Source of the DNA: Sphingopyxis sp. YR583
Lineage (GTDB): Bacteria; Pseudomonadota; Alphaproteobacteria; Sphingomonadales; Sphingomonadaceae
Length of the DNA: 64,000 bases
Assembly (NCBI RefSeq): GCF_900108295.1
Contig: NZ_FNWK01000001.1
Coordinates: 620,001 to 684,000 of the forward strand
Direction: 5' to 3'
Shown piece after piece: positions 1 to 64,000 of this stretch (position 1 is the first letter of the stretch; each line of letters opens with the position of its first letter). The notes under the pieces are model-generated. The model ran no database searches. It was not told the origin of the DNA and saw only the letters and a list, made by a program, of their open reading frames with translations. Position numbers and translations under genes: made by a program.

Positions 1-87
1 CGCTTGCGGCACGCGAAGCGCGCCAGGGCCAGACCCACGCCGCGCGCGAACGAAGACGATCGGTCCACCAAATCGAATGCCAAAAAT

Positions 88-216
88 GAGCAATGCATTG
101 CCCACGAACCTATTTCGCGGTCAATGCATTGACCATCAGCCCTTGACTTTCAGCCCAATCCTGTCAAATGGTCACTCCATTGACCATGAAGAGCCTTTAC
201 GGTCAATGGAGTGACC
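88..216. promoter_or_regulatory. Four related palindromic operators upstream of hipBA
   Basis: Four copies of a 16-bp dyad lie ahead of the HipB-like gene. Position 119-134 is a perfect palindrome, GGTCAATGCATTGACC. Position 88-103 is a near-palindrome with the same CAATGCATTG core. Positions 170-185 (GGTCACTCCATTGACC) and 201-216 are exact reverse complements of each other. The last copy touches the start of the regulator. Repeated operators bound by HipB are known for hipBA autoregulation; binding here is inferred. Confidence 0.7.
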
Positions 217-219
217 ATC

Positions 220-561
220 ATGCCCGCGACGAACAAAAGAAGCTATGCTCGCTACACGCTCGCCGCGGCGACGCTGCTCGGCCAGAATGTCGCGCTCGAG
301 CGCCGGAACCGCAAGATGACCGCGCAGGATCTCGCCGACCGGCTCGGCATCACGCGCCACACGCTGCGCCGGATCGAACAGGGCGACCCCAAGGTCGAGC
401 TCGGTCTTGCCTTCGAGGCGTGCACGCTGCTCGGCATCGCCTTGTTCGGCGGTGACCGTGGGCGGATCGAGCAGGAGATACGGACGGGAGCACGGCATCT
501 TGCGCTGCTCCCGCAGGCCGCGCGTCCGCGCTCCGCCAAAGGCAATGACGATGATTTCTGA
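220..561 (+). CDS. hipB: HipB-like XRE antitoxin/repressor
   Basis: A small protein of about 113 residues with one helix-turn-helix in its middle (around ALERRNRK, then DLADRLGITRHTLRRIEQG), typical of XRE/HipB regulators. The acidic tail ends in NDDDF. I chose the ATG at 220 because GGAG at 208-211 is well spaced; a GTG at 211 is also in frame. The 3' end overlaps hipA by 17 bases, so the two are probably translationally coupled. It should neutralise HipA and, with it, repress the operon through the upstream dyads. Confidence 0.85.
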   Translation: MPATNKRSYARYTLAAATLLGQNVALERRNRKMTAQDLADRLGITRHTLRRIEQGDPKVELGLAFEACTLLGIALFGGDRGRIEQEIRTGARHLALLPQAARPRSAKGNDDDF

Positions 562-1858
562 TCTCGCACCGCCCCGCGAGGCCTATGTCTGGGTCTGGCT
601 CCCCGGCGCGACCGAGCCGATCGTCGCGGGCCGGCTCGCGAGCGCGGGCGACGAGATCGATTTCATCTACGGCCGCTCCTACCGCGAGCGCACCGATGCG
701 ATTCCCCTCTATATGCCCGAGCTGCCGCTCGTCGCGGGACCGATCCGCCCCGAGCGCGGCCTCGTCATCGCCAATGCGATCCGTGACGCAGCGCCCGACG
801 CCTGGGGCCGGCGGGTGATCCTCAACCGCCTGCTCGGCCGCGGCGCCGACCTCGACGCCGCGCAGCTCGATGAGTTGACCTTTCTCTTGTCGTCGGGCTC
901 CGATCGTGCGGGCGCGCTCGACTTCCAGGCCTCGGCGCGCGACTATGTGCCGCGCGGCAGCGGAGGAACGCTGGACGAACTCATCCGCTCGGCCGAACGG
1001 GTGGAACATAATATCCCCCTCACCCCTGAGCTCGACCAGGCGCTGCACCATGGAAGCTCGATCGGCGGCGCGCGTCCCAAGGCGCTGATCACCGCGGGCG
1101 ACACCAAATATATCGCCAAATTTTCGAGCGGGAACGACAGCTATAATGTCGTGAAAGGCGAATATGTCGCGATGCGCCTTGCCGCGATTGCCGGGATCGA
1201 CGTCGCGCCGGTGCGGCTCGAACATGCCGCGGGCAAGGATATATTGCTCGTCGAGCGGTTCGACCGCGTCCACGAAGACGCCGGCTGGACCCGCCGCGCG
1301 ATGGTCTCGGCGCTCACGATGCTTGGCCTCTCCGAGATGGAGGCGCGCTATGCGAGCTACCAGGATCTGGCCGAAGAGATCCGCCGCCGCTTCGCCGAGC
1401 CGCAGCGCATGCTCCACGAGCTGTTCGCGCGCATGATGTTCAACATCCTCGTCGGCAATGTCGACGACCATGCGCGCAATCATGCCGCCTTCTGGAACGG
1501 GCATGATCTGAGGCTCACCCCCGCCTACGACATTTGCCCGCAGGGGCGCGCGGGCGAGGAAGCGAGCCAGGCGATGCTGATCCATGACGATGTGCGCGCA
1601 AGCCAGCTTGGCGCGTGCATCGCCGCGGCGCCGCATTTTCACTTGAGCGAGGCGCGCGCGATCGAGATCGCCGACGCCCAGCTGCGCGTCATTGCCGAGA
1701 ATTGGCGCGCGGTGTGCGACGAGGCGCAGCTTGGTGAAATCGACCGCCGCTATTTCTGGGGCCGTCAGTTCCTCAATCCCTACGCCTTCTACAGCCTGCC
1801 GCCTGCCGCCGCCGATCTCGAGCCGCGCGCGCGCGCCTGGCGCGAACAGATGAGTTGA
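545..1858 (+). CDS. hipA: HipA-family serine/threonine kinase toxin
   Basis: A protein of about 437 residues with the HipA layout: an N-terminal HipA_N-like domain (residues 5-110), then the kinase core. Visible motifs are the glycine-rich loop SSIGGARPK (around 171), IAKFSS with the ATP-binding lysine (around 190), LLVERFDR (around 235), the catalytic GNVDDHARNH (around 302-311) and LTPAYD (around 322). Characterised HipA kinases phosphorylate aminoacyl-tRNA synthetases such as GltX and cause growth arrest; the target here is not known. It lies directly behind the HipB-like gene with overlapping ends, and all key catalytic residues look intact. ATG at 551 is an alternative start. Confidence 0.9.
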   Translation: MTMISDLAPPREAYVWVWLPGATEPIVAGRLASAGDEIDFIYGRSYRERTDAIPLYMPELPLVAGPIRPERGLVIANAIRDAAPDAWGRRVILNRLLGRGADLDAAQLDELTFLLSSGSDRAGALDFQASARDYVPRGSGGTLDELIRSAERVEHNIPLTPELDQALHHGSSIGGARPKALITAGDTKYIAKFSSGNDSYNVVKGEYVAMRLAAIAGIDVAPVRLEHAAGKDILLVERFDRVHEDAGWTRRAMVSALTMLGLSEMEARYASYQDLAEEIRRRFAEPQRMLHELFARMMFNILVGNVDDHARNHAAFWNGHDLRLTPAYDICPQGRAGEEASQAMLIHDDVRASQLGACIAAAPHFHLSEARAIEIADAQLRVIAENWRAVCDEAQLGEIDRRYFWGRQFLNPYAFYSLPPAAADLEPRARAWREQMS

Positions 1859-1893
1859 CCGCTCGCTGATAGAGGCAGAAACGAAGCTGCTGG

Positions 1894-1937
1894 CCGGGTC
1901 TTTCATCGCGCACGCGCACGGGCGATGAAAGACCCGG
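1894..1937. terminator. Long perfect hairpin between convergent genes
   Basis: Two 16-bp arms, CCGGGTCTTTCATCGC at 1894-1909 and its exact complement at 1922-1937, flank a 12-base GC-rich loop. It sits between hipA (plus strand, ends 1858) and the membrane-protein gene (minus strand, ends 1968). It is placed as a bidirectional terminator, but neither side has a clear T-run. Confidence 0.5.
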
Positions 1938-1967
1938 ATCGGGCAGACCTGCGGACCGGGCGGCGCC

Positions 1968-4184
1968 CTACTGGATTCGCGCCCGGACGTAGAAGCGACG
2001 CAGCGCTGCCCGCTCTTCGGGCGATCCGCCGACCATCTGCCATGTGACCCGCACGAGATGTTCGCCATCGGCGACCGCGGTGTAGCTTTGTTCGATGGGG
2101 AGCGCCGCCTTGCCCGGAGCGCCCACCGCGACCTGCAGCCCGCGCGCCGAGGTGAGGCTGTAGCCGAAGACCTGCCCCGCGCGCAGCATGATCCGGTAGT
2201 CGCAATGCTGCGACGCAGGAAGTTGCCCCTCGAAGAGCAGGCCGCGGCTCTTGCTGCTGGTCGGCGACATCTTGCAGACGGGCGCAAGCACCGCGAGCGG
2301 GCCAAGGTCGGCGCTGATGCCGTCGAGCATCTGGGTGACCGCCGGCGGCTTTGCGATCGTCGCGCCCGGACTGCGGTACACGGTTGTCACGCCCTCGCGG
2401 CGAAGGCCGATCTCGAGTCTCTCGTGGCGCTGATCGATGATGAGATAGGCGCCGTCGCGGCCCGCGCCGGCGGCTCGTCCGGTGATCCAGAAGATGCCCT
2501 TCTTGTGCTGGAGGACATTGCTTTCGGCCATCAGCGCCATGAAGCTGTCATAGTCTTCCCCGGTGAGGTCGCGCAGATGCGGCGCAATCACGCTCGAGGT
2601 GAACAGGCCGGTCTCGGAGGGACGTTTGCCTCCGAGCCGGTCGAGCTGCGACCAGGGGCCGCCCACATCGCGCCCGGCGGCGGCAACGCTCGGGACCTCG
2701 GTCTTGGGTACGATCCAATAGGCGACGACGGCGCTTCCCGCGGTCAGCATGCCGATGATCGCGACATAGACGGCATAGCCGAGATTGTCGGACCCCGATT
2801 TTTGCGAGAGCGTCGCGCCGATCGCCGACGAGAAGCGGTTGACCCAGATGCGGACGGCGCGCTGTCCCGGTACCGAGGTGATGCCCTTGAAGAACCAGAT
2901 GAAGGCGATGAAGCCGAGAACGGCGAGCACGAGCACGAAGCCGAGCGGGTTCGCGACCACCCAGTTGATGAAATCGACCGCGGTGTTCGGCGTCATCTTC
3001 GGGCAAGGCGTCGTGGTCGTCCGCATCGCGTCGCAGAGGATCGGCTGGATCTGCACGGCGCCGGCCCAGAGGGCGAAGGCCGAGAGGATCACGCCAACGA
3101 GGATGCCGAACAGCTGGAGCAGCGCGCCGCGGTTGGACTCATTAAGCGCGTCGAGCGCCTCGATCGAGGCGCGCACATGATTGAAATCGTAAAGGATGAC
3201 GCCGTCCTGGGGCACCACCTCTTCCTCGGCACGCCGCGTGCGCCTGACGCGCGCGAGCAGCGACTGGAATGCGTCGGCATAGGCGAGCACGCCGAGCGCC
3301 TTCTTGTTGCTCGTCGGCGCGTCGGAATGGCGGAACTCGACGACGACCTTGGCAAGCCCCCGGAGCGTATCGATCCGCCAGCTGCTATCGTCAAAGACAA
3401 GCCCTTCGGTGTCGATCCGGTGGAGATCGAGAAGCTGATCGGTCTGCGGATCGTGATGATAATGGCGGTGCGTCAGGTCCTTGAGGCAGAAATAAATCTG
3501 CGACGGCAGGATTTGGGCAGCGAGCGTCTGGATGGCGGTCGGCGGCCGCACGCCGGTGTCGCGGCCGAGGAACATGTCCATGTCGAACCAGATGCGCAGT
3601 TCGCCGGTGCGAAACAGCGCGAAGTTCACGCGGTGACACGCGACTTGCCCGCGCTGCGCATCGGCGAGCGCGGCGACCCGTTCGGGCAGCGCGGCGGCGG
3701 CAGCCTCTTCCTCGGTTGTCTCGCAGGCGATGCCGGTGCCGATCGCATCGTCGATTTCGGAAAGCAGAGCGCTGCGCGCTGCGCTCGCCTGGTCGTCGCT
3801 GTCGCGCGGGAGGACGAGGACGGCGCCGACGAGCACGCCATGCGGCTCGCTGCGTTCTTCGAGCTTGCCGTCGAGCAGAAACGGCGTTCGGGCCGTCGCC
3901 GTGCGCGCCGCAATGACATAGTCGAGCGTGGCGGAGCGCCGGAAATGTCCGACGAGGCGGCCCGGCAGCGGGAAGTCCTCGGCCGAACGGCGGCGATGGA
4001 TAACGATCGCGCGCCCGCCGTCGCGGCTGCGATGATTGAGCGCCTGCGCTTCGCCGCCGGCGCAGATCAGCCCGAAGGAAAGATGCCCCGATACGTTCGG
4101 AACCCAGCCGGCGTAGCTGTAAGGCGCATCGATCCAAGGATAGGTGCCCGTCTCGGGCAGATGAAAATTCGTTGCCACTGCCAC
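1968..4184 (-). CDS. Large membrane protein of unknown function
   Basis: A 738-residue protein that I do not recognise. The first ~350 residues are soluble, with no signal peptide. They are followed by three hydrophobic segments at about residues 353-375, 413-435 and 466-490, then a soluble C-terminal part of about 245 residues ending in VRARIQ. The second and third segments are linked by a basic stretch (VRIWVNRFSS). A small membrane protein is encoded 28 bases upstream in the same direction, so the two probably form an operon and perhaps a complex. The reading frame is long, uninterrupted and of typical local composition, so I regard it as a real gene. Confidence 0.7.
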   Translation of the reverse strand: MAVATNFHLPETGTYPWIDAPYSYAGWVPNVSGHLSFGLICAGGEAQALNHRSRDGGRAIVIHRRRSAEDFPLPGRLVGHFRRSATLDYVIAARTATARTPFLLDGKLEERSEPHGVLVGAVLVLPRDSDDQASAARSALLSEIDDAIGTGIACETTEEEAAAAALPERVAALADAQRGQVACHRVNFALFRTGELRIWFDMDMFLGRDTGVRPPTAIQTLAAQILPSQIYFCLKDLTHRHYHHDPQTDQLLDLHRIDTEGLVFDDSSWRIDTLRGLAKVVVEFRHSDAPTSNKKALGVLAYADAFQSLLARVRRTRRAEEEVVPQDGVILYDFNHVRASIEALDALNESNRGALLQLFGILVGVILSAFALWAGAVQIQPILCDAMRTTTTPCPKMTPNTAVDFINWVVANPLGFVLVLAVLGFIAFIWFFKGITSVPGQRAVRIWVNRFSSAIGATLSQKSGSDNLGYAVYVAIIGMLTAGSAVVAYWIVPKTEVPSVAAAGRDVGGPWSQLDRLGGKRPSETGLFTSSVIAPHLRDLTGEDYDSFMALMAESNVLQHKKGIFWITGRAAGAGRDGAYLIIDQRHERLEIGLRREGVTTVYRSPGATIAKPPAVTQMLDGISADLGPLAVLAPVCKMSPTSSKSRGLLFEGQLPASQHCDYRIMLRAGQVFGYSLTSARGLQVAVGAPGKAALPIEQSYTAVADGEHLVRVTWQMVGGSPEERAALRRFYVRARIQ

Positions 4185-4212
4185 CCGTCCCCCGACGCCC
4201 CCCGTCGGACGG

Positions 4213-4485
4213 TCAGATGAGCTCCGATGAGGGAGCGCGGGTCTGGCGGATGTGGACGAGTTCGCCGCCGCGGGCTTTCAGCTCGAGACCTTCAAGCTCG
4301 TGCATGGTGGCGCCTGCGGTCGTGGCCGGGAGGCTGCCTGCCGCCCAGTTGCGGACGCCGTACCGCTTGCGACGCAGCCGCTTGATTTCCTTCTTCCCGT
4401 TGCGCAGCGCGCCAAGGAAGAGGGTTCCAAGAATGACGGAAAGAAAACCGAAGAAAATGGCGAGGATGGTCAACGCGATCTGCAT
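4213..4485 (-). CDS. Small single-pass membrane protein
   Basis: About 90 residues from the ATG at 4485. One N-terminal transmembrane helix (ALTILAIFFGFLSVILGTLF) is followed by a strongly basic stretch (RNGKKEIKRLRRKRYG), so the C-terminus is predicted to be cytoplasmic. A longer in-frame start at 4569 would add a hydrophilic leader and is less likely. It is encoded just upstream of the large membrane protein, on the same strand. No family recognised. Confidence 0.55.
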   Translation of the reverse strand: MQIALTILAIFFGFLSVILGTLFLGALRNGKKEIKRLRRKRYGVRNWAAGSLPATTAGATMHELEGLELKARGGELVHIRQTRAPSSELI

Positions 4486-5120
4486 GGCAAAAGATCCAAC
4501 GCTCCCTTCGCGCGAATGTTCCTCTGATTCGTGAAACGGCCCTTTAGAGGAAAGGGCATCCCAGCGCAAGCCACATCCTCGGCCCCGCCCTATAAGTCAA
4601 AGCGCTGCATGAGCCCCTTGCGGGCAACGCTCCGCCTTTTTCTACCCTGATATCAATAGATGAGTTCATCGATCCGTGCGGCACGATGTCCCGTTTCACT
4701 TTCCCGTTTCAGGACAAACGTGCGCGATTACTTGAGCGTTAAACAACTCGCAGAACCTTCGGTGCCGCGGCGCCCTCCACCATGGCAGGTCCGCCCGCAC
4801 TCATTCTCCCCCGCCTCGCTTCGGGGCGGACCTCATCCCTCGAAACATTCACCGAAGAAAGAACCGCGCTCCCGGCAAGCCCGCCGCGGGGCGGCGTGGG
4901 TGCGGCAAGGCAGGGGCGGCCGCGCGCAGCGGCGGCCGGAACGGCGCAAGGCGCCGTTTGCCCGGCGACGCCGCGCGCCGCTGCCCCGCAAGGACAGCGC
5001 GCCGGGTGCGCAGCGCGGCCCGAACGACGCGCGATCCCTGGCGGCGGTTTCCGCCGCCAGAGTGCGCCCAACAGCTGCCGCGCTCCGGTCCGGAGCGCCG
5101 ACAAGGCCGCGGCGCGGCCG
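4486..5120. other. Gene-poor GC-rich spacer
   Basis: Open frames here run on both strands and resemble no protein. The right part is rich in short GC inverted repeats, and nothing codes convincingly. It probably holds the promoter of the small membrane protein gene and the downstream tail of the HU transcript. Confidence 0.5.
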
Positions 5121-5143
5121 TCCCGCCGGCACAGCCGGCGGGA
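5121..5143 (-). terminator. Hairpin downstream of the HU gene
   Basis: A perfect 10-bp stem, TCCCGCCGGC at 5121-5130 and its complement at 5134-5143, with a 3-base loop. It begins 9 bases past the HU stop codon. It lacks a T-run, so it may stabilise the 3' end or need Rho. Confidence 0.55.
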
Positions 5144-5151
5144 GCAAGACC

Positions 5152-5427
5152 TCAACCGTTGAGGCGGTCCTTCACGGCCTTCGCCGCCGAGAAGCCGAGC
5201 TTCTTAGACGCCGCGATCTGGATCGTCGCGCCGGTCGAGGGATTACGGCCTTCGCGCGCGGCCGATTCCTTGACCTTGAACTTGCCGAAGCCGTTCACCG
5301 AGACTTCCTCGCCCTTGGCGGCGGCGTCGGCGATCGCGGCGAAGACGGCATCGACGGCCTTCTTGCCTTCGGCCTTCGAAAGACCGAGCGAGGCTGCAAC
5401 GCTGTCCGAAAGTTCGGCGTGGTTCAT
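5152..5427 (-). CDS. hup: HU-family nucleoid DNA-binding protein
   Basis: 91 residues, the usual length for HU. The N-terminal helical dimerisation part (LSDSVAASLGLSKAEGKKAVDAVF) is followed by the beta-arm signature VNGFGKFKVKE and REGRNPSTGATIQI, whose proline tip intercalates into DNA. HU binds and bends DNA non-specifically and helps organise the nucleoid. It is transcribed alone, with a hairpin directly after the stop codon. Confidence 0.95.
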   Translation of the reverse strand: MNHAELSDSVAASLGLSKAEGKKAVDAVFAAIADAAAKGEEVSVNGFGKFKVKESAAREGRNPSTGATIQIAASKKLGFSAAKAVKDRLNG

Positions 5428-6048
5428 ATGGTATCTCCTGAGGCGCGCGGGGACATCCCGCGCGGCAGGGCATTTAGACAGCGCCGAGCCCCCTAGCCAG
5501 CGCCAAAAAAGACAGGCTGACGCCGGATCGCGTGGCCTGGCACCAAGCGTCGAGCCCGTTTACGAAGTTCGTCCGGAGCGGGGCGGATCATTTCCGCACC
5601 CTTATTCGTCCCAAGGATGATTATGACAAGTCGGGCACAGAACGAACGGGTGCGCGAGGGGGCAGTTCGATTTCCTCACCGCCTATGTCCGCAAAACGCG
5701 CGCGGATTGTGGCGGATAGACCGGAGGACGGCCGAGCGCCGGGCGCTAAAGCCGCTCGAAGGTTATTCCGCGCTTCTTTTTTCATCGAATGGCCTGCTCC
5801 GCCTTCTGACGCCTCAAACGATATTTGAACGCATCGTCGATATTCCGAATGGTCAGGATTGCCACGCCAAATCTCCGAATGCTCATTGCAATCATCGCCT
5901 GCAGAAGATTCCCCTCCGCGACCCCAATATTCCGCCCGCCGAGCGCGCGCGCCGGCGTCAGTCTCCTCACCGTCGCACGCGAAAAGCGGTTCCAACCGTT
6001 CCGTATCGCGATGCCCAAAAGCGGGTCAGCCCGCGCCGTCTGCGCTGC
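5428..6048. other. Spacer between HU and the TonB-dependent receptor
   Basis: It contains the HU promoter region and the downstream end of the receptor transcript. A 78-codon open frame on the minus strand (5782-6018) was considered but has no recognisable domain or ribosome-binding site. Confidence 0.4.
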
Positions 6049-8697
6049 CTACAACATCTTGCGCAGCGACAGCTTGACGGTTCGCCCCAGCGGGTCGAGT
6101 TCGTCGCGCGTGAACCCTGCCGGGGTCTGCCCGTCCCGGTCGACGACGCGCACGCGCTGATCGAACAGATTGTCGACATCGAGCGCAAGACGCAGTCCCT
6201 TTGCCCAGGCGCCATCGTCAATCCGGCCCATATCGGCATAGAGACGAACGCCAACCTCGGTCTTCGACGAAAAATCGAGCCGCGTACCGGGGAGGCGGTC
6301 GACGCCGTCGCTGCGCGCCGTCGTCGGCGAGGCCCAGCGGCCTTCGAGCGCGAGCCCGCCGACACCGCGCAAGCTGAGCCGGGCACTGGCGGACAGGCTG
6401 TGCCGCGGCGCCCCTGCCCCCCCGTCGCCGCGGAGCCGGTCGAGCGGCGCGAGCCCGTCGCGCAGCACGATTTCGTCGGCGAGCTTCCAGCTATGGCTCA
6501 GACCGAAGGCAAGAGCGGTCTTCTGCCTGTTCCCCATTCCCCGCCTGCCGGCGGGGCCAGTGCGGCGCGCTTCGGTGGCATCATCGCCGCCGCCGTTCCC
6601 CCCGTCCCGCCCCGGATCGTCCCGCGCCGCATTGCCGCCAAGCCCGAGCGTCCAGCCGACATTCGTGGTCAAGGTTTCGCCAAGCGAACGGGCGATGTTG
6701 ATCGGGCGCGCGTCGATGCGCTCGAGCCTGCCGTCGACCGCGCGTAAGAACCGCTCGGGATAGGCCGCTTCAACTGCGGCTGTCAGCGCCGGCAGCGCCC
6801 CGACCGCCCCGCGCTCCTCGCTCCGGCTATAGGCGAGCTGCGCGGTGAAACCTTCGAGGAAGGCCGGGCGCGCCATGAGCCGGATATCGATCGCCTCCGA
6901 CACTGCATCGCCGAGCGCCGGGTTGCCGCCAGTCACGCGTATGACATCGACGCGCTCGCCGGCAACGAAGTCATAAACCCGGACATTGGGGGTTTCGACG
7001 AGCGGCGCATCGATCTGGTCGCGCTGCGGCGCCGAGGTCGAGCGGCGGAGCATCGCATTCACGCTCAGACCCTCGAGCGGCGCCCAGGCAATACCGGCAT
7101 TGAGCCGCGTGCGCGCGGGCTCGCGCGCTGCGATCGTCCCGCCCGCGCCGAGCTGGAGCGCGATCGTCCCCAGCGCAGCAAGCGGCCCCTCCTCCCCCAC
7201 GACAGGAAGACTGATCGACATCGTCCCGCTCGCGGTACTGCGCGCGACCGCGACGTCCGGCACCGGCCCGCCGATTTCGGTGTTCGTGCGATTGACTGCG
7301 CCGTCAGCGGACAGCGACAGATGCACCGGACCCGCGGGAAGCCGCGCGACGATCTTCGATGCGGCGAAAGTGACGGCGGCGTTATGGCTGAGGGTGCGGC
7401 GTGCGTCGACCAGCGGAGACAGCGAGCCCGCGACGAAGGGGTTTGCGGCTCCCGAATCGACCTTGGCTTGAAGCGCTGCGCGATCTGCGCCGAGTTCGAT
7501 CCGCGAGCGCGAGAGCGTCAGATCGTACGAGCTACCCGCCGAGAGCTGCCAACCGCCGAGCGGCCCGGCAAGTGTTGCGGCGAGCGAGGTACCGAGACTG
7601 TCCTGCCGCCCGGTAAGCGGACGCGCGGCGGCATGATCGACGATTACGTCGCGCGAGAATGGCGACCAGCCATTATCCGCAGACAGGAGGAGGCTGGTGC
7701 CGGTGAGGCCGAGCAGGCTCTCGCTCGACGATGCCCGGATGTCGATGGCGAGCGACGCCTGGAAGCGGCCGAGCGGACGGGCCATATCGGCCGCAATAGA
7801 GAGCGAGTGAGCGCTTGGCAGGATCGTGCGATAGGCGCCCTCCCCGCCCGCATGTCCGTCCCCGACAGCCACGAAGTCGGCGAGCGCCGGCGCGCCTGCC
7901 AGCCCTGGCGGGACCGCCGCGGCGATCACCGGATATCCGGCGACGGCGCTGAGCGCGGGATCGATTTCGGCGCCGGAGACCGGAGCCCGCACGCGCGTGC
8001 CCACGGCGAGCGCGTCCTCCGCTAGCGGGATGTCGCGGGCGCTTTCGAGCAGCCGGTCGCTGCCGCGCGCCTCGATCCGCAGCGAGCCGCGCCGGGTGCC
8101 GGCGATCGAGACGCGCTGCACCGAGATGTCATAATTGCCGCCGCCGCCCTGCGTCGCTCCCGAAGCGCCTGCCTGGACGGTGCTGCTCGCGAAGCGCCGC
8201 TTGAGGATGATGTTCACCAGCTGGCGACCGGGCTCGAACCCGTAGATCGCCGCGGCCGCGGGCGGCAGCACCTCGATGCGTTCGATCGCCTCGGGTGGAT
8301 AGGAGCCGATGCCCGCGCCGTCGACGCGCTCGCCGTTGACGAGGACCACGGGTTCGCTCGTACCGGTTCGCGGCCCCAGCGCCGAGAGGAGCTCGGCGAT
8401 GCTGTCGGCGGCGTAGAGCTCGACCTCGGCCGCCGATATCTCGAAGTCGGGGGCGACGCGCGCGGCAGAGCGCGCCGTGGTCGGCGCGGTCACGACGATC
8501 TCGCCGTCCACAGCGGCGTCGTCGGCGCTTGCCGGCAGGTCCGCGGGCGCCCCGGCCCCTGCCGCCACCGGGCCCGTCGCGGCCGGATCCTCCTGCGCCA
8601 CGGCAAAAGAGGGCACATTTACGGCTAGGGATGCGCCGAGCAGCAGCGCCGCGCGCAAGCCGCGCGAGCAAGGCAGAAGAGATGGATCAGCGGTCAT
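6049..8697 (-). CDS. TonB-dependent outer-membrane receptor
   Basis: About 882 residues from the ATG at 8697, which follows a clear GGAGGAA site; the longer upstream frame is not needed. A signal peptide (ALLLGASLAVNVPSFAVAQ) precedes an N-terminal TonB-box-like stretch (EIVVTAPT), a plug domain with VLVNGERVDG and EAIERIEVLPP (around residues 110-145), and a long beta-barrel. It imports an unknown ligand across the outer membrane using TonB energy. The C-terminus is LSLRKML rather than the usual terminal aromatic residue. No partner gene is adjacent. Confidence 0.85.
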   Translation of the reverse strand: MTADPSLLPCSRGLRAALLLGASLAVNVPSFAVAQEDPAATGPVAAGAGAPADLPASADDAAVDGEIVVTAPTTARSAARVAPDFEISAAEVELYAADSIAELLSALGPRTGTSEPVVLVNGERVDGAGIGSYPPEAIERIEVLPPAAAAIYGFEPGRQLVNIILKRRFASSTVQAGASGATQGGGGNYDISVQRVSIAGTRRGSLRIEARGSDRLLESARDIPLAEDALAVGTRVRAPVSGAEIDPALSAVAGYPVIAAAVPPGLAGAPALADFVAVGDGHAGGEGAYRTILPSAHSLSIAADMARPLGRFQASLAIDIRASSSESLLGLTGTSLLLSADNGWSPFSRDVIVDHAAARPLTGRQDSLGTSLAATLAGPLGGWQLSAGSSYDLTLSRSRIELGADRAALQAKVDSGAANPFVAGSLSPLVDARRTLSHNAAVTFAASKIVARLPAGPVHLSLSADGAVNRTNTEIGGPVPDVAVARSTASGTMSISLPVVGEEGPLAALGTIALQLGAGGTIAAREPARTRLNAGIAWAPLEGLSVNAMLRRSTSAPQRDQIDAPLVETPNVRVYDFVAGERVDVIRVTGGNPALGDAVSEAIDIRLMARPAFLEGFTAQLAYSRSEERGAVGALPALTAAVEAAYPERFLRAVDGRLERIDARPINIARSLGETLTTNVGWTLGLGGNAARDDPGRDGGNGGGDDATEARRTGPAGRRGMGNRQKTALAFGLSHSWKLADEIVLRDGLAPLDRLRGDGGAGAPRHSLSASARLSLRGVGGLALEGRWASPTTARSDGVDRLPGTRLDFSSKTEVGVRLYADMGRIDDGAWAKGLRLALDVDNLFDQRVRVVDRDGQTPAGFTRDELDPLGRTVKLSLRKML

Positions 8698-9572
8698 CGA
8701 ATATTCCTCCACCCCAAGGACGCACGGGACGGCCGGACCCGCACCGGCCCGGCACGGCCAGCGGGCTGGCAGGCGTTCAAGCGCGTCCCGCACGCGACGA
8801 ACCGAACGCGGCAAGCCGGATATGACAAGGTGAATATCGTGAGCGGACACCGCCGCACCGCACCCAAGCCGCCGATGCCGTCCCGCCGTCGCTTCCATAA
8901 TGAAGACCGGGGCGGCGGAGAGACTGGAGATGCGCCGCGAAGGCGCGTCCATCGCCGCTGTGTCACCGTCGCCGCTCCCGGGCGCGATCGCCGGGTCGCA
9001 TTCCCGCGATCGAACAGCATCGCGTTATGAACGCAGTGGCCAGCGACAGTGGAGGAGCGATGGTCCGGCAGCAACAGGCGACCAGCGCGATCGCGACGCA
9101 TCATTGTCGAGGATGATCATGGCGGGGATGCGTGCGCCGGCGGGATCCGACCGAGACGTAAATGCAGTCTCCCGCGCGGCGACACGCGAATGGGCGCACA
9201 TGGCTGCGGCAAACCCGAGGATTTCCGCGACGTCTGCGCGGAGACTGGAACACCGCCACGCGAGCGAAGTTTCATGAGCAAGAGACAATATCTGGCGCAA
9301 CTTTGCCGCGCTCCGTCGGTTGCTCGAAAAGCAGATCGAGACCGTAGAATGTTGCTCGAAAAGCAGATCGAGACCGTAGAATAATGACGCGCCACGGGAA
9401 AACCGGTGGCGCCGCGAAAGGAAGACCGAGCAAACGGGCGGTAGCCCGATCGATACCCGATGGCGCAGGGAGAGCGCGAAATTCGAACGAAGGCGGGTTC
9501 CCGATGGCAAGGCGCCGAAGCCGGGCACTCCCGGCACCCAAAACAGATCCCCGCCGCCCTTATCGGCAAACT
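8698..9572. other. Long gene-poor spacer upstream of the receptor
   Basis: About 870 bases with open frames on both strands but no recognisable protein. It holds a 32-bp tandem duplication at 9319-9382 and ends in a strong plus-strand terminator at 9573-9600. A short untranslated RNA could be encoded here, but I cannot assign one. Confidence 0.4.
9319..9382. repeat. Perfect 32-bp tandem duplication
   Basis: The unit beginning GTTGCTCGAAAAGCAGATCG occurs at 9319-9350 and again, identically, at 9351-9382. The unit length is not a multiple of three, so it would shift any reading frame. It looks like a recent replication-slippage event in non-coding DNA. Confidence 0.9.
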
Positions 9573-9600
9573 GGGTCCGCTTCGCGGGCCCTTTTTCTTT
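9573..9600 (+). terminator. Intrinsic terminator without an assigned gene
   Basis: The stem GGGTCCGC (9573-9580) pairs with GCGGGCCC (9584-9591), with one G-T pair and a TTC loop, followed at once by TTTTTCTTT. This is a textbook Rho-independent terminator on the plus strand. No plus-strand protein gene precedes it, which suggests an unannotated transcript such as a small RNA. Confidence 0.75.
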
Positions 9601-9726
9601 CAAGCGCGCTTATTGCGGAGAAAAGGAAACGCCGCCTTCCTCAACCGAAAATTGCGCGCAGGCATTTGATGACCGGCCACTCTCGATATCCGCGCGCGGG
9701 GCGAAGAGGCAAATGCGAACTTCATC

Positions 9727-9773
9727 GGTGCGCCCATAGCCTATGTCCTTAGGACATAGGCTATGGGCGCACC
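9727..9773. repeat. Perfect 47-base palindrome (23-bp arms, 1-base centre)
   Basis: Arms at 9727-9749 and 9751-9773 are exact reverse complements around a single T at 9750. The outer arm begins GGTGCGCCCATAGCC and the centre is CCTTAGG. Such length and perfection cannot be chance. It could be extruded as a cruciform, bind a dimeric protein or act as a bidirectional terminator. It lies in a non-coding stretch between the orphan terminator and urcA. Confidence 0.9.
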
Positions 9774-9981
9774 CGCGTGTGGTCAAGCCACCCGCCAAAA
9801 TATGGGGCGGTTGGCGAGGCATCGGTATCGGGTATCGGACATGTGCGAAGCTCCTTTTGCTTCCGATCAAGGGATGCCGGCCCCGCCTTTTGCGCAGCGC
9901 GCCGCGACAGGCACGCCGCCTTTCGCAGCCGTCATAAGGCGCGGGTACGCGCTGCACCGGCCCAAACCTACAGACATGCAA
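9774..9981. other. Non-coding stretch between palindrome and urcA terminator
   Basis: I see no supported gene or RNA. Open frames on both strands look like composition artefacts. Confidence 0.4.
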
Positions 9982-10012
9982 AAAGCGCCCGCCCCACAGG
10001 GGCGAGCGCTTT
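9982..10012 (-). terminator. Intrinsic terminator of urcA
   Basis: A 14-bp stem with one mismatch (9982-9995 with 9999-10012) and a 3-base loop. Read on the minus strand it is followed by a short T-run (TTTTTGC). It lies about 65 bases past the UrcA stop codon. Confidence 0.8.
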
Positions 10013-10076
10013 CCATCATCCGGTTATGGTCAGGCCGGGGCGTTGAAAGGGGCCGCCCCGATTCTGACCGCCCGGC

Positions 10077-10424
10077 TTATCGTGCGGCGACGGTCTTGTC
10101 GCCTGCAGCTGCGGCAAGACGCGGACGGCCGGCGTGCGCTTCGGCGATCGCGACCTCGACCTTCGCCTTGGCCCGCTCGGCCGACGCCTGCTGACACTTG
10201 CGCGCCGCAGCGCTCTGGCGCAGGTCGCGGGTCAACCGCGGGCATGCCTGGCGCACGGCCTGACGGATCCGCCGTTCGAGGGTTTCTACGCCTGCGGGGT
10301 TGGTGAGGTCGAGGTCGGCGTGGTTGACGAGCACGCGCGTGGGCTCGTCGGCGGCCGGCGCCGCCAATGCCGGCGTGGCGGCAAGGAGGAGAGCGAGGGG
10401 AAGAAAGCGAACGGTCCGATGCAT
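10077..10424 (-). CDS. UrcA family secreted protein
   Basis: 115 residues from the ATG at 10424, preceded by GAAGGAAA. The signal peptide is FLPLALLLAATPALAAPA. The mature part carries the UrcA pattern: VLVNHADLDLTNPAGVETLERRIRQA followed by a cysteine (QACPR) and a later cysteine (RKCQQA), probably a disulfide. UrcA proteins are common in sphingomonads and caulobacters; their role is not established. The gene is monocistronic with its own terminator. Confidence 0.85.
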   Translation of the reverse strand: MHRTVRFLPLALLLAATPALAAPAADEPTRVLVNHADLDLTNPAGVETLERRIRQAVRQACPRLTRDLRQSAAARKCQQASAERAKAKVEVAIAEAHAGRPRLAAAAGDKTVAAR

Positions 10425-10585
10425 GGAATGATTTTCCTTCGTTGGGCGTGGAAAGCCGACACCGATGCCGCCCCCACGCCAACGAGACGTTTGGGAAGGG
10501 CCGATCCGCAACCGATTCCGTAAAGGAATTTTCGACCCCGCCTGTCCGCAACGAGGACAATAGGAAGAACGGGCGCGGCAGCGCC

Positions 10586-10918
10586 CTATTCCGGACCGCC
10601 GCCCCTGCCCGGCACGGCGTCCGCCGCCGACGACGGCCATTCGCCCGGCGCATCGAACAGCACCGAGGAAAGCCCCTCCCCGACCGTCCAGCGCGCGCGC
10701 TCGAGATGCGAGCGCCAACAGCGCTCCGCCGCATCGGGGTCTGCCCCGACGTCGAGCAGCAGGATATCGGCGGCGGCAGCCGCCCAGTCATGGCCACCAT
10801 CAGCAGCGTCAAGCAGCCGCGCATAGGTCAGCATATGCCGCCTATCATAGTCGGTTACGGTCGCCGCATCGGGCGCCTCAGGAGACAGCGATGGCATTGC
10901 CCGGGGAAGAATAGTCAA
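10586..10918 (-). CDS. Small DUF2285 protein, QseM-like antiactivator candidate
   Basis: 110 residues. The core (YDRRHMLTYARLLDAADGG, then DWAAAAADILLLDVGADPD and ERCWRSHLERARW) matches what I know of small DUF2285 proteins. DUF2285 is a helix-turn-helix variant. In rhizobial ICEs the small DUF2285 protein QseM blocks both the LuxR-type activator TraR and the DUF2285 activator FseA. Here the gene is divergent from an XRE gene, the same arrangement as qseM-qseC, and lies near luxR, luxI and an FseA-like gene. The family call is fairly good; the antiactivator role is inference from context. Confidence 0.65.
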   Translation of the reverse strand: MTILPRAMPSLSPEAPDAATVTDYDRRHMLTYARLLDAADGGHDWAAAAADILLLDVGADPDAAERCWRSHLERARWTVGEGLSSVLFDAPGEWPSSAADAVPGRGGGPE

Positions 10919-10994
10919 CAGCTACGCTCTCGTATCGCCGATGGAGTATTATAATACGTAGCATCAAAATGCCCGCCTGTCCTCTAAGATCGGG
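10919..10994. promoter_or_regulatory. Divergent promoter region with AT palindrome
   Basis: The 76-base gap between the divergent DUF2285 and XRE genes contains GTATTATAATAC at 10946-10957, a perfect 12-bp palindrome that includes a TATAAT-like -10 element. It is a likely operator/promoter overlap for the XRE protein, which would then control both genes. Confidence 0.5.
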
Positions 10995-11225
10995 ATGGAC
11001 GTACGAAAACTCGTGGGCTGCAATGTGCATCGCTATCGCAAGGCGGCCGATCTGAGTCAGGAAGAGGTTGCAGCGCGGATGGGTGTCGACCGGGCGCATG
11101 TCGGGTTGATCGAGCGCGGCGAACAGAATGCGACCTTGCTGACGATCTGGAGTCTTTGCGAAGCGCTGAATGTCAGGCCGCAGGCGCTGTTCGACGAGGA
11201 TTATTATCGCGCGCACTGCCAATAG
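10995..11225 (+). CDS. XRE regulator, QseC-like candidate
   Basis: 76 residues, almost entirely one helix-turn-helix domain: NVHRYRKAADLSQEEVAARMG, then DRAHVGLIERGEQNATL. It is a typical small DNA-binding regulator. Its position, divergent from the DUF2285 gene with a shared 76-base intergenic region, matches QseC, which represses or activates qseM and its own gene in rhizobial ICEs. Sequence supports only the XRE family; the QseC role is inferred. Confidence 0.75.
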   Translation: MDVRKLVGCNVHRYRKAADLSQEEVAARMGVDRAHVGLIERGEQNATLLTIWSLCEALNVRPQALFDEDYYRAHCQ

Positions 11226-11354
11226 GCCGGCACGCCTTTCGCGGATATCAGGGCGTTCAAAAGCCGCTTAGTAAGGCTCTTCAAAACAACCCTTCCTGAC
11301 GAGCGAAGTCACGGTGCTTGGCAAGGGTTATTTCCTGGTCCCGGCTTCACTGCC

Positions 11355-11909
11355 TCAACCGGATGCGAGCATGGCGGCAGGCCCCCCGGCCCACATCGCA
11401 TGCGCGGCATCGACAAGCCGGCGGGCGCGCGACTTGATCCATTCGCCGTCGCCGGGCCATCCCTCCGCACAGACGATGCCTGTTCCGATCGCGCGGAGCG
11501 ACGCGCCTTCGCCAAGCGCGTCGATCGTCCGCAGGACACGGACCGCGCGCGCGCCGTCGATCTGGAACAATGGAGACGGCGCGGGAAATTCATCTTCGAG
11601 CAGCCATGCGCGGAGCCGCCGGAATTCGGCCAGCCGAAGCGGAAAATGGCTTCCGAAGTCAGTGCCGAAGCAGAATGGCGCAATCCCTGCTCCATCGCGC
11701 TGGACGAGATCGAAGCAAAGCCCGCTCCCGCTCTCTCCAATCAGGCAGTGCCGAACCGGGCCGCCGTCAACCACCCATGTGTTCGACAGACGCGGCAGAA
11801 AGTCGGCGAGATGCTCTGCCTCCTCACCCCAGAGACAAATGACCGAGGGATCGAGCGCGCGCGACCAGAGCAGCCGTGCGCCGGGCGCACGCCTCCCCGG
11901 ATCCTCAGC
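11355..11909 (-). CDS. FseA-like gene, C-terminal frame (DUF2285)
   Basis: This frame is open from 11909 to a stop at 11355 but has no start codon near its beginning; the first GTG is at 11774. It continues the preceding gene after a one-base shift: the text after HF becomes AEDPGRRAPGARLLWSRALD, the normal continuation of a DUF6499 domain. The DUF2285 part follows (LRLAEFRRLRAWL, then DGARAVRVLRTIDALGEGAS). With the upstream frame it gives about 260 residues. In FseA of rhizobial ICEs the two halves (Msi172 and Msi171) are joined by programmed +1 frameshifting. A disabling mutation or sequencing error is the alternative. Confidence 0.7.
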   Translation of the reverse strand, partial: AEDPGRRAPGARLLWSRALDPSVICLWGEEAEHLADFLPRLSNTWVVDGGPVRHCLIGESGSGLCFDLVQRDGAGIAPFCFGTDFGSHFPLRLAEFRRLRAWLLEDEFPAPSPLFQIDGARAVRVLRTIDALGEGASLRAIGTGIVCAEGWPGDGEWIKSRARRLVDAAHAMWAGGPAAMLASG

Positions 11910-12138
11910 GAAAGTGAAGCCCCCAGCGCGCGGTGAATTCGGCGCGCGCCGCAGGCAGGACGGGTTCGCTCACCCGCGCCGCGCCCGGTTCGCACGCCGC
12001 CGCCTCGGCATAGCCCGGCGTGCGGCGGAGTAGTTCCCAGGCGAGCCCGCGCCGCCCGCATGCTTCTAGACCTGCATAGGCGCCGGCTTCGCGCCAGCTG
12101 CCCGGCGGCAGTGCTGGCGTCAGCTCAATCTTGGCCAT
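11905..12138 (-). CDS. FseA-like gene, N-terminal frame (DUF6499)
   Basis: 77 residues from the ATG at 12138. The motif SWREAGAYAGLEACGRRGLAWELLRR and the end ARWGLHF are typical of DUF6499, which normally heads DUF6499-DUF2285 proteins. The frame stops at TGA 11905-11907, in the middle of the conserved segment WGLHF-AEDPG. The next part of the protein lies in the +1 frame. The start overlaps the end of the PhyH-like gene by 14 bases, so translation is probably coupled to the luxI-phyH transcript. This mirrors traI2-msi172-msi171 of ICEMlSymR7A. Confidence 0.7.
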   Translation of the reverse strand: MAKIELTPALPPGSWREAGAYAGLEACGRRGLAWELLRRTPGYAEAAACEPGAARVSEPVLPAARAEFTARWGLHFR

Positions 12139-13009
12139 GGCCTGCCGCACCGCGCTGCGCGGCGACATGCGCGCGGAGGGCCGCTTCCTGCTCGGGCAGC
12201 AACGCGTCGACCGCCGCGACATGCTCGCGGTGCTCGCCGCCTAGCAGGTATGACGGGCAGCGCCCCTCGACATTGCCGAGGTTGGGACGATGCTGCGCGT
12301 AACCGACGAGCGCCGCGAGATCGGGATCGAACGCCTTGGCCGCCTCGGGCGGATAGATGAGCCATGGCAGCTCGAAGGGTTTGAGCCAGCCAAGACAATA
12401 GCTGACGACGATGCCGCGGCGCGGCGCACCGCTCGCATTGCCGCCCGCGCCGTGGAGCGTGCCGCCGAGCCAGAGCAAGGCGTCGCCGGGCTGACATTCG
12501 GCCGCGACGGCATCCGCCTCATCGAACAGGCCACTGCCTTCCGCCTTGTGGCTTCCGGTCCAGAGGCGCGTCGCGCCATTCTCGGCGGTGAACGGCACGA
12601 GCGGCCACATCACGTTGATCTGGAAGTTCATCCCGCCCTTCGCGATCGGCCAAAGGTCATGATCACGGTGCGGATATTGGGCGAGCGCGCCGGGATGGAT
12701 TTCGATCGCCTGGGTGAGATTGAGCGCGATCCGGTCGCAGCCGGGTCCCAGCATATGCTCGGCGAGCAGCAGGATCGCGGGATGCATGACGAGCTCACGC
12801 GTTGCCGGCGCGCGCGTCAGCAGTCGCCCGAACCGCTTGGTGCGCTCGCCGAAGAAATCGCCGACGCAAAAGGGCGTCGCGGCGAAATCCGCCGCCAGCA
12901 TCGCGTCGATCCCAGCAATCACGCCCGGCGGCAGCGCATGGCGGACGAGACACCAGCCGTCGCGCTCCAGTCGCACAGGCGCGCTGTCGGGCGTGAACGC
13001 GCCCTTCAC
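12125..13009 (-). CDS. Phytanoyl-CoA dioxygenase (PhyH) family protein
   Basis: 294 residues. The iron-binding facial triad of Fe(II)/2-oxoglutarate oxygenases is visible: H114 and D116 in YPHRDHD and the distal H186 in GGTLHGAGGN, with a candidate 2-oxoglutarate-binding arginine at 197/198 (PRRGIVVSY). The substrate is unknown. The start overlaps the luxI stop by four bases (ATGA), and the end overlaps the FseA-like gene. PhyH-type genes next to luxI are known in sphingomonads, which suggests a role in making, modifying or responding to the acyl-homoserine lactone, but this is unproven. Confidence 0.85.
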   Translation of the reverse strand: MKGAFTPDSAPVRLERDGWCLVRHALPPGVIAGIDAMLAADFAATPFCVGDFFGERTKRFGRLLTRAPATRELVMHPAILLLAEHMLGPGCDRIALNLTQAIEIHPGALAQYPHRDHDLWPIAKGGMNFQINVMWPLVPFTAENGATRLWTGSHKAEGSGLFDEADAVAAECQPGDALLWLGGTLHGAGGNASGAPRRGIVVSYCLGWLKPFELPWLIYPPEAAKAFDPDLAALVGYAQHRPNLGNVEGRCPSYLLGGEHREHVAAVDALLPEQEAALRAHVAAQRGAAGHGQD

Positions 13010-13653
13010 TGCCCCGCTCCGCCCATGCCCGTCACAGCCGCCTCCGCGCCGTTCACCGCCACCATATCTTCAAGCCGGTGAATGCAATTGGCGTCGAGAT
13101 GCGCGGGCGTGTCTTCGCAGATATCGATCGCGAAGGCACCGAGGCGGCCACCGCCCATATCCTGCCCCGGCCCGAGCGCCTCGCCCTGCCAGCCCATCGC
13201 GAGCACCTGTTCGCGAAAGCGCGCGGTCACCACGCCGGTGAAGCGGCGGATGCCATGTTCGAGCGCATGATCGACCATCGCGCGGATCAAGCCATTGCGC
13301 AGTAGCCGCCGCTCGCTCGCAAGCTCGGTGGCGGGAAGGCAGAGGCGTGTGATCTCGAAAATGTCGGGCCCGACCGGCACGCCGTCCGTGCAAAGCCGCT
13401 CAAACATCGAGCCGAGAAGGTGCGGCCGCACGGAGGGCAAAAGGCGCATCGAGGCGCGATGCAGCCCGGCATCGTTCGCGACGATGATATAGGTTGCATA
13501 AGCGTCGTCGAAACGATCGATCTCGAAGCGCTCGTCGACGACGTCGAGATCCCAGTCGAGCAGGTCGACGAACAGGCGCTTGCGCGCTTCGAACATCGAG
13601 TTGAGGAGAGGCTGTTCGTGTGGTTCGCCGAGCCCTGCGATAATATGGATCAT
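13006..13653 (-). CDS. luxI: Acyl-homoserine-lactone synthase (LuxI family)
   Basis: 215 residues from the ATG at 13653, preceded by GGGAG with good spacing. LuxI landmarks are present: EARKRLFVDLLDWDLD (R, F, W), the acidic FEIDRFDDAYATYIIV, SMRLLPSVRPHLLG, and EITRLCLP with the conserved E and R. It makes an acyl-homoserine lactone from S-adenosylmethionine and an acyl carrier; the chain length cannot be read from sequence. It follows luxR by 53 bases and overlaps phyH by four bases. Confidence 0.92.
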   Translation of the reverse strand: MIHIIAGLGEPHEQPLLNSMFEARKRLFVDLLDWDLDVVDERFEIDRFDDAYATYIIVANDAGLHRASMRLLPSVRPHLLGSMFERLCTDGVPVGPDIFEITRLCLPATELASERRLLRNGLIRAMVDHALEHGIRRFTGVVTARFREQVLAMGWQGEALGPGQDMGGGRLGAFAIDICEDTPAHLDANCIHRLEDMVAVNGAEAAVTGMGGAGQ

Positions 13654-13662
13654 GTTTTGCTC

Positions 13663-13683
13663 CCTTGGAATTGAGCTCCAAGG
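13663..13683. promoter_or_regulatory. Palindrome directly upstream of luxI
   Basis: CCTTGGA at 13663-13669 and TCCAAGG at 13677-13683 form a perfect 7-bp inverted repeat with a 7-base centre, 21 bp in all. It lies 10 bases before the luxI start codon and abuts its ribosome-binding site. It could be a LuxR-type binding site, or an RNA hairpin that limits luxI translation. Confidence 0.55.
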
Positions 13684-13706
13684 AAAGCGGAAAACGCGAC
13701 CCCTTA

Positions 13707-14507
13707 TCAGTCGACCAAATGGAGGTATTTGCTGGGCAGAACTTCGTGCACGCCGACCTCGCCATCGAGCACCGCGGAGATGACGAGCTGGGTACGCGTG
13801 TGCGCCTCGTAGAGCTCGGATGCGCGCTGGATATAGGTTTTGACGGTGAAGTCGCTGATGCCGAGTTTGCGCGCGATCATCTTGTTCGACAGGCCGCGAC
13901 CGATGAGGACGATACAGTCGCGTTGCCGGGGCGTTAAACGCGCTACGCGAAATTCGCGAAGCCGTCCCCCGAGCATGATCCGCCGCGCCGCCTGAAAGGC
14001 ATAGCTGCCGACAAGATGGGCGGGCCCTACGAAACAGCGCGCGCGATCGGGATCGCGCGGCCCGCTGAAATGACAGGAACCGCTGCGCTCGCCCAGAACG
14101 AAGGACGGAACGGTGACACCATCGCTCACCCCCTCGCGCGCACCGGCCTCGATAAAGCGGCGGTGCCGCCGGTCGACCGTGATCAGCTCGCCGATCTGAT
14201 CCCAGGCGAAGCAGGCGTCGGCGGCGAGACAGGCGAGCACGACCGGATCGTTGCGATAGAGCTGCTCCGCAATGTAGCGCTCGGCATAGACTGCGGGGTA
14301 ATTCTGCATGTGAATTAGGCCCGGCGAACGTGACCGCGCATCGTCGTGATGGATCATCGCATAATGACGAAAATCCATGAAGCGCGCCGCGCCTTCGAGC
14401 AGGTCCTCGATCTCGCCAAGGCACGTCGCCGCGCGAACCGCGACGATGAAATCATCGGCAAACTCAAGCGCTTCCAGCCTGTCACGACAGGGCATCAGGA
14501 GGGACAA
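13707..14507 (-). CDS. luxR: LuxR-family quorum-sensing regulator
   Basis: 266 residues. The N-terminal autoinducer-binding domain contains YAERYIAEQLYRNDPVV (Y and D of the ligand pocket; the usual first tryptophan is replaced by tyrosine) and FAWDQI. The C-terminal GerE/LuxR helix-turn-helix is LTPRQRDCIVLIGRGLSNKM, then KLGISDFTVKTYIQRA (about residues 190-235). It is directly upstream of luxI on the same strand. With its ligand it should activate luxI-phyH-fseA and possibly its own gene through the dyad at 14655-14677. A truncated relative lies at 21952-22173. Confidence 0.92.
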   Translation of the reverse strand: MSLLMPCRDRLEALEFADDFIVAVRAATCLGEIEDLLEGAARFMDFRHYAMIHHDDARSRSPGLIHMQNYPAVYAERYIAEQLYRNDPVVLACLAADACFAWDQIGELITVDRRHRRFIEAGAREGVSDGVTVPSFVLGERSGSCHFSGPRDPDRARCFVGPAHLVGSYAFQAARRIMLGGRLREFRVARLTPRQRDCIVLIGRGLSNKMIARKLGISDFTVKTYIQRASELYEAHTRTQLVISAVLDGEVGVHEVLPSKYLHLVD

Positions 14508-14780
14508 AGGGCCGGACGAGCGGCATCAGGGAAAAAAAGGAAATACATTCGCACAACGGCCCAACGTGCGAGAGTCGGATGTCCGCACATTGCCGGACGA
14601 TTATTCAGCAATCGGGTTCTGGTTCCGCGCATGATCGGCGCCCGAGGCGCTACCCCTGTACCGGGCTTCCATACAGGAGCAGGCAATTCAACCTCGCCGC
14701 GAATCGGGCCATTACGGCGATAACGCGCCACCGCAACGGCGGGCATCGGGCGCAAGGTTACGAACGCGATGGAGTATTGA
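14508..14780. other. luxR upstream region
   Basis: No gene is supported on the minus strand. The stretch carries the candidate lux box and is matched, with scattered differences, by 22174-22400, which indicates an old duplication of the luxR 5' region. Confidence 0.5.
14655..14677. promoter_or_regulatory. Candidate lux box upstream of luxR
   Basis: CCTGTA (14655-14660) and TACAGG (14672-14677) form a dyad spaced by 11 bases, about 150 bases upstream of luxR. A diverged copy of this region at 22323-22350 keeps the dyad in perfected form, with 10-bp arms. Conservation of the palindrome between diverged copies supports function. Confidence 0.6.
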
Positions 14781-15008
14781 ATGCCTGAGGTTTCGAATGA
14801 GCTTTTATGGCTGATCGCGATCTGCACCGGATCGGGCTATGCTATCGCGGCCATTATTCGCGAAGCCTGTCAGGGTGCCGCCACCATAATAAGGGCGCGA
14901 CGCGGCGACACGGAACTCCCTCATGGCGGACCTTCCATGCGCGGGCTGTTCATCGGCTTCACGCGACCAGGTGCCGGCCCGGGTCACGGAGCCGACGATG
15001 CTGGTTGA
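14781..15008 (+). CDS. Possible small membrane peptide
   Basis: 75 codons. The first ~30 residues (MPEVSNELLWLIAICTGSGY, then AIAAIIREACQG) could form one membrane helix with basic residues after it. GGAG at 14771-14774 is well spaced from the ATG. The second half looks like low-quality coding sequence, so only the beginning may be meaningful. Low confidence; no family recognised. Confidence 0.3.
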   Translation: MPEVSNELLWLIAICTGSGYAIAAIIREACQGAATIIRARRGDTELPHGGPSMRGLFIGFTRPGAGPGHGADDAG

Positions 15009-15177
15009 ACCACGCCCACCCAAGCGACGGCGACGATCCTGCGAGCCTACGACCTCGTCGCCCTACTTCATATCTGTCTGGTGCGGTTTCCGAACCGGTC
15101 GATGCGAAGAGACGGCCCCCGACGCGCCCCAACTCCTGGACATGGTGTCGCCATCCGCGCAGAGACTCGGCATCTTC

Positions 15178-15690
15178 TCAGGAAAGCGTGCGCCGAACAT
15201 CCTTCAGGAGAAGGGAGAGGTGATAATTGTCGGTGAGCGACGGCCCGAACCCATAGCGCTCGTAGAATTCCCTCGCATCATCGTCCTTCTCATGAACGAC
15301 GATCGCACGTATGCCACCCAGCTCGGCCGCCTGCAAGGTCCGCAGCACTGCATCCTTGAGCAGACCCGCTCCAAGCCCCTTGCCCTGATAGCCTATCGCG
15401 ATGGCCAGCCGCGCGATCAGAATGATCAGCACGGGATGCCTTGGCATTCCCTTGGTCAGCCGTTCCGGAGCATCGTCATACGCCACTTCGCCTACGACCA
15501 AACTATAGAAGCCGACGACGCGCTCTCCATCCATCGCCACATAGCTATTGGCAGAACCGGTCTGCTGGCTCTGGAGAGCGTGACGATCCAGAAAGCGGTT
15601 CAGCGGCTCCTTGCCGCAATCGAAACCGGCGACCACGTGGGTACGCGCGAGCTTTTCAATGCGCAGCGCACCCACTCTGGCACCGCTCAT
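15178..15690 (-). CDS. GNAT acetyltransferase toxin (TacT-like)
   Basis: 170 residues with the GNAT fold layout: FDCGKEPLNRFLDRHALQSQ near the N-terminus, ARLAIAIGYQGKGLGAGLL (acetyl-CoA-binding Q/RxxGxG/A motif, here YQGKGLG) and DDDAREFYERYGF near the end. This subfamily acetylates aminoacyl-tRNA and stops translation (TacT, AtaT). Its start overlaps the DUF1778 gene stop by four bases, the standard antitoxin-toxin layout. Confidence 0.9.
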   Translation of the reverse strand: MSGARVGALRIEKLARTHVVAGFDCGKEPLNRFLDRHALQSQQTGSANSYVAMDGERVVGFYSLVVGEVAYDDAPERLTKGMPRHPVLIILIARLAIAIGYQGKGLGAGLLKDAVLRTLQAAELGGIRAIVVHEKDDDAREFYERYGFGPSLTDNYHLSLLLKDVRRTLS

Positions 15691-15977
15691 TTTGCGCGCG
15701 GTTGCTCAAAAACACTCGGCTCGCTCAGCAACTTCCGCAATGTCTCGACTGGCTTGGGGGGCGCATCCAGGGCCGTCTGAAACGCATCCCAACGCTCGGC
15801 ATCGAGACCGAATATTGTCCGGTCGGGAAGCGTCTCGGCTGCGCGCGCGAGGGCGCTTTCGATCACGAATTCGCTCACCGAGCGCGAACTCGCCAGCGCC
15901 GCCGTTTGCAGAATGCGCTTGGCGCTAGCGGTAAGACGCAGATCGAGTTTTTCAGTACGGGCAGCAGCGCGAGGCAT
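15687..15977 (-). CDS. DUF1778 antitoxin (TacA-like)
   Basis: 96 residues from the ATG at 15977, which follows AAGGAG; the frame upstream to 16019 is not needed. The N-terminal ribbon-helix-helix is RTEKLDLRLTASAKRILQTA, and the C-terminal tail (RWDAFQTALDAPPKPVETLR) is the toxin-wrapping segment. A TTGTCGTGACAA dyad at 16019-16030 is a likely operator. It neutralises the GNAT toxin encoded next. Confidence 0.9.
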   Translation of the reverse strand: MPRAAARTEKLDLRLTASAKRILQTAALASSRSVSEFVIESALARAAETLPDRTIFGLDAERWDAFQTALDAPPKPVETLRKLLSEPSVFEQPRAK

Positions 15978-16148
15978 TGGGAATCTCCTTGCCGCCGATA
16001 TAGCAATTTCGCCCGACATTGTCGTGACAATTCCTGCTTATGAAAATGCGCACGACACCGATGATGAGAGCAGCCCGACCGTCGGCAATGACGTCAGCCC
16101 TTGCTCGACCTCCATCGGGGCCCGGAGTCCTCCATAGCGACGCAAGCC

Positions 16149-16269
16149 GTTATCCCACATATTCACAAAATTCAAAAATGCGGGATAATGCTTCATTTTA
16201 CTGATCTATTACTCAGTTCAAGAACATGTTATCCCGCATAATGATCAATTCGGACATATGCGGGATAAC
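16149..16269. promoter_or_regulatory. Two paired inverted repeats upstream of the GSU2403-type gene
   Basis: Four copies of one 12-base half-site: GTTATCCCACAT at 16149-16160, ATGCGGGATAAT at 16178-16189, GTTATCCCGCAT at 16228-16239 and ATGCGGGATAAC at 16258-16269. They form two dyads with 17- and 18-base centres, and the dyads repeat with a period of about 80 bases. The last half-site ends three bases before the ATG at 16273. This looks like a strong autoregulatory operator. Confidence 0.8.
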
Positions 16270-16272
16270 GCC

Positions 16273-17277
16273 ATGAATGCGATGAAACCCTTTACCGACG
16301 AGCAGCTGCGGACGCTTATCAACCTGCGCCAGCGCTATGAGGGCTGGATCGACGCGGAGCGACGTTGGGCTGCCCTGCCCTATGACCTCCGCCGCAAGGA
16401 GGTCAAAGGCCGTGCCTATCTCTACGAGATCTTCGACCGGTCGGGCAATGGGCGCAGCCTTGGACCATGGTCGGACGAACTCGAAGCCCGGTTCGAGGCC
16501 TATCGCGCGGCCAAGGAAGATATCAAGACACGCCGCGAGGCGAGCCGGGGTCCGCTGGACGAATCGGCGAGGCTGGCGCAGGCGCTGCGTATCCCGATGA
16601 TCGCAAGCGAGGCCGGACCGATCCTGCGCGAAGCCGATCGCCGCGGACTGCTGGACGGCTCGTTGCTGGTCGTCGGCACCAATGCCATCGCCGCCTATGC
16701 CCTGGAAGCCAACGGGTTTATTCGCGAGCTACCCGACGAGACGGCGGATTTCGATCTCGCGTGGATCGAGAGCGATACGACGCGCGACGAGCAGGTTTTG
16801 TGGAACATGCTGAAGGCGGTCGACCCCACCTTCACGGTCAATACCGAACGCACATTCCAGGCACGCAATGCCAAGGCCTATGAGGTGGAAGTGCTGGTGG
16901 CGCCGTCGCGCGCCGGCACAATGGCGCGCACCGACCGCCCCCGCCCCGTACCGCTTCCCGAGCAGGAATGGCTGCTGAACGGCAAGGCCGTCGACCAGGT
17001 GCTTGTGTGCCGTGACGGAAGCCCGGTCCGCATCGTGGCACCCGATCCGCGATGGTTTGCGCTGCAGAAAATCTGGATGTCGGAGCAGGCGAAGCGCAAT
17101 CCGCAAAAGCGCGGCAAGGACGCAAAGCAGGGAGCGCTATTGCTCGACGCGATCGAGATCGCGATGCCGCATTATCCGCTTGACGAGAATTTCGAGTGCG
17201 GCCTCCCCGGCGAGCTGGCACCGCTCTACCTCCGCTGGGCGGAGCAACGCCCCCAGAGGCGGGCACCCGGCTGGTGA
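16273..17277 (+). CDS. GSU2403-family nucleotidyltransferase-fold protein
   Basis: About 334 residues. A helical N-terminal part (EQLRTLINLRQRYEGWIDAE) precedes a nucleotidyltransferase-like domain with LLVVGTNAIAAYALEANG (around 130-148) and ETADFDLAWIES (around 155-166), the acidic pair expected for metal binding. This fits the GSU2403-type nucleotidyltransferase family. The biological role is not established; related folds act as toxins or AbiEii-like defence enzymes. The start is placed at 16273 because the upstream in-frame codons fall inside an operator half-site; 16282 is also possible. No partner gene is adjacent. Confidence 0.75.
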   Translation: MNAMKPFTDEQLRTLINLRQRYEGWIDAERRWAALPYDLRRKEVKGRAYLYEIFDRSGNGRSLGPWSDELEARFEAYRAAKEDIKTRREASRGPLDESARLAQALRIPMIASEAGPILREADRRGLLDGSLLVVGTNAIAAYALEANGFIRELPDETADFDLAWIESDTTRDEQVLWNMLKAVDPTFTVNTERTFQARNAKAYEVEVLVAPSRAGTMARTDRPRPVPLPEQEWLLNGKAVDQVLVCRDGSPVRIVAPDPRWFALQKIWMSEQAKRNPQKRGKDAKQGALLLDAIEIAMPHYPLDENFECGLPGELAPLYLRWAEQRPQRRAPGW

Positions 17278-17349
17278 GAAAAGGCACGTCCGCAATGGGC
17301 CATATTTCAGGCCCGCTATGGATTCTATTTCCCGGCATCGCTCTAACAG

Positions 17350-17368
17350 CCCCCCCCCCCCAAAAAAA
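17350..17368. repeat. C12-A7 homopolymer run
   Basis: Twelve C (17350-17361) followed by seven A (17362-17368) in the spacer before the dprA-like gene. Runs of this length are slippage-prone and also prone to sequencing error. Confidence 0.9.
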
Positions 17369-17436
17369 TACCGGTCGGTTCAGATGCCTGCGAGACAGGA
17401 ACCGGATCGGAGACGATATGTGTCGGTTTCGACTGC

Positions 17437-18366
17437 GTGCGGGCCGAAGCCGCGCGTCTAGAAGATGTGACGCCAAACTACCACGCTCCGCCCCCGGCGC
17501 CCTCGCCCGCGACGGCACCGATCTCACCGCGCCTCGAAATGGGCGCCTATGAGACGCTGTGGCTCGCGCCAAATGCCAGCTTCAAGACGCTCGCCGAGCT
17601 CTTCGCGCAAAACCCCGGCAAGCGCCCGTCCGATTTCACGAACCACCCAGACGCCGAAGCGAATGCTTCGCGCGCGCTCGCCAAGTTGCTCGGCGGAGGC
17701 GTGCGCAATTTTTCAACACGCATTCACGGCACCGGCGAATATCCAATCCGACTGCGCGACGCGCGCCACCCTGTCGAGCTTCTCTACTATCAGGGTGCGT
17801 GGGAGTTGGCGGAAACGCGCGCGGCCGCAGTCGTCGGCACCCGTGATCCCAGCCCCGAAAGCATCAAACGCGCACAGCGCGTGGCGCGTGAACTCGCCGA
17901 GCGCGGCATAACCGTCATCTCCGGCCTCGCGCGCGGCATTGACACGGCCGCGCTGCGCAGCGCCATCGAGGCGGGCGGCAAGGTGATCGGGGTCATTGGC
18001 ACGCCGCTCGGCGTCACTTATCCGCCCGAGAACAGGAAACTGCAGGAACGGATCGCCGAAGAGCATCTGCTCATCAGCCAGGTGCCGCTGCTGCGCTATG
18101 CCGCGCAGACGCCGCAGCACAACCGCTTCTTCTTCCCCGAACGCAACGCGACGATGAGCGCGCTCAGCGAAGCGACGATCATCGTCGAAGCCGGCGAGAC
18201 CTCGGGTACGCTGACGCAGGCGCGCGCGGCGATCTACCAGCGGCGCAAACTGCTCATCCTCGAAAGCTGCTTCCAGCACCCCGGCCTCAAATGGCCCGCG
18301 CGCTACGAAGCGCAGGGCGCGATCCGCATCCGCACCTCCGAAGACCTTGCGCGGGCGCTGCCATGA
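17437..18366 (+). CDS. DprA/Smf-like (SLOG) protein
   Basis: About 309 residues. An N-terminal part of ~100 residues precedes a DprA Rossmann domain with AAVVGTRDPSP, VISGLARGIDTAALRSAIE, KVIGVIGTPLGVTYPPENRK, FPERNATMSALSEATIIVEA and SGTLTQARAA. The C-terminal winged helix of full DprA is absent. DprA loads RecA on incoming DNA, but SLOG-family proteins also act in nucleotide-linked defence systems. The stop overlaps the ATG of a phosphoribosyltransferase gene (ATGA), and a third small gene follows, so I infer a defence-type operon rather than a competence gene. The GTG at 17437 is uncertain; ATG 17539 is an alternative start. Confidence 0.8.
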   Translation: MRAEAARLEDVTPNYHAPPPAPSPATAPISPRLEMGAYETLWLAPNASFKTLAELFAQNPGKRPSDFTNHPDAEANASRALAKLLGGGVRNFSTRIHGTGEYPIRLRDARHPVELLYYQGAWELAETRAAAVVGTRDPSPESIKRAQRVARELAERGITVISGLARGIDTAALRSAIEAGGKVIGVIGTPLGVTYPPENRKLQERIAEEHLLISQVPLLRYAAQTPQHNRFFFPERNATMSALSEATIIVEAGETSGTLTQARAAIYQRRKLLILESCFQHPGLKWPARYEAQGAIRIRTSEDLARALP

Positions 18367-19001
18367 TCCGCTTCAGCCAGATCGACGCCGGCAACCGGTG
18401 GGCGCACACGATGCTCACCGCGGACGACCTCTGCTATTATCTCTACGAATATACACCAGGGCGCGGGCATGAGAGCAGCTGCACCAACATGCTGATCCGC
18501 AACCTCAAGAAAAAGCCGAGCCAGTCGGACAAGCCGGGCTATCGCTTCAAGGACAGGGCGATCGAGCGCTGCGCCGAGCACTTACGCGAAGCGCTCGATC
18601 CTCAATGGGCAAAACAAGCCACCTTCATCCCCGTCCCCGGCTCGAAGGCGGCAAGTCACCCCGATCATGACGACCGAATCGAACGGATATGCCGAAACAT
18701 CGCATCCGACCTCGATGTCCGCCCACTCGTCACGCAGCGCTTCTCGACCAACGCCGCACATGAATCCGGCAAGGGCGGCCGGGTCACGGTCGAGAAGCTC
18801 GTCCGCATGTATGAGATCGATGAGACCCAAGCAGACCCCGAACCGCGCGCCTTCGCGATCGTCGACGATGTGCTGACCTCGGGCACGCACTACCGCGCGG
18901 TCCAGACTAAGCTTGTCACCCGCTGGCCGGGCGTGCCGATCATCGGCCTCTTCATTGCCCGCCGGATATTCGCGCCGGGAAAAGGCAGAAACCAGACGTG
19001 A
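18363..19001 (+). CDS. Phosphoribosyltransferase-like protein, partner of the DprA-like gene
   Basis: 212 residues from the ATG at 18363, in a four-base overlap with the dprA-like stop. The PRPP-binding loop of type I phosphoribosyltransferases is clear: AFAIVDDVLTSGTHYRAV (around residues 162-179). Upstream, TFIPVPGSKAASHPDHDDRI resembles the segment that precedes the active site in ComF-like enzymes. The substrate is unknown. DprA-like and PRTase genes are co-translated, and the next gene overlaps by four bases (GTGA). Confidence 0.8.
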   Translation: MIRFSQIDAGNRWAHTMLTADDLCYYLYEYTPGRGHESSCTNMLIRNLKKKPSQSDKPGYRFKDRAIERCAEHLREALDPQWAKQATFIPVPGSKAASHPDHDDRIERICRNIASDLDVRPLVTQRFSTNAAHESGKGGRVTVEKLVRMYEIDETQADPEPRAFAIVDDVLTSGTHYRAVQTKLVTRWPGVPIIGLFIARRIFAPGKGRNQT

Positions 19002-19183
19002 CGCATCCGAAGCCGATCGAACCAGGACATGCTACCAGCGAGGTGCAAGCATCCGGAACGAAGCTGTCAGCTCTCGACCGAGCCATTGTCCGAGGTCTTG
19101 CAGACTCCGAGACAGGCCGGACGAAGCCAGCGCAAGAGATATTCGCCAGGCTCGCAAGGGAGATTCCCGGGACAAGCGACTAA
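18998..19183 (+). CDS. Small antitoxin-like protein, third gene of the DprA operon
   Basis: 61 residues from a GTG at 18998 that overlaps the PRTase stop (GTGA). The C-terminal half, DRAIVRGLADSETGRTKPAQ followed by EIFARLAREI, has the shape of RelB/ParD-type antitoxin tails. The tight overlap makes it likely to be real despite its size. No toxin gene follows on the same strand; the next genes (higA, higB) are on the opposite strand. Confidence 0.55.
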   Translation: MTHPKPIEPGHATSEVQASGTKLSALDRAIVRGLADSETGRTKPAQEIFARLAREIPGTSD

Positions 19184-19228
19184 CACCGGGCAAGCGCCGG
19201 GAGTGAGAATGGACGCTCGCACGCAGGC

Positions 19229-19552
19229 TCAGGCAGCCGCGACGGCGCGGACCTCAATCGCGACACCGAGGCGCCGACGTACCGCCCCAAAAATCGCCGC
19301 CAGATTGTCCATGCTGGGATTGCCATTCTCCGACAGCATCCGGTGCAGACTCTTGCTGGGGCGATCAGTCTCGCTCGCCAAAGCCTCGAACCCGAAGGAC
19401 GCGTTGACGAGGTCGCGGAGGATCAACCGCGCGAGCTGCGGTTCGCCATTGAGGAAGGCCGACGCAGCCTCGTCGAGCATGGCCTTGCCAAAGGCGGGAT
19501 CGCGCGCGGCGCGTTCCTTCACCGTCTCTTTGAAATCCCGGGTCAACGCCAT
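19229..19552 (-). CDS. higA: HigA-type antitoxin (addiction-module antidote)
   Basis: 107 residues from the ATG at 19552. The C-terminal helix-turn-helix (LASETDRPSKSLHRMLSENG and NPSMDNLAAIFGAVRRRLG) and the N-terminal LTRDFKETVKERAARDPAF fit the HigA-like antidote family. It follows the toxin gene by four bases, the toxin-first order typical of higBA. Confidence 0.85.
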   Translation of the reverse strand: MALTRDFKETVKERAARDPAFGKAMLDEAASAFLNGEPQLARLILRDLVNASFGFEALASETDRPSKSLHRMLSENGNPSMDNLAAIFGAVRRRLGVAIEVRAVAAA

Positions 19553-19556
19553 GCCA

Positions 19557-19895
19557 TCACCTCTTCGCTTTCTTTGTCGCGGCCTTGCGCGCCTTATATT
19601 CACCAAGCAACGCGCCGGCGAACGCGATATCGGCCTGCTGCCGCTTCTTCGTCCCGCCCACGAACAGGATGATAAGCTCATCCCCGTCCCGGGTCAGATA
19701 GATGCGGTACCCCGGCCCCCAGTCGATCCGATATTCACCGAGCCCGCCGCCGATCCATTTCACATTCGATATGTTACCGAGCTCGAGCCGCAGGACCGCG
19801 GTCGCCACCTTGGCCGCGGCCTGATTGTCCACTCTCCCGAACCAGGATCGAAACGGGCAGGAACCGTCCTCGCGCACATATTCCTCAACGATCAC
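19557..19895 (-). CDS. higB: HigB/RelE-type mRNA interferase toxin
   Basis: About 112 residues from a GTG at 19895 preceded by GGGGG; a TTG at 19913 would add six residues but abuts the operator. The pattern RLELGNISNVKWIGGGLGEY, RIDWGPGYRIYLTRDGDELI and FVGGTKKRQQADI matches the addiction-module killer (HigB-like) family, which cleaves mRNA at the ribosome. It is followed directly by the antitoxin gene. Confidence 0.85.
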   Translation of the reverse strand: MIVEEYVREDGSCPFRSWFGRVDNQAAAKVATAVLRLELGNISNVKWIGGGLGEYRIDWGPGYRIYLTRDGDELIILFVGGTKKRQQADIAFAGALLGEYKARKAATKKAKR

Positions 19896-19913
19896 TATTC
19901 GAGCCCCCAACAA

Positions 19914-19929
19914 GTAACATATATGTTAC
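19914..19929. promoter_or_regulatory. higBA operator
   Basis: GTAACATATATGTTAC is a perfect 16-bp palindrome just upstream of higB. It overlaps an AT-rich promoter-like segment and is the expected site for HigA autorepression. Confidence 0.75.
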
Positions 19930-19951
19930 CATATGTCTACCCGCTCCGACA

Positions 19952-21037
19952 TCACCGGCCACGCACAGCATCCAGACCCCGGCGCTTGTGGACAACGTGG
20001 AGGGGATAGAATTCGAAATAGTCATGCTCGTCGAACCAGGCGCAGACGAAGTCGAAGAGGCGAAGGTTCATGCGGCGCGACAGGGCGAGCGCATAGACCA
20101 TGAGCTGGACGATCGGCTTTTCCTTCGCCGCCTTGGGCTTGTAGTCGAGGATATGGATCTTGCCGCCGCGCAATTGCACGATGTCGATATGGCCGGTGAG
20201 GATATTGCTGTCGTCCAGCGGGACATCGAACCCCGCCACTTCCCGAAAATGCCGGATGTCCTCGGGCGTCAGATAGATGGGCACCTCGACCGCGACGGTG
20301 GCGGCATCGACATGGAGCATGAAGCGCTGCAGTTCGTCGTGCCGGCGCTTGTTGACGGTCACGGTCTGCAGCACGAGATGCGCAAGACGGCAGGCATGAT
20401 TATGCGTAGCCGTGATCGCAACCGCATCAATATCGAACGGCGCCTTGCCCTGCGACGCGCGCGCGTCGGTCGCGAACAGGCTGTGCGGACAGTCGGTCAT
20501 CATATGCGCGAGATAGATTCCGAGCGGGCGGACCGTCGCATATTCTTCTTGCCCGAGGATCCAGGCGAGCTTCGCGCGGTGGACGCAATATTTATAGACC
20601 TGCTTGTGATGGAGGCGGACCGAGCGGACGAGCTGCTTGGGACTATAGACACCCTGCGCCGCACCCCGCACCCGATCATAGCCGGTGAGTTCGCGATATT
20701 CGGCGAGCCATGAGCTGAGGGTGCGCCCCGGCACCGCGATCCCGAACCGCTCCTTGATGATCGCCGACGTCCGCTCGCGGGTCTCCCCCGAATAATAGAC
20801 GATCAGGCTCTCGAGAATGATCTTCAGCGGATAATGTTTGCCCTTGGCGCGGACCGGCAGGAAGGTGCGACGGCATGTCCGGCATTGCCAGCGCTGCACG
20901 GTCTCGAAGGTCTTGCGATAGGTGCCCTTCCGGATCAGCGATGCACCGCCGCAGAAAGGACAGGCCTCCAGCACCTCCCCGACCACCGCCGGCAGCGCAG
21001 CCCGCCCCCGGACACTCAGCTCCACATCGCGCCGCAT
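19952..21037 (-). CDS. Zinc-ribbon/HTH protein with a PD-(D/E)XK nuclease domain
   Basis: 361 residues from the ATG at 21037 (GGGAGGGAAC ahead of it). The N-terminus has a transposase-like zinc ribbon, CPFCGG (C26, C29) and CRTCRRTF (C52, C55), followed by a helix-turn-helix region (KIILESLIVYYSGETRERTS to RTLSSWLAEYRELTG). The C-terminus has a RecB/Cas4-type nuclease core: GHIDIVQ (D285), HILDYKPKA (D298 and K300) and the QLMVY motif (Q311, Y315). The first half recalls the DNA-recognition part of IS1-like transposases. It may be an unusual transposase or a DNA-targeting nuclease. No terminal repeats were seen around it, and there is no adjacent partner on the same strand. Confidence 0.7.
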   Translation of the reverse strand: MRRDVELSVRGRAALPAVVGEVLEACPFCGGASLIRKGTYRKTFETVQRWQCRTCRRTFLPVRAKGKHYPLKIILESLIVYYSGETRERTSAIIKERFGIAVPGRTLSSWLAEYRELTGYDRVRGAAQGVYSPKQLVRSVRLHHKQVYKYCVHRAKLAWILGQEEYATVRPLGIYLAHMMTDCPHSLFATDARASQGKAPFDIDAVAITATHNHACRLAHLVLQTVTVNKRRHDELQRFMLHVDAATVAVEVPIYLTPEDIRHFREVAGFDVPLDDSNILTGHIDIVQLRGGKIHILDYKPKAAKEKPIVQLMVYALALSRRMNLRLFDFVCAWFDEHDYFEFYPLHVVHKRRGLDAVRGR

Positions 21038-21951
<914 letters not shown>

Positions 21952-22173
21952 CTAGATTGCGGGGTAATTTAGCATATGAATGAGACCCGACGAACGCGAC
22001 CGCGCATCATCATGATGGATCATCGCATAATGACGAAAATCCATGAAGCGCGCCGCGCCTTCGAGCAGGTCTTCGATTTCCCCAAGGCTCGTCGCCAAAC
22101 GAACCGCGAGAATGAAATCATCGGCAAACGCCAGCGCTTCAAGCCTGTCGCGGCACGGCATCAGGAGAGACAA
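21952..22173 (-). pseudogene. Truncated luxR copy
   Basis: The predicted peptide (MPCRDRLEALAFADDFILAV, then GARFMDFRHYAMIHHDDARS and up to NYPAI) matches residues 5-72 of the LuxR at 13707-14507 with scattered substitutions, then stops. The ligand-binding tyrosines and the whole DNA-binding domain are missing. The original ATG position has become TTG. Similarity continues upstream through the regulatory region, so a whole 5' segment was duplicated and then diverged. Confidence 0.85.
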
Positions 22174-22476
22174 AGCGCCGGACGACCGGCGCAGAATGAT
22201 AAAAGGAACTATATCGGCACAACGGCTTAACGTGCAGGATACCCATGTCCGCAATCGCCGAAGCAATTTCTTCACGGACCTTCGCAACCGCCATCACTCC
22301 CAGCAAGGCGCAAACCGATCGAGCTCCTGTATCGGGTCTTATACAGGAGCAGGCAATTCAACTTACGGGCAGATCGCAGCATGACAGCTGCAACGCGCGA
22401 CCGCTCAAATGGGCAGTGAGCGCTGGACGACGGAAGCGATGGAGTGCGACATGCTCGAAGGCAAGCCCGAACCGGA
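22174..22476. other. Duplicated luxR upstream region
   Basis: It is a diverged counterpart of 14508-14780, containing the perfect dyad above. A nine-codon frame beginning at 22451 corresponds in position to the start of the small frame at 14781. No gene is supported. Confidence 0.5.
22323..22350. promoter_or_regulatory. Second candidate lux box, upstream of the truncated luxR
   Basis: GCTCCTGTAT (22323-22332) and ATACAGGAGC (22341-22350) are exact 10-bp arms with an 8-base centre. The corresponding site upstream of the intact luxR (14655-14677) keeps CCTGTA and TACAGG. The arms are better paired here, although the downstream gene is dead. Confidence 0.6.
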
Positions 22477-22824
22477 TTAGTCGATCTCGGTGAGATCGAT
22501 GACATGACCTTCCGGATCCTCGATCGTGGCAGTGCGCCCCCACTCGGTTACCTGTGGCGCCCGGACGAGACGGCCAAAGCCGGACTCGACCTGCCGGCAA
22601 TGGCCATCGAGATCGGTCACGGCGAAGCCGATCCTTACGCCGCGAGTATGGGTGTGTGCCTCGCTGCACGGATAGATCTCGAAAATCCCGTGGCCGGTAT
22701 CGCACGCCATATGAAGCGGCCCGGAACCATGTTTCTCGGGAGTGAAACGAAGTCCGAGCCCCGTATAGAAGCCCGCCAGCCTCTCCGGATTATGCGCGCG
22801 CAGAACGAGCAGGTTAAGCTGCAT
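22477..22824 (-). CDS. VOC/glyoxalase-family protein
   Basis: 115 residues with one vicinal-oxygen-chelate fold: NLLVLRAHNPERLAGFYTGL at the start, IGFAVTDLDGHCRQVE in the middle and IEDPEGHVIDLTEI at the end. Glyoxalase, dioxygenase and antibiotic-binding proteins share this fold, and the substrate cannot be told. It overlaps the upstream XRE gene by 11 bases, so it may be carried with that TA-like pair. Confidence 0.85.
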   Translation of the reverse strand: MQLNLLVLRAHNPERLAGFYTGLGLRFTPEKHGSGPLHMACDTGHGIFEIYPCSEAHTHTRGVRIGFAVTDLDGHCRQVESGFGRLVRAPQVTEWGRTATIEDPEGHVIDLTEID

Positions 22825-23362
22825 GCCGCACTCTCACTTTCCTGCGCACGGGATCGACGGGTTCGATCGCAGCCTCAAGGGACGAGAAACGGGCGCGAAG
22901 CTCCAACGTCCCTCCCATCGCAGCGAGGAAGTCCAACAAGGTGCTGATCTTCATATCCGCGGCATTCTCGATCTTGGATATACGGGCCTGGTCGAGGTTC
23001 AACGCCTTGGCGACATCGCCCTGCGTTTCTCCCAACAAATGTCGCAGCTCGTTCAATCGCAAGGCATGATGCGTTGCATCCTTCTTCCATTGCGCCGCGA
23101 GTTGCAGCACGCGCGCTCCGGCTTCGGTAGCCTTGCGATAAATTTCCTGCGGCCGCGCGCCGAAGCCGGTCTCGCGAACATAGACACCAAAACCGGATGA
23201 TTTTTGCCAAAGTATCTGACTCTGCATCCCGTCGATCTCGATATCGATCCACCATTCACCATCAGCTTTTGCCGGCGCATCGACATCGACCGCCGCCGCG
23301 ACTTCGGATCGAACCGCGTCGATGAACTCGCCGATAGCCTTTGGGAGGGTTGGGCTAGTCAT
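22814..23362 (-). CDS. XRE-family candidate antitoxin
   Basis: 182 residues. The C-terminal half has a helix-turn-helix (RHLLGETQGDVAKALNLDQA and KIENAADMKISTLLDFLAAM) ending in GGTLELRARF, as in HigA/MqsA-type antitoxins. The N-terminal ~85 residues (EWWIDIEIDG to QEIYRKATEAG) form a separate, unrecognised domain. The start overlaps the stop of the 126-residue upstream gene by four bases, a TA-like layout. Confidence 0.7.
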   Translation of the reverse strand: MTSPTLPKAIGEFIDAVRSEVAAAVDVDAPAKADGEWWIDIEIDGMQSQILWQKSSGFGVYVRETGFGARPQEIYRKATEAGARVLQLAAQWKKDATHHALRLNELRHLLGETQGDVAKALNLDQARISKIENAADMKISTLLDFLAAMGGTLELRARFSSLEAAIEPVDPVRRKVRVRHAA

Positions 23363-23739
23363 AACTCGATACTCCTCTGACCGCTGTCGGCCTTGTTCAA
23401 AAGGATGTTGCCATTCCGATCGCAGATCAAGATCGCTCCGCTTGCGCTGATAAAGCTGTTATGACCCCGACTGCGATAGCGATGCAGATCGGTCCGCCCC
23501 GGCACATCCCGCCGGGCATCGGGGCGCGGCGGATACATGCGCCCATCATCGAGCGGATAGCCGGCGTCGAACACGATACCGGAGAGTTCGTCCTCGACCT
23601 CGATCAGGATGCGACCGAGAAGTGCGAAGGCCTCATCGCGAGTGGCGCATGCCGGCGCCGCCAGCAAACGGCGGAAGAATTCCTCAAGACGATCAGCTAA
23701 ACTCAGCATGTCAGAAGCGACATATTCACTTTTTGGCAT
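23359..23739 (-). CDS. Unrecognised small protein, candidate toxin
   Basis: 126 residues, no family recognised. An N-terminal helical part (MLSLADRLEEFFRRLLAAP) is followed by a compact C-terminal part rich in R, H and D (DLHRYRSRGHNSFISASGAI, then CDRNGNILLNK). Size, charge pattern and the four-base overlap with a downstream XRE gene suggest the toxin of a TA pair. This is inference from layout only. Confidence 0.5.
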   Translation of the reverse strand: MPKSEYVASDMLSLADRLEEFFRRLLAAPACATRDEAFALLGRILIEVEDELSGIVFDAGYPLDDGRMYPPRPDARRDVPGRTDLHRYRSRGHNSFISASGAILICDRNGNILLNKADSGQRSIEL

Positions 23740-23914
23740 ATTTGCAAGCCGCCAGCTTCACTTGTGCCGATCGTTGCCCGCCCACGACAGTCTAACGAAC
23801 GCTGAAGGAGACTAGGAGCACCGTTAACGCTCCGAACCCGAAACAGTCCATATCGGAAACAGTTACCGTGCCGAGAACCTGCGGTATCCGAGAGCCGGTG
23901 CGTCTGAGGGATTG

Positions 23915-24672
23915 ATGCATGGTGAAAAGCTTCCACTTGAACCAAGCCGCCCCGCGGTTGCACCCATTTCGCCGCGCCTCGAGATGGGTGCCTATGAGAC
24001 GCTTTGGCTCATACCCAATGCCAGCTTCAAGACGCTCGCCGAACGCTTCGCGCAGAACGCGACCAAACGCCCGTCCGATTTTGTGGACCACGAGGAAGCC
24101 GAAACAAACGCATCACGCGCGCTCGCCAAGCTGCTGGGCGGCGGCGTACGAAACTTTTCGACACGCATCCACGGCACCGGCGAATATCCCGCGCGCCTGC
24201 GCGACGCACGCCACCCGGTCGAACTTCTCTATTACCAAGGCGCATGGGAACTGACCGAGACGCGATCGGCGGCGGTCGTCGGCACCCGCGATCCCAGTCC
24301 CGAAGGCATCAAACGCGCACAGCGCGTCGCCCGCGAACTGGCCGAGCGCGGCATCACGGTCATTTCGGGACTCGCGCGCGGTGTCGACACGGCGGCACTT
24401 CGCGGCGCGATGGAAGCAGGCGGCAAGGTCATCGCGGTGATCGGAACCCCGCTCGGCGTCACTTATCCGCCCGAGAACCGGAAGCTTCAGGAGCGCATCG
24501 CCGAAGAGCATCTGCTCATCAGCCAGGTGCCGGTGCTGCGCTATGCCGCGCAGACGCCGCAGCATAACCGCTTCTTCTTCCCCGAGCGCAATGCGACAAT
24601 GAGCGCGCTCAGCGAAGCGACGATCATCATCGAGGCCGGAGAGACATCAGGCACGCTGACGCAGGCACGCGC
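23915..24672 (+). pseudogene. 3'-truncated second dprA-like gene
   Basis: It begins at an ATG (23915) with GAGGG ahead. From ISPRLEMGAYETLWL onward it is nearly identical in protein sequence to the DprA-like protein at 17437-18366. The match ends at SGTLTQARA (about 24672); beyond this the DNA is the antisense of a patatin gene. The last ~55 residues and the PRTase partner are missing, so it is most likely non-functional. Confidence 0.85.
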
Positions 24673-25498
24673 CATCCTCGGAAAATTGGGCGCGCATCGT
24701 ATCCAAGAAGGCCTGGGCGAACTCGAAGGTCGACCGGCGGTTGGGAATCTCGATGATATTGCCGGGTTTGATGCGCGTGGTGGCATCGGCAATACGCTCG
24801 TCGAGGAGACTCCCCAGGATCGCCTTGCCATAATCGAGCGGACTGGCCGACCTCAGATCGGGCGCATCTTCCTTGGGAAACGAAAAGCCAAGCGCGACCT
24901 GCCCCGCCTGCAGATCAGCCATCGCTGCGCTGGCGGGCAGATTCTGAAAAAGGCCACCATCCAAGATTTCCGGATTGGCAGCCGTTCCCGGCAGGCGGAA
25001 GGCAAAGGGAATGGCAGCTGAATCGACGAGCGCATCGACGAGGCGTGCTTCCGAGGTCTCCGTGGCAGCAGACGCGTTGTGGAAACGAATGTCCGACCGC
25101 ATGATACGAAGCTGAGGCACCTTCAACGGAAGGTCACGGATCGGGCATTCGGCGTCGACGCCGCCGAGCCTGAAAAGCTCCAGAATCAACTCCCGCACAT
25201 GTTTTTCATCGAAGAGCGGGTAGCCGAAGAGCAGACGCGGGACGGCATTGCGCTTTCGCAACCGCGTAGACGGGAAGTGCTGCTCGACCTTCCCTTTGAG
25301 GGTGTGCGCCCGATCGACAATCGCTGTGATATCGCACCCTGTCGCATGCATCGCGGCCGCGATCGCGCCAGCCGATGCACCGCTGACGCGGATGACCTCG
25401 AAGCGACCTTCATCGACCGCCACGTTACAAGCCTTGGCAGCCGCCATGAGTTCGATGACCCGAGCGCCACCACCCTGATATGCCAGACTGACCTGCAA
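24647..25498 (-). CDS. Patatin-like phospholipase with altered C-terminus
   Basis: 283 residues. Patatin motifs are present: the oxyanion loop QGGGAR (8-13), the nucleophile motif GASAG (serine 42) and the catalytic aspartate in ILDGGLFQNLP. It should be a Ser-Asp lipid acyl hydrolase. The last seven residues (ACLRQRA) are encoded by the antisense of the truncated dprA copy, so the native C-terminus was lost in a recombination at about 24672. Activity may survive because the catalytic dyad is intact. Confidence 0.8.
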   Translation of the reverse strand: MQVSLAYQGGGARVIELMAAAKACNVAVDEGRFEVIRVSGASAGAIAAAMHATGCDITAIVDRAHTLKGKVEQHFPSTRLRKRNAVPRLLFGYPLFDEKHVRELILELFRLGGVDAECPIRDLPLKVPQLRIMRSDIRFHNASAATETSEARLVDALVDSAAIPFAFRLPGTAANPEILDGGLFQNLPASAAMADLQAGQVALGFSFPKEDAPDLRSASPLDYGKAILGSLLDERIADATTRIKPGNIIEIPNRRSTFEFAQAFLDTMRAQFSEDGACLRQRA

Positions 25499-25581
25499 TT
25501 CCCCCTCCCCACAGCCGGATTTGGTCGCCTTTCTCCCGACATCAGAGAGTCAGTCAGGCAAGCGACGCTTTTTCTAACGAG

Positions 25582-26514
25582 TCAGACCCTTCTGCCCGCA
25601 ATCTCCTCAAGCGCGGCGATGCGCTCGCTGCAGATCTCATGGACGATCGCGCCAAGCGCCTCGACGCGCTCGCCGAGCCAGGCCAGTTCCTCCTCGGTGA
25701 TGCGATAATGTTTGGAGTAGCGCGCCTTCACATAGGCGTCCTTCAGCTTCTCGAACATCGCACGCTCACGCCGCTGTTCGCGGGGCCATGCGTCGACCAG
25801 ACGCCGATCCAGCCGCTCGGCCTGGGTGCGCAGGAAACCGAGATTGTGAACGTGCGGCGTGTAGAATGTGACCACGAGAAGAACGCAATGATAGAGGCGT
25901 TGGGTGGCTTGGTGGAGCTGAAAGGCCGCGTTGTTGAAGCGACCTTGATCACGATTGAAAACGTAGTTGTCGAAGAACTCTTTGCCGCTCGGCAGCCACT
26001 CCTCAAAATATTCCGTCGCCATCGCCAGCGCCTGTTCAGGCGTTTTCGGCTTGGGAGAATGCAACGGTTGGGCGCCTTCGCTCTCATAGACCGCAATCCC
26101 GTCCCTCGCGATATCCATGAAAAAATAACGCCCGTGCGCGAGCCCATCGTTCACCTCCTGCAAGGTATGAACGATGAAATTGACCGGCGTCCGGATCGTC
26201 TTCGTGATCCCGAATTCGCGGGTCAGCCGTTCCTCGGCCTTCTCCCAAAATTTGACAGGATCGGTCAGCCGCGGATCGGACACGATGATCAGCAGATCGA
26301 AATCCGACTGATAGCCCTTTGCGGTGTGCGGCTCGTCAACCCAGCCGCCACGGGCATAGCTGCCATAAAGGACGATCTTGAGAATCCGCCCCTGCTTCTT
26401 CCACTCGCCCGAGGCAAGCGCGGTCGCGTCGCCGAACTCCTCGAACAGGATCGCGACCACGCGCTCGAGATCGCGCTGCTTGGCCGGCGGAAGATGGGAA
26501 AGGTCGTTACGCAT
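25582..26514 (-). CDS. Nucleotidyltransferase-HEPN fusion protein
   Basis: 310 residues. The N-terminal MNT-type nucleotidyltransferase has LYGSYARGGW (around 49-58) and SDFDLLIIV (around 70-78), with the acidic pair. A C-terminal HEPN-type helical domain includes FQLHQATQRLYHCVLLV and KARYSKHYRITEEEL. HEPN proteins are often RNases, and MNT partners can silence them by AMPylation (as in HepT-MntA). Here both activities lie in one chain, so it may be a self-contained TA or sensing protein. Confidence 0.85.
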   Translation of the reverse strand: MRNDLSHLPPAKQRDLERVVAILFEEFGDATALASGEWKKQGRILKIVLYGSYARGGWVDEPHTAKGYQSDFDLLIIVSDPRLTDPVKFWEKAEERLTREFGITKTIRTPVNFIVHTLQEVNDGLAHGRYFFMDIARDGIAVYESEGAQPLHSPKPKTPEQALAMATEYFEEWLPSGKEFFDNYVFNRDQGRFNNAAFQLHQATQRLYHCVLLVVTFYTPHVHNLGFLRTQAERLDRRLVDAWPREQRRERAMFEKLKDAYVKARYSKHYRITEEELAWLGERVEALGAIVHEICSERIAALEEIAGRRV

Positions 26515-26815
26515 GACGGACCAAGAGTCTCGCGGAAGGTCGTGGCTTTGGCAAGGGAGCGCACCTCCATACCCAGAAAACCAGAGCTAAGGGTTCGAGA
26601 AAATCGCTACTCGCTGATGGGCTGCGGCTCCATCCCTTAGACAAGGGAGGGAGCGCATTCCGCATGCGGTGAACAAGCGAGCCGGCTGGCTCACCGCCGT
26701 CCACCACCATCGTCCGGCCACCCACGCAAGGCGCTGCGGAGCGCAGCCGCCAATAGCGGAGCGGAGCAGCGCCTTGCCTGCGCGCCAATGGCGCGCAGGG
26801 CACCGTCCTCATCGA
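26515..26815. other. Spacer with hairpins upstream of the nucleotidyltransferase-HEPN gene
   Basis: About 300 bases with no gene. It contains the nested inverted repeats listed at 26726-26799 and the likely promoter of the nucleotidyltransferase-HEPN gene. Confidence 0.5.
26726..26799. repeat. Two stacked inverted repeats
   Basis: GCAAGGCGCTGC (26726-26737) pairs with GCAGCGCCTTGC (26766-26777). Immediately after, CCTGCGCGCC (26777-26786) pairs with 26790-26799 across AAT. They lie about 20 bases past the stop of the secreted-protein gene and probably fold at the 3' end of the receptor-M16 transcript. Confidence 0.7.
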
Positions 26816-27697
26816 TCATCTCTCCAAGCGGACTTTGTATGTCTTGCGGTTATATTCGATGTTCCATATTCCCGTCTGACCTGGGGCCAGACGGTGGCAA
26901 GCACGATCGATCGTGCTTTTGAGGCAAAGCTCACTATCAGCCTTACTCGAGGGCATTCTTGAAAGGTCAGCATAATCTACCGGAACGTCAAGAAGACGCC
27001 AATCGGAGAGCGGTTGGCCGTCCAGCGTGATCTGGACAATCGCGGTGTCAGACTTCATCGCCGCAGGTGCCGACTTCACCACGTCGTCGGTGTGAAGCAT
27101 CGCCGAGAAGCGCATGTCGGAACTCTTGGCATCAACCTGATGCACCTCGACGGCAATGACGTTTCCTCGCGGCTTGAAAAGCGCCGTCGGCACAAAAAGC
27201 TTCGCCCAGTCACGCCCAGACAATTTGGCCGTATAAGGCTTCACAGGTCCGGCAGGAACACGAACACGCCCGACTTCCGTGCCATTCACATAAACGATGC
27301 AACCATCATCGCAATCGACGGAAAGACGCAAATCCTTGCCTCTCGCAATAGCCGGAATCGTAACTGCCCTGCGAAAATAGGCGACCGGATAACGGCTGCT
27401 CGGCGACGGGCCAGTCGTGAAGACAGTCGAAAGACCAGGACTTCCGTTATCGTCGTAGCCAATATGGGTCGGGCCCGACTTCCAGCCCGACGTGCCCTTT
27501 CCCAATTTCCAGTCAAGACTCGGATCACCAGTTGCAGCAAAGTAAGACCAGACATCGCCTTTGGAGATAACAGCAATACCTTCTTCAGACACGGGATTGG
27601 TCCAGATACCTTCCTTAGCCTGGGCTCCACCTGCCAAATCCGGCACGACCATTCCCAGTGCACACACAGATACCAACACCAAAATCGCACGACTCAT
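26816..27697 (-). CDS. Secreted beta-sandwich protein, third gene of the receptor-M16 unit
   Basis: About 293 residues from the ATG at 27697. A signal peptide (RAILVLVSVCALGMVVPDLA) is followed by a carbohydrate-binding/galactose-binding-like domain (YFAATGDPSLDWKLG, FRRAVTIP, LSVDCDDGCIVYVNGTEVGR), a layout seen in extracellular hydrolases. No catalytic domain follows. It starts about 85 bases after the M16 peptidase gene on the same strand, so it may bind or present the ligand handled by that module. Confidence 0.65.
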   Translation of the reverse strand: MSRAILVLVSVCALGMVVPDLAGGAQAKEGIWTNPVSEEGIAVISKGDVWSYFAATGDPSLDWKLGKGTSGWKSGPTHIGYDDNGSPGLSTVFTTGPSPSSRYPVAYFRRAVTIPAIARGKDLRLSVDCDDGCIVYVNGTEVGRVRVPAGPVKPYTAKLSGRDWAKLFVPTALFKPRGNVIAVEVHQVDAKSSDMRFSAMLHTDDVVKSAPAAMKSDTAIVQITLDGQPLSDWRLLDVPVDYADLSRMPSSKADSELCLKSTIDRACHRLAPGQTGIWNIEYNRKTYKVRLER

Positions 27698-27783
27698 GAC
27701 AACCACACCCTTTTCCTTCAAACTTAAAATATTATACAACATATACATAATATATGAGCTTGAATTGACATTCATAACATAAA

Positions 27784-30555
27784 TTACGAGACGAGGCTGA
27801 ATATAATAATTTCTTCTCTTTTTGCTGATCTAATAGCCTTTAGAACACGATCAGGTTCAGCCGGCATGATCACACGACTTATATTCAAATTCCCTTCTGA
27901 AAAAGAGTATTTGCCGGGCCCCTGCAGCTCATCGATCAACTTCACATTGGCGGGTTTGAGCGCCATTATTCGCGCCGCATCATCGACGTCGAGACCGGCG
28001 GATTGCAGCTTGCTGAACTCGTTCCAGGTTGCCTCGATCAGCCGCTTAATGTCCGATGGATCGCAAACGAAGTTAACGACAAGAAATATGTGATCGGGTC
28101 GGCCCGAGAAGGTTTGAATGCTAGTCCCGGGTGAATATGCTCCGTTCTCCTCGACTCTAAGGCGATGCCAGAACTTACCCATTGGCGGGAATATGGCCCC
28201 CAGACTTTCCAGAAAGCCATCGACATCCTTCACGCCGTCGAGATGAAGAGGAATATATATCCGGACCGACGCCTGAGGACTGCCGTCACCGCGCTTGGTG
28301 ATAAATTGCCTGCCGATTGGAAGAGAGCCGATGCCTGATGCCTCACTCCTGACTTGCGACATCGACGTGTCGGACGGAAATGCATGCTTCAGCGATCGCA
28401 GGCCATTCAGGAGATCAGGTCCAACCGCTCCGCGCGCCACAAGCGTCCATTGCCGAGAGTTTCCGAAGATCTTCGTCCAAATGCTGCGCGCCGCCTTTGC
28501 ATCGGGTGTGGCCGTCAAGTGAGCGCATGTGCCGTTTAATGACGCGGGTGGCATCAAACCCAAGCCCATAGCCCGCTCAGCAAGATCGACCAGCGCGTTC
28601 GCACCACAGCGTTGATCCAGAGAGGCCAGCTTCAACTCGCGCGTTGCCAGATCATCAGAATCAGGACCACGAACGAGGTGGTGAAGAAGATTCAGCGCGA
28701 GTGCCTGCTTGTCAGACGGGCCGCTCACAACGATGCTGCTGAATTCCCGCTGGATACGCACATCGAAATTAAGTTGATTTTGCTTCAGATATGCGCGCAT
28801 CTGTTCGGCATCGAGGCCGCCAAAACCGCTCAAGCGCGCAAGGCGCATCAAGCCTGGGGCCAAAGCCTGTTCGGACGCCAGAAGCTCTTTCACCGAGGAC
28901 CCGAAAATCGTGACCCCGAAGCCGGCTCCGCTCTCTTCCTTCTCAACAAAGATCGGCGGAGAATCGGCTCCGGCAAGACGATAAAGATTGTCACGAATCG
29001 GTAGGAGTTTCGGCTCGGCGGAATTCCGCGGCAATTTGATGATCTCGGGCAACTCGGCAGGGCCGTTGAATGATGCAGAATCCTGGCCCGACAGCGCAAC
29101 AGGATGAGCAAGGATTTTGCGAATATTCCGCAATCCGACTTCACGATCACCGAGGGGCGCTACGGCCACAAAGCCGAGATTGCGCGGCTCGCTCAAACGA
29201 CGCATCTCGGCGCGGACCTCGGCGATGGTTATCGAGTCCACCTCGCCAGGAGCCATTCCCATCCTGCAATCGGGTTGACCAAAACGTCCGTTTTCGCTTG
29301 CTCTCACCAAGTCCGCATAAATCGAATCCTGGCGCAGGCACTCGGCCATGTCGAAGGCGCTGGTTGCCGCCTTGATATCGCTTTTCGCCCGCTCAATCGC
29401 CCCAGCCGCGGACTCGGACGACAAAAAGTCGATCGCACCGGCAATTTGAGAAAAAGCAGGCGAAAACTCACCAGACAGTGACGAGAATATTATATCGATG
29501 CCAGCGTGGCTGCCCGTGCCGTCCAGCAGGCGCGGTCTAATCTGCACGTCGCGCGCCGGAAATCCGATACGGCCCGAGCGGCCCGCCATTTCAGCCATCA
29601 ACGCTTGAGCGAGAACGATCTGCACAGTCTGCCGCCGGCTGTCGGCAGCCTCATCCCCCCGATATCCCAGCAAGACCATGGACGTGCTCCCACGTATCCC
29701 AGGTAGGTGGTCAACCGGCCCCCGTGTAAGATCGGATGAAGGCAGCAGCGGAGAAGCTGGCGATCCGCCGCCCGGCATGTCGGAGAAACGCCGGATTATT
29801 TCCCGCTCAACGCGCTCAGCATCGACGTTACCAACAATATAGAGAATCTCATTATTTGCCCGATATCGATCCGCGTAAAATTTCAGTACGTCGGTAACAC
29901 GAGTCTTTCTCAGGCTCTCCAAGCGCGCCTTAACAGTATGCCTGCTCATGGATGATGATTTGGCCATGTTGGATACAATCAGGCCCGTCCCAGAATATGG
30001 GCCAATCATCAATATTTCACTTTTTACAATATTGATCTCCGATACTATATCATGCTCTTGAAAATTCGCACCGTGAGCAATCGTCCGCAAATGCCCTATG
30101 GCCTCCGTCACGCGCACCCTCGGTACAGTGAAGCCATATTTGTCTGGATTGGCGAAAAATGGCGAAGGCGCCCCAAAGTATTTTGGGAAATCTATCCGCT
30201 TAATCAGTTTTCCATCCGGTGCTCGCATTGTATGAAGCGCCAGCATGTGCTCCAGAAGATGAGGAAGCTCCATCAAATCCCCGCCGTCTGCCGCATTTGT
30301 GTCGACATGAAGCACGACCGAGACAAATTCACTTTGCCTCTCGGCGGGCAGCGTTCCCGTGGGCGCGATGACATAGCGGAATCCATTTGAAAGCGAGCCA
30401 GCCCGGATTTGTCCGCGCAACTCAGCCAGCTGCGCCGCAGGCAGATTCTCCTGCGCCACCGCCGGAAGGGCCGCCAGCCCAGACAGCACAACGCCCGCGC
30501 AAACCGCCAACCAGCTTGCCACGCCGCACAGCGGGCGTACGCATCTGTTTTTCAT
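27784..30555 (-). CDS. M16 (insulinase/pitrilysin) family metallopeptidase
   Basis: 923 residues. A signal peptide (LAALPAVAQ) directs it to the periplasm. The zinc site is intact: inverse motif HLLEH at 99-103 with a downstream glutamate in SEINIVKSE. The length fits a clamshell enzyme made of two M16 halves. It lies about 80 bases behind a TonB-dependent receptor gene. In Pectobacterium, FusC is an M16 protease that digests ferredoxin imported by the receptor FusA; a similar import-and-digest role is inferred here. Confidence 0.88.
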   Translation of the reverse strand: MKNRCVRPLCGVASWLAVCAGVVLSGLAALPAVAQENLPAAQLAELRGQIRAGSLSNGFRYVIAPTGTLPAERQSEFVSVVLHVDTNAADGGDLMELPHLLEHMLALHTMRAPDGKLIKRIDFPKYFGAPSPFFANPDKYGFTVPRVRVTEAIGHLRTIAHGANFQEHDIVSEINIVKSEILMIGPYSGTGLIVSNMAKSSSMSRHTVKARLESLRKTRVTDVLKFYADRYRANNEILYIVGNVDAERVEREIIRRFSDMPGGGSPASPLLPSSDLTRGPVDHLPGIRGSTSMVLLGYRGDEAADSRRQTVQIVLAQALMAEMAGRSGRIGFPARDVQIRPRLLDGTGSHAGIDIIFSSLSGEFSPAFSQIAGAIDFLSSESAAGAIERAKSDIKAATSAFDMAECLRQDSIYADLVRASENGRFGQPDCRMGMAPGEVDSITIAEVRAEMRRLSEPRNLGFVAVAPLGDREVGLRNIRKILAHPVALSGQDSASFNGPAELPEIIKLPRNSAEPKLLPIRDNLYRLAGADSPPIFVEKEESGAGFGVTIFGSSVKELLASEQALAPGLMRLARLSGFGGLDAEQMRAYLKQNQLNFDVRIQREFSSIVVSGPSDKQALALNLLHHLVRGPDSDDLATRELKLASLDQRCGANALVDLAERAMGLGLMPPASLNGTCAHLTATPDAKAARSIWTKIFGNSRQWTLVARGAVGPDLLNGLRSLKHAFPSDTSMSQVRSEASGIGSLPIGRQFITKRGDGSPQASVRIYIPLHLDGVKDVDGFLESLGAIFPPMGKFWHRLRVEENGAYSPGTSIQTFSGRPDHIFLVVNFVCDPSDIKRLIEATWNEFSKLQSAGLDVDDAARIMALKPANVKLIDELQGPGKYSFSEGNLNISRVIMPAEPDRVLKAIRSAKREEIIIFSLVS

Positions 30556-30593
30556 GATATTCCCAATGATCCTGGAGCAACGATGCAGATCGG

Positions 30594-30623
30594 GAAGGAA
30601 AGGGAGTTACCTCCCCTTCCTTC
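30594..30623. terminator. Hairpin between receptor and M16 peptidase genes
   Basis: GAAGGAAAGGGAG (30594-30606) pairs with 30611-30623 with one mismatch across TTAC. It has no T-run. It could attenuate transcription between the receptor and the peptidase. Confidence 0.45.
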
Positions 30624-30634
30624 TTCCAGTGCGT

Positions 30635-33600
30635 CTATTTCTTCGAGGCTCCGAATGCCCAACGCATGCCAACCGTAAAGTTATGCGCCGCATAGTTCGC
30701 CTTGAAGTTTCCGAGACTGGGCGTCAAAGGCGATGCATTCCTGGGCCCCATAGGTGTATTAACGATTGTTGACTCTCCTAGGTTGTGAAGGGTCCATTTA
30801 GCACCCGGCACATTGAAGTACCGATATCCCAGATCGAGTTCCAATCGCTTATTCAGCTTAACCGAAGCGCCCGCCATTACCTGCCAGGCAAGGGAGATGG
30901 AATTGCTCCGTCCCCCCACGAACTCCTGGATTTCGCGAATGAAGTCCGGATCGTGGTAGATTTGCCCTTCATATAGCGTGGGTATAGACCACGGGCCGGT
31001 ACCGCCGATTCCATCCATCTTCCCCTGCAGGCCAACCGAATAGCGGGACAGGCCGAGGCCACCGCCAATATAGGGCCTGAAGGCACCGCCGGGCTTCCCG
31101 AAATCATAAATTGCATTGGCCATCAAAGACCAATTCTCGATATCGCCGGGAACATCATCACAGTCGTGCGGCTGTTGGCTGAGCTGTGCATTCGCAGGTA
31201 TCCCGCACACGCCGAAGGGCGCGACGGCATTGCCACCGATCCTGGCAAATGGCGACATACGGTGAGCCCCTTCAAGCTCGAACCGGATATTATCAGTCAG
31301 TCGGTACCCGAGAGCCACGATCTGCGCCACATTTGCCTTGGTGTGGAAGTCCCAGACGACGGGACTTGTACCATCCTGCGCCTTTCCTTCCGCCTTGGCA
31401 CGCATTCCCGGCGCCACCGTGTAGCCGGCGCCAAAGGCCGCATACCAGTCCGACGGGTCACCGAACGGCGCCAGGCCGTTGGTCGGACTGCGACCATCAG
31501 CAGCGGCCCGGCCAGAATCCGACCATTTCACGCTCGCCATGAAGGTGCGTGGCCGACCATAAAAACTCCCGGTTATGCCCGGAGAGACAGTCGAAAGGTA
31601 TTTCGCATCGGTCAGATTCTCGACAAACAGCCTAAAATCAACGCCGTTGGCGATCTTGTAGTCAACTCCAAGATCGAACACGGCGTAGGCCTTCTCGCCG
31701 AATTCAAAACGACAATCGTTGCCCGGGCAAGGAATCGGATTTGCGTTTTGATCATAAGGATAACGCTGGCCCGTCTGATAAATCCGGCTCCGGTAACGGC
31801 CACCCAATTGAAACGCCAGACCGTCCACAAAGCCCGGACGCCAATCGACAAAGACGCTGCCAGAAGATGCCGGGAGATTGGTTATCTCCACAGGTTCGGT
31901 CCGTGGCGGCGTTATATTTGCTTTGCTATAGTTGAAGTTCGCATTGATACTCAAACCATCGAACAACTCTCCGGATACCTCCAGATCAAATCCTTTGCCG
32001 TTCGAATATGGCACCATGACAGAGCAACGACTCCCCTCAGGAATCCCGGCATAGGGCGGACACCCAGAATAGGACGCAAGCACCCCCCTGTTCCGCTCCT
32101 TGATTCGATGCAAGGAGGCTGAGAAGAGAATTTTTCCGGTCGCATATTTGAGACCGATTTCTTTATTCTGGTACTCAATCGGCGGAAGAGAACTATAGAT
32201 GTAATTGGGAGCCTCCCCCGATCTTTGATAATAATAATCCTGCCTATTAAAACCATCAGCGTAACTTGCAAATAGTGTCACCCGCTTCATCGGCTTTAGT
32301 GTTGCAGAAAAGCTCGGCCGCCAAGTAGATCCAATAGATGATAATTTAATATTTGAAACCCTTCTATCATAGTCCGGCGACGTTTCCCGTCCAGTGAATG
32401 TCCTATAAACTCTCACAAAATCATTCTTCAACATATCTCGCCGCACGAGCGCCGTTATGGCAACAAGATCACGCCAGCCAATCGTATCACCAAGAACTAT
32501 TCCAAGACTTCTCCTTATCGATCCATCATATATCGTTCCAGCCGACACTTGAGAAGTGAATGAACTGTATGACGGATTTAACAGATCATTCAAATTTGTT
32601 ATTATAGCTCGCTCATACGAACCAGAACCCGAAGGAGAAATATCTTGGGAAGGAATTTCATTATATGAAACATTCGCAAATACATCGTGCCTGAGGCCAA
32701 ATGTATTGAAGCGACCCGTCAATTTTGCATCTATGCCGAGCTGATCTGACTCTACATCGTACAATGATGCTTTGGTTATTGATCCTGGATAAAACACCTG
32801 ATCGGGACGCAGAACAGACAGAAGATACGCCTCTATATTAAATGAATCCGTGTCATTATTACTCATCGAATAGAATGCGCCAATCTCAAAATCCCAGTCC
32901 TTGGCTACATCCACGTAAAATTTGCTGAATATTTCTGTATATTTGTCGTTCCGTCCCACCGACTTGTCGGCAATATTAACGCTCCGAGGAAGTTCGATCA
33001 CTGGGCCATCGAAGTAGCGCAGTACACCGATGTTCGCACCGTCGATTTTCGAACGATTGTGGGAGAATCCTAACTCCAGCCGCGCATCATCACCGAGCGG
33101 AGCATCGAACAGGCCCGTAATCAGGTAATTGCGCTGGTTGAAATCCTCCAGGATGTTACCCTCTTTCCGGAAGCTGGCAACGCCGCGGAAAGCGATCGGC
33201 GAGCCGAGGATGCTTGGGGTCGAGAAATCACCGACCAGAGCATAGCGGCCATAGCTTCCGACATCCGCCTTTACAGAGATCGCCTGGACAGGACCCGGAC
33301 GCTTGCGGATCAGGTTGATAGAGCCGCCTACAGACCCGGCGCCGGTCGTCAGCGCATTGGGGCCTCGCACCAGTTCAACCCGCTCAAAGCCATCCAGGTT
33401 CTGCGTCAGCGCGCCCGGAAGCGTTAGCGAACGCGCGGGACCACCCTCAACCTGATATTGCTCGATCCTATATCCACGGGAATAGATGACCGGCTCGCCC
33501 GGCGTCCCGGCATCCTGAATGGTAATCCCGGGCATGCGGCTCAGCGCCTCAGTCAGATCGGTTATGTCCTGCTTCTCGATCTGCTGCTGGGTCTGGACCG

Positions 33601-34165
33601 TGACTGAGCGCGGGATATCCTCGATCGGAATCGGGGCGCCCATGGTGACGCTTGCCACCTTCGCCCGATATCCGTCAGCCTCCTCATCCTGCCCACCGCG
33701 AATGCCGCCAAGCTGCGCAATCCCGTCACCGCGCACGGGCGCCTGATAGGCCCCACCGCCCTGCGAGCCCTCGACGGTCACCGTCCCGAGGATCCGCTCG
33801 CCATCGGCAGCCGCGACCTCATCGCCCGACGCCTGCACCAAGGTCGCGGTATTCCCCGACAGCCGCGCCGAAAGCCCGGTGCCCGCGAGAAGCTGCCCCA
33901 GCGCCTGCTGCGGCGTCATCGAACCCGAGACGCCGGCCGAGCGCTTGCCGCTGACCAGTTCGGACGAATAGACGAGCTGGACGCCGGTGCGCGCCGAATA
34001 GGTCTGGAGCGCGCCGGCGAGGTCGCCCGCGGGGATGGAGAAGCTCTGGGCGTCCTGCGCATAGGCGGCCGCGGGCAGCGCCACCGCTGCGGGCACGGCA
34101 AGCGCCACCGCGAGCGCGAGGCGCGAACTATGGTAAAAGCGTCGACTGGTCTTGTGATCGGTCAT
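30635..34165 (-). CDS. TonB-dependent receptor with STN domain and an extra C-terminal beta-barrel
   Basis: 1176 residues. In order: signal peptide (AAVALPAAAYAQ), STN signalling domain (FSIPAGDLAGALQTYSARTG to LLAGTGLSARL, about 40-110), plug (IPRSVTVQTQQQIEKQ and GFERVELVRGPNAL) and a 22-strand-type barrel ending near FMASVKW (about 880). Another ~290 residues follow, resembling a small outer-membrane barrel (RPYIGGGLGLSR, AGASVKLNKRLELDLGYRYF, FTVGMRWAF). Receptors normally end at the first barrel. The STN domain implies control by a FecI/FecR pair; candidates lie at 44476-45429 and 51065-51805. Confidence 0.85.
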   Translation of the reverse strand: MTDHKTSRRFYHSSRLALAVALAVPAAVALPAAAYAQDAQSFSIPAGDLAGALQTYSARTGVQLVYSSELVSGKRSAGVSGSMTPQQALGQLLAGTGLSARLSGNTATLVQASGDEVAAADGERILGTVTVEGSQGGGAYQAPVRGDGIAQLGGIRGGQDEEADGYRAKVASVTMGAPIPIEDIPRSVTVQTQQQIEKQDITDLTEALSRMPGITIQDAGTPGEPVIYSRGYRIEQYQVEGGPARSLTLPGALTQNLDGFERVELVRGPNALTTGAGSVGGSINLIRKRPGPVQAISVKADVGSYGRYALVGDFSTPSILGSPIAFRGVASFRKEGNILEDFNQRNYLITGLFDAPLGDDARLELGFSHNRSKIDGANIGVLRYFDGPVIELPRSVNIADKSVGRNDKYTEIFSKFYVDVAKDWDFEIGAFYSMSNNDTDSFNIEAYLLSVLRPDQVFYPGSITKASLYDVESDQLGIDAKLTGRFNTFGLRHDVFANVSYNEIPSQDISPSGSGSYERAIITNLNDLLNPSYSSFTSQVSAGTIYDGSIRRSLGIVLGDTIGWRDLVAITALVRRDMLKNDFVRVYRTFTGRETSPDYDRRVSNIKLSSIGSTWRPSFSATLKPMKRVTLFASYADGFNRQDYYYQRSGEAPNYIYSSLPPIEYQNKEIGLKYATGKILFSASLHRIKERNRGVLASYSGCPPYAGIPEGSRCSVMVPYSNGKGFDLEVSGELFDGLSINANFNYSKANITPPRTEPVEITNLPASSGSVFVDWRPGFVDGLAFQLGGRYRSRIYQTGQRYPYDQNANPIPCPGNDCRFEFGEKAYAVFDLGVDYKIANGVDFRLFVENLTDAKYLSTVSPGITGSFYGRPRTFMASVKWSDSGRAAADGRSPTNGLAPFGDPSDWYAAFGAGYTVAPGMRAKAEGKAQDGTSPVVWDFHTKANVAQIVALGYRLTDNIRFELEGAHRMSPFARIGGNAVAPFGVCGIPANAQLSQQPHDCDDVPGDIENWSLMANAIYDFGKPGGAFRPYIGGGLGLSRYSVGLQGKMDGIGGTGPWSIPTLYEGQIYHDPDFIREIQEFVGGRSNSISLAWQVMAGASVKLNKRLELDLGYRYFNVPGAKWTLHNLGESTIVNTPMGPRNASPLTPSLGNFKANYAAHNFTVGMRWAFGASKK

Positions 34166-34773
34166 GAAAGAGCCCCCTCTTAGAGTAACCCGCGATCTTG
34201 CGGATGTCAGTGGTTCAACGTCTGGGGCGGAGGGTTCCGCAAAGGTGGGGTGGAAAAAAGGTTACAAGGAAACTTGGAGAAGCTCGCCTGCGGCTTTGCC
34301 AAGAAGGGGAAACACAAGAGAGGGGGCGCCTGCGTCCGCAGGGCGCAGAGAGAAGGAACAAGAACAGGAGGAGGCGCGCACGATCGCGTGCGCAGCAAAG
34401 AAGGAACATAGAAGGCGCCCGCGTCCCGCAACCATGCTGCGGGCCGCCCTGCGCCACGGGCCAGGCACCGCTGCGCGTCGCAGGGCCCAGGATGGACGGC
34501 GCGCCGCCATAGGGCGAGTGCGCCGGGGCCGCGCGCCACGGGCGCGGCGCGCTGAGAAGATAGTGAGATACGATATACCATAACGATGCACCTCCCTGAA
34601 TACCCTCTCGCGCGAGCGAGAAGGCGGACGCAGCGCGGACGCGGCAGCGGGGGGCGGGGGCGGAAGCCCCCACCCTTCCTGCTGCAAAGGTTGCAGATCT
34701 TGTCGCTTGGGCCGGTGCGGAAGTTGTGCCCCAGGGCAAACAAGGCGGGCGAGCCGAGCAACCGCCCTCCCCC
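34166..34773. other. Upstream region of the STN receptor
   Basis: About 600 bases without a supported gene, very GC-rich and full of short inverted repeats. It probably holds the receptor promoter, which may be FecI-dependent; I could not place it. Confidence 0.45.
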
Positions 34774-35250
34774 TCACAGCCATTGTTCGGCATCACGCAG
34801 CAACGCGGCGAACAGTGCATCCTGATCCTGATGCCGGAAGATATCCTCATAAGCGAAGCGCATCTTCATGAGGAGCGACGGTGCGTCGGGCGCGGGGGTG
34901 AGGATCAACGCGCGCAGTGCCGCCCAGCGAGCCAACGCCAAATCATTGCCATGCTCCTCGAGCGGGAAGATGCCGTGTGCGGCCATAGAAGAGCGCCGGT
35001 CACCGCCCGCAGCGATCGCCTGCTCGGCGCGACGACATGCAGGGCTCAGCACATGCGCGAGGAAAGCGTCATAATGGGCGCGCGCGCGGCCGTAATCGGT
35101 GAGCGCTTCGGACCAAGGGAGCGGCGACAAAGTCGCGCCGGACGCACCGGGCGAGGCCATCGCGAACGGGGAGAGCGCGAGGCTCTTGAGCAAGTTTCGA
35201 CGCGAATCATTGGCCGCGCCGCCAGGCGGCGCTACAGGGCTATCAGCCAT
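34774..35250 (-). CDS. Hypothetical protein with Tat-like N-terminus
   Basis: 158 residues. An SRRNLLKSLALSPFAMA stretch near the N-terminus resembles a twin-arginine signal, although the hydrophobic part is short. The rest is mostly helical (DYGRARAHYDAFLAHVLSPA to ALLRDAEQWL). No family recognised. It is divergent from a small ribbon-helix-helix-like gene. Confidence 0.5.
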   Translation of the reverse strand: MADSPVAPPGGAANDSRRNLLKSLALSPFAMASPGASGATLSPLPWSEALTDYGRARAHYDAFLAHVLSPACRRAEQAIAAGGDRRSSMAAHGIFPLEEHGNDLALARWAALRALILTPAPDAPSLLMKMRFAYEDIFRHQDQDALFAALLRDAEQWL

Positions 35251-35331
35251 AGTTCGACTCCACGGTAAGTCGGTTGTGGTCAGGGCCGGGTGGAAGTTAC
35301 AGCTTCCGCTCGGTCCGCTTAGCGGGGTATC

Positions 35332-35538
35332 ATGTCTTCCATGTCAGATCAAGAAACTGTGGTACCAAAAAAGAAGCGCGGGCCGAAGCCCACGGGAAAG
35401 GGCTTTTCGGTGCATCTCCGACTGCTCCCGGACATGCTCGGACCGCTCGACGCATGGATCGCGGCGCAGCCCGATCCCAAGCCAACGCGGCCTGAGGCAA
35501 TTCGCGCGTTATTGCGGAAGCAACTCGACGGCGAGTGA
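35332..35538 (+). CDS. Small ribbon-helix-helix-like protein
   Basis: 68 residues. A basic N-terminus (KKKRGPKPTGKG) is followed by a short strand (FSVHLRLLPDML) and two helices (LDAWIAAQPDPKPTRPEAIR, ALLRKQL), the pattern of ribbon-helix-helix DNA-binding proteins. No toxin gene is adjacent. ATG 35341 is an alternative start. Confidence 0.6.
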   Translation: MSSMSDQETVVPKKKRGPKPTGKGFSVHLRLLPDMLGPLDAWIAAQPDPKPTRPEAIRALLRKQLDGE

Positions 35539-36130
35539 GGCGTGAGCGGGGCGCGCTGACGAGGTCACGAGGCGTGCCCGACAGGCGCAAATGATGGGCC
35601 AGCTTTGATCGCATAAATCGCCCCTCCCCCACATAGGAAAACATCAAGAATAATAGTAACTTACGCCACTCTATTGCGCTGACAATTATGCCCCAAAACT
35701 CGCGAAGAACGAAGAGTTTTCGTTCAATTGCCGACCAAAATGGATGAAGTTTTTGGGGTCTAGCTATGCGGGAATCGGGAGGTCGTGCCAGACGCCACAG
35801 TCCCGCGTTTAATAGAGGGCCAACGCACAAATTGCCCATGTTGAGTTCAGTCTCAATTGTCCCTAGCGATAAGGATCAATCTTGCATCAGGATCTTCTGT
35901 GAAATCAATCGTCGCCATCAGCGCTCGAAGAGACCGTCGGCGGCATCGTCGAATTTCCAAAGCCTTAGCGCGCCTACTCAGAAGCTTACTACAGGATTCA
36001 GCAGACAGCAGTGTTGAAATAATGGACTGAACAGCATTCAGCATCGGCCGACGATACCGCCGCGGATGAGCTGTGGCTAAGCGGAGCGTGAAACGATTCC
36101 GACGCTATTTACCGGTTTCCGCAGTTGGAC
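35539..36130. other. Spacer without recognised gene
   Basis: About 590 bases, more AT-rich than its surroundings. Short open frames on both strands show no domain or ribosome-binding site. Confidence 0.4.
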
Positions 36131-37315
36131 ATGCATCAACTCCCTCGGCATAGTCTGCCAATGATCCGCAGAATATCCTCTTATCTTGAAACGGACGCTG
36201 AGAAGCTCGAACATATTGTGCATCTCGAGAAAAGCTGGAGCATTCTCGGGCCGTTACGAGAGATCAATTTCCAGTTTCGGTTTTGCAATCCGTATGAAGA
36301 TCGGGACTATTGCCCAGAAGCCAGCGCACAACGTAATTTCGATCGCCTCATCAATGCAGGATTCGAGGCACGTCGGTATGAAGGCGACGGCGGTCACCAC
36401 GTCACTGTTTCCACCCATATCGAGCCATCGCTCGAAAAGATAAACGCAATCGAAAAACAGCTAGATGACCTGATCGATGACGATTATTTTTACTACGACG
36501 GATGGTCTTATCCCGACCTTTTAGAAATCAGATTCTGGCCGACATCACGCACGGCCAATCTTCGATCCAATTTTAACGCGGCCATAAATCGTGGCCGCGT
36601 CCTTTTCGGCGAAAGGCTGCTAAAAGACCCACTCGGGACGACCTCCGATGTAAATTTCCAGATGGTGCCCAGCAAGTTTTTACGCCTTGCCGAGAAAAGG
36701 CGGCCGAGAGACCCGCAACCGACGGCGTCCGCATTTTCACAATGGATCTACTCACTTTACGCCGATGCGTGGGGAAATGAGCAGGATCGGGAACGCGGCA
36801 AAGAGACCGAAAAAGCCGTCTGGGAATTGAGACAGCAAGCGGAGACTTCGCTCGACCCGTCTTTGCTCCGGAAGAAATTCCAGGGCTGGACGCTCGTTCA
36901 CAATGGACTGCACCTCGAGCGCAACATGGATACAGGCTATTTTACGATCGCCTCGCTCGAGGTCGGAGGCACGCCTCTCAGGGCCTCGCCCGACCTTGTG
37001 TACCGTCACGAGGGAACGGGCGAGATTCTCATCGTCGAATTGAAAAATTCCTATCTGCCGCTCCCTGCCAATCTCTGGCCCAATCTGTGGGGCCAGCTCT
37101 GGTGCTACGCCCAGATCGACGCCGCGGCACGTGCGCCCAAGGTCACCGTCGTCGGAGAAGTCTGGGCAAGCCACAAGCTCTTCATGCGCGGTTCCAATCC
37201 AATAGACGCGGTATCGCTGCGCGCATCGCAGCGGCGCGATCCGCGTACGCCTGCCTATGATCGCTTCTTCCGCTCCCTCTTCGATATCTATCGTGGGGTT
37301 TCACCAAGCAGCTAA
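36131..37315 (+). CDS. RraB-like domain fused to a PD-(D/E)XK nuclease-like domain
   Basis: About 394 residues from ATG 36131 (ATG 36161 also possible). Residues 15-130 resemble RraB, the RNase E inhibitor: two repeats of a mixed fold ending in the characteristic YYDGWSYP (121-128). The C-terminal part has a nuclease core: ASPDLVY (D288), EILIVELKNS (E303, K305) and QLWCY (Q322, Y326). I know of no characterised protein with this combination. One reading is an RNA- or protein-binding sensor linked to a nuclease. It stands alone, with a small convergent secreted-protein gene behind it. Confidence 0.6.
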   Translation: MHQLPRHSLPMIRRISSYLETDAEKLEHIVHLEKSWSILGPLREINFQFRFCNPYEDRDYCPEASAQRNFDRLINAGFEARRYEGDGGHHVTVSTHIEPSLEKINAIEKQLDDLIDDDYFYYDGWSYPDLLEIRFWPTSRTANLRSNFNAAINRGRVLFGERLLKDPLGTTSDVNFQMVPSKFLRLAEKRRPRDPQPTASAFSQWIYSLYADAWGNEQDRERGKETEKAVWELRQQAETSLDPSLLRKKFQGWTLVHNGLHLERNMDTGYFTIASLEVGGTPLRASPDLVYRHEGTGEILIVELKNSYLPLPANLWPNLWGQLWCYAQIDAAARAPKVTVVGEVWASHKLFMRGSNPIDAVSLRASQRRDPRTPAYDRFFRSLFDIYRGVSPSS

Positions 37316-37677
37316 AATTTTGGCTTGGCGAACCCTGTAAATGGCGCCCTTTTGCAAACGCCCGTTTTCATATGATATCCGTCTGGCGTATCGAAGATAT
37401 AGGCATAAGCGCCGCTCTCGCGCTTGACGCTTGTGCTGATCTGATAGCCGTTCGGCCGCTTGATATAATTGAACAGGATTTCGGTCGGACTGACGCTGTA
37501 AAGCTGCAGCGTCTCTCTGCAATCATCCGAGCAATATCGCTTTTCGGTCAGGTTGACGCGATAGACCACAGAGAAGCGCTCCGACTCGTGATCGCTGTTT
37601 CCGATCGTCGACATCTCCTGCCCCGTGCATAGGAGGTTGAAGACTGCAGCCGCCGCGAGCGCGGTAGAAGCGCTCAT
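37312..37677 (-). CDS. Small exported protein of unknown function
   Basis: 121 residues with an alanine-rich hydrophobic N-terminus (STALAAAAVFNLLCTG) that could be a signal peptide. The rest contains CSDDCRET and a late cysteine, so a disulfide is likely. No family recognised. GGAAATG context supports the start at 37677. The end overlaps the end of the RraB-like fusion gene by four bases, tail to tail. Confidence 0.55.
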   Translation of the reverse strand: MSASTALAAAAVFNLLCTGQEMSTIGNSDHESERFSVVYRVNLTEKRYCSDDCRETLQLYSVSPTEILFNYIKRPNGYQISTSVKRESGAYAYIFDTPDGYHMKTGVCKRAPFTGFAKPKF

Positions 37678-38196
37678 TTCCTTTTCTCCCGTGCAAGCCC
37701 ATGACGCAACATATTGCTTTTCGCATGCGATTCCAGCAGTGGCGCGGCCTCGGCGAACGCGCGTATATCCGGATGGCGCCTGGTATCGGCCATCGCGCCA
37801 AGCGAATTCTGCCTCGTGTCACTCATGGTCGAACTTGCCTTTTCTACGCTTTTTCAAACGGTTTCCGGTCTTCGTCAGCTTCCCTCTAGGTGATCGCCTG
37901 ATTAAATCCAGCCCGCAAGCGGTAGCCATAGAGCTTCGCCCGTCTATGACATCGAAACAGAAACATTCCGCAACGACACGCATGTCGCGAATGGTCCTCG
38001 CGCTGACCCACCGGGCGCCCGCGCCGCCGCCTGCGACAGAATTCTGGCTTCACTGCGAGCAACAACGCCCCTCTAGTACCAACATGTCATAGCAAGCGAG
38101 ACAGACAGGGCAGCCAACACATCAAAATTTTACGTTTTGATTGACATTTTGACATTATTTCGTTGAACTTCACTCGAAACTACAAATGGACAATCC
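37678..38196. other. Spacer upstream of the first ATPase-RloB pair
   Basis: About 520 bases with no supported gene. The last 100 bases are AT-rich and contain two TTGACA elements (38139-38144 and 38147-38152), plausible -35 boxes for the downstream operon. Confidence 0.45.
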
Positions 38197-39405
38197 ATGC
38201 TCCACGCCCTTACGATTGAAAATTTCTATTCGGTCCTCGACGAGCAGGTCGTCGACCTCCGCGTCGCTGACAATGCGCCCGAAATGCCGCACCGGTTCGC
38301 GCCGCTCTGGATGGGTTCGGACACCCGCGCGCCGAAGGTGATCGCGGTCTTTGGCGCGAATGCCTCCGGCAAATCAACGATATTGCGTGCGCTGTCGTTC
38401 ATCGCCTGGTTCCTGCGCGACAGCTTCGGCATTGCCCCTGACGGCGGCTTGCCGTTCGAGCGGTTTAACAGCAATGATGGCCGCGCGCGTTCGACACGCC
38501 TCAGCGTATCGCTCGGCGGGCTTGTCGACCCGGAGGATGATCGTCCGGACGCCCCTGAATGCCTCTATCACTACGAACTCGAACTCGGCGGCCCAATCCG
38601 TACGACTGTCGAGCGCGAAGCCCTTTATTATTGGCCGCCCCCGTTTCATCGCAAGGTTCGGCTGTTCGAGCGCGACATGGAAGGCAAGGTCATAGGCGGA
38701 ACAGGCTTTCCGCTGAGCGGATTTTCACAAGCCCTCGGCAAGATCCTGCGCCCCAATGCCAGCGTCATCTCGACGCTGGCGCAGCTCAAGCATCCTTTTG
38801 CGACGGCGATCTGGGAGATGGCTCAGCGCGTCTATTCAAACATATTGATCGAGCGCGCGGACGGCCTCGAGGATCAGGTCGTGCGCCTTTATGCGAGCGA
38901 CCCCATGCTGATGGCATCGCTCAACCGAGAGATCGAGCGCATAGATCTTGGCATCAGCGGCATTCGCGTTGACCAAGGTCCAAATGGCCCGCTCATGCTT
39001 TTCGCGCACCATGGGCATGACGGCTTGATGCCGCTGATGCTTGAAAGCCAAGGCACGCGTATGTTTCTCCGCCTCTATCCAGCCTTGCTCAAGGCGCTCG
39101 ATGTCGGCGGCATTGCGATACTCGACGAACTCGACACCGCCATTCATCCGCTGATCCTTCCCGAGATCCTCCGCTGGTTTCAGGATCCGGCGCGCAATCC
39201 GCATAATGCCCAGCTCTGGATGACATGCCATAATGCGTCACTGCTCGAGGAGCTTGAGAAGGAAGAAATATTCTTCACGGAGAAGGATGCCACGGGGCGT
39301 ACCGAGATTTTCGCGCTCAGCGACATCAAGGCGGTGCGACGCGAGGATAACCATTATCGCAAATATCTTGCGGGTGCCTATGGCGCGGTGCCGAGCATCG
39401 GATGA
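38197..39405 (+). CDS. AAA-family ATPase, first RloA-like gene
   Basis: 402 residues. Walker A GANASGKST (about 53-61) and Walker B GGIAILDELDTAIHP (about 302-316) with the ABC/SMC-like glutamate. The C-terminus has the family's MTCHNASLLE and FFTEKD segments. This is the AAA ATPase type that pairs with RloB (RloAB, AbiL) in phage abortive infection. The stop overlaps the start of an RloB-like gene by four bases. Confidence 0.85.
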   Translation: MLHALTIENFYSVLDEQVVDLRVADNAPEMPHRFAPLWMGSDTRAPKVIAVFGANASGKSTILRALSFIAWFLRDSFGIAPDGGLPFERFNSNDGRARSTRLSVSLGGLVDPEDDRPDAPECLYHYELELGGPIRTTVEREALYYWPPPFHRKVRLFERDMEGKVIGGTGFPLSGFSQALGKILRPNASVISTLAQLKHPFATAIWEMAQRVYSNILIERADGLEDQVVRLYASDPMLMASLNREIERIDLGISGIRVDQGPNGPLMLFAHHGHDGLMPLMLESQGTRMFLRLYPALLKALDVGGIAILDELDTAIHPLILPEILRWFQDPARNPHNAQLWMTCHNASLLEELEKEEIFFTEKDATGRTEIFALSDIKAVRREDNHYRKYLAGAYGAVPSIG

Positions 39406-39983
39406 GGCCGCCTCGCCCCCTTCCTCGTCGGCGCGAGCGCCTGCTGCGCACCCGTCTGTTCATCGGTTGCGAGGGGGAGAGCGAACAAAGCTATGCCGCG
39501 CTCCTCCAACGATTTGCCGATGCCGCCGGACTGCAAGTTCATCTCGACGCGGTGCTGCTTCAGCCAGGAGGGGGCGATCCGCTTGCGATCATTGAAAAAG
39601 CCGTGCGCGAAGTCGCGCGCCGCGCCATCCGCCACGGCGAACCCTATCCGCACCATTTCGTGCTTCTCGATACCGACAAGCTCGGCCAATCGCCGCAGCG
39701 CGACCAGCGCGGACGACAGCTTGCAGGAGATGAGGGGCTGGCGCTCGTCTGGCAGCGCCCATGCCATGAAGGCCTGTTGCTGCGCCATCTGCCCGGCTGC
39801 CACACGCGTGATCCGCAGTCGAGCGGGATTGCTCTCAAGCAACTGGTCCAGCGCTGGCCTGCCTATGTAAAAGGGATGGCGGCGCCGCGCCTTGAGGAAA
39901 AGCTCGATCTTGAGGGCGCGCGGCGCGTGGCGGGTATCGACGAAGGCTTTGCAGCGTTGCTCGAGGCTATCGGCCTAGGTTGA
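39402..39983 (+). CDS. RloB-like protein, partner of the first ATPase
   Basis: 193 residues. LFIGCEGESEQSYAALLQRF near the N-terminus and FVLLDTDKLG in the middle give the acidic E...DxD pattern seen in RloB proteins, suggestive of a TOPRIM-like nuclease fold. WQRPCHEGLLLRHL corresponds to the FExWLLLH segment of canonical RloB. It is more diverged than the copy at 49438. It is translationally coupled to the ATPase and likely to be the effector of an anti-phage system. Confidence 0.7.
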   Translation: MRPPRPLPRRRERLLRTRLFIGCEGESEQSYAALLQRFADAAGLQVHLDAVLLQPGGGDPLAIIEKAVREVARRAIRHGEPYPHHFVLLDTDKLGQSPQRDQRGRQLAGDEGLALVWQRPCHEGLLLRHLPGCHTRDPQSSGIALKQLVQRWPAYVKGMAAPRLEEKLDLEGARRVAGIDEGFAALLEAIGLG

Positions 39984-40130
39984 CATAGCGTGCCGCACCG
40001 AGGTTCTCCATGCGTTCGCACCTGCACCTAGGAGGGGGCGCAGCTATCCTCCTGGATCGACCCGAACGCTCTGCAGCCATGTGGTAAAAGCCCAAAACCT
40101 AACCGTCGTTCTTGCCAAATTTTGCCAAAA

Positions 40131-40145
40131 CTGCCATGGTGGCAG
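40131..40145. promoter_or_regulatory. parDE operator candidate
   Basis: CTGCCATGGTGGCAG is a perfect inverted repeat (6-bp arms) just before parD. It is preceded by two TTGCCAAA-type copies at about 40112-40128. A ParD binding site is inferred. Confidence 0.55.
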
Positions 40146-40146
40146 C

Positions 40147-40377
40147 ATGTCCACCATGAACATCTCGTTGCCTGAAAACATGAAGGCCTATGTCGACACA
40201 CAAGTCACGTCTCGCGGCTATGGAACGAGCAGCGAATATGTCCGCGAGTTGATTCGTAGAGACCAGGACCGGCAACATCTGCGCACCCTTCTTGTTGCTG
40301 GCGCGAGTTCGCCAAAAGGCGTCAGCGCCGATGCTGATTATTTTGCGCGCCTGCGCAAGCTGGCCAGCGACGGCTAA
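40147..40377 (+). CDS. parD: ParD-family antitoxin
   Basis: 76 residues from ATG 40147. Ribbon-helix-helix start (MNISLPENMKAYVDTQVTSR) followed by YGTSSEYVRELIRRDQDR, the ParD signature. The tail GVSADADYFARLRKLA binds the toxin. The stop overlaps the parE start by one base (TAATG). Confidence 0.92.
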   Translation: MSTMNISLPENMKAYVDTQVTSRGYGTSSEYVRELIRRDQDRQHLRTLLVAGASSPKGVSADADYFARLRKLASDG

Positions 40378-40709
40378 TGCCCCGGAAACCTCTTGTTCTG
40401 CGCGCTGTTGCTGAGCAAGATACGGATGCTGCGATCTCTCACTATCGGAATGAAGGCGGAGCAGACGTCGCCCTCGCGTTCGTCATGGCACTGGAGAAGC
40501 TTTATTCCCGCATCAGTTCGGACCCGGGAATCGGATCGCCTCGATACGCCCATGAACTCGACCTACCCGCCCTGAGGCACAAGCTCTTGCGCCCCTTTCC
40601 TTGGGCCATTTTTTACATGGAGCAGGAAGATCATATCGACGTCTGGCGTATCCTCCACACGCATCGAGACATACCCGAGTGGTTGGCTGGCCCGTCGTCC
40701 GACGCGTGA
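40377..40709 (+). CDS. parE: ParE-family toxin
   Basis: 110 residues of RelE/ParE fold: LRAVAEQDTDAAISHYRNEG, ISSDPGIGSPRYAHELDLPA, LLRPFPWAIFYMEQED, IDVWRILHTHRDIPEWL. ParE toxins inhibit DNA gyrase, though some family members act otherwise. It is encoded directly after its antitoxin. Confidence 0.9.
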   Translation: MPRKPLVLRAVAEQDTDAAISHYRNEGGADVALAFVMALEKLYSRISSDPGIGSPRYAHELDLPALRHKLLRPFPWAIFYMEQEDHIDVWRILHTHRDIPEWLAGPSSDA

Positions 40710-40742
40710 CATCTGCGTGCGGTCACGCGCGAAAGCCTGACC

Positions 40743-42038
40743 TCAGGGATCGAGCGGTTCCTCCGGATCGCTCTGCAGCGCCAAAACATCGGGCATCACC
40801 GCCACATCGACTGCGGAAACCATCGACGCATCGCGGTAAGGCACATAGCCCAGCTCGCGCTTCGACCGCTCGATCAGCCCCGTCTTCCCGGCCTCGGCCA
40901 CATAGGATGCCTGCCAGGGGCTCGACGTCACCAGAAACGTCCGGTCCATCGGCGCGCCCGCGCGGAACAGCAATCGCACCGCATTGCGCAAATTGGTGGT
41001 GGTGTGCCGCGCATAGGGATCGATCAGCACGGCGCGCTCGGGAACGCCGTAGCGCATGACGAGCAGGCGCTTCATTTCGACCGCTTCGGAAAATTCGGTG
41101 CGGTTGGGATGCGCATGCCCGCCCGACACGATGATGAACGGCGCGAGGCCCTGCCGCCAGCGCTCGACCGCAAGCTTCAGCCGCAATTCGCCGATCGGCG
41201 ACACCGCGCGCTCGCCCGCCGCAAGGCCGTTTCCGGGCACAAGAATCGCCGTGTACCGGAAGCGCTTCCAGTCGACCCCGCGCGCATGTGTATTGGCCGG
41301 TCGATTGGCCCCGCTGTCGAGCGGCTCGTAGCGCGCCGCCTCTTCGCGCTGGACGAGCGTCAGCAAATCCATCGCGCTGCGCGACCAGGGCGCGAAGATG
41401 TCCCCCGTCCCCCTCGTCCGCGCCCCGCCCATCGCCACAAGCTCGGCGAGCCGGCCCTGGAACGCCGCTGCCTTCGGATCGCGGTCGAGGCTGTCGATGG
41501 CGGGATAGGCCGGCTTCTCGCCGAGCGCGTAGAGACGGTAGATGCGATTGACGGCGAGCGCTGCATCCTTCCACGCCGCCGCAAGCAGGGCCGCATCGTC
41601 AAGCCCGGCATGGAGCTGGTAGCGCCCCGAGCTGCGCAGATGCTTTTGCACGAGACGCTGGAGCGCGGGTTCGCTACCCGCAAGCCGCGCCAAAGCGGCT
41701 GCGACCGCATCGATTTCGCTGCCCGTGAGCATCAGCTTTTCGACCGGGCAAAGCTCGGCCTTGTCGTCGGCGCACACCGCGATCAATTCGCGCTCGGTCG
41801 CCGCGAGCCGCTCGCCGACCAGCGCCAAAGCGGGATCGCGGGCCAGCGCTTCGCTCGCCTTGCTGTCAGCGGCAAGCAGCGTCAGCAGATAGGCAATACG
41901 ATCGCGTAGTGGCTCGCCGCTGCGCACTGCCTGATAATGGCGCGACTGCGCCTTTGCCGGACAAGATATTACCGCTGCCGCCGTCACGGCTGTAAAGGCC
42001 AGCGCTACGGCTGCCCGGTTACCGCTTGAAAACCGCAT
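40743..42038 (-). CDS. DUF218 (YdcF/SanA/ElyC-like) exported protein
   Basis: 431 residues from ATG 42038 (GGGGAGGAAG ahead). A signal peptide (AAVALAFTAVTAAAVISCPA) precedes a helical N-terminal region of ~230 residues. The DUF218 domain follows: YTAILVPGNGLAAGERAVSP, FIIVSGGHAHPNRTEFSEAV, HTTTNLRNAVRLLFR, FLVTSSPWQASYV. DUF218 proteins are linked to envelope and peptidoglycan functions; the reaction is unknown. The large N-terminal region is unusual for the family. Confidence 0.8.
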   Translation of the reverse strand: MRFSSGNRAAVALAFTAVTAAAVISCPAKAQSRHYQAVRSGEPLRDRIAYLLTLLAADSKASEALARDPALALVGERLAATERELIAVCADDKAELCPVEKLMLTGSEIDAVAAALARLAGSEPALQRLVQKHLRSSGRYQLHAGLDDAALLAAAWKDAALAVNRIYRLYALGEKPAYPAIDSLDRDPKAAAFQGRLAELVAMGGARTRGTGDIFAPWSRSAMDLLTLVQREEAARYEPLDSGANRPANTHARGVDWKRFRYTAILVPGNGLAAGERAVSPIGELRLKLAVERWRQGLAPFIIVSGGHAHPNRTEFSEAVEMKRLLVMRYGVPERAVLIDPYARHTTTNLRNAVRLLFRAGAPMDRTFLVTSSPWQASYVAEAGKTGLIERSKRELGYVPYRDASMVSAVDVAVMPDVLALQSDPEEPLDP

Positions 42039-42167
42039 TGCTTCCTCCCCGAGCCGCAGCACGCGGCATGCGGAACGCATCCGCTTCCGATCAGATGGGC
42101 CCGGCTGCAGACCGGATTTCTCCCGTGGCAGCATCAACAGGCCGGGGCGCCAGCCACCCGCCCCGAT

Positions 42168-42644
42168 TCACCCCTCGTCGCCCTGATGTTCCTGTTCCCA
42201 TTTGCGATAGGCATCGACGAGCGCATTGACCTCGGTCGCCTCGGCATTGCTCGCCTCGGCCGCCGCCTTCGCGTCGCTGAACAGCTTCTCGGCGGCGGCG
42301 CGCTGCTTCTCGAGCACCGGGCGCATGCATTCGACATAATCCTGCACCGCGGCAGTCGTGCGCTCGATCTCCGCCTTGGTGATCCGCGGCCGATCGGCGA
42401 GCTCGGGCTTGCGGCAGCTATGCGCGATCGCCGCCGAGGCCGCACGCGAAGTCGATGCCGTTTCGGCCGCAGCGCCGGTCGCACGCGCACGCACTGGCAG
42501 GACGCCTTTCAAAATCTTCGCCGACGCGCGTGCCGCCTGCACTGCGGAAGACGAAGCCACCGCAATCGGTGTCTCGGCCCGGGCCATAGCGGAAGGAACA
42601 ACAGCCGAAGCCAGCACCAGGCCGGCAAGAAGGATCGAACGCAT
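42168..42644 (-). CDS. Small exported helical protein
   Basis: About 158 residues from ATG 42644. Signal peptide (RSILLAGLVLASAVVPSAMA), then an alanine-rich helical region with two cysteines (AHSCRKPEL and VECMRPV) and a coiled-coil-like tail (AAAEKLFSDAKAAAEASNAE). No family recognised. It precedes the DUF218 gene on the same strand by about 130 bases. Confidence 0.6.
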   Translation of the reverse strand: MRSILLAGLVLASAVVPSAMARAETPIAVASSSAVQAARASAKILKGVLPVRARATGAAAETASTSRAASAAIAHSCRKPELADRPRITKAEIERTTAAVQDYVECMRPVLEKQRAAAEKLFSDAKAAAEASNAEATEVNALVDAYRKWEQEHQGDEG

Positions 42645-42915
42645 GGTTGGTGACTTTCGCAAGGGCGCCGTGACGCGGATACCCGCTCAACGCGCCGGGG
42701 AGGCAAAGCCGCACTGCTCCTCTTCCCAATGCGATGAAGGGGCAGCTGGATGGGTTCTGCTTCTGGAATTGCACCGCTTCGACGGCAACGCTCCGGATGA
42801 GGGACCATCAGGCAATTCACCGGTGATGCCTATGAAGCCCAACCTAAGGAGCTGGAACAGATGTATTGCAAAATGCGCTACGCCTTGATAGCAGATCGTA
42901 GTAAGGAGAATGTTC

Positions 42916-43209
42916 ATGCCCCGCGCCGCTCAACGCAAGGATCATCCGCTTTCGATGCGTTTGCCTGACGCCGATCTGGCGATCATTGATCGCGGCGCGC
43001 AGTTGCGTGGGCGTTCACGCACGGAATTCATGCGCGATGCGGCCGTGCGCGCTGCTGAGGAGGCGATCATGGAAACCGGCCTGTTGCGTGTCAGCGCTGA
43101 GGCTTTCGAGGCCTTTGTTGCGATGCTTGACGCACCAGCCAAGCCTGTCCCCGCTTTGACCGAATTGCTGAAGCGTCCCGCGCCGTGGGAAGCGGCCACC
43201 GAGAAATAG
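42916..43209 (+). CDS. DUF1778 antitoxin of a second TacAT-type pair
   Basis: 97 residues from ATG 42916, seven bases after AAGGAG; ATG 42910 is in frame as well. Ribbon-helix-helix (HPLSMRLPDADLAIIDRGAQ, GRSRTEFMRDAAVRAAEEA) and a toxin-binding tail (EAFEAFVAMLDAPAKPVPAL). It overlaps the GNAT toxin gene by 25 bases. Confidence 0.9.
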   Translation: MPRAAQRKDHPLSMRLPDADLAIIDRGAQLRGRSRTEFMRDAAVRAAEEAIMETGLLRVSAEAFEAFVAMLDAPAKPVPALTELLKRPAPWEAATEK

Positions 43210-43733
43210 GGCGCTTTTCCGAGTTGGCCGTTTCCGCTCCTGAGCCGTTGACTGACGGCCACGACCTGTCGCAGTTCACATGCGGGAAGCCGTCACTCGA
43301 CAATTGGTTGAAGAACAGGGCGCTGTCCAACCATCAACGCGGTTTCACGGCGGTCATGGTTGTCCAGGAGGCCGGGCGCGCGGTCGGATATTACGGACTT
43401 GCGCCTACCGCCATTGTGCCGACTGCAATGCCACGCGCGATCCGTACGGGTCAGCCGCCTGATCCAATCCCCTGTTTGCTGCTCGGACAATTGGCAACCG
43501 ACATCGATTGGGCAGGCCGTGGGATCGGATCAGGATTGCTGAAACACGCTCTGGAGCGCTGTGTCGAGGCAGCAAAGCTCGTCGGCGGGCGCGCGCTTGT
43601 TGTCAACGCGGTGGATGAGGATGCCGCGAGATTTTGGCAGCGCAGAGGATTTCTGCCCTCAAGGGATGATCCCATGGTCCTGTTCCGCTCCATCGGTGAC
43701 ATCGCGGCATCCCTGGCGGCAGCAAAATCTTGA
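43185..43733 (+). CDS. GNAT acetyltransferase toxin of a second TacAT-type pair
   Basis: 182 residues from a GTG at 43185; a TTG at 43224 is an alternative start. GNAT motifs: FTCGKPSLDNWLKNRALSNH, QLATDIDWAGRGIGSGLL (acetyl-CoA loop) and DEDAARFWQRRGFLP. It is expected to acetylate charged tRNAs. It belongs to the same family as 15178-15690 but is clearly diverged, so it is not a recent duplicate. Confidence 0.88.
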   Translation: MGSGHREIGRFSELAVSAPEPLTDGHDLSQFTCGKPSLDNWLKNRALSNHQRGFTAVMVVQEAGRAVGYYGLAPTAIVPTAMPRAIRTGQPPDPIPCLLLGQLATDIDWAGRGIGSGLLKHALERCVEAAKLVGGRALVVNAVDEDAARFWQRRGFLPSRDDPMVLFRSIGDIAASLAAAKS

Positions 43734-44096
43734 GTGGCGACAAAGGAAGCATTGGAAGGATGCGCGATTCAGCCCCAAAACCAGATCGAACACAGCGATG
43801 GAGCATTTTTTTCGGCCTTGGCGACGCCCATAGCAAGCTACACGCAGTTCGCTGATTTCCCATGACTGCTTTGCTCAATCAACCTTGCACTTGTGGAGTC
43901 TGACTCCGGTTTTGCCGGGTTAGTTGGCTATTTGGGATCAAAACTGGGCATCCCAGATCAGCAGGATAGCCCGCAAAACATCCCTATCTTCGCCGATAAT
44001 GCGCCAGACATCGCCCTCAAGACCATGTCTTCGCGCCTTTCGATCAGCCCGAGAACGCAAGGTCGCGAGCGCGCCAGCCACTCAATGACAGCGCGC
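43734..44096. other. Spacer without recognised gene
   Basis: About 360 bases. I see no coding signal or strong structure. Confidence 0.4.
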
Positions 44097-44408
44097 CTAC
44101 AGAAATGCGCCAGCGTCGAAACGCTCGATCACCGCAAGAACCTCTGGAGTTCGATCGGCGTTGATGAAATCGATGGCCCGTTCATTGCCAAGCAGCGGAT
44201 GAGGTGAATGCAGCCACAGACAAGATTCCTCGTCGGTGTAGATGCCCGATAGCTGATCGATGACATAGCGCAGATTCACGATGACGGTCTGTGTATGCAG
44301 GTTGATCACCCCTTCCCACGTGACCAGCGCGATACTGTAGCGGCCAGACTCGAGGACATTGGGGCCCCTGCCCTTTAGACCTTCTGTACCTTCCGAATGA
44401 AATTCCAA
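44097..44408 (-). CDS. Lone MbcA/ParS/Xre-type antitoxin-like protein
   Basis: 103 residues. The C-terminus, SPHPLLGNERAIDFINADRT followed by PEVLAVIERFDAGAFL, is the MbcA/ParS/Xre toxin-binding (DUF2384-like) domain. The N-terminal half lacks a clear Xre helix-turn-helix. The usual RES-type toxin gene is missing on either side. It may be an antitoxin remnant or act on a distant toxin. Confidence 0.6.
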   Translation of the reverse strand: MEFHSEGTEGLKGRGPNVLESGRYSIALVTWEGVINLHTQTVIVNLRYVIDQLSGIYTDEESCLWLHSPHPLLGNERAIDFINADRTPEVLAVIERFDAGAFL

Positions 44409-44475
44409 ATTTGTGAGGTTTCAGGACTTCAACCGGCAATGCCGTCCCGATCGCACCGCTGTGCCGAACGGAGCC

Positions 44476-45429
44476 TCAGCTAATGTAAACAATCCCGGCC
44501 CCCCGCCGCAGCGTCACATCCTGCGACTTTTCAAGACTGCCCAGCCACTCGTCGATCCGGTCGAGATGCACGACCGCGTCGACGCTCTTCTTCGCGGCCT
44601 TCTCATTGTCGAGGATGATCATGCCGGGATAATAGCGGTCGATCGCGGCGACGACCTCGCCGAGCGGCCGCTTCTCGAACACGAGCCGGCCTTCGGACCA
44701 GGCGAGGAGCTTGCCCGCATCGACGCCGCGCACCGCCTGCGGCGGTCCGCCGTCGAACCGCACCTGCTGGTTGGGCACGAGGTCGACATATTTGCCTGCC
44801 GCCTCGACGCGCACCTTGCCGCGGATCACCGTGACGCGTGCGCCCTCGCCGCTCCGTTCGACCGAGAAGGCAGTGCCGAGCACGCGCACCTCGCCGCTGC
44901 CCGCCTTGATGATGAACGGGCGCGCCGGATCGCGCTTCACATTGAAAAAGGCCTCGCCGCGCGCGAGCGTGACGCGCCGGTCCCGGCCCGAATAAGCGAC
45001 GTCGAGCGCCGAGCCGGTGTTGAGTTCGATGCGGCTGCCGTCTGCGAGCGTCTCGGTGCCGCGCGCGCTGCCGCGGGTCGTCGCGTCATATTGCCAGAAG
45101 CGGATATATTGCTGCCCCGCGAGGCCAAAGACCGCGACGCATGCGGCGATCGCGGCGGCCTGCCGGCCCCAGCTCCGGATCGAGCGCACCGGCGGGCGCA
45201 GCACCACGACATTGTCGGGCGCCGAAAAGACCTGGCCGATGCCTTCCCAGAGCAGCCGCGCCTCGTCATAGGCGGCGGCGTGACCGGGCTCGGCATGCCA
45301 GCGCGCAAAGCGCGCGCGCTCGTCGGCACCGACGTCGCCCGAGGTCAGGCGCACGAGCCATTCGAGCGCTTCTTCCTCCGGATCGGGGCCGCGACGCAGC
45401 GCGGGTCTGTCCTGTCCTTGATCCGTCAT
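44476..45429 (-). CDS. fecR: FecR-family anti-sigma/transmembrane sensor
   Basis: 317 residues from ATG 45429. Cytoplasmic N-terminal sigma-binding part (EALEWLVRLTSGDVGADERA, FARWHAEPGHAAAYDEA), one membrane helix (AAAIAACVAVFGLAGQQYI, about 105-125), then the FecR domain (ADGSRIELNTGSAL, VTLARGEAFFNVKRDPARPF, VLGTAFSV) and a C-terminal STN-like segment. It relays ligand occupancy of an STN-type receptor to a FecI-type sigma factor. The sigma gene is not adjacent; the nearest lies 6 kb away at 51065-51805. Confidence 0.9.
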   Translation of the reverse strand: MTDQGQDRPALRRGPDPEEEALEWLVRLTSGDVGADERARFARWHAEPGHAAAYDEARLLWEGIGQVFSAPDNVVVLRPPVRSIRSWGRQAAAIAACVAVFGLAGQQYIRFWQYDATTRGSARGTETLADGSRIELNTGSALDVAYSGRDRRVTLARGEAFFNVKRDPARPFIIKAGSGEVRVLGTAFSVERSGEGARVTVIRGKVRVEAAGKYVDLVPNQQVRFDGGPPQAVRGVDAGKLLAWSEGRLVFEKRPLGEVVAAIDRYYPGMIILDNEKAAKKSVDAVVHLDRIDEWLGSLEKSQDVTLRRGAGIVYIS

Positions 45430-45531
45430 AACCGTGTAACGAGCAACTCCCCCAATCCCGCAACGCATAACCTTGTCCGTTTCGGAGTCAAAAGCTGCGT
45501 GGCATCGATGCTGTGCTATTCCTTCGCCGCG

Positions 45532-46500
45532 CTATTTCTTCATCGTGAAATCGACATCGACGGTGCGCACGATCAATTCGCCGGCGATGTCCTTCGGCGG
45601 CTTGGGCAGCGGACTCGCGCGGCGCATCAGTGCGGTGACTTCGGCGTTAAGCGGCCCGACCCCCTTGCTGCGCAGGATCTGCGAGCCGACGATACGCCCG
45701 CTCCGATCGATCGTCATGCGCACGCGGATGATGTCCTGCGCGCCTGCGGCGTCCGACGGGTAGCGCTTGCGGCGCTCGAGTGTCGCCATCACCTTCGCTT
45801 CCCAGTTCATCGCTGCGTTGGAAGGCTGGTCCGACGGTGCCCCCATGTTCGGCGCGGCGGGCCGATCCTCGCGCGGCGCCGACGGCGCGGCGGCCCTGGT
45901 GGTTTCCTCGGCGGGCTTTTCGGCCTGTTTCCTGTTGAGGTCCTCGGGCTCCTTCAGCGGTACCGCGACCGCGGGCTTCACATTGAAGGCGAGCTTCGGG
46001 ATCGGCGGGATATCGAGGCGGTTGACGACCGGCTTCGGCTTCGCCTCTTCCTGCTCGGGCTGTGGCGGCATGTCGGTCGGCGGCGCGGGCGGTGCGGAAG
46101 GCAGCGACGCGATTTCTACGACCATCGCGGCGGGCGGCGGCGCCGAAGGCCCGGTCGCAAAGCCGAGGAACATGGCCGCGCCAACCCCGGCGTGGAGCCC
46201 GAGCGATCCGATCGCCGCCCAGGTGAGATAGGGCGGCTCGCCTGTCCCGACCGGCCTGGCGGGACCACCGGCATTGCCGGGCACCGGCGCATTGCCCGTT
46301 CCGCCGGCCCCGCCTGTCGCGCCGCCCTTCGCCGCGCGCGCCGCTTCCGCGCCCGCCGTGCCGGACTGCGCCTCGCTCCGCGCGCCCGAACCGCGGACAC
46401 CCGCGCCCGCGCCCGCACCGGAACCGGCACCGGCACCCGCATTTCCCGCGATATCGACGCTGACCGCCATGCCGGGCTTCATCGCTGCCGCCGGGGTCAT
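45532..46500 (-). CDS. tonB: TonB energy transducer
   Basis: 322 residues. An unusual glycine/alanine-rich N-terminal ~90 residues (GAGAGSGAGAGAGVRGSG) is followed by the membrane anchor (AAIGSLGLHAGVGAAMFLG), a proline-rich periplasmic spacer (PPTDMPPQPEQEEAKPKP) and the TonB C-terminal domain (YPSDAAGAQDIIRVRMTIDR to LIVRTVDVDFTMK). It transmits proton-motive energy from ExbB/ExbD to outer-membrane receptors. It overlaps exbD by four bases. Confidence 0.92.
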   Translation of the reverse strand: MTPAAAMKPGMAVSVDIAGNAGAGAGSGAGAGAGVRGSGARSEAQSGTAGAEAARAAKGGATGGAGGTGNAPVPGNAGGPARPVGTGEPPYLTWAAIGSLGLHAGVGAAMFLGFATGPSAPPPAAMVVEIASLPSAPPAPPTDMPPQPEQEEAKPKPVVNRLDIPPIPKLAFNVKPAVAVPLKEPEDLNRKQAEKPAEETTRAAAPSAPREDRPAAPNMGAPSDQPSNAAMNWEAKVMATLERRKRYPSDAAGAQDIIRVRMTIDRSGRIVGSQILRSKGVGPLNAEVTALMRRASPLPKPPKDIAGELIVRTVDVDFTMKK

Positions 46501-46919
46501 TGCGCGCCTTCCTCGGCCCCGACGAGCGCAACCTTCAAATAGCCCGCGCCGCGCAGCTCGTTCATCAGCTTCATGAGATCGCCATAGTCGATCGTCGTAT
46601 CGGCGCGCAGAAAGATGCGCGCATTCAAATTGCCCTTGGTCCGCTCGCCAAGGCGCGCGCCGAGCGCGGCGCGGTCGATCGGATCATTGCCGAGGTTGAG
46701 CGCGAGATCCTTGCCGAGGCTGAGGACGATCGGATCATCGTCCTGCGGCTGCGGCTGCGCGGTCGAGACCGGCAGGTCGATCGGCACATTCACCGTCGCG
46801 AGCGGCGCCGCGACCATGAAGATGATCAGGAGCACGAGCATGACGTCAATAAACGGCGTCACATTGATGTCGTGATTGAGATCGAGCCCGTCGTCGCTGT
46901 GCGAGACTTTCATCGCCAT
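46497..46919 (-). CDS. exbD: ExbD biopolymer transport protein
   Basis: 140 residues from ATG 46919. Short cytoplasmic start, then a single membrane helix with the essential aspartate (INVTPFIDVMLVLLIIFMV) and a periplasmic domain. It works with ExbB as the proton-driven motor for TonB. It lies 34 bases after exbB and overlaps tonB. Confidence 0.95.
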   Translation of the reverse strand: MAMKVSHSDDGLDLNHDINVTPFIDVMLVLLIIFMVAAPLATVNVPIDLPVSTAQPQPQDDDPIVLSLGKDLALNLGNDPIDRAALGARLGERTKGNLNARIFLRADTTIDYGDLMKLMNELRGAGYLKVALVGAEEGAQ

Positions 46920-46953
46920 GGCGTTTCCTCTCCCTTTTGAAAAACGCCGGCGA

Positions 46954-47832
46954 TCAGGCCGCGATGCCGCGGGTGCGGCCCGCAAGCTGGCGGTCGACCT
47001 CGTGGCTGAGGAGACAGGCGATATTGGTCGAGGCTTCGGAGAGCAGGCGGCGCTGGCCGGCGATGAAGCGCGCGACATGATTATACATGATGACCGCCGG
47101 GATCGCGGCGACGAGCCCCATTGCGGTTGCGAGCAGGGCTTCGGCGATGCCGGGCGCGACAACCGCGAGATTGGTGGTGTTCGACTGCGAGATGCCGATG
47201 AAGCTGTTCATGATCCCCCAGACGGTCCCGAACAGTCCGACGAAGGGCGTGATCGCGCCGACCGTCGCGAGCACGCTCGCGCCCTTCAGCATCTTCTCGA
47301 TCGTCGAGGTTTCGACATTGAGGAGGCGCGCCGCGACGCGCTCCTTGAGCCCTTCAGCCGCCTCGACCGTGAGCAGCGGCCCCGCCTTGGCGAGTTCGGA
47401 CTGGGTCGCGGCGAGCATGCGCGCGGGGGCGGCGTGCGCCGGAACCTTCAGCCCCTTGAGTTCGGTGGCATTGCCGAGCGCCTCATTGTCGGCGCGGAGC
47501 TGCGCGCGGCCCTTTTTGAGCTCGAGCAGCTTCGCGATCCAGATCGTCCAGGTGACGACCGAGGCAGCGAGCAGGATCATCATGACGAGCTTCACGACGA
47601 GCGTCGCGTGCGCGAACATTTCCCAATAGGTGAGATTCTTTGGCACCACGAGCGCGGGCGCGGCAACCGGCGCGGCTGCCATCGCGGCAGGCGCGAGCAG
47701 CAAGCCGCCCGCGACAAGCGCAGCGGCGGCCGCCGTGCGCGCCAAACCGGCCGAGTGGCCTCCCTGCATGCGAGCGATACCGCCCATTGCCATCGTCCCG
47801 ATCGCGGACGCTCCTGCCAACCCCATGTTCAT
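46954..47832 (-). CDS. exbB: ExbB/TolQ/MotA-type proton channel protein
   Basis: About 292 residues. A predicted cleavable signal or extra helix (AAAAALVAGGLLLAPAAMAA) is followed by three membrane segments: VVKLVMMILLAASVVTWTIW, ASVLATVGAITPFVGLFGTVWG region, and LATAMGLVAAIPAVIMYNHV. GTVWGIMNSFIGISQ is the family signature. Several closely spaced ATG codons (47847, 47841, 47832, 47826) make the exact start uncertain. It is the first gene of exbB-exbD-tonB-fecR. Confidence 0.9.
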   Translation of the reverse strand: MNMGLAGASAIGTMAMGGIARMQGGHSAGLARTAAAAALVAGGLLLAPAAMAAAPVAAPALVVPKNLTYWEMFAHATLVVKLVMMILLAASVVTWTIWIAKLLELKKGRAQLRADNEALGNATELKGLKVPAHAAPARMLAATQSELAKAGPLLTVEAAEGLKERVAARLLNVETSTIEKMLKGASVLATVGAITPFVGLFGTVWGIMNSFIGISQSNTTNLAVVAPGIAEALLATAMGLVAAIPAVIMYNHVARFIAGQRRLLSEASTNIACLLSHEVDRQLAGRTRGIAA

Positions 47833-48163
47833 TATCCCCATCTCCATTTCGGCCCCAGCGCCCGAAGCGGGCGCATATGGTGGCGTTCGGACTCGAAACG
47901 TGCGGGCCGGACAAACCCGCACAGGAGAATGCGGCGAATTGCGGCGAGAACATAAGCTCCCACGGCCGCCGCATCGCACGCCCACAAAAGCAGCGCGCCG
48001 GACAACATATATATTTGCCAAGCAGTGCGCTCGAAATCCGGCAGGCGCTCCAACGATGCGGATCGATGCAAACCGGATCAAGTATGCTTTAAAGCTGGAA
48101 TTTGTACAAAATTCACATATATGGCCTCATAACGGGGTTTGAAGTCAGTTTAAGGAGGATTTC
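47833..48163. other. Divergent promoter region between exbB and the second ATPase gene
   Basis: About 330 bases. The right part is AT-rich (TTGTACAAAATTCACATATA) and ends in a strong AAGGAGG site before the ATPase gene. No gene is supported. Confidence 0.5.
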
Positions 48164-49441
48164 ATGCTGCTTCGGATGAGCGCATCGAACTATCTTTCCA
48201 TCGCGGGCCGGCAAGAGCTGTCGTTTATCGCGACCAAGCTCAAGGGGCCGGATGTCGCTCTTTTTCCGATTGCCGGAACCGATCTGGAAGGGCTGCCAGG
48301 AGCAGTACTTTACGGCGCCAATGCGTCGGGCAAGACGAATTTTGTGAAGGCGCTGAACTGGATGTGCTCGGCGGTGATGCAGTCGCATAGCCGCGGCAAT
48401 CCCGAAGGCGGCGTTCCCCGAATTCCCTTTGCTCTCGATCCTGCCATTGCGAACCAGCCGACCGAACTGGAAGCGGACTTCCTCGTAGACGGCGTGCGCT
48501 TCCAATATGGCTTTACCTGCGATGACGAGCGCTATTTGAGCGAATGGCTTTATTCCTATCCGGAAGGAAAGCGGCGGAAGCTTTTCGAACGCTCGCACGA
48601 TGACGTCGAGTTCGGCCAGTTCTTCAAGGGCCCCAAGAAGCTTCTCGTCGAGCTTATGCGCCCGAACAGCCTCTTTATTTCGACGGCGACCCAGAACGAT
48701 CATGCCGAGCTCAGCCGGATCGTCAGGTTTTTTCGGCGCTGTGAATATAGCAGCACCGTATCGGTGGCGAAGGACCTCATCAACAACACATTCAAGAAAG
48801 ACCAGATCGATCCGCGCACGATCACCTTTTTGAAAGCAATCGGCACCGGCGTCACCGGTTACCGCCAGTTCGACATCGAGATTCCCGAGGTCGTCAAAAA
48901 TGTGATCAAGGAGTTCGCAGGCATTGCGCGGAAGCATCTGGGCGAAGCCAACTTCTCCGACGACGGCGTGGTCGATCGGGAAAAGGACGTCATGATCGAG
49001 CTTGCGCATCGCGGCGTCGGCGGAGAGGATTGCTACCTTGGGTTGGAGCGGGAAAGCTCGGGCACGCGGCGACTGATCCTGATCATGAACCTCGTCTTCA
49101 AAGCGCTCGACGAGGGCAGCGTGGTCATTATCGATGAGCTCGACGCAAGCCTGCACACGCATGCGGCGGAGCAGGTTCTGAGACTGTTCGCCGATCCGGA
49201 GATAAATCGGAACGGCTCGCAGCTGATCGCGACCACGCACGATACCAATTTGCTGAACAGCGAATGGCTGCGCCGCGACCAGATATGGTTTTGTGAAAAG
49301 GATGGCGAAGGCGCGACGCATCTCTTCCCCTTGTCGGAGATCAAGTCGCGTCAGACCGATAATTTCGAACGCGGCTATCTTGAAGGACGCTATGGCGCGA
49401 TTCCCTGCTCGACCGATCTTTCCCTGCTTTTGAGGGCATGA
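48164..49441 (+). CDS. rloA: AAA-family ATPase of the RloAB system
   Basis: 425 residues. Walker A GANASGKTN (about 52-60), Walker B SVVIIDELDASLH (about 318-330), and the closing TTHDTNLLN and FCEKDGEG segments of the AAA_15/RloA type. A strong AAGGAGG site precedes the ATG. The stop overlaps the rloB start (ATGA). The ATPase is thought to act as sensor or regulator for the RloB effector in anti-phage abortive infection. Confidence 0.88.
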   Translation: MLLRMSASNYLSIAGRQELSFIATKLKGPDVALFPIAGTDLEGLPGAVLYGANASGKTNFVKALNWMCSAVMQSHSRGNPEGGVPRIPFALDPAIANQPTELEADFLVDGVRFQYGFTCDDERYLSEWLYSYPEGKRRKLFERSHDDVEFGQFFKGPKKLLVELMRPNSLFISTATQNDHAELSRIVRFFRRCEYSSTVSVAKDLINNTFKKDQIDPRTITFLKAIGTGVTGYRQFDIEIPEVVKNVIKEFAGIARKHLGEANFSDDGVVDREKDVMIELAHRGVGGEDCYLGLERESSGTRRLILIMNLVFKALDEGSVVIIDELDASLHTHAAEQVLRLFADPEINRNGSQLIATTHDTNLLNSEWLRRDQIWFCEKDGEGATHLFPLSEIKSRQTDNFERGYLEGRYGAIPCSTDLSLLLRA

Positions 49442-50088
49442 CGATGCGAGCCGCGCGATCCCTCAAGCGGCGGGTCAATCTTCGCGAACCCAAGCGCCGT
49501 TTCGTCATCTACACTGAAGGAAAGAACACCGAACCCGACTATTTCCGAGCCATTCGCAAAGCATCGCTCGGCGCGCTCATCGACATCGAGATTGTCGAGG
49601 CCGCGGGCGTGCCGGCAACGATTGCAAAAAAAGCCAGTGCCGATGCGAAAGCGCGGTCGCGTCGCGGTCGCGCGCGGTCATCCTTCGAGGAGACCGACGA
49701 AGTATGGGCGGTGTTCGACCGGGACGAGCATCCCCATGTGGAGGAGGCACTCGCACGCTGCCGCGCAGCGAAAGTCGGAACCGCCTTTTCCGACCCTTGT
49801 TTCGAGATCTGGCTCATCCTCCATCACGGCGATTTCGACCGGCCCGACAATCGGCACGAGGTGCAGGCCGAATGCGCGAAACGATGTGCAGGCTATGACC
49901 CGAAGAGCGGAAAGACCGCAGATTGCGACGCACTTATGCCTCTCGTGGCAGGGGCGGAGAAGCGCGCCGCCGCGCAGCTCGCACGGCGCATGGAGGAAGG
50001 TAACCCGCCGGGCGCCCCGTTAACCACCGTCTTCGAGCTGACCCGGAGCATCGGTGAGGCGCATGCCGCGCACCAAGACGCGAACTGA
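49438..50088 (+). CDS. rloB: RloB-family protein
   Basis: 216 residues with canonical RloB motifs: VIYTEGKNTEPDYFRAI, EVWAVFDRDEHPHVEEAL and FSDPCFEIWLILHHGDF, ending in a basic, helical tail. The E...DRD acidic pattern suggests a TOPRIM-like nuclease centre. It is coupled to rloA by a four-base overlap. The pair is inserted on the opposite strand between fecI-like and exbB genes. Confidence 0.9.
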   Translation: MTMRAARSLKRRVNLREPKRRFVIYTEGKNTEPDYFRAIRKASLGALIDIEIVEAAGVPATIAKKASADAKARSRRGRARSSFEETDEVWAVFDRDEHPHVEEALARCRAAKVGTAFSDPCFEIWLILHHGDFDRPDNRHEVQAECAKRCAGYDPKSGKTADCDALMPLVAGAEKRAAAQLARRMEEGNPPGAPLTTVFELTRSIGEAHAAHQDAN

Positions 50089-50307
50089 CCGGGGGCGCTT
50101 GGGCGTTAAACCGGTTGAAGGATACGAGCCCGGCTACCCGGCGCCGAGGCCTATCGGAGGAAAATCACCCCTAAGACGGCGCCGATGCAGGCTTCGAACG
50201 CTGACCGAGCTCGTCCTCAGCGATCCGCATAACGCCTGCCGCCGTTCCGCCACCGCTAACCGTCGCCGTGCGCCGCGCGCCGCTCCGCCGGGGCGCGACG
50301 CTCAAAT

Positions 50308-50916
50308 TCATCCATGACGCGTAGCTGCGATTTTAAGGATGACGTCGCCCATCCATCCCGACATCTGCGGACGGGCGCGGAGCAGGTCGGAAATATCTTT
50401 GTCGCCCAGCCTCGCGGCAAGGCGCCCGATGACATCGTCATCGACTTGGTTTTTACCGAGATGAGCAAGCGCCTGGAGCGCCGCATTGGCGACTTCGCTG
50501 GCATGGTTGATCACGGGCGTCCGGCTGTGGCGAAAGCTCACGGTCCGCCCTGCAACCGCCCGCGTGCGACTTCGCCCGGTGGTTGCATAGGCGGGACGTG
50601 CCGGCACCTGCGCCGACAGGCCGAAGCTGTTGCTCGCCGCCGCACCCGAGGGCGCGATCAGCTCACCGCTCTGAACTGACAGCGCGGCCGCAAGACTGGA
50701 CGGATCGGGCCCGAGCGCTCCCAAAGCGGCGTGATGCCTGGGATAGTCATAAAGCCCCCGACCGATGCGGCGAATATCGCCTGCCTGAACGAGTCGCGAA
50801 AGCGCCATGTCGATAGACGCACGCGAGCCCATATCGATGAAATTCTTCGGCGTAAACGCCCAGCCGCGCCCCTTCCCACGGACGCGTCTCATAATGCGAT
50901 CAGCGATAGCGGCCAT
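50308..50916 (-). CDS. AbiEi-type (DUF6088) antitoxin, apparently without partner
   Basis: 202 residues. An N-terminal winged helix (IMRRVRGKGRGWAFTPKNFI, ASIDMALSRLVQAGDIRRIG) with RGLYDYPRH, as in AbiEi-type antitoxins that repress their own operon. The AbiEii nucleotidyltransferase toxin normally encoded next is absent; the downstream DNA is the end of rloB on the other strand. It is either an orphan antitoxin or the remnant of an AbiE module. Confidence 0.75.
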   Translation of the reverse strand: MAAIADRIMRRVRGKGRGWAFTPKNFIDMGSRASIDMALSRLVQAGDIRRIGRGLYDYPRHHAALGALGPDPSSLAAALSVQSGELIAPSGAAASNSFGLSAQVPARPAYATTGRSRTRAVAGRTVSFRHSRTPVINHASEVANAALQALAHLGKNQVDDDVIGRLAARLGDKDISDLLRARPQMSGWMGDVILKIAATRHG

Positions 50917-50934
50917 GGCCCGACGGTCCTTTCT

Positions 50935-50962
50935 GTTAGAATTTATACATCAAATTTCTAAC
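50935..50962. promoter_or_regulatory. Inverted repeat upstream of the AbiEi-type gene
   Basis: GTTAGAA (50935-50941) and TTCTAAC (50956-50962) form a dyad 20-46 bases upstream of the start, in AT-rich promoter-like DNA. AbiEi proteins bind inverted repeats ahead of their own gene, so this is a likely operator. Confidence 0.6.
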
Positions 50963-51064
50963 AAAATCAACTGCGGAAAAGCCCGTATAAACGGTTAAAA
51001 TTCCTAAACATTTTAATGTTCGGAAGATTTCTTATGCCTCGAAGTTCGAACTCGCGGTGCGACC

Positions 51065-51805
51065 CTAGCGCCCGACGAGCTTCGCGGCGCTTTTGTACCA
51101 GGTCCGGATCTTCGATCCTTCCTCTTCCTCGCCCGCGGCCTCGTTGAGCCGCGCCTTGCAGTGGCGCACCGAGCGGAGGAGATATTTTTCGACGAGGCTC
51201 ACCGACACGCCGAAGCGGCTGGCGATTTCGGCGTGGCTCATGCCGTGCATGCGCGCGGCAAAAAGAATTTCGCGGGCAAGCTCGGGGAGCTCGTCGACCG
51301 CGTCGGCAACGATGGCGAGATCGGCGCGCGCCATGACGAGCTGCTCGGCGCTCGGGAAGCCGTCCTGCGGCATCGTCGCGGCCTCGACCTCGAGCATCCG
51401 GCCGCGCCGGCGCGTGGTGCGTGCATGGTCGATCGCCATGTTGGAGGCGATGCGGAAGATATAGCGGCGCGCATCCTCGACGCCGTCGCCTTCCATTTCG
51501 GCGCGATCGAGGCGGAGATAGATTTCGCTCGCCATGTCCTCGGCGATTTCACGGCTGCTCACCCGCCGCGCGATATAATTTTCGACATGCCCGCGGATCG
51601 AGACGAAGACGGACTGGAGCGTCGCCGTATCGCGCGTCTGGCCGGTCAAGGGAGCAAGCCCGTCGCGGATCGGCGTAACGTTGGCGCCGCCAGCCGGCAC
51701 GTTCGAAACGCACGAACAGGAGCGCATGCACCCGGCGGCGCACACGGCGTCGATATCGGGTAATATGGTCCCCACATCGCCATGTCTCGTTCCCACTCTC
51801 GACAT
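51065..51805 (-). CDS. fecI: FecI-like ECF sigma factor
   Basis: Up to 246 residues. Region 2 (FVSIRGHVENYIARRVSSRE to YIFRIASNMAIDHARTTRRR) and region 4 (LPELAREILFAARMHGMSHA, EIASRFGVSVSLVEKYLLRS) of ECF sigma factors are clear. The first ~55 residues look dispensable, so the real start may be internal (for example 51727). It would direct RNA polymerase to receptor genes when released by a FecR protein. No fecR gene is adjacent; the only one in view is at 44476-45429. Confidence 0.85.
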   Translation of the reverse strand: MSRVGTRHGDVGTILPDIDAVCAAGCMRSCSCVSNVPAGGANVTPIRDGLAPLTGQTRDTATLQSVFVSIRGHVENYIARRVSSREIAEDMASEIYLRLDRAEMEGDGVEDARRYIFRIASNMAIDHARTTRRRGRMLEVEAATMPQDGFPSAEQLVMARADLAIVADAVDELPELAREILFAARMHGMSHAEIASRFGVSVSLVEKYLLRSVRHCKARLNEAAGEEEEGSKIRTWYKSAAKLVGR

Positions 51806-52107
51806 ATAGACGTTTGACTCCCCATCAACCGCAATCGCCGCGCGAAATATTTATCGGCCCCGCGCGAACCGGACAATGCGCCGATGCGCATCGTCCGGCC
51901 CCTGCGACCCCTCGCGGGCGAAACGCCCTCAAATCCCTGCCAAATCCCGATTGACGGGACCCGGACAGGCACAGCCGATATCCTTCGCGGATCGCCCCTC
52001 CCCCCGAGCGGCGACGAAGAAAAAGCTACAGCAATTTTCCGGAAATGACGTTGCGAATCGTTGGGGTTCGAAGCGCGCTCGCGCAACGGGTTTGGAGATA
52101 ATCGGCG
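51806..52107. other. Divergent region between sigma factor and Lrp genes
   Basis: About 300 bases expected to hold two divergent promoters. No strong motif was identified. GGAG lies ten bases before the Lrp start. Confidence 0.4.
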
Positions 52108-52572
52108 ATGTCGCGCAATATCATTGATTCCATCGACCGGAAGATCCTCCTCGCGCTGCAGCGCGACGCAACGATTCCCATGACCAAACTCGAGCAGGAA
52201 GCCGGGCTCACCTCGACCGGCTGCTGGCGCCGGATCAACCGGATGAAGGAGGAAGGCATCATCGGCGATCGCGTGACCCTGCTCTCGCCGGGCGCGCTGG
52301 GGTTCGCGCTCATCGGCTATGTCATGATCAGGACGCGCAATCACGGCCGCCAGTGGACGGACCGCTTCGTCGAGACGCTGCTCGCCATGCCGGCGATCGT
52401 CGAGCTGCACCGCACGACCGGCGGCGTCGACTATCTGCTCAAGATCGTCGCCGAGGATATGGCGGCCTATAACCGCATCTACCGCACGATCAGCGAAATC
52501 CCGGACCTGGAGGATGTATCGGCCGCCTTCTCGATGGAAGCCTTGAAAGCCACGACCGAGCTGCCGCTCTGA
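52108..52572 (+). CDS. Lrp/AsnC-family regulator
   Basis: 154 residues. N-terminal helix-turn-helix (IDRKILLALQRDATIPMTKL, TSTGCWRRINRMKEEGII) and C-terminal RAM ligand-binding domain (VELHRTTGGVDYLLKIVAED). Such proteins sense amino acids. It stands 435 bases upstream of trpC in the same direction and may regulate it, which is inference from position. Confidence 0.9.
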   Translation: MSRNIIDSIDRKILLALQRDATIPMTKLEQEAGLTSTGCWRRINRMKEEGIIGDRVTLLSPGALGFALIGYVMIRTRNHGRQWTDRFVETLLAMPAIVELHRTTGGVDYLLKIVAEDMAAYNRIYRTISEIPDLEDVSAAFSMEALKATTELPL

Positions 52573-53007
52573 TCCCGGTGATCGGAGCTCCTCGCGCACC
52601 CCGGGCGTCGCGCGCGGCCGAGGAGACATGTCCGGCGCGCTCCCGCGCTCGCCGCACGGCCTTCCCCATCCTTGGCTCACCTTTCGTCACCCCGTCGGCA
52701 GGCACCCGCAGAACCTCGATCCGCCGCGCCGCCGGGAGCCGGGCGGGGGAGCGGGAGGCGGCGCGGCCAGATGTGTCCGGGTCTTTCGCGTTCGCCGGCA
52801 ATCGGCGATCGGGCGCCCTGGTCATTATGGCCCGTGCGGATTTCGCGTGCCGGCGCGTCATGGATGTGAGGGGAGACGCGGGGAGACCCCGGCACACCGC
52901 CACCCGTGGCTCCCCCACCCGCACCGCAGCCCGTGTTGCGTAAACGCCTTTCCCGAACGTCTTCATGACATAGGCCTGACCCCGCGCCCCCCGATTGGAC
53001 ACCCCCC
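52573..53007. other. Region between lrp and trpC
   Basis: About 435 bases without a supported gene. It may hold the trpC promoter; no Trp-codon leader peptide or attenuator was recognised. Confidence 0.4.
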
Positions 53008-53874
53008 ATGAACAAGCTTGCCCAGATTTTGGCCACCAAGGCGGCGGAGGTTGCCGCGCGCAAGCGCCAGCGCTCGCTCGACACACTCGATCGCATGCAG
53101 CGCCCGGGCCGACGCGATTTTCAAAAAGCGCTCGCAGAGCGGATTGCCGCCGGCGGCTTCGGCCTCATCGCCGAGATCAAGCGCGCCTCGCCCTCGCGCG
53201 GGCTCATCCGTGAGGATTTCCACCCCGCCCGCCACGCGCGCGCTTATGCCGAGGGCGGCGCCGCATGCCTGTCAGTGCTGACCGATGCGCCGTGGTTCGA
53301 GGGTCATGAAAATTATCTCGTCAACGCGCGCGCTGCGTGCGACATGCCGGTGCTGCGCAAGGATTTCATCATCGATCCCTGGCAGGTCGCCGAAAGCGCG
53401 GCCATCGGCGCCGACGCGATCCTGCTGATCGTTGCGGCGCTGTCCGACACCGCGATGCGCGAAATCGAAGCGGCGGCCATCGAGCGCGATCTCGCAGTGC
53501 TCGTCGAGGTCCATGACGAGAAAGAACTCGGCCGCGCGCTCGGTCAGCTCGCATCGCGCCTCATCGGGATCAACAACCGCGATCTCAAGACCTTCGCGAC
53601 CGATCTTGCGGTGGCCGAGCGCCTCGCGCGCTATGTGCCCAAGGACAGCCTCCTCATCGCCGAAAGCGGCATTCGTCATCATGGCGACTGCGCGCGGCTC
53701 GCAGCTGCGGGGATCAAGGCCTTCCTCGTCGGCGAGAGCCTGATGCGCAGCCATGACATTGCCGAGGCCACACGAACACTGCTCGACCCCGCGGCCGCCA
53801 TCCCGATGGTGCCGCGCCTGTCGACGCCGAGCCACCGCTCGCCGCGAAGCGGACGGGTCGTACGCCGCGCCTGA
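53008..53874 (+). CDS. trpC: Indole-3-glycerol phosphate synthase
   Basis: 288 residues with the TIM-barrel signatures of Trp[14 protein letters not shown] (catalytic lysine), [25 protein letters not shown] and LIAESGI. It closes the indole ring in tryptophan synthesis. The C-terminal ~20 residues ([14 protein letters not shown]) extend past the usual end. No other trp gene is adjacent in view, so it is either separated from the trp operon or a second copy. Confidence 0.93.
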
Positions 53875-53934
53875 CCGGCCAGCAGCCCCGCGTCCGCCTT
53901 GCATCTTCCCGAGTTCCATGGATTATCGGTTCGC

Positions 53935-55443
53935 ATGAGAAAAACCCTGATCGCTGCCCTGCTGATGGCCGCCCTGACAGGGCCCAACTTCGCGGTCGCG
54001 GCGGAGGCGCCAGCTGCCCCGGTCGTTCCCGCCCCGCCGGCGGCGTTACCGCCCGAGACGGTCCGGTCGGACTTCGCCTATCTGTACGACACGCTGCAGG
54101 AGGCGCATTACGATCTCTACGCGCACCGTCCGAAGGCCGAGTATGACGATTATTACCGGACATTGCTGGCGACGATCGAGGGACCGATGGATCCGACCGC
54201 CACCGCAATCCTGTTCCAGAAATTCGTGGCCTATGGCCGGATCGGTCATGCCCGCATCAACGCGCCGATCGCGGCGTTCGTTACGCATCTGCAGAGCGGC
54301 GGAACATTTCTGCCGATCTTCATCCGCGTCGACGGCGATCGCGTGACGCTCACCGAGACCGCTGACCAGAATGGCGTGCTGCGGGCCGGCACCGAAATCC
54401 TCGCGATAAACGGCGTGCCGATCCGCGAGCTGTTGGACCAGCTCTCGGCCTATGTCTCGGCCGAGCGCCCCTATATGGCGCATGCGCAGATGGAGGAGAG
54501 TTTCCACGCGCTTCTCTGGCTCGACCGTGGAGCGGTGAGTGCGGTCACCGTCACAGCGAGACTGGCAGACAAGACCGTGAGGGTCCCGGTCGACGCGATC
54601 AACTTCGAGCAGCGTGCCGCGCTCGCCAAGCGCTTTCCTGCACCGCAGCCGTCGGTCGATTTCGGGACGCGCGAGCATAGACCGCTGGACGGCGGGCTCG
54701 CCTATCTTCGACCCGGCCCCTTCTACAATATCGAGACGACCGGCGACGGGCCGGCGCCGTCCTATGAGGCCTCCTCGTTCCGCAATTTCATCGACGACAG
54801 CTTCCGCAAGATCATTGCGAACGGCGCCACCGACCTGATCCTCGACCTTCGGAACAACCCGGGCGGGGACAACAGCTTCAGCGATCCGATGGTCGCCTGG
54901 TTCGCCGACCGCCCCTTCCGCTTCGCATCGTCGTTCATGCTTAAGGCGAGCGCGGCGACAAAGGCCGACTATGCCCGCCAGCGCGCCGCAGGCACGCCAA
55001 TCGATGCGGATTTCCTGAAGCAGATCGAGGCTGAGGAGCGCCAGCCCAACGGTACCCGCTACGCCTATGCGCTGCCGATGGTGATGCCGCGGCCCGAACC
55101 GCGCTTCAAAGGAAGGGTCTGGGTGCTGGTCAATCGCCACAGCTATTCCAACGCGGCCTCGGTCGCGGCGCTCGTCCAGGATTATGGCTTCGGCAAGGTG
55201 ATTGGCGAGGAAACCGCAGACGTGGCGTCAAACTATGCCTCGGTCCAGCATTTCACTTTGCCGGGTACCGGAATCGTCGTCACCTACCCCAAAAGCCATT
55301 TTCTCCGCCCGAATGGCAAAGACGAGGTAGAAGGCGTAGTACCCCACCTTCCCTTTGCGACTCACCAGATCGCGACATCGGAAGACTCTGTGCTCGACGC
55401 TGCGTTCAAGATCGTTCGGTCAGGCCATCGCGCGCAGCCCTGA
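53935..55443 (+). CDS. S41-family (C-terminal processing protease-like) peptidase
   Basis: About 502 residues from ATG 53935. Signal peptide (LIAALLMAALTGPNFAVAA), an N-terminal helical part, a PDZ-like segment (NGVLRAGTEILAINGVPIRE) and the S41 core: ATDLILDLRNNPGGDNSF and WVLVNRHSYSNAASVAALVQ with the nucleophile serine, then FGKVIGEETADV with the general-base lysine region. It is a periplasmic or secreted serine peptidase of unknown substrate. It follows trpC by 60 bases on the same strand but its function looks unrelated. Confidence 0.88.
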   Translation: MRKTLIAALLMAALTGPNFAVAAEAPAAPVVPAPPAALPPETVRSDFAYLYDTLQEAHYDLYAHRPKAEYDDYYRTLLATIEGPMDPTATAILFQKFVAYGRIGHARINAPIAAFVTHLQSGGTFLPIFIRVDGDRVTLTETADQNGVLRAGTEILAINGVPIRELLDQLSAYVSAERPYMAHAQMEESFHALLWLDRGAVSAVTVTARLADKTVRVPVDAINFEQRAALAKRFPAPQPSVDFGTREHRPLDGGLAYLRPGPFYNIETTGDGPAPSYEASSFRNFIDDSFRKIIANGATDLILDLRNNPGGDNSFSDPMVAWFADRPFRFASSFMLKASAATKADYARQRAAGTPIDADFLKQIEAEERQPNGTRYAYALPMVMPRPEPRFKGRVWVLVNRHSYSNAASVAALVQDYGFGKVIGEETADVASNYASVQHFTLPGTGIVVTYPKSHFLRPNGKDEVEGVVPHLPFATHQIATSEDSVLDAAFKIVRSGHRAQP

Positions 55444-55466
55444 ACGCGAATGCCCAAAGGGCCAAG

Positions 55467-56426
55467 CTAGGTGTTTGGTCCCGGCATTTGGTGGTTCGGA
55501 TTGACGATGAATCGATCTGGCTCTGAAGTCCAGCATTTGCAGATGTATTCGTAGGGATTGAGCCCACTGAGCGTCTTGAGCCGACGAGCGAAGTTATAGG
55601 CATCCATGAAGTCGGCGAGATGCGTGCGCAGCTCGTCATGACTATCGTAGTGGAAGCGTTCGACGGTTGCATTTTTGATCGTGCGGTTCATCCGCTCGAC
55701 CTGCCCATTGGTCCATGGATGGTTCGGCTTGGTGAGGCGGTGCTCGATGTCGTTTGCCTCGCAGATCATGTCGAAGCGCATCTGGCGCGACCAGGCGGTG
55801 TTGCGATTGCGCGGCTGCTCGGCGAACTGGATGCCATTATCGGTCAGGATCGTGTGGATACGGTAGGGCACGGCTTCCAGCAGGTGATCGAGGAACTCCC
55901 ATGCGGTTCGCCTGTCGGCCTTGTCGACCAGCCGGGTGACTGCGAACTTGCTGGTTCGGTCGATGGCGACGAACAGGTGCAGCTTGCCTTCGGCCGTTTG
56001 CACCTCCGCGATGTCCATGTGGAAGAAGCCAATGGGATATCGCTTGAAGCGCTGCCGTTTGGGCTTGTCGCCATCGATGTCGGGCAAACGTGAGATGCCA
56101 TGGCGCTGCAGGCAGCGATGTAGCGCTGACCGTGTCAGATGCGGGATCGAGGGTTGCAGGGCATAGAGACAGTCGTCGAGTGGCAGCAGTGTGTGCCGTC
56201 GGAATGCGACGATCATCGTCTCCTCAGCTTCGCTCAACGTCGTGGAATGAGGGGCCTTCGGCCCGGTCTTCAGATCTTCGACCGTCGTTCGTTTACGCCA
56301 CTTCGCCACTGTCTTGGGGTTGATCCCCAGTTCCCGGCTCAGCGTCGCGAGCGAAGCTTGCGATCGCTGTATTGCTGCTCGGACGGCGTGCGTGGTCGTG
56401 GCGCTCCCGTGACGTACTTGTCCCAT
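55467..56426 (-). CDS. IS481-family transposase
   Basis: 319 residues from ATG 56426; an upstream ATG at 56441 is also possible. N-terminal helix-turn-helix (QASLATLSRELGINPKTVAK), then the DDE core: FFHMDIAEVQT (first D), ILTDNGIQFAEQ (second D) and HPWTNGQVERMNRTIK (E). The frame appears complete, so the element may be active. The stop codon TAG is part of the terminal CTAG. Confidence 0.93.
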   Translation of the reverse strand: MGQVRHGSATTTHAVRAAIQRSQASLATLSRELGINPKTVAKWRKRTTVEDLKTGPKAPHSTTLSEAEETMIVAFRRHTLLPLDDCLYALQPSIPHLTRSALHRCLQRHGISRLPDIDGDKPKRQRFKRYPIGFFHMDIAEVQTAEGKLHLFVAIDRTSKFAVTRLVDKADRRTAWEFLDHLLEAVPYRIHTILTDNGIQFAEQPRNRNTAWSRQMRFDMICEANDIEHRLTKPNHPWTNGQVERMNRTIKNATVERFHYDSHDELRTHLADFMDAYNFARRLKTLSGLNPYEYICKCWTSEPDRFIVNPNHQMPGPNT

Positions 56427-56487
56427 ATGGCTTCCTTCCATTCCAACGAAAGGATCGCACCATCAAACCGTGGGATCAAACACCTAG
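55467..56487. mobile_element. IS481-family insertion sequence
   Basis: The ends share inverted repeats beginning TAGGTGTTTG: the left end reads CTAGGTGTTTGGTCCC from 55467 and the right end is its near-complement, TGGGATCAAACACCTAG up to 56487. Both ends are flanked by CTAG, a target known for IS481-type elements. CTAG is self-complementary, so it may be target duplication, giving an element of 55471-56483. It carries one transposase gene and lies between the S41 peptidase and an M16 peptidase gene. Confidence 0.85.
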
Positions 56488-56541
56488 TCCTGGCTGGTGG
56501 AAACCAGGGGGTCATGTCAACAGCCGCAGAAGATACAAACA

Positions 56542-56573
56542 TAGGTGCCCGCTTCAAAACAAGCGGGCACCTA
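56542..56573. terminator. Perfect hairpin between the IS and the M16 gene
   Basis: TAGGTGCCCGCTT (56542-56554) pairs perfectly with 56561-56573 across CAAAAC. It lies about 110 bases past the stop of the minus-strand M16 gene and probably marks the end of the receptor-M16-M16 operon. There is no long T-run. Confidence 0.6.
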
Positions 56574-56683
56574 CTGATGAAACTGTGGGGATGAATTATC
56601 GCTTACATTTCTATAAGGCGGATCAAATGTCTGCTTCGTTTCGAAGGGGCCGACAAAGTGTCTTCTGAAGGCTTATCCGCTTT

Positions 56684-59518
56684 TTACCCAGCAGGCTTCT
56701 GGTCGACGGGCCTCATGATGAAGCGCTTCAAATTTTCCGATCTCAGCAGTTCTTTTGCCTTTTCGTGAACCCCTATCCGCGTCGGCGCCAAGTAGACAGG
56801 GAAATCAAATGCAGAATTATTCCCTTTGTAATCGAAGAACCGATTCATAAAATAATTTGCCCAAAAATAGTTGTCTCCGCGACTCTGCTGCCTGAAGTAA
56901 TCTTTTTCGATCTTAGCGGCAGCCGTTATCTCCGAATCAGTAGGACCTTCTTCGACGAGACGCTCTATCTCTTCGACAGCCGCGTCCATAAGGCGATCAA
57001 AATTTTCATCAGCGCATTGAAAATCAACGTAGGTGGAGTATTCGCCGTTTCTCATTACACGGCTCTGCGCTATGACTGAATAGGTACCTTGTTCTTTTTC
57101 TCGAATACGGTCGCGAAGTCGCTGTGACAGAATAAGATTGAGGCCTCGCACCTGCACTTTATCTGATTCCTGAACTGCTGTCCCGTTCCCGTTTATATAA
57201 AGGAACACGCGAGCCTTTCCGGGTTCGGCTAAATACACTGTTTTGGTAAGTGCTCCCGGACGCAATGTGTGCTTAAGGCCCTCTTTGTCGGATAAAGACC
57301 TCCGGCCAGGAAGAGCCGCAATATAGCGAACGACATAAGGCATGACCTGATCAATGTCGTAATCCCCTGTCACAGCGAAGACAAATTCTCCTGTCGGCCC
57401 GTAAAAATGGTCAAACATTCTATATGCTTGCTCAAAGGTCAAAGATCTTATCTGATCAGCGGTTGGCATTCCTCTTTCAACAAACTCGAACTTGGTTTCC
57501 GCCTCGATCTCTTTAGAAAATTTTTCGTCAGTCGGAGAAATCCAATCTTCGGTACTCTGAGCCATGTATTTCTGGCGATCCGGAAACGACTTCAACCGAC
57601 CTTCACGGTCTAACTGAAAATGTGAATAGAAGATTTTCATCAACGTCTCAATGTCGGCCTGCGGACCACCACTGAGCATTTCGGTCTTGTCCGCACCTAC
57701 GCGATTGGCAGCCCAAATATTCTTTTCAGCCAATAGACGCCAATCGTCCACTGGCGTCAGGCCCGGCGCAGTTCGCCACAGGACATCCGAGCCGACAGAC
57801 GCGGCCAGGAAGTCTTCGGTAGGAACATCGTTGGTCCCGAAACGACGGAGCGCCGTCATAAGTACATAGCCCTTCCCCATTCTCGGATATTGCGCTGGCC
57901 GAAAAATGACAGAAATTCCGTTTTCCGGAATGAGCACGCGGGTCACGCCAGACCCCTCGAAGTACTCTACATTTGGAGAACCTCGATACTCTGGAACCGC
58001 CACCTTCACCTTAAGGTCAGCGACCGGAACCGGCGATGAATAGCGACGAGAAGGTACCGCCCGCCCTCTCGCCAGCAATTTTTTGGCATCACTTATTTTC
58101 GCCAAATCTGCTTTACTAGCACCCGTAAGTATAATGTCTTCCGCGGGAGAGCGCAACCACTCACGCGCTATTTGTGAGACCTCATCGACAGTGATGGATC
58201 GGAGTATGTTGTGTTTAATCTGATTGCGCGCCTCGCTATCCATGGCGGGCATTCCCATCATCCATTCGGAAATAAGATTTCGCACGACGGCAGGAGAAAG
58301 CGAACGTTGGTCACTCGCCAAAGATTTGAGTAGATATTCACGAGCTTCGTCAAATTCAGATTCAGAGAATCCGTAGTCAATTATTGATTTCCTAATACCA
58401 AACTGCAAATCTATTGACGCATCCGTTTTTTTCTTTTCCCGAGTAGGAATAGATACCCGGATCCCCTTTGTATCGCCCGTCAATGCGACCATGGAGGTAC
58501 TCCCTACCTCTTTAATTCCATGGGGCATTCCATTAAGTGTATCAAATCCCAATATACCGGAACGCATAACAATCATTCTATCTAATATTGCAATAATGAA
58601 TGAGTTTCGCAGAGACTTCTCGCCCGATGTATTTTCGAAATTTTTTAACGAAATCAAATTCAATAAAGGCACCTCAATGCCAGGTTGTACAGCGAGGTGC
58701 ACTCTACGACCTGGTCGCACTGCAACATTCGAAGGAACGAACCCCTTCATTTCATTAGAAACCATATCGGAAAATATTTTTCTTACTTCGGATTCTAATA
58801 TTTTTGGGTCCAAATCGCCAACTACAATTAGCGCTTGGTTTTGTGGCTGATACCATTCGTCATAGAATCGGAGTGCAGCCGCAGTATTCTCTGAGGCCAT
58901 TGAATTTAAGCGCTGTTCCAGCGTACTTAGATGTCCAGAACCTACCAACTGCGGCGCGTAGCGATCAAATAATCGTGCCTCCGCATCTTCGAACCGCAAA
59001 AGCTCCGCACTCACCGCTTTACGCTCGCGAGCGTCTCCATCTCGAGACAATTTCGCGCCCTGAGCCCAGCCACGCTGAATCTGCAACGCTTCGCGCAACA
59101 GATCAGGTCGATCAGATGGTATCGACAAAATATAGACGGTCCGATCCCAATGCGTTTCTGCGTTGAAATCAACTCCCGTCTGACCTCCCCAGCTTGGTAC
59201 CCACTCCCAGACGCTTTTCTTCACATCAGCAGCCACATGATTGGCGACGATATGTTCTACAAGATGAGCCGCTTCAATTTGATCAGGCGCTTCATTTTTC
59301 ATTCCGGCGCGAACCACTAGGCGTAGTTCTATCCGCCCCTTGGGATTGTTATTGCGTTGAATAATATATCCGAAGCCATTTTCAAGATTTCCTGACCGAA
59401 ATTGATCGATCGCGTTTTCTTCGTGAACTTTAGAATCCTGCGTCATTTGCGAGTGCAACAAGGGGCTTGTCACGCCGAAAACGACAATTGCGGTCGAGAG
59501 CATAAGAATTCGCTTCAT
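56684..59518 (-). CDS. M16-family metallopeptidase (operon gene 3)
   Basis: About 944 residues from ATG 59518. Signal peptide (RILMLSTAIVVFGVTSPLL), zinc motif HLVEH (85-89) and a downstream RKAVSAELLRFED with the third ligand. The second M16 half follows, with YGPTGEFVFAVTGDYD near residue 690. It is last in a unit of receptor, M16 and M16 genes. The DNA is visibly more AT-rich than the core genes. It is expected in the periplasm, degrading a peptide or protein taken up by the receptor. Confidence 0.88.
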   Translation of the reverse strand: MKRILMLSTAIVVFGVTSPLLHSQMTQDSKVHEENAIDQFRSGNLENGFGYIIQRNNNPKGRIELRLVVRAGMKNEAPDQIEAAHLVEHIVANHVAADVKKSVWEWVPSWGGQTGVDFNAETHWDRTVYILSIPSDRPDLLREALQIQRGWAQGAKLSRDGDARERKAVSAELLRFEDAEARLFDRYAPQLVGSGHLSTLEQRLNSMASENTAAALRFYDEWYQPQNQALIVVGDLDPKILESEVRKIFSDMVSNEMKGFVPSNVAVRPGRRVHLAVQPGIEVPLLNLISLKNFENTSGEKSLRNSFIIAILDRMIVMRSGILGFDTLNGMPHGIKEVGSTSMVALTGDTKGIRVSIPTREKKKTDASIDLQFGIRKSIIDYGFSESEFDEAREYLLKSLASDQRSLSPAVVRNLISEWMMGMPAMDSEARNQIKHNILRSITVDEVSQIAREWLRSPAEDIILTGASKADLAKISDAKKLLARGRAVPSRRYSSPVPVADLKVKVAVPEYRGSPNVEYFEGSGVTRVLIPENGISVIFRPAQYPRMGKGYVLMTALRRFGTNDVPTEDFLAASVGSDVLWRTAPGLTPVDDWRLLAEKNIWAANRVGADKTEMLSGGPQADIETLMKIFYSHFQLDREGRLKSFPDRQKYMAQSTEDWISPTDEKFSKEIEAETKFEFVERGMPTADQIRSLTFEQAYRMFDHFYGPTGEFVFAVTGDYDIDQVMPYVVRYIAALPGRRSLSDKEGLKHTLRPGALTKTVYLAEPGKARVFLYINGNGTAVQESDKVQVRGLNLILSQRLRDRIREKEQGTYSVIAQSRVMRNGEYSTYVDFQCADENFDRLMDAAVEEIERLVEEGPTDSEITAAAKIEKDYFRQQSRGDNYFWANYFMNRFFDYKGNNSAFDFPVYLAPTRIGVHEKAKELLRSENLKRFIMRPVDQKPAG

Positions 59519-59624
59519 AAAGACTCCATCTATTGAAAAGGGCGGCGCGCAACTATGCCACAATGAAAAACTTCTAAGGTTTTGGTTATGTAGAATTTAT
59601 CCGCATCGCGGATCAAACAGGACT

Positions 59625-62369
59625 CTATAAACCAGAACTTTGGTCGCTCGTCGGGGTCGCCGAATTGGCCGCAATCGGAAGTTGGACAATCTCGGCGAGG
59701 CGGGAAAGGTCGGTGAACCGTTCCACCCAAGCTAGGATATCTCTGTAATTCGGAGGGTTAGCGCCTTGTACTGAGCCCCTAACAAGCCATCGCTCCGCAA
59801 TGGCAGTATTATTTGCTCGACGAGGTGGCAATTTCAAAACTCCAGCGAACTCCTCTTGCGTAACACCACGTTTCCGCAAACTTAGCAGTTCGTCCTTCAC
59901 AGCCTCAATGAGCCGTTCCACATTTCTAGGATCACAATTGAATTCTATGTTGAAACTCGCCCGATCAGGCTTCGCTGAGCGCATGAAAAAAGCCGACACG
60001 GAGTATGAAGCCTTTTCTGCAACCCTTATTCTTGCCTCGAGACGCTCGCGAACGATCTTAACGGCTAATTCTCCGGCATGATCAGATGCAGGATCAAGGT
60101 CGCTACGCTGAATTGTTAATCGTACAATCGCAGCGTCTTTGCCGTCATAGACCGTGGTCCGGCTGGCTTCCGTGTCTGGCAGCTTTCGCACGCTCGGAAC
60201 ATTGACTCGAACCGATGCAGGAATGTCGAGCCTATCAGCAACCGATTGGTAAACGTCACCCGGCTGGAGGTTTCCGGTTATCACGATCGTCATGGATTCA
60301 GTATCGCTGAAAATTTCGCGATGAAAGCCGCAAATCCTCCTGAAGTCGAGCTCCTGTTCGCTGAGCCCAAGTATCGGATTAGCTAACACCTTTGCCACTG
60401 CCTGTTCGAACTTGGTCCGAGGGAGAAACGCAGTGTCCGGCTCGTCAATGTTACGAGCAATCCGCGACATCACTTCCCCATAACCTTCCCTGCTACAGCG
60501 CGCCTGAACGAACTGCGCTCGCGCAATTTTTAAGATTAAATTCCATTTGTCGGCGGGTCCGCCAATTTTCAGTTCTTCACGATCAGCTGTAGCTGACAGA
60601 TCAAACATGATTCCATTAGATTGAAGAAAGTTCTGGGCTTCAAACTGGTTTAATCCCGCGAAGCCTGACGCCTTCACCACATCACCGACCGCCAGCACCT
60701 GTTCCATCTTATCGACCGGGAACCGCGAAGCGCCTCCAGGCCGCAGCAGAGCCGCCTCTACGTGGGACGCAATTGTCCGCTTGAAGAGCAAAGTTGCGCC
60801 AGACTTTGGCAATGTCCAGCGCATGAAGCCATCCGCTTCTGACTTGGGGTCTCGAAAAACGGCGGGTGAAGAATTTAGCGGCTCAAATACTGGAAGCCTC
60901 AATTTCGGAATCGAGAGCGGCAACGGCTTTACGCGGTCGGCCTGCGCTATTAACTCGTCCACGGCCTTCTTATCGGGAACAAATGCCGAATTTTTTGGCG
61001 AATGGAAAACGAAAATGTCGCGGTGAGTTGGATCAAGAATTTGCCGGAACGCCTGATTGAATTCAGCAGGCGTCATCGACTCGATTGCCGCTCGGATATC
61101 CGCTACCGACGCATCGGACGCTCCAAAGAGGAAATGATCTACCCAACGGTTGTGAGTCTCCCCAATATCATCGTCGTCTTTCAACCTATAAAGCGCCGCA
61201 GTTTTAGCTTTTTTGATAGACTTATCGTCGAAATCTTCGCGATGTATTGTAGATATGAGGTGGAAAATCTCGGCCAGTCCTGCCGCGGTGCGCTCAGAAC
61301 GTACGCGCGCTTTAAAGCTATATATATCGACTCCACTTGCTCCCGCAAAATTTCCCGGCTCTACGTCTGCTAAAAGCTCAATTGTCGGGGCTGCATATCG
61401 TTGCGTAAGGCCGGCCATTGCATCGGGCAGCAGATGGTTGGCAATCCGCAGGACCGCTGTCTCCCTCGCTCGTTGAACTTGACCCCGCTTCGTTCGCCTA
61501 AATTTGTAAGTCACCTCGACGCGGGTGGAACTTTGGTCAGGGTGGGAAACATCAATATATCTGCCCCCTGTAATATCAGAGACCGTGGTTCCCAGTGGGG
61601 CAGGCACCTCTCGGGCTGGAAGCGGGCCGAGGCGCGAGGAAATTTCCCCGAACACGATGTTTGGGTCAATCGCGCCCACGATTACGACAGCCATATTGCC
61701 GGGAACGTAATAGCGGCCGTGTAGTGCCCTGACAGTTTCAGGGCCCGCGCTGACCGTTCCCCGCAACGGTATCTCCCAATGGTAAAGCGCGTCTCGCGGA
61801 TACCAATTGTGGTGTCGAACCCCTAAGTTCGAGTGAAAAGATGGCGCCGCAAGTCGTGCCTCCTCAGCCACCACCTTACGCTCGCGATCAATCTCATCAT
61901 CCTCTAGCTTCATTGAGGAAGCCCAATCAGTAAGTATTTCAATTCCCGCTGTTAGGGCCGCAGGATCTCCCGCAGGGACCTTGACAGTGTAGCTCGTAAA
62001 TTGGAAACCGGCGCCCGCTCCATAGTCGCGGCCAGGAGTTCCACCCATCCGCGAAACGCGCTCAGAAATTGAACCTTTGGTGTCAACATCTCTTAGCTTT
62101 GCCACTACGATATGCTCAATGACATGAGCTGCTTCCAGTTCATGAGGCACGCCGTGCGCCGCCCCTACCCGGACAATGAGCGAAATGCTGATCTTGTCCG
62201 AGGAGGGCCCCTTGCGCTGGATGTAGTAGGCTAACCCATTCGCGAGGGTACCAGTTTGCAAACTTCTCGCAGTTTCTCGATCGATTCCATCCTGCGCGGC
62301 CACACTCACAGTAACACCAAAAAATATGAGAGCGATAAAATACAACAACGCTACTTTGAAGAATTTCAT
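59625..62369 (-). CDS. M16-family metallopeptidase (operon gene 2)
   Basis: About 914 residues from ATG 62369; the ribosome-binding site is weak. Signal peptide (VALLYFIALIFFGVTVSVAA), zinc motif HVIEH (82-86), the downstream DRERKVVAEEARL glutamate, and a second M16 half (around FSDTESMTIVITGNLQPG). It is about 105 bases ahead of the next M16 gene and 22 bases behind the receptor gene. The two peptidases are clearly related but diverged, so they may form a heterodimer or cut different sites. Confidence 0.88.
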   Translation of the reverse strand: MKFFKVALLYFIALIFFGVTVSVAAQDGIDRETARSLQTGTLANGLAYYIQRKGPSSDKISISLIVRVGAAHGVPHELEAAHVIEHIVVAKLRDVDTKGSISERVSRMGGTPGRDYGAGAGFQFTSYTVKVPAGDPAALTAGIEILTDWASSMKLEDDEIDRERKVVAEEARLAAPSFHSNLGVRHHNWYPRDALYHWEIPLRGTVSAGPETVRALHGRYYVPGNMAVVIVGAIDPNIVFGEISSRLGPLPAREVPAPLGTTVSDITGGRYIDVSHPDQSSTRVEVTYKFRRTKRGQVQRARETAVLRIANHLLPDAMAGLTQRYAAPTIELLADVEPGNFAGASGVDIYSFKARVRSERTAAGLAEIFHLISTIHREDFDDKSIKKAKTAALYRLKDDDDIGETHNRWVDHFLFGASDASVADIRAAIESMTPAEFNQAFRQILDPTHRDIFVFHSPKNSAFVPDKKAVDELIAQADRVKPLPLSIPKLRLPVFEPLNSSPAVFRDPKSEADGFMRWTLPKSGATLLFKRTIASHVEAALLRPGGASRFPVDKMEQVLAVGDVVKASGFAGLNQFEAQNFLQSNGIMFDLSATADREELKIGGPADKWNLILKIARAQFVQARCSREGYGEVMSRIARNIDEPDTAFLPRTKFEQAVAKVLANPILGLSEQELDFRRICGFHREIFSDTESMTIVITGNLQPGDVYQSVADRLDIPASVRVNVPSVRKLPDTEASRTTVYDGKDAAIVRLTIQRSDLDPASDHAGELAVKIVRERLEARIRVAEKASYSVSAFFMRSAKPDRASFNIEFNCDPRNVERLIEAVKDELLSLRKRGVTQEEFAGVLKLPPRRANNTAIAERWLVRGSVQGANPPNYRDILAWVERFTDLSRLAEIVQLPIAANSATPTSDQSSGL

Positions 62370-62391
62370 AAATAAAACCCACGAAAATCCA

Positions 62392-64000
62392 TCAAAATCC
62401 AGCAGATATTCCAAACGCAAATTTTCTGCCGCCAAAATAGCTTTTCTGGGTAAATATCTGCAAATCCTTGTTTCCGAAATAAGAACCATAACCATAATCC
62501 GAAGATCCTTTGAGCAGGTCCCTTCCTTCTAAGGAGATTCTTACATCAGATTTTCCTATTTTGAATCCGTATACCATTCTAAAATCTAATGAATCATATC
62601 CTGCATTATAGGCATCCAATCCGTTACTACCAAATCCAGTCAATCTGTCAGGTTGATACGTATAATATAACGTAGCATCCAACCCATACTTCGAATATGT
62701 AGCACCAAATGTTCCTGAATACTTAGTAGAACCTGCAAACGGTGTCTTTAGCTCGTAAGAGATCCCTTGCCTGCGAACTAAAACTCCATTTTCATATACC
62801 GGCGCAGTGCCCCAAGTTTGGGTTATCGTCTTACTGCTATCGTTATAAGCAAAATTTGCGTAAACTCCCAACCCGGACAGGATGCCAGGCAAAAATTCTA
62901 ACCGCCTTTCAAACGCAAAATCCACTCCCCAAATAGTAGATATCTTAGAGTTATTACTAGGAATTGACACCCTTACAAAGGTGTCATCGGGACGATTCAC
63001 GATCGAGGGGTGGTCCGGAAGCTCAATTCCGTCCAATGCATCGAGCGTGCTGATGGTATTGTTTTCGATCAAGTTAGAGATTCTTTTTAGAAATCCGTTA
63101 ACTTTTATTACGCCCACGCTTTCATCGTACCATTCGGCACCAATATCAAAATTATGGGAATGAGCCGGCCTCAGCCCCGGATTTCCCTTTAATATCTGCA
63201 ATGAGGGCTGAGAAGAAGTTGGCCCATAAACTCTCTGTGCACTATAAAATACAGTAAATGAACTATTAAGCTGCGAAATAGCGGGCCTCGCTATAGTTGA
63301 ATAATACCCAGCTCTAACTACAACCTCACTATTAGGCCTAAAATTAAACAGCACTCTTGGGAGTATAGATGTTATACTATCCCTGTCCTTGCTAATTACC
63401 CTCGAAGATAAATAGTATGGCTGATCTATTTCGCCAAATTCATCATATACCTGCACGTCATTTACAACGAACGCTTTCACGCTGCTCCGCTCGAAGCGGA
63501 TCCCGCCAATGATTTCTATTTTCCCGACGTCTGCCCGCGCTTGGACAAATCCAGTGAAATCACGTTCAACGGTGTTCTTATCCTTGAGTACGGCCTCCGG
63601 AATTTCCTCATATGTTCTCAGAAGCCCTTGAGATACGTAGTCGTCGATATTGTTGAAGAACACTCGAGCGCTGGCAGGACTGATTGATCGATAAACACTT
63701 TCTTGGCCAGTGAGCGGTCGAAATGAAGCGCCTTCCAACACAAGGCCGAGATCTGAGGCTGAAGGAAACTGATTCGCTGAATTTCGTATTCCGCTATAGC
63801 CAAAGGCCGCTCCCACCAAATTTACGAACTTGCGTTGTTCGAACTTGACGCCTGCCTCGACATATTTCAGCGCCATGCCTGCCAAGTCGTAACGTGCCCT
63901 CAGGTCGCCATAGTAGTTTTGCGATGACCCCCGTGAATCCACTTCGCCAAAGGAGCTTTGAAAGCGGCGCGTGGCGTTATTTAGCGCGCTAAATCCAGCT
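62392..64000 (-). CDS. TonB-dependent receptor, C-terminal part (cut by the window edge)
   Basis: The frame stays open to base 64000, so only the last ~535 residues are seen; a GTG at 63942 is not a real start. The sequence is all beta-barrel: GGIRFERSSVKAFVVND, ILPRVLFNFRPNSEVVVRAG, LQILKGNPGLRPAHSHNFDI (the typical LxxGNPxLxPExS-like segment), and it ends in FAFGISAGF with the terminal phenylalanine needed for barrel assembly. It heads the receptor-M16-M16 unit, 22 bases before the first peptidase. Base composition is lower in GC than the genome core. Confidence 0.85.
   Translation of the reverse strand, partial: AGFSALNNATRRFQSSFGEVDSRGSSQNYYGDLRARYDLAGMALKYVEAGVKFEQRKFVNLVGAAFGYSGIRNSANQFPSASDLGLVLEGASFRPLTGQESVYRSISPASARVFFNNIDDYVSQGLLRTYEEIPEAVLKDKNTVERDFTGFVQARADVGKIEIIGGIRFERSSVKAFVVNDVQVYDEFGEIDQPYYLSSRVISKDRDSITSILPRVLFNFRPNSEVVVRAGYYSTIARPAISQLNSSFTVFYSAQRVYGPTSSQPSLQILKGNPGLRPAHSHNFDIGAEWYDESVGVIKVNGFLKRISNLIENNTISTLDALDGIELPDHPSIVNRPDDTFVRVSIPSNNSKISTIWGVDFAFERRLEFLPGILSGLGVYANFAYNDSSKTITQTWGTAPVYENGVLVRRQGISYELKTPFAGSTKYSGTFGATYSKYGLDATLYYTYQPDRLTGFGSNGLDAYNAGYDSLDFRMVYGFKIGKSDVRISLEGRDLLKGSSDYGYGSYFGNKDLQIFTQKSYFGGRKFAFGISAGF

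Follow-up and report, generated by a model that had tools for sequence, protein, structure and literature searches.

The 64-kb window (the whole stretch of Sphingopyxis sp. YR583 DNA that was analysed) contains a compact module made up of luxR, luxI, phyH, an FseA-type activator, a divergent XRE-family gene and qseM (Table 1). All of its genes lie on the minus strand except xre, and strands and order, as given by Pfam search, are those of an earlier note made from the DNA letters only. That note had described luxR, luxI, phyH and a DUF6499–DUF2285 gene as a strand-consistent overlapping set; strand, order and two overlaps hold (luxI and phyH share 4 bp, phyH and the DUF6499 frame 14 bp), whereas luxR and luxI do not overlap, being separated by 53 bp. 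A Pfam search, which includes the HMM check that it proposed for DUF6499 and DUF2285, matched the LuxR, LuxI, PhyH, DUF6499, DUF2285 and XRE domains. The note's observation is partly confirmed, standing with the corrections given below.

Table 1. Features of the module and of the element to its left. Plain coordinates are window positions; C1 denotes coordinates on the window's own contig.
Feature	Coordinates	Strand	Evidence or context
qseM, predicted antiactivator, 110 aa	10586..10918	-	family profile A1 to PDB 7uqt
GTATTATAATAC palindrome, candidate QseC operator	10946..10957	.	within 32-bp run identical to G315 intergenic region
xre, QseC-like divergent regulator	10995..11225	+	HTH_3 3.3e-14
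fseA part 2, +1 frame, middle domain and DUF2285 (msi171 counterpart), stop codon included	11355..11912	-	PF10074 4e-7
+1 programmed frameshift site, TGG GGG CTT CAC TTT C GC TGA	11905..11925	-	predicted from sequence
fseA part 1, DUF6499 frame (msi172 counterpart), AWELLRRT motif	11905..12138	-	PF20109 7e-13; translation
phyH, Fe(II)/2-oxoglutarate oxygenase, luxI-linked subfamily	12125..13009	-	Pfam PhyH 2.4e-25
luxI, AHL synthase	13006..13653	-	Pfam Autoind_synth 1.7e-16
RNA hairpin, 3' arm holding luxI Shine-Dalgarno (AAGGGAG)	13659..13688	-	predicted fold, -16.9 kcal/mol
luxR, AHL-responsive regulator (TraR role)	13707..14507	-	Pfam Autoind_bind 4.3e-24, GerE 1.7e-11
decayed second copy of luxR 5' end	21948..22190	-	direct repeat of 14282-14524, 88% identical
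integrase	C1:534958-536190		adjoins tRNA-Asn 534727-534801
small HTH_17 gene	C1:536181-536345		adjoins integrase
phyH fragment	C1:563977		

Activator, antiactivator and PhyH

The interval 11355–12138 matches both the DUF6499 and the DUF2285 models, as the earlier note had anticipated, but it is not the single gene proposed there: its 784 bp span two frames, DUF6499 ending at 11905 and DUF2285 lying in the +1 frame. As in msi172/msi171, the two frames are joined by a conserved +1 site, at which the ribosome is predicted to slip. Of 19 tandem loci, 15 have this site in frame, and from it the DUF2285 frame stays open for 179–198 aa. The motif in the DUF6499 frame is AWELLRRT, compared to the published AWEFLRRN, and the family profile of part 2 matches RovC (6xz5) at 0.0046. 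A second TTTC occurs in frame within fseA, on account of which a reading of FseA with TTTC coded as F was dropped.

The small gene on the far side of xre is divergent from it, as claimed; as a single sequence, the 10586–10918 protein gave no DUF2285 match in Pfam, and the connection comes instead through its family profile (A1, 14 sequences), whose match is the solved structure 7uqt in the PDB (“Quorum sensing master protein”; E=1.5e-14). Small and acidic (net charge -9), the product is supported as a QseM family member, with predicted antiactivator activity. Its start is likely ATG 10897 rather than TTG 10918, the conserved part beginning near 10897. The neighbouring xre is 86% identical to its copy in the relative G315.

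Residues H114, D116, H186, R197 and R198 of PhyH are invariant among 21 aligned sequences. The gene lies directly 3' of luxI, whose protein finds only itself in its own genome at E<=0.001. The earlier note took phyH to be an insertion between luxI and the activator; because, of 40 further phyH loci, 37 also have luxI, we regard phyH as a general luxI partner in sphingomonads and reject a chance local insertion. QseM was found at none of those 40 loci, which counts against the generality of our main explanation and limits the full circuit to one class of phyH loci. Passages of PMC3704786, PMC4288048 and PMC5012321 already put the luxI–phyH partnership of sphingomonads in print, the last terming the bacterial PhyH reaction “yet-to-be described”. 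PhyH need not be the source of hydroxy-AHLs, as a section of PMC5012321 has plasmids listed with novI giving C8-OH and C10-OH products in Agrobacterium.

Folding of the luxI leader

The hairpin before luxI has z = -3.24 against dinucleotide shuffles, and luxI leaders fold over their own Shine-Dalgarno (SD) site, in a set of 40 leaders and then in 34 held-out ones. This evidence is a comparison with other gene starts, taken from a simple in-house gene caller, the first control set not being purged of luxI itself and the later one purged. RNAalifold, applied to 18 leaders in a plain alignment, predicted no consensus pairing, and we therefore claim no covariation. The SD-hiding fold of luxI leaders is new here; a search of the open-licence literature (subscription papers being outside its scope) found no report of it.

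We tentatively suggest that the leader works as a read-through lock, a reading to which we give rather less than even weight. From the computed structure, luxI mRNA arising by read-through from luxR would be folded shut over the ribosome site, and a transcript beginning at the quorum promoter would be missing the 5' arm of the hairpin, which is so placed that such a transcript might escape. The evidence on escape is mixed. Cutting leaders at box+44 brings the median for SD pairing down from 0.83 to 0.57, the level seen in control starts truncated at -26 (0.58), which speaks for the lock. Yet a temperature switch, a translational-coupling switch or general damping is equally a possible, if not a favoured, account of the hairpin: of 74 cut leaders, only 8 change state from paired (>0.6) to open (<0.4) and 30 keep a value above 0.6, and luxR ends just 53 bp before luxI. 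The position of the lux box also favours these alternatives, since a count of 28/40 in the discovery set (16.7 expected) fell to a weak 19/34 in the held-out set (14.5 expected). Of 17 tandem-type leaders, 12 have their best palindrome 61–75 bp ahead of luxI, a point of resemblance to ICEMlSym-R7A. The box is clear in many tandem relatives but weak in the window (5/9 pairs, z -0.5), a point that we count against the main explanation. If the hairpin works as a lock, it would be a simple way of keeping quorum signalling off until luxI's own promoter fires.

A probable decayed element and its relatives

No integrase or conjugation gene was found in the window as far as the reference proteins reach, in agreement with the earlier note; beyond it, the contig does carry such genes, 43–96 kb to the left of the module. 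Of the three flanking genes that the note had proposed to seek, integrase and relaxase are present and an rdf-like match is missing from C1:515000-660000. The element retains the integrase at tRNA-Asn, relaxase, ArdC, ParB, traF, transglycosylase, TrbI and a TraG–TrbG deletion chimera, in an order collinear with that of its fuller relatives G300 and G315. The chimera is followed directly by TrbI; in G300 and G315 the traG–trb run is uninterrupted. The element gave no VirB4/TrbE match, and its mating apparatus is incomplete, TrbE and much of trb being missing. The rdf before traF is gone as well, though the small HTH_17 gene beside the integrase could be another excisionase, so that excision is not necessarily lost. 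No attR was found, the 31-base end of the tRNA gene having no further copy in C1:515000-704000; a 12-bp repeat at 684440 sits in a TonB-type gene and was taken as chance.

Of the 18 other tandem loci that were examined, 13 have the whole module and 10 have rdf–traF–transglycosylase downstream. All ten of these carry an FseA-box-like inverted repeat, GTGTCG-N16-22-CGACAC, before rdf, and four other rdf genes examined have none before them. The pattern was matched in 21 of 180 loci, including the ten rdf sites and an eleventh (L142). L126 and L177 both match at a single own-genome site, C1:552031, which scores 21.5 against 27.5–36.7 for the ten motif-building boxes, and those in L176 and L178–L180 are other own-genome sites. 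Matches inside called genes (L174, L129) or inside a transglycosylase match (L095/L065, one place) were dropped as chance. No FseA box was found in the window; together with the low score at C1:552031, the four rdf genes that have no box and the failure to find attR, this counts against the main explanation.

On the model of ICEMlSym-R7A, AHL-bound LuxR would activate the luxI–phyH–fseA operon, a +1 slip at UUU-C would join DUF6499 to DUF2285 to make FseA, and FseA would switch on rdf and transfer genes through the inverted-repeat box; QseM would block FseA, and QseC would set qseM. The domains, gene order, frameshift site, QseM structure-family match and relatives all support the TraR/TraI–FseA–QseM/QseC logic that the earlier note proposed. 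Since qseM and traF are 43 kb apart here, shared origin of module and element rests on collinearity. From the module, the collinear genes to its left and the missing rdf and TrbE, we conclude that the locus is very probably the quorum-sensing regulatory head of an integrative and conjugative element (ICE) in decay, in keeping with the earlier suggestion of a remnant or the edge of a larger element. Since this element lacks the rdf preceding traF as well as much of trb, the circuit could at most control the remainder, or a sister element in trans.

Two other readings were weighed. We think it improbable that the host has domesticated luxR–luxI–phyH–fseA–qseM for host or cargo genes such as the neighbouring TonB clusters: reading frames are open and family motifs kept in spite of the loss of TrbE and of the rdf that precedes traF, but the decay may just be recent, the window holds no FseA-box-like site and there is no sign of new targets. 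Somewhat less doubtful is a dying remnant without present function, its genes open only because decay is young, as the TraG–TrbG chimera, the missing rdf before traF, the phyH and luxR fragments and the weak lux box would suggest; against it, the frameshift site and leader hairpin are kept, as is the 32-bp qseM–xre footprint common to a relative. 

Comparison with known systems

The locus joins two lines of work, on sphingomonad luxI–phyH loci and on FseA/QseM control of ICE transfer in Mesorhizobium, which were not found joined in the open-licence literature. Mobile elements are a route by which sphingomonads pass on genes for degrading pollutants. More speculatively, sphingomonad mobile elements may share a quorum head in which a hairpin-locked luxI is translated mainly from own-promoter mRNA and PhyH acts on the AHL or on the precursor of the AHL, by which signalling would come to depend on oxygen and 2-oxoglutarate, with interchangeable outputs (frameshifted FseA–QseM, direct rdf–traF, virB operons); QseC-operator cassettes may swap between related heads, like phage immunity modules.

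No report that connects phyH to FseA or to ICEs turned up in the open-licence literature (subscription papers again outside scope), and the term DUF2285 is absent from PMC4288048 and PMC3704786. Sphingomonad plasmid loci, in the part of PMC4288048 that describes them, have a luxI–phyH pair of the same subfamily, the identity to the plasmid copies being 49–60%. Unlike the locus here, the two topology-T plasmids examined encode as “X” a 112–113 aa protein without an FseA match, which rules out X as FseA for both. ICEMlSym-R7A (TraR/TraI2–msi172–msi171(FseA)–QseC–QseM), in the portions of PMC10359603 and PMC5882170 concerned, has in common with our locus the gene order luxR–luxI–DUF6499/DUF2285–divergent xre/qseM, the +1 frameshift at WGL/UGGGGG and the QseM family; its inverted-hexamer box upstream of rdf is seen here in relatives. 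The two differ in that phyH lies between luxI and fseA only here, and this genome lacks the rdf before traF and TrbE; the comparison covers genes and boxes only, the SD-hiding hairpin being a feature of the locus here. Another close system is pBPS33-2 of Hydrogenophaga sp. BPS33 (NZ_CP044551.1), which has the whole module together with an rdf-like HTH gene, traF and transglycosylase but, unlike our locus, places them on a conjugative plasmid, between IS1071 copies.

Quorum module

On the evidence of its sequence, the locus is the quorum head, of FseA/QseM type, of an ICE that has decayed, in line with the earlier note, which had proposed a remnant, a domesticated circuit or the edge of a larger element, with a quorum circuit of the ICEMlSym-R7A type. 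What the sequence itself shows is the frameshift site, the box, the hairpin and the loss of transfer genes; a putative regulatory mechanism is assigned to the module by homology. Pfam recovers all the expected module domains except at the small gene, which as a single sequence gives no DUF2285 match, and the supposed single gene at 11355-12138 is actually two frames, DUF6499 ending at WGLHFR-stop and DUF2285 continuing in +1.

Counterparts of the small protein in relatives have a clear common pattern, and a profile built from 14 of them has only one significant PDB match, 7uqt, “Quorum sensing master protein” (E=1.5e-14), followed by ribosomal proteins at E 0.4 or worse. Net charge is negative in 13 of the 14 QseM translations, the exception (L086) being translated from an over-long start. 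Of the 298 genomes of the host's family, 69 have a match to the QseM profile (E<=1e-8). Up to E=0.1, the profile of the DUF2285 family matches a single PDB entry, RovC (6xz5, E=0.0046).

Features of the module (window positions) and of the element to its left (C1, the contig on which the window spans 620001-684000)
Feature	Position	Strand	Evidence or remark
luxR	13707-14507	-	Pfam
luxI	13006-13653	-	Pfam
phyH	12125-13009	-	Pfam
DUF6499 frame	11905-12138	-	Pfam
DUF2285 frame	11355-11912	-	Pfam
XRE gene	10995-11225		Pfam; divergent from small gene
Small gene (qseM)	10586-10918	-	no Pfam DUF2285 match; QseM by family profile
traF	C1:586465-587022
Transglycosylase	C1:585905-586477
ArdC	C1:562587-563579
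ParB	C1:560353-562077
DUF736	C1:558834-559157
Relaxase	C1:555684-557666		DUF3363 3e-132, Relaxase 3e-5
Chimera of TraG and CagX/TrbG-type protein	C1:550785-551963
TrbI	C1:549619-550788
HTH_17 gene, 54 aa	C1:536181-536345		adjoins and converges with integrase; possible second excisionase
Integrase	C1:534958-536190		adjoins tRNA-Asn 534727-534801

PhyH and the luxI leader

The earlier note had phyH inserted between luxI and the activator at this locus. We took 40 further loci from the PhyH match list of the host's family, disregarding FseA (the first set already contained the best PhyH matches, some were omitted, and L160 and L172 are short): 37 of them have luxI, 16 have FseA domains, 15 have conjugation genes and 23 have either of the latter two, whereas QseM is in none of the 40 searched. 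With luxI so constant and the outputs so varied, PhyH is tied to luxI and not to any single output. Among the best 60 of 85 plasmid records with a PhyH match, 38 show 51-60% identity at at least 80% coverage, the next among the matches listed falling to 35%; phyH follows luxI in five of six regions read, and a partial luxI-like match lies ahead of it in the Methylocystis record. PhyH residues H114, D116, H186 and R197/198, presumably Fe and 2OG ligands, are invariant in 21 sequences, and the solved structures closest to it belong to Fe/2OG oxygenases, AndA (1.9e-29) among them, a match that does not tell the substrate. According to PMC5012321, hydroxy-AHLs were still seen with plasmids bearing novI genes; PhyH therefore seems not to be required for them.

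A hairpin covering the luxI Shine-Dalgarno site is well supported. Across 40 leaders the median probability that the site pairs with sequence upstream of it is 0.86, whereas 713 other gene starts give 0.55; in 34 held-out leaders, independent of the idea's formation (four duplicates removed, three loci without luxI), the medians are 0.83 and 0.54 (469 starts; p=1.2e-6, too small a value since the leaders are akin), and 10 of the 34 do not exceed 0.70. The hairpin z is -3.24 in the window and -9.62 in the compared genome G343, where it forms a perfect 16-bp stem.

Its role as a lock on read-through from luxR is not well supported. In elements of the R7A type, the transcript begins 44 bp downstream from the centre of the box (PMC5882170). 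When 74 leaders were cut by this rule, with the box sought at -76 to -60 only, median pairing fell from 0.83 to 0.57, and in 310 control starts cut at -26 from 0.66 to 0.58. Against the lock, only 8 of the 74 (11%) switch cleanly from >0.6 to <0.4, hardly more than the controls (8.7%), and 30 remain >0.6, including two of the strongest hairpins, G343 and G300 (0.68); the held-out leaders give a weak signal for box position, and a consensus fold on an ordinary leader alignment found nothing. In the luxR-luxI stretch of five loci (L048, L086, L089, L090 and L096), a palindrome that hardly varies, AACCCGAGTAATCACTCGGTCT, has its centre 67-73 bp before luxI; it is a candidate LuxR box of that clade.

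The element and its relatives

Of the 298 genomes of the host's family, 103 contain DUF6499. In the window's genus, four of 60 genomes carry a ~2.5-kb copy at 71-73% DNA identity. We compared 18 other loci in which luxI-phyH is followed on the same strand by a DUF6499 match; as they were selected partly for that match and differ in the downstream length covered, their counts describe the module and are not rates. The gene order of the window recurs in 13, and L092, L093, L097, L099 and L105 lack at least one module gene by the searches made. An rdf-like HTH gene, a TraF-type S26 peptidase and a lytic transglycosylase follow the module, directly or past cargo, in 10; G308 has the latter two. 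In a variant, L095 (G114:C1:2682433), luxR, xre and qseM precede luxI-phyH, which runs directly into rdf-traF-transglycosylase with no fseA match.

Gene calls give G300 and G315 an unbroken traG/trb run, and in G300 Pfam confirms TraG (second half), TrbE, TrbI, TrbC, TrbL, VirB8/TrbF-type and CagX/TrbG-type proteins and a T2SSE ATPase in the TrbB place, but not the TrbJ and TrbD places. In both genomes traG is two overlapping ORFs (L131 5039-7043; L134 16557-18561), a break that may be ancestral.

The window XRE protein is 86% identical to that of G315 and 29% to that of G343, despite luxI and phyH being 71-78% identical to all four genus relatives, and the qseM-xre intergenic region shares with G315 a 32-bp identical run that includes the palindrome GTATTATAATAC. 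The pattern suggests that a repressor-operator cassette has been exchanged, though with two loci this falls short of proof.

Left of the window, element genes are collinear with the G300/G315 order read in reverse. This flank supplies the integrase and relaxase that the earlier note had proposed to look for, but not the RdfS-like gene: no rdf-like match lies ahead of traF or anywhere in C1:515000-660000. The genome's two VirB4/TrbE matches (C1:1431770 and C3:65339) are both outside the element, and qseM and traF stand 43 kb apart, against ~0.4 kb in G300 and G343. Given these missing and displaced genes, the element, as read from its gene content, has decayed or at the least been rearranged. 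Some capacity for excision may remain, since HTH_17 genes like that beside the integrase follow TrbI in G300 and G315. At C1:1.40 Mb there is another FseA that has an HTH-traF-transglycosylase set of its own, so the two elements may cross-talk. The right end was searched for without success.

A phyH fragment (C1:563977-564330; 58% identity, one stop) adjoins the element's ArdC gene. Window 14282-24250 holds two direct repeats spaced 6.4-7.7 kb. One repeats the luxR start in decayed form (21948-22190, 88%) and the other a dprA-like gene (81%), so that this stretch has a partial second copy, beside toxin-antitoxin and transposase-like genes. C1:565000-687000, which includes much of the window, carries repeated clusters between element parts, which we take to be TonB receptor, FecR, sigma factor and pitrilysin genes; these may have driven rearrangement.

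Candidate FseA boxes and the predicted frameshift site

A GTGTCG...CGACAC repeat lies upstream of 10 of 14 rdf genes examined, seven of the ten being 31 bp long; these are the ten tandem loci with rdf, and the boxless genes are those of L095, L101, L103 and our genome's 1.40-Mb element. L142 has an additional copy ahead of its rdf. The pattern is absent from the window and occurs at eight places in the genome, the reversed pattern at none. The best of these sites (21.5; runner-up 20.3; the ten motif-building boxes, 27.5-36.7), ~70 bp upstream of the TraG-TrbG chimera, is a candidate FseA box that is suggestive only. The published FseA box is a pair of inverted hexamers with 15-16 bp between them, located upstream of PrdfS (PMC10359603); the repeats of relatives fit it, although their distance from the start codon, ~100 bp, is greater than in the published logo.

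TGGGG-N7-TTTC in the DUF6499 frame, with +1 DUF2285 open for 179-198 aa, is found in 15 of the 19 tandem loci, the window included, and CAC precedes TTTC in all 15, which was no condition of the search; the other four (L090, L092, L096 and L099) have both domains in a single frame. The two-frame layout in the window is that of msi172/msi171, in which a low-frequency +1 programmed frameshift yields FseA and UGGGGG encodes the conserved WGL (PMC10359603).
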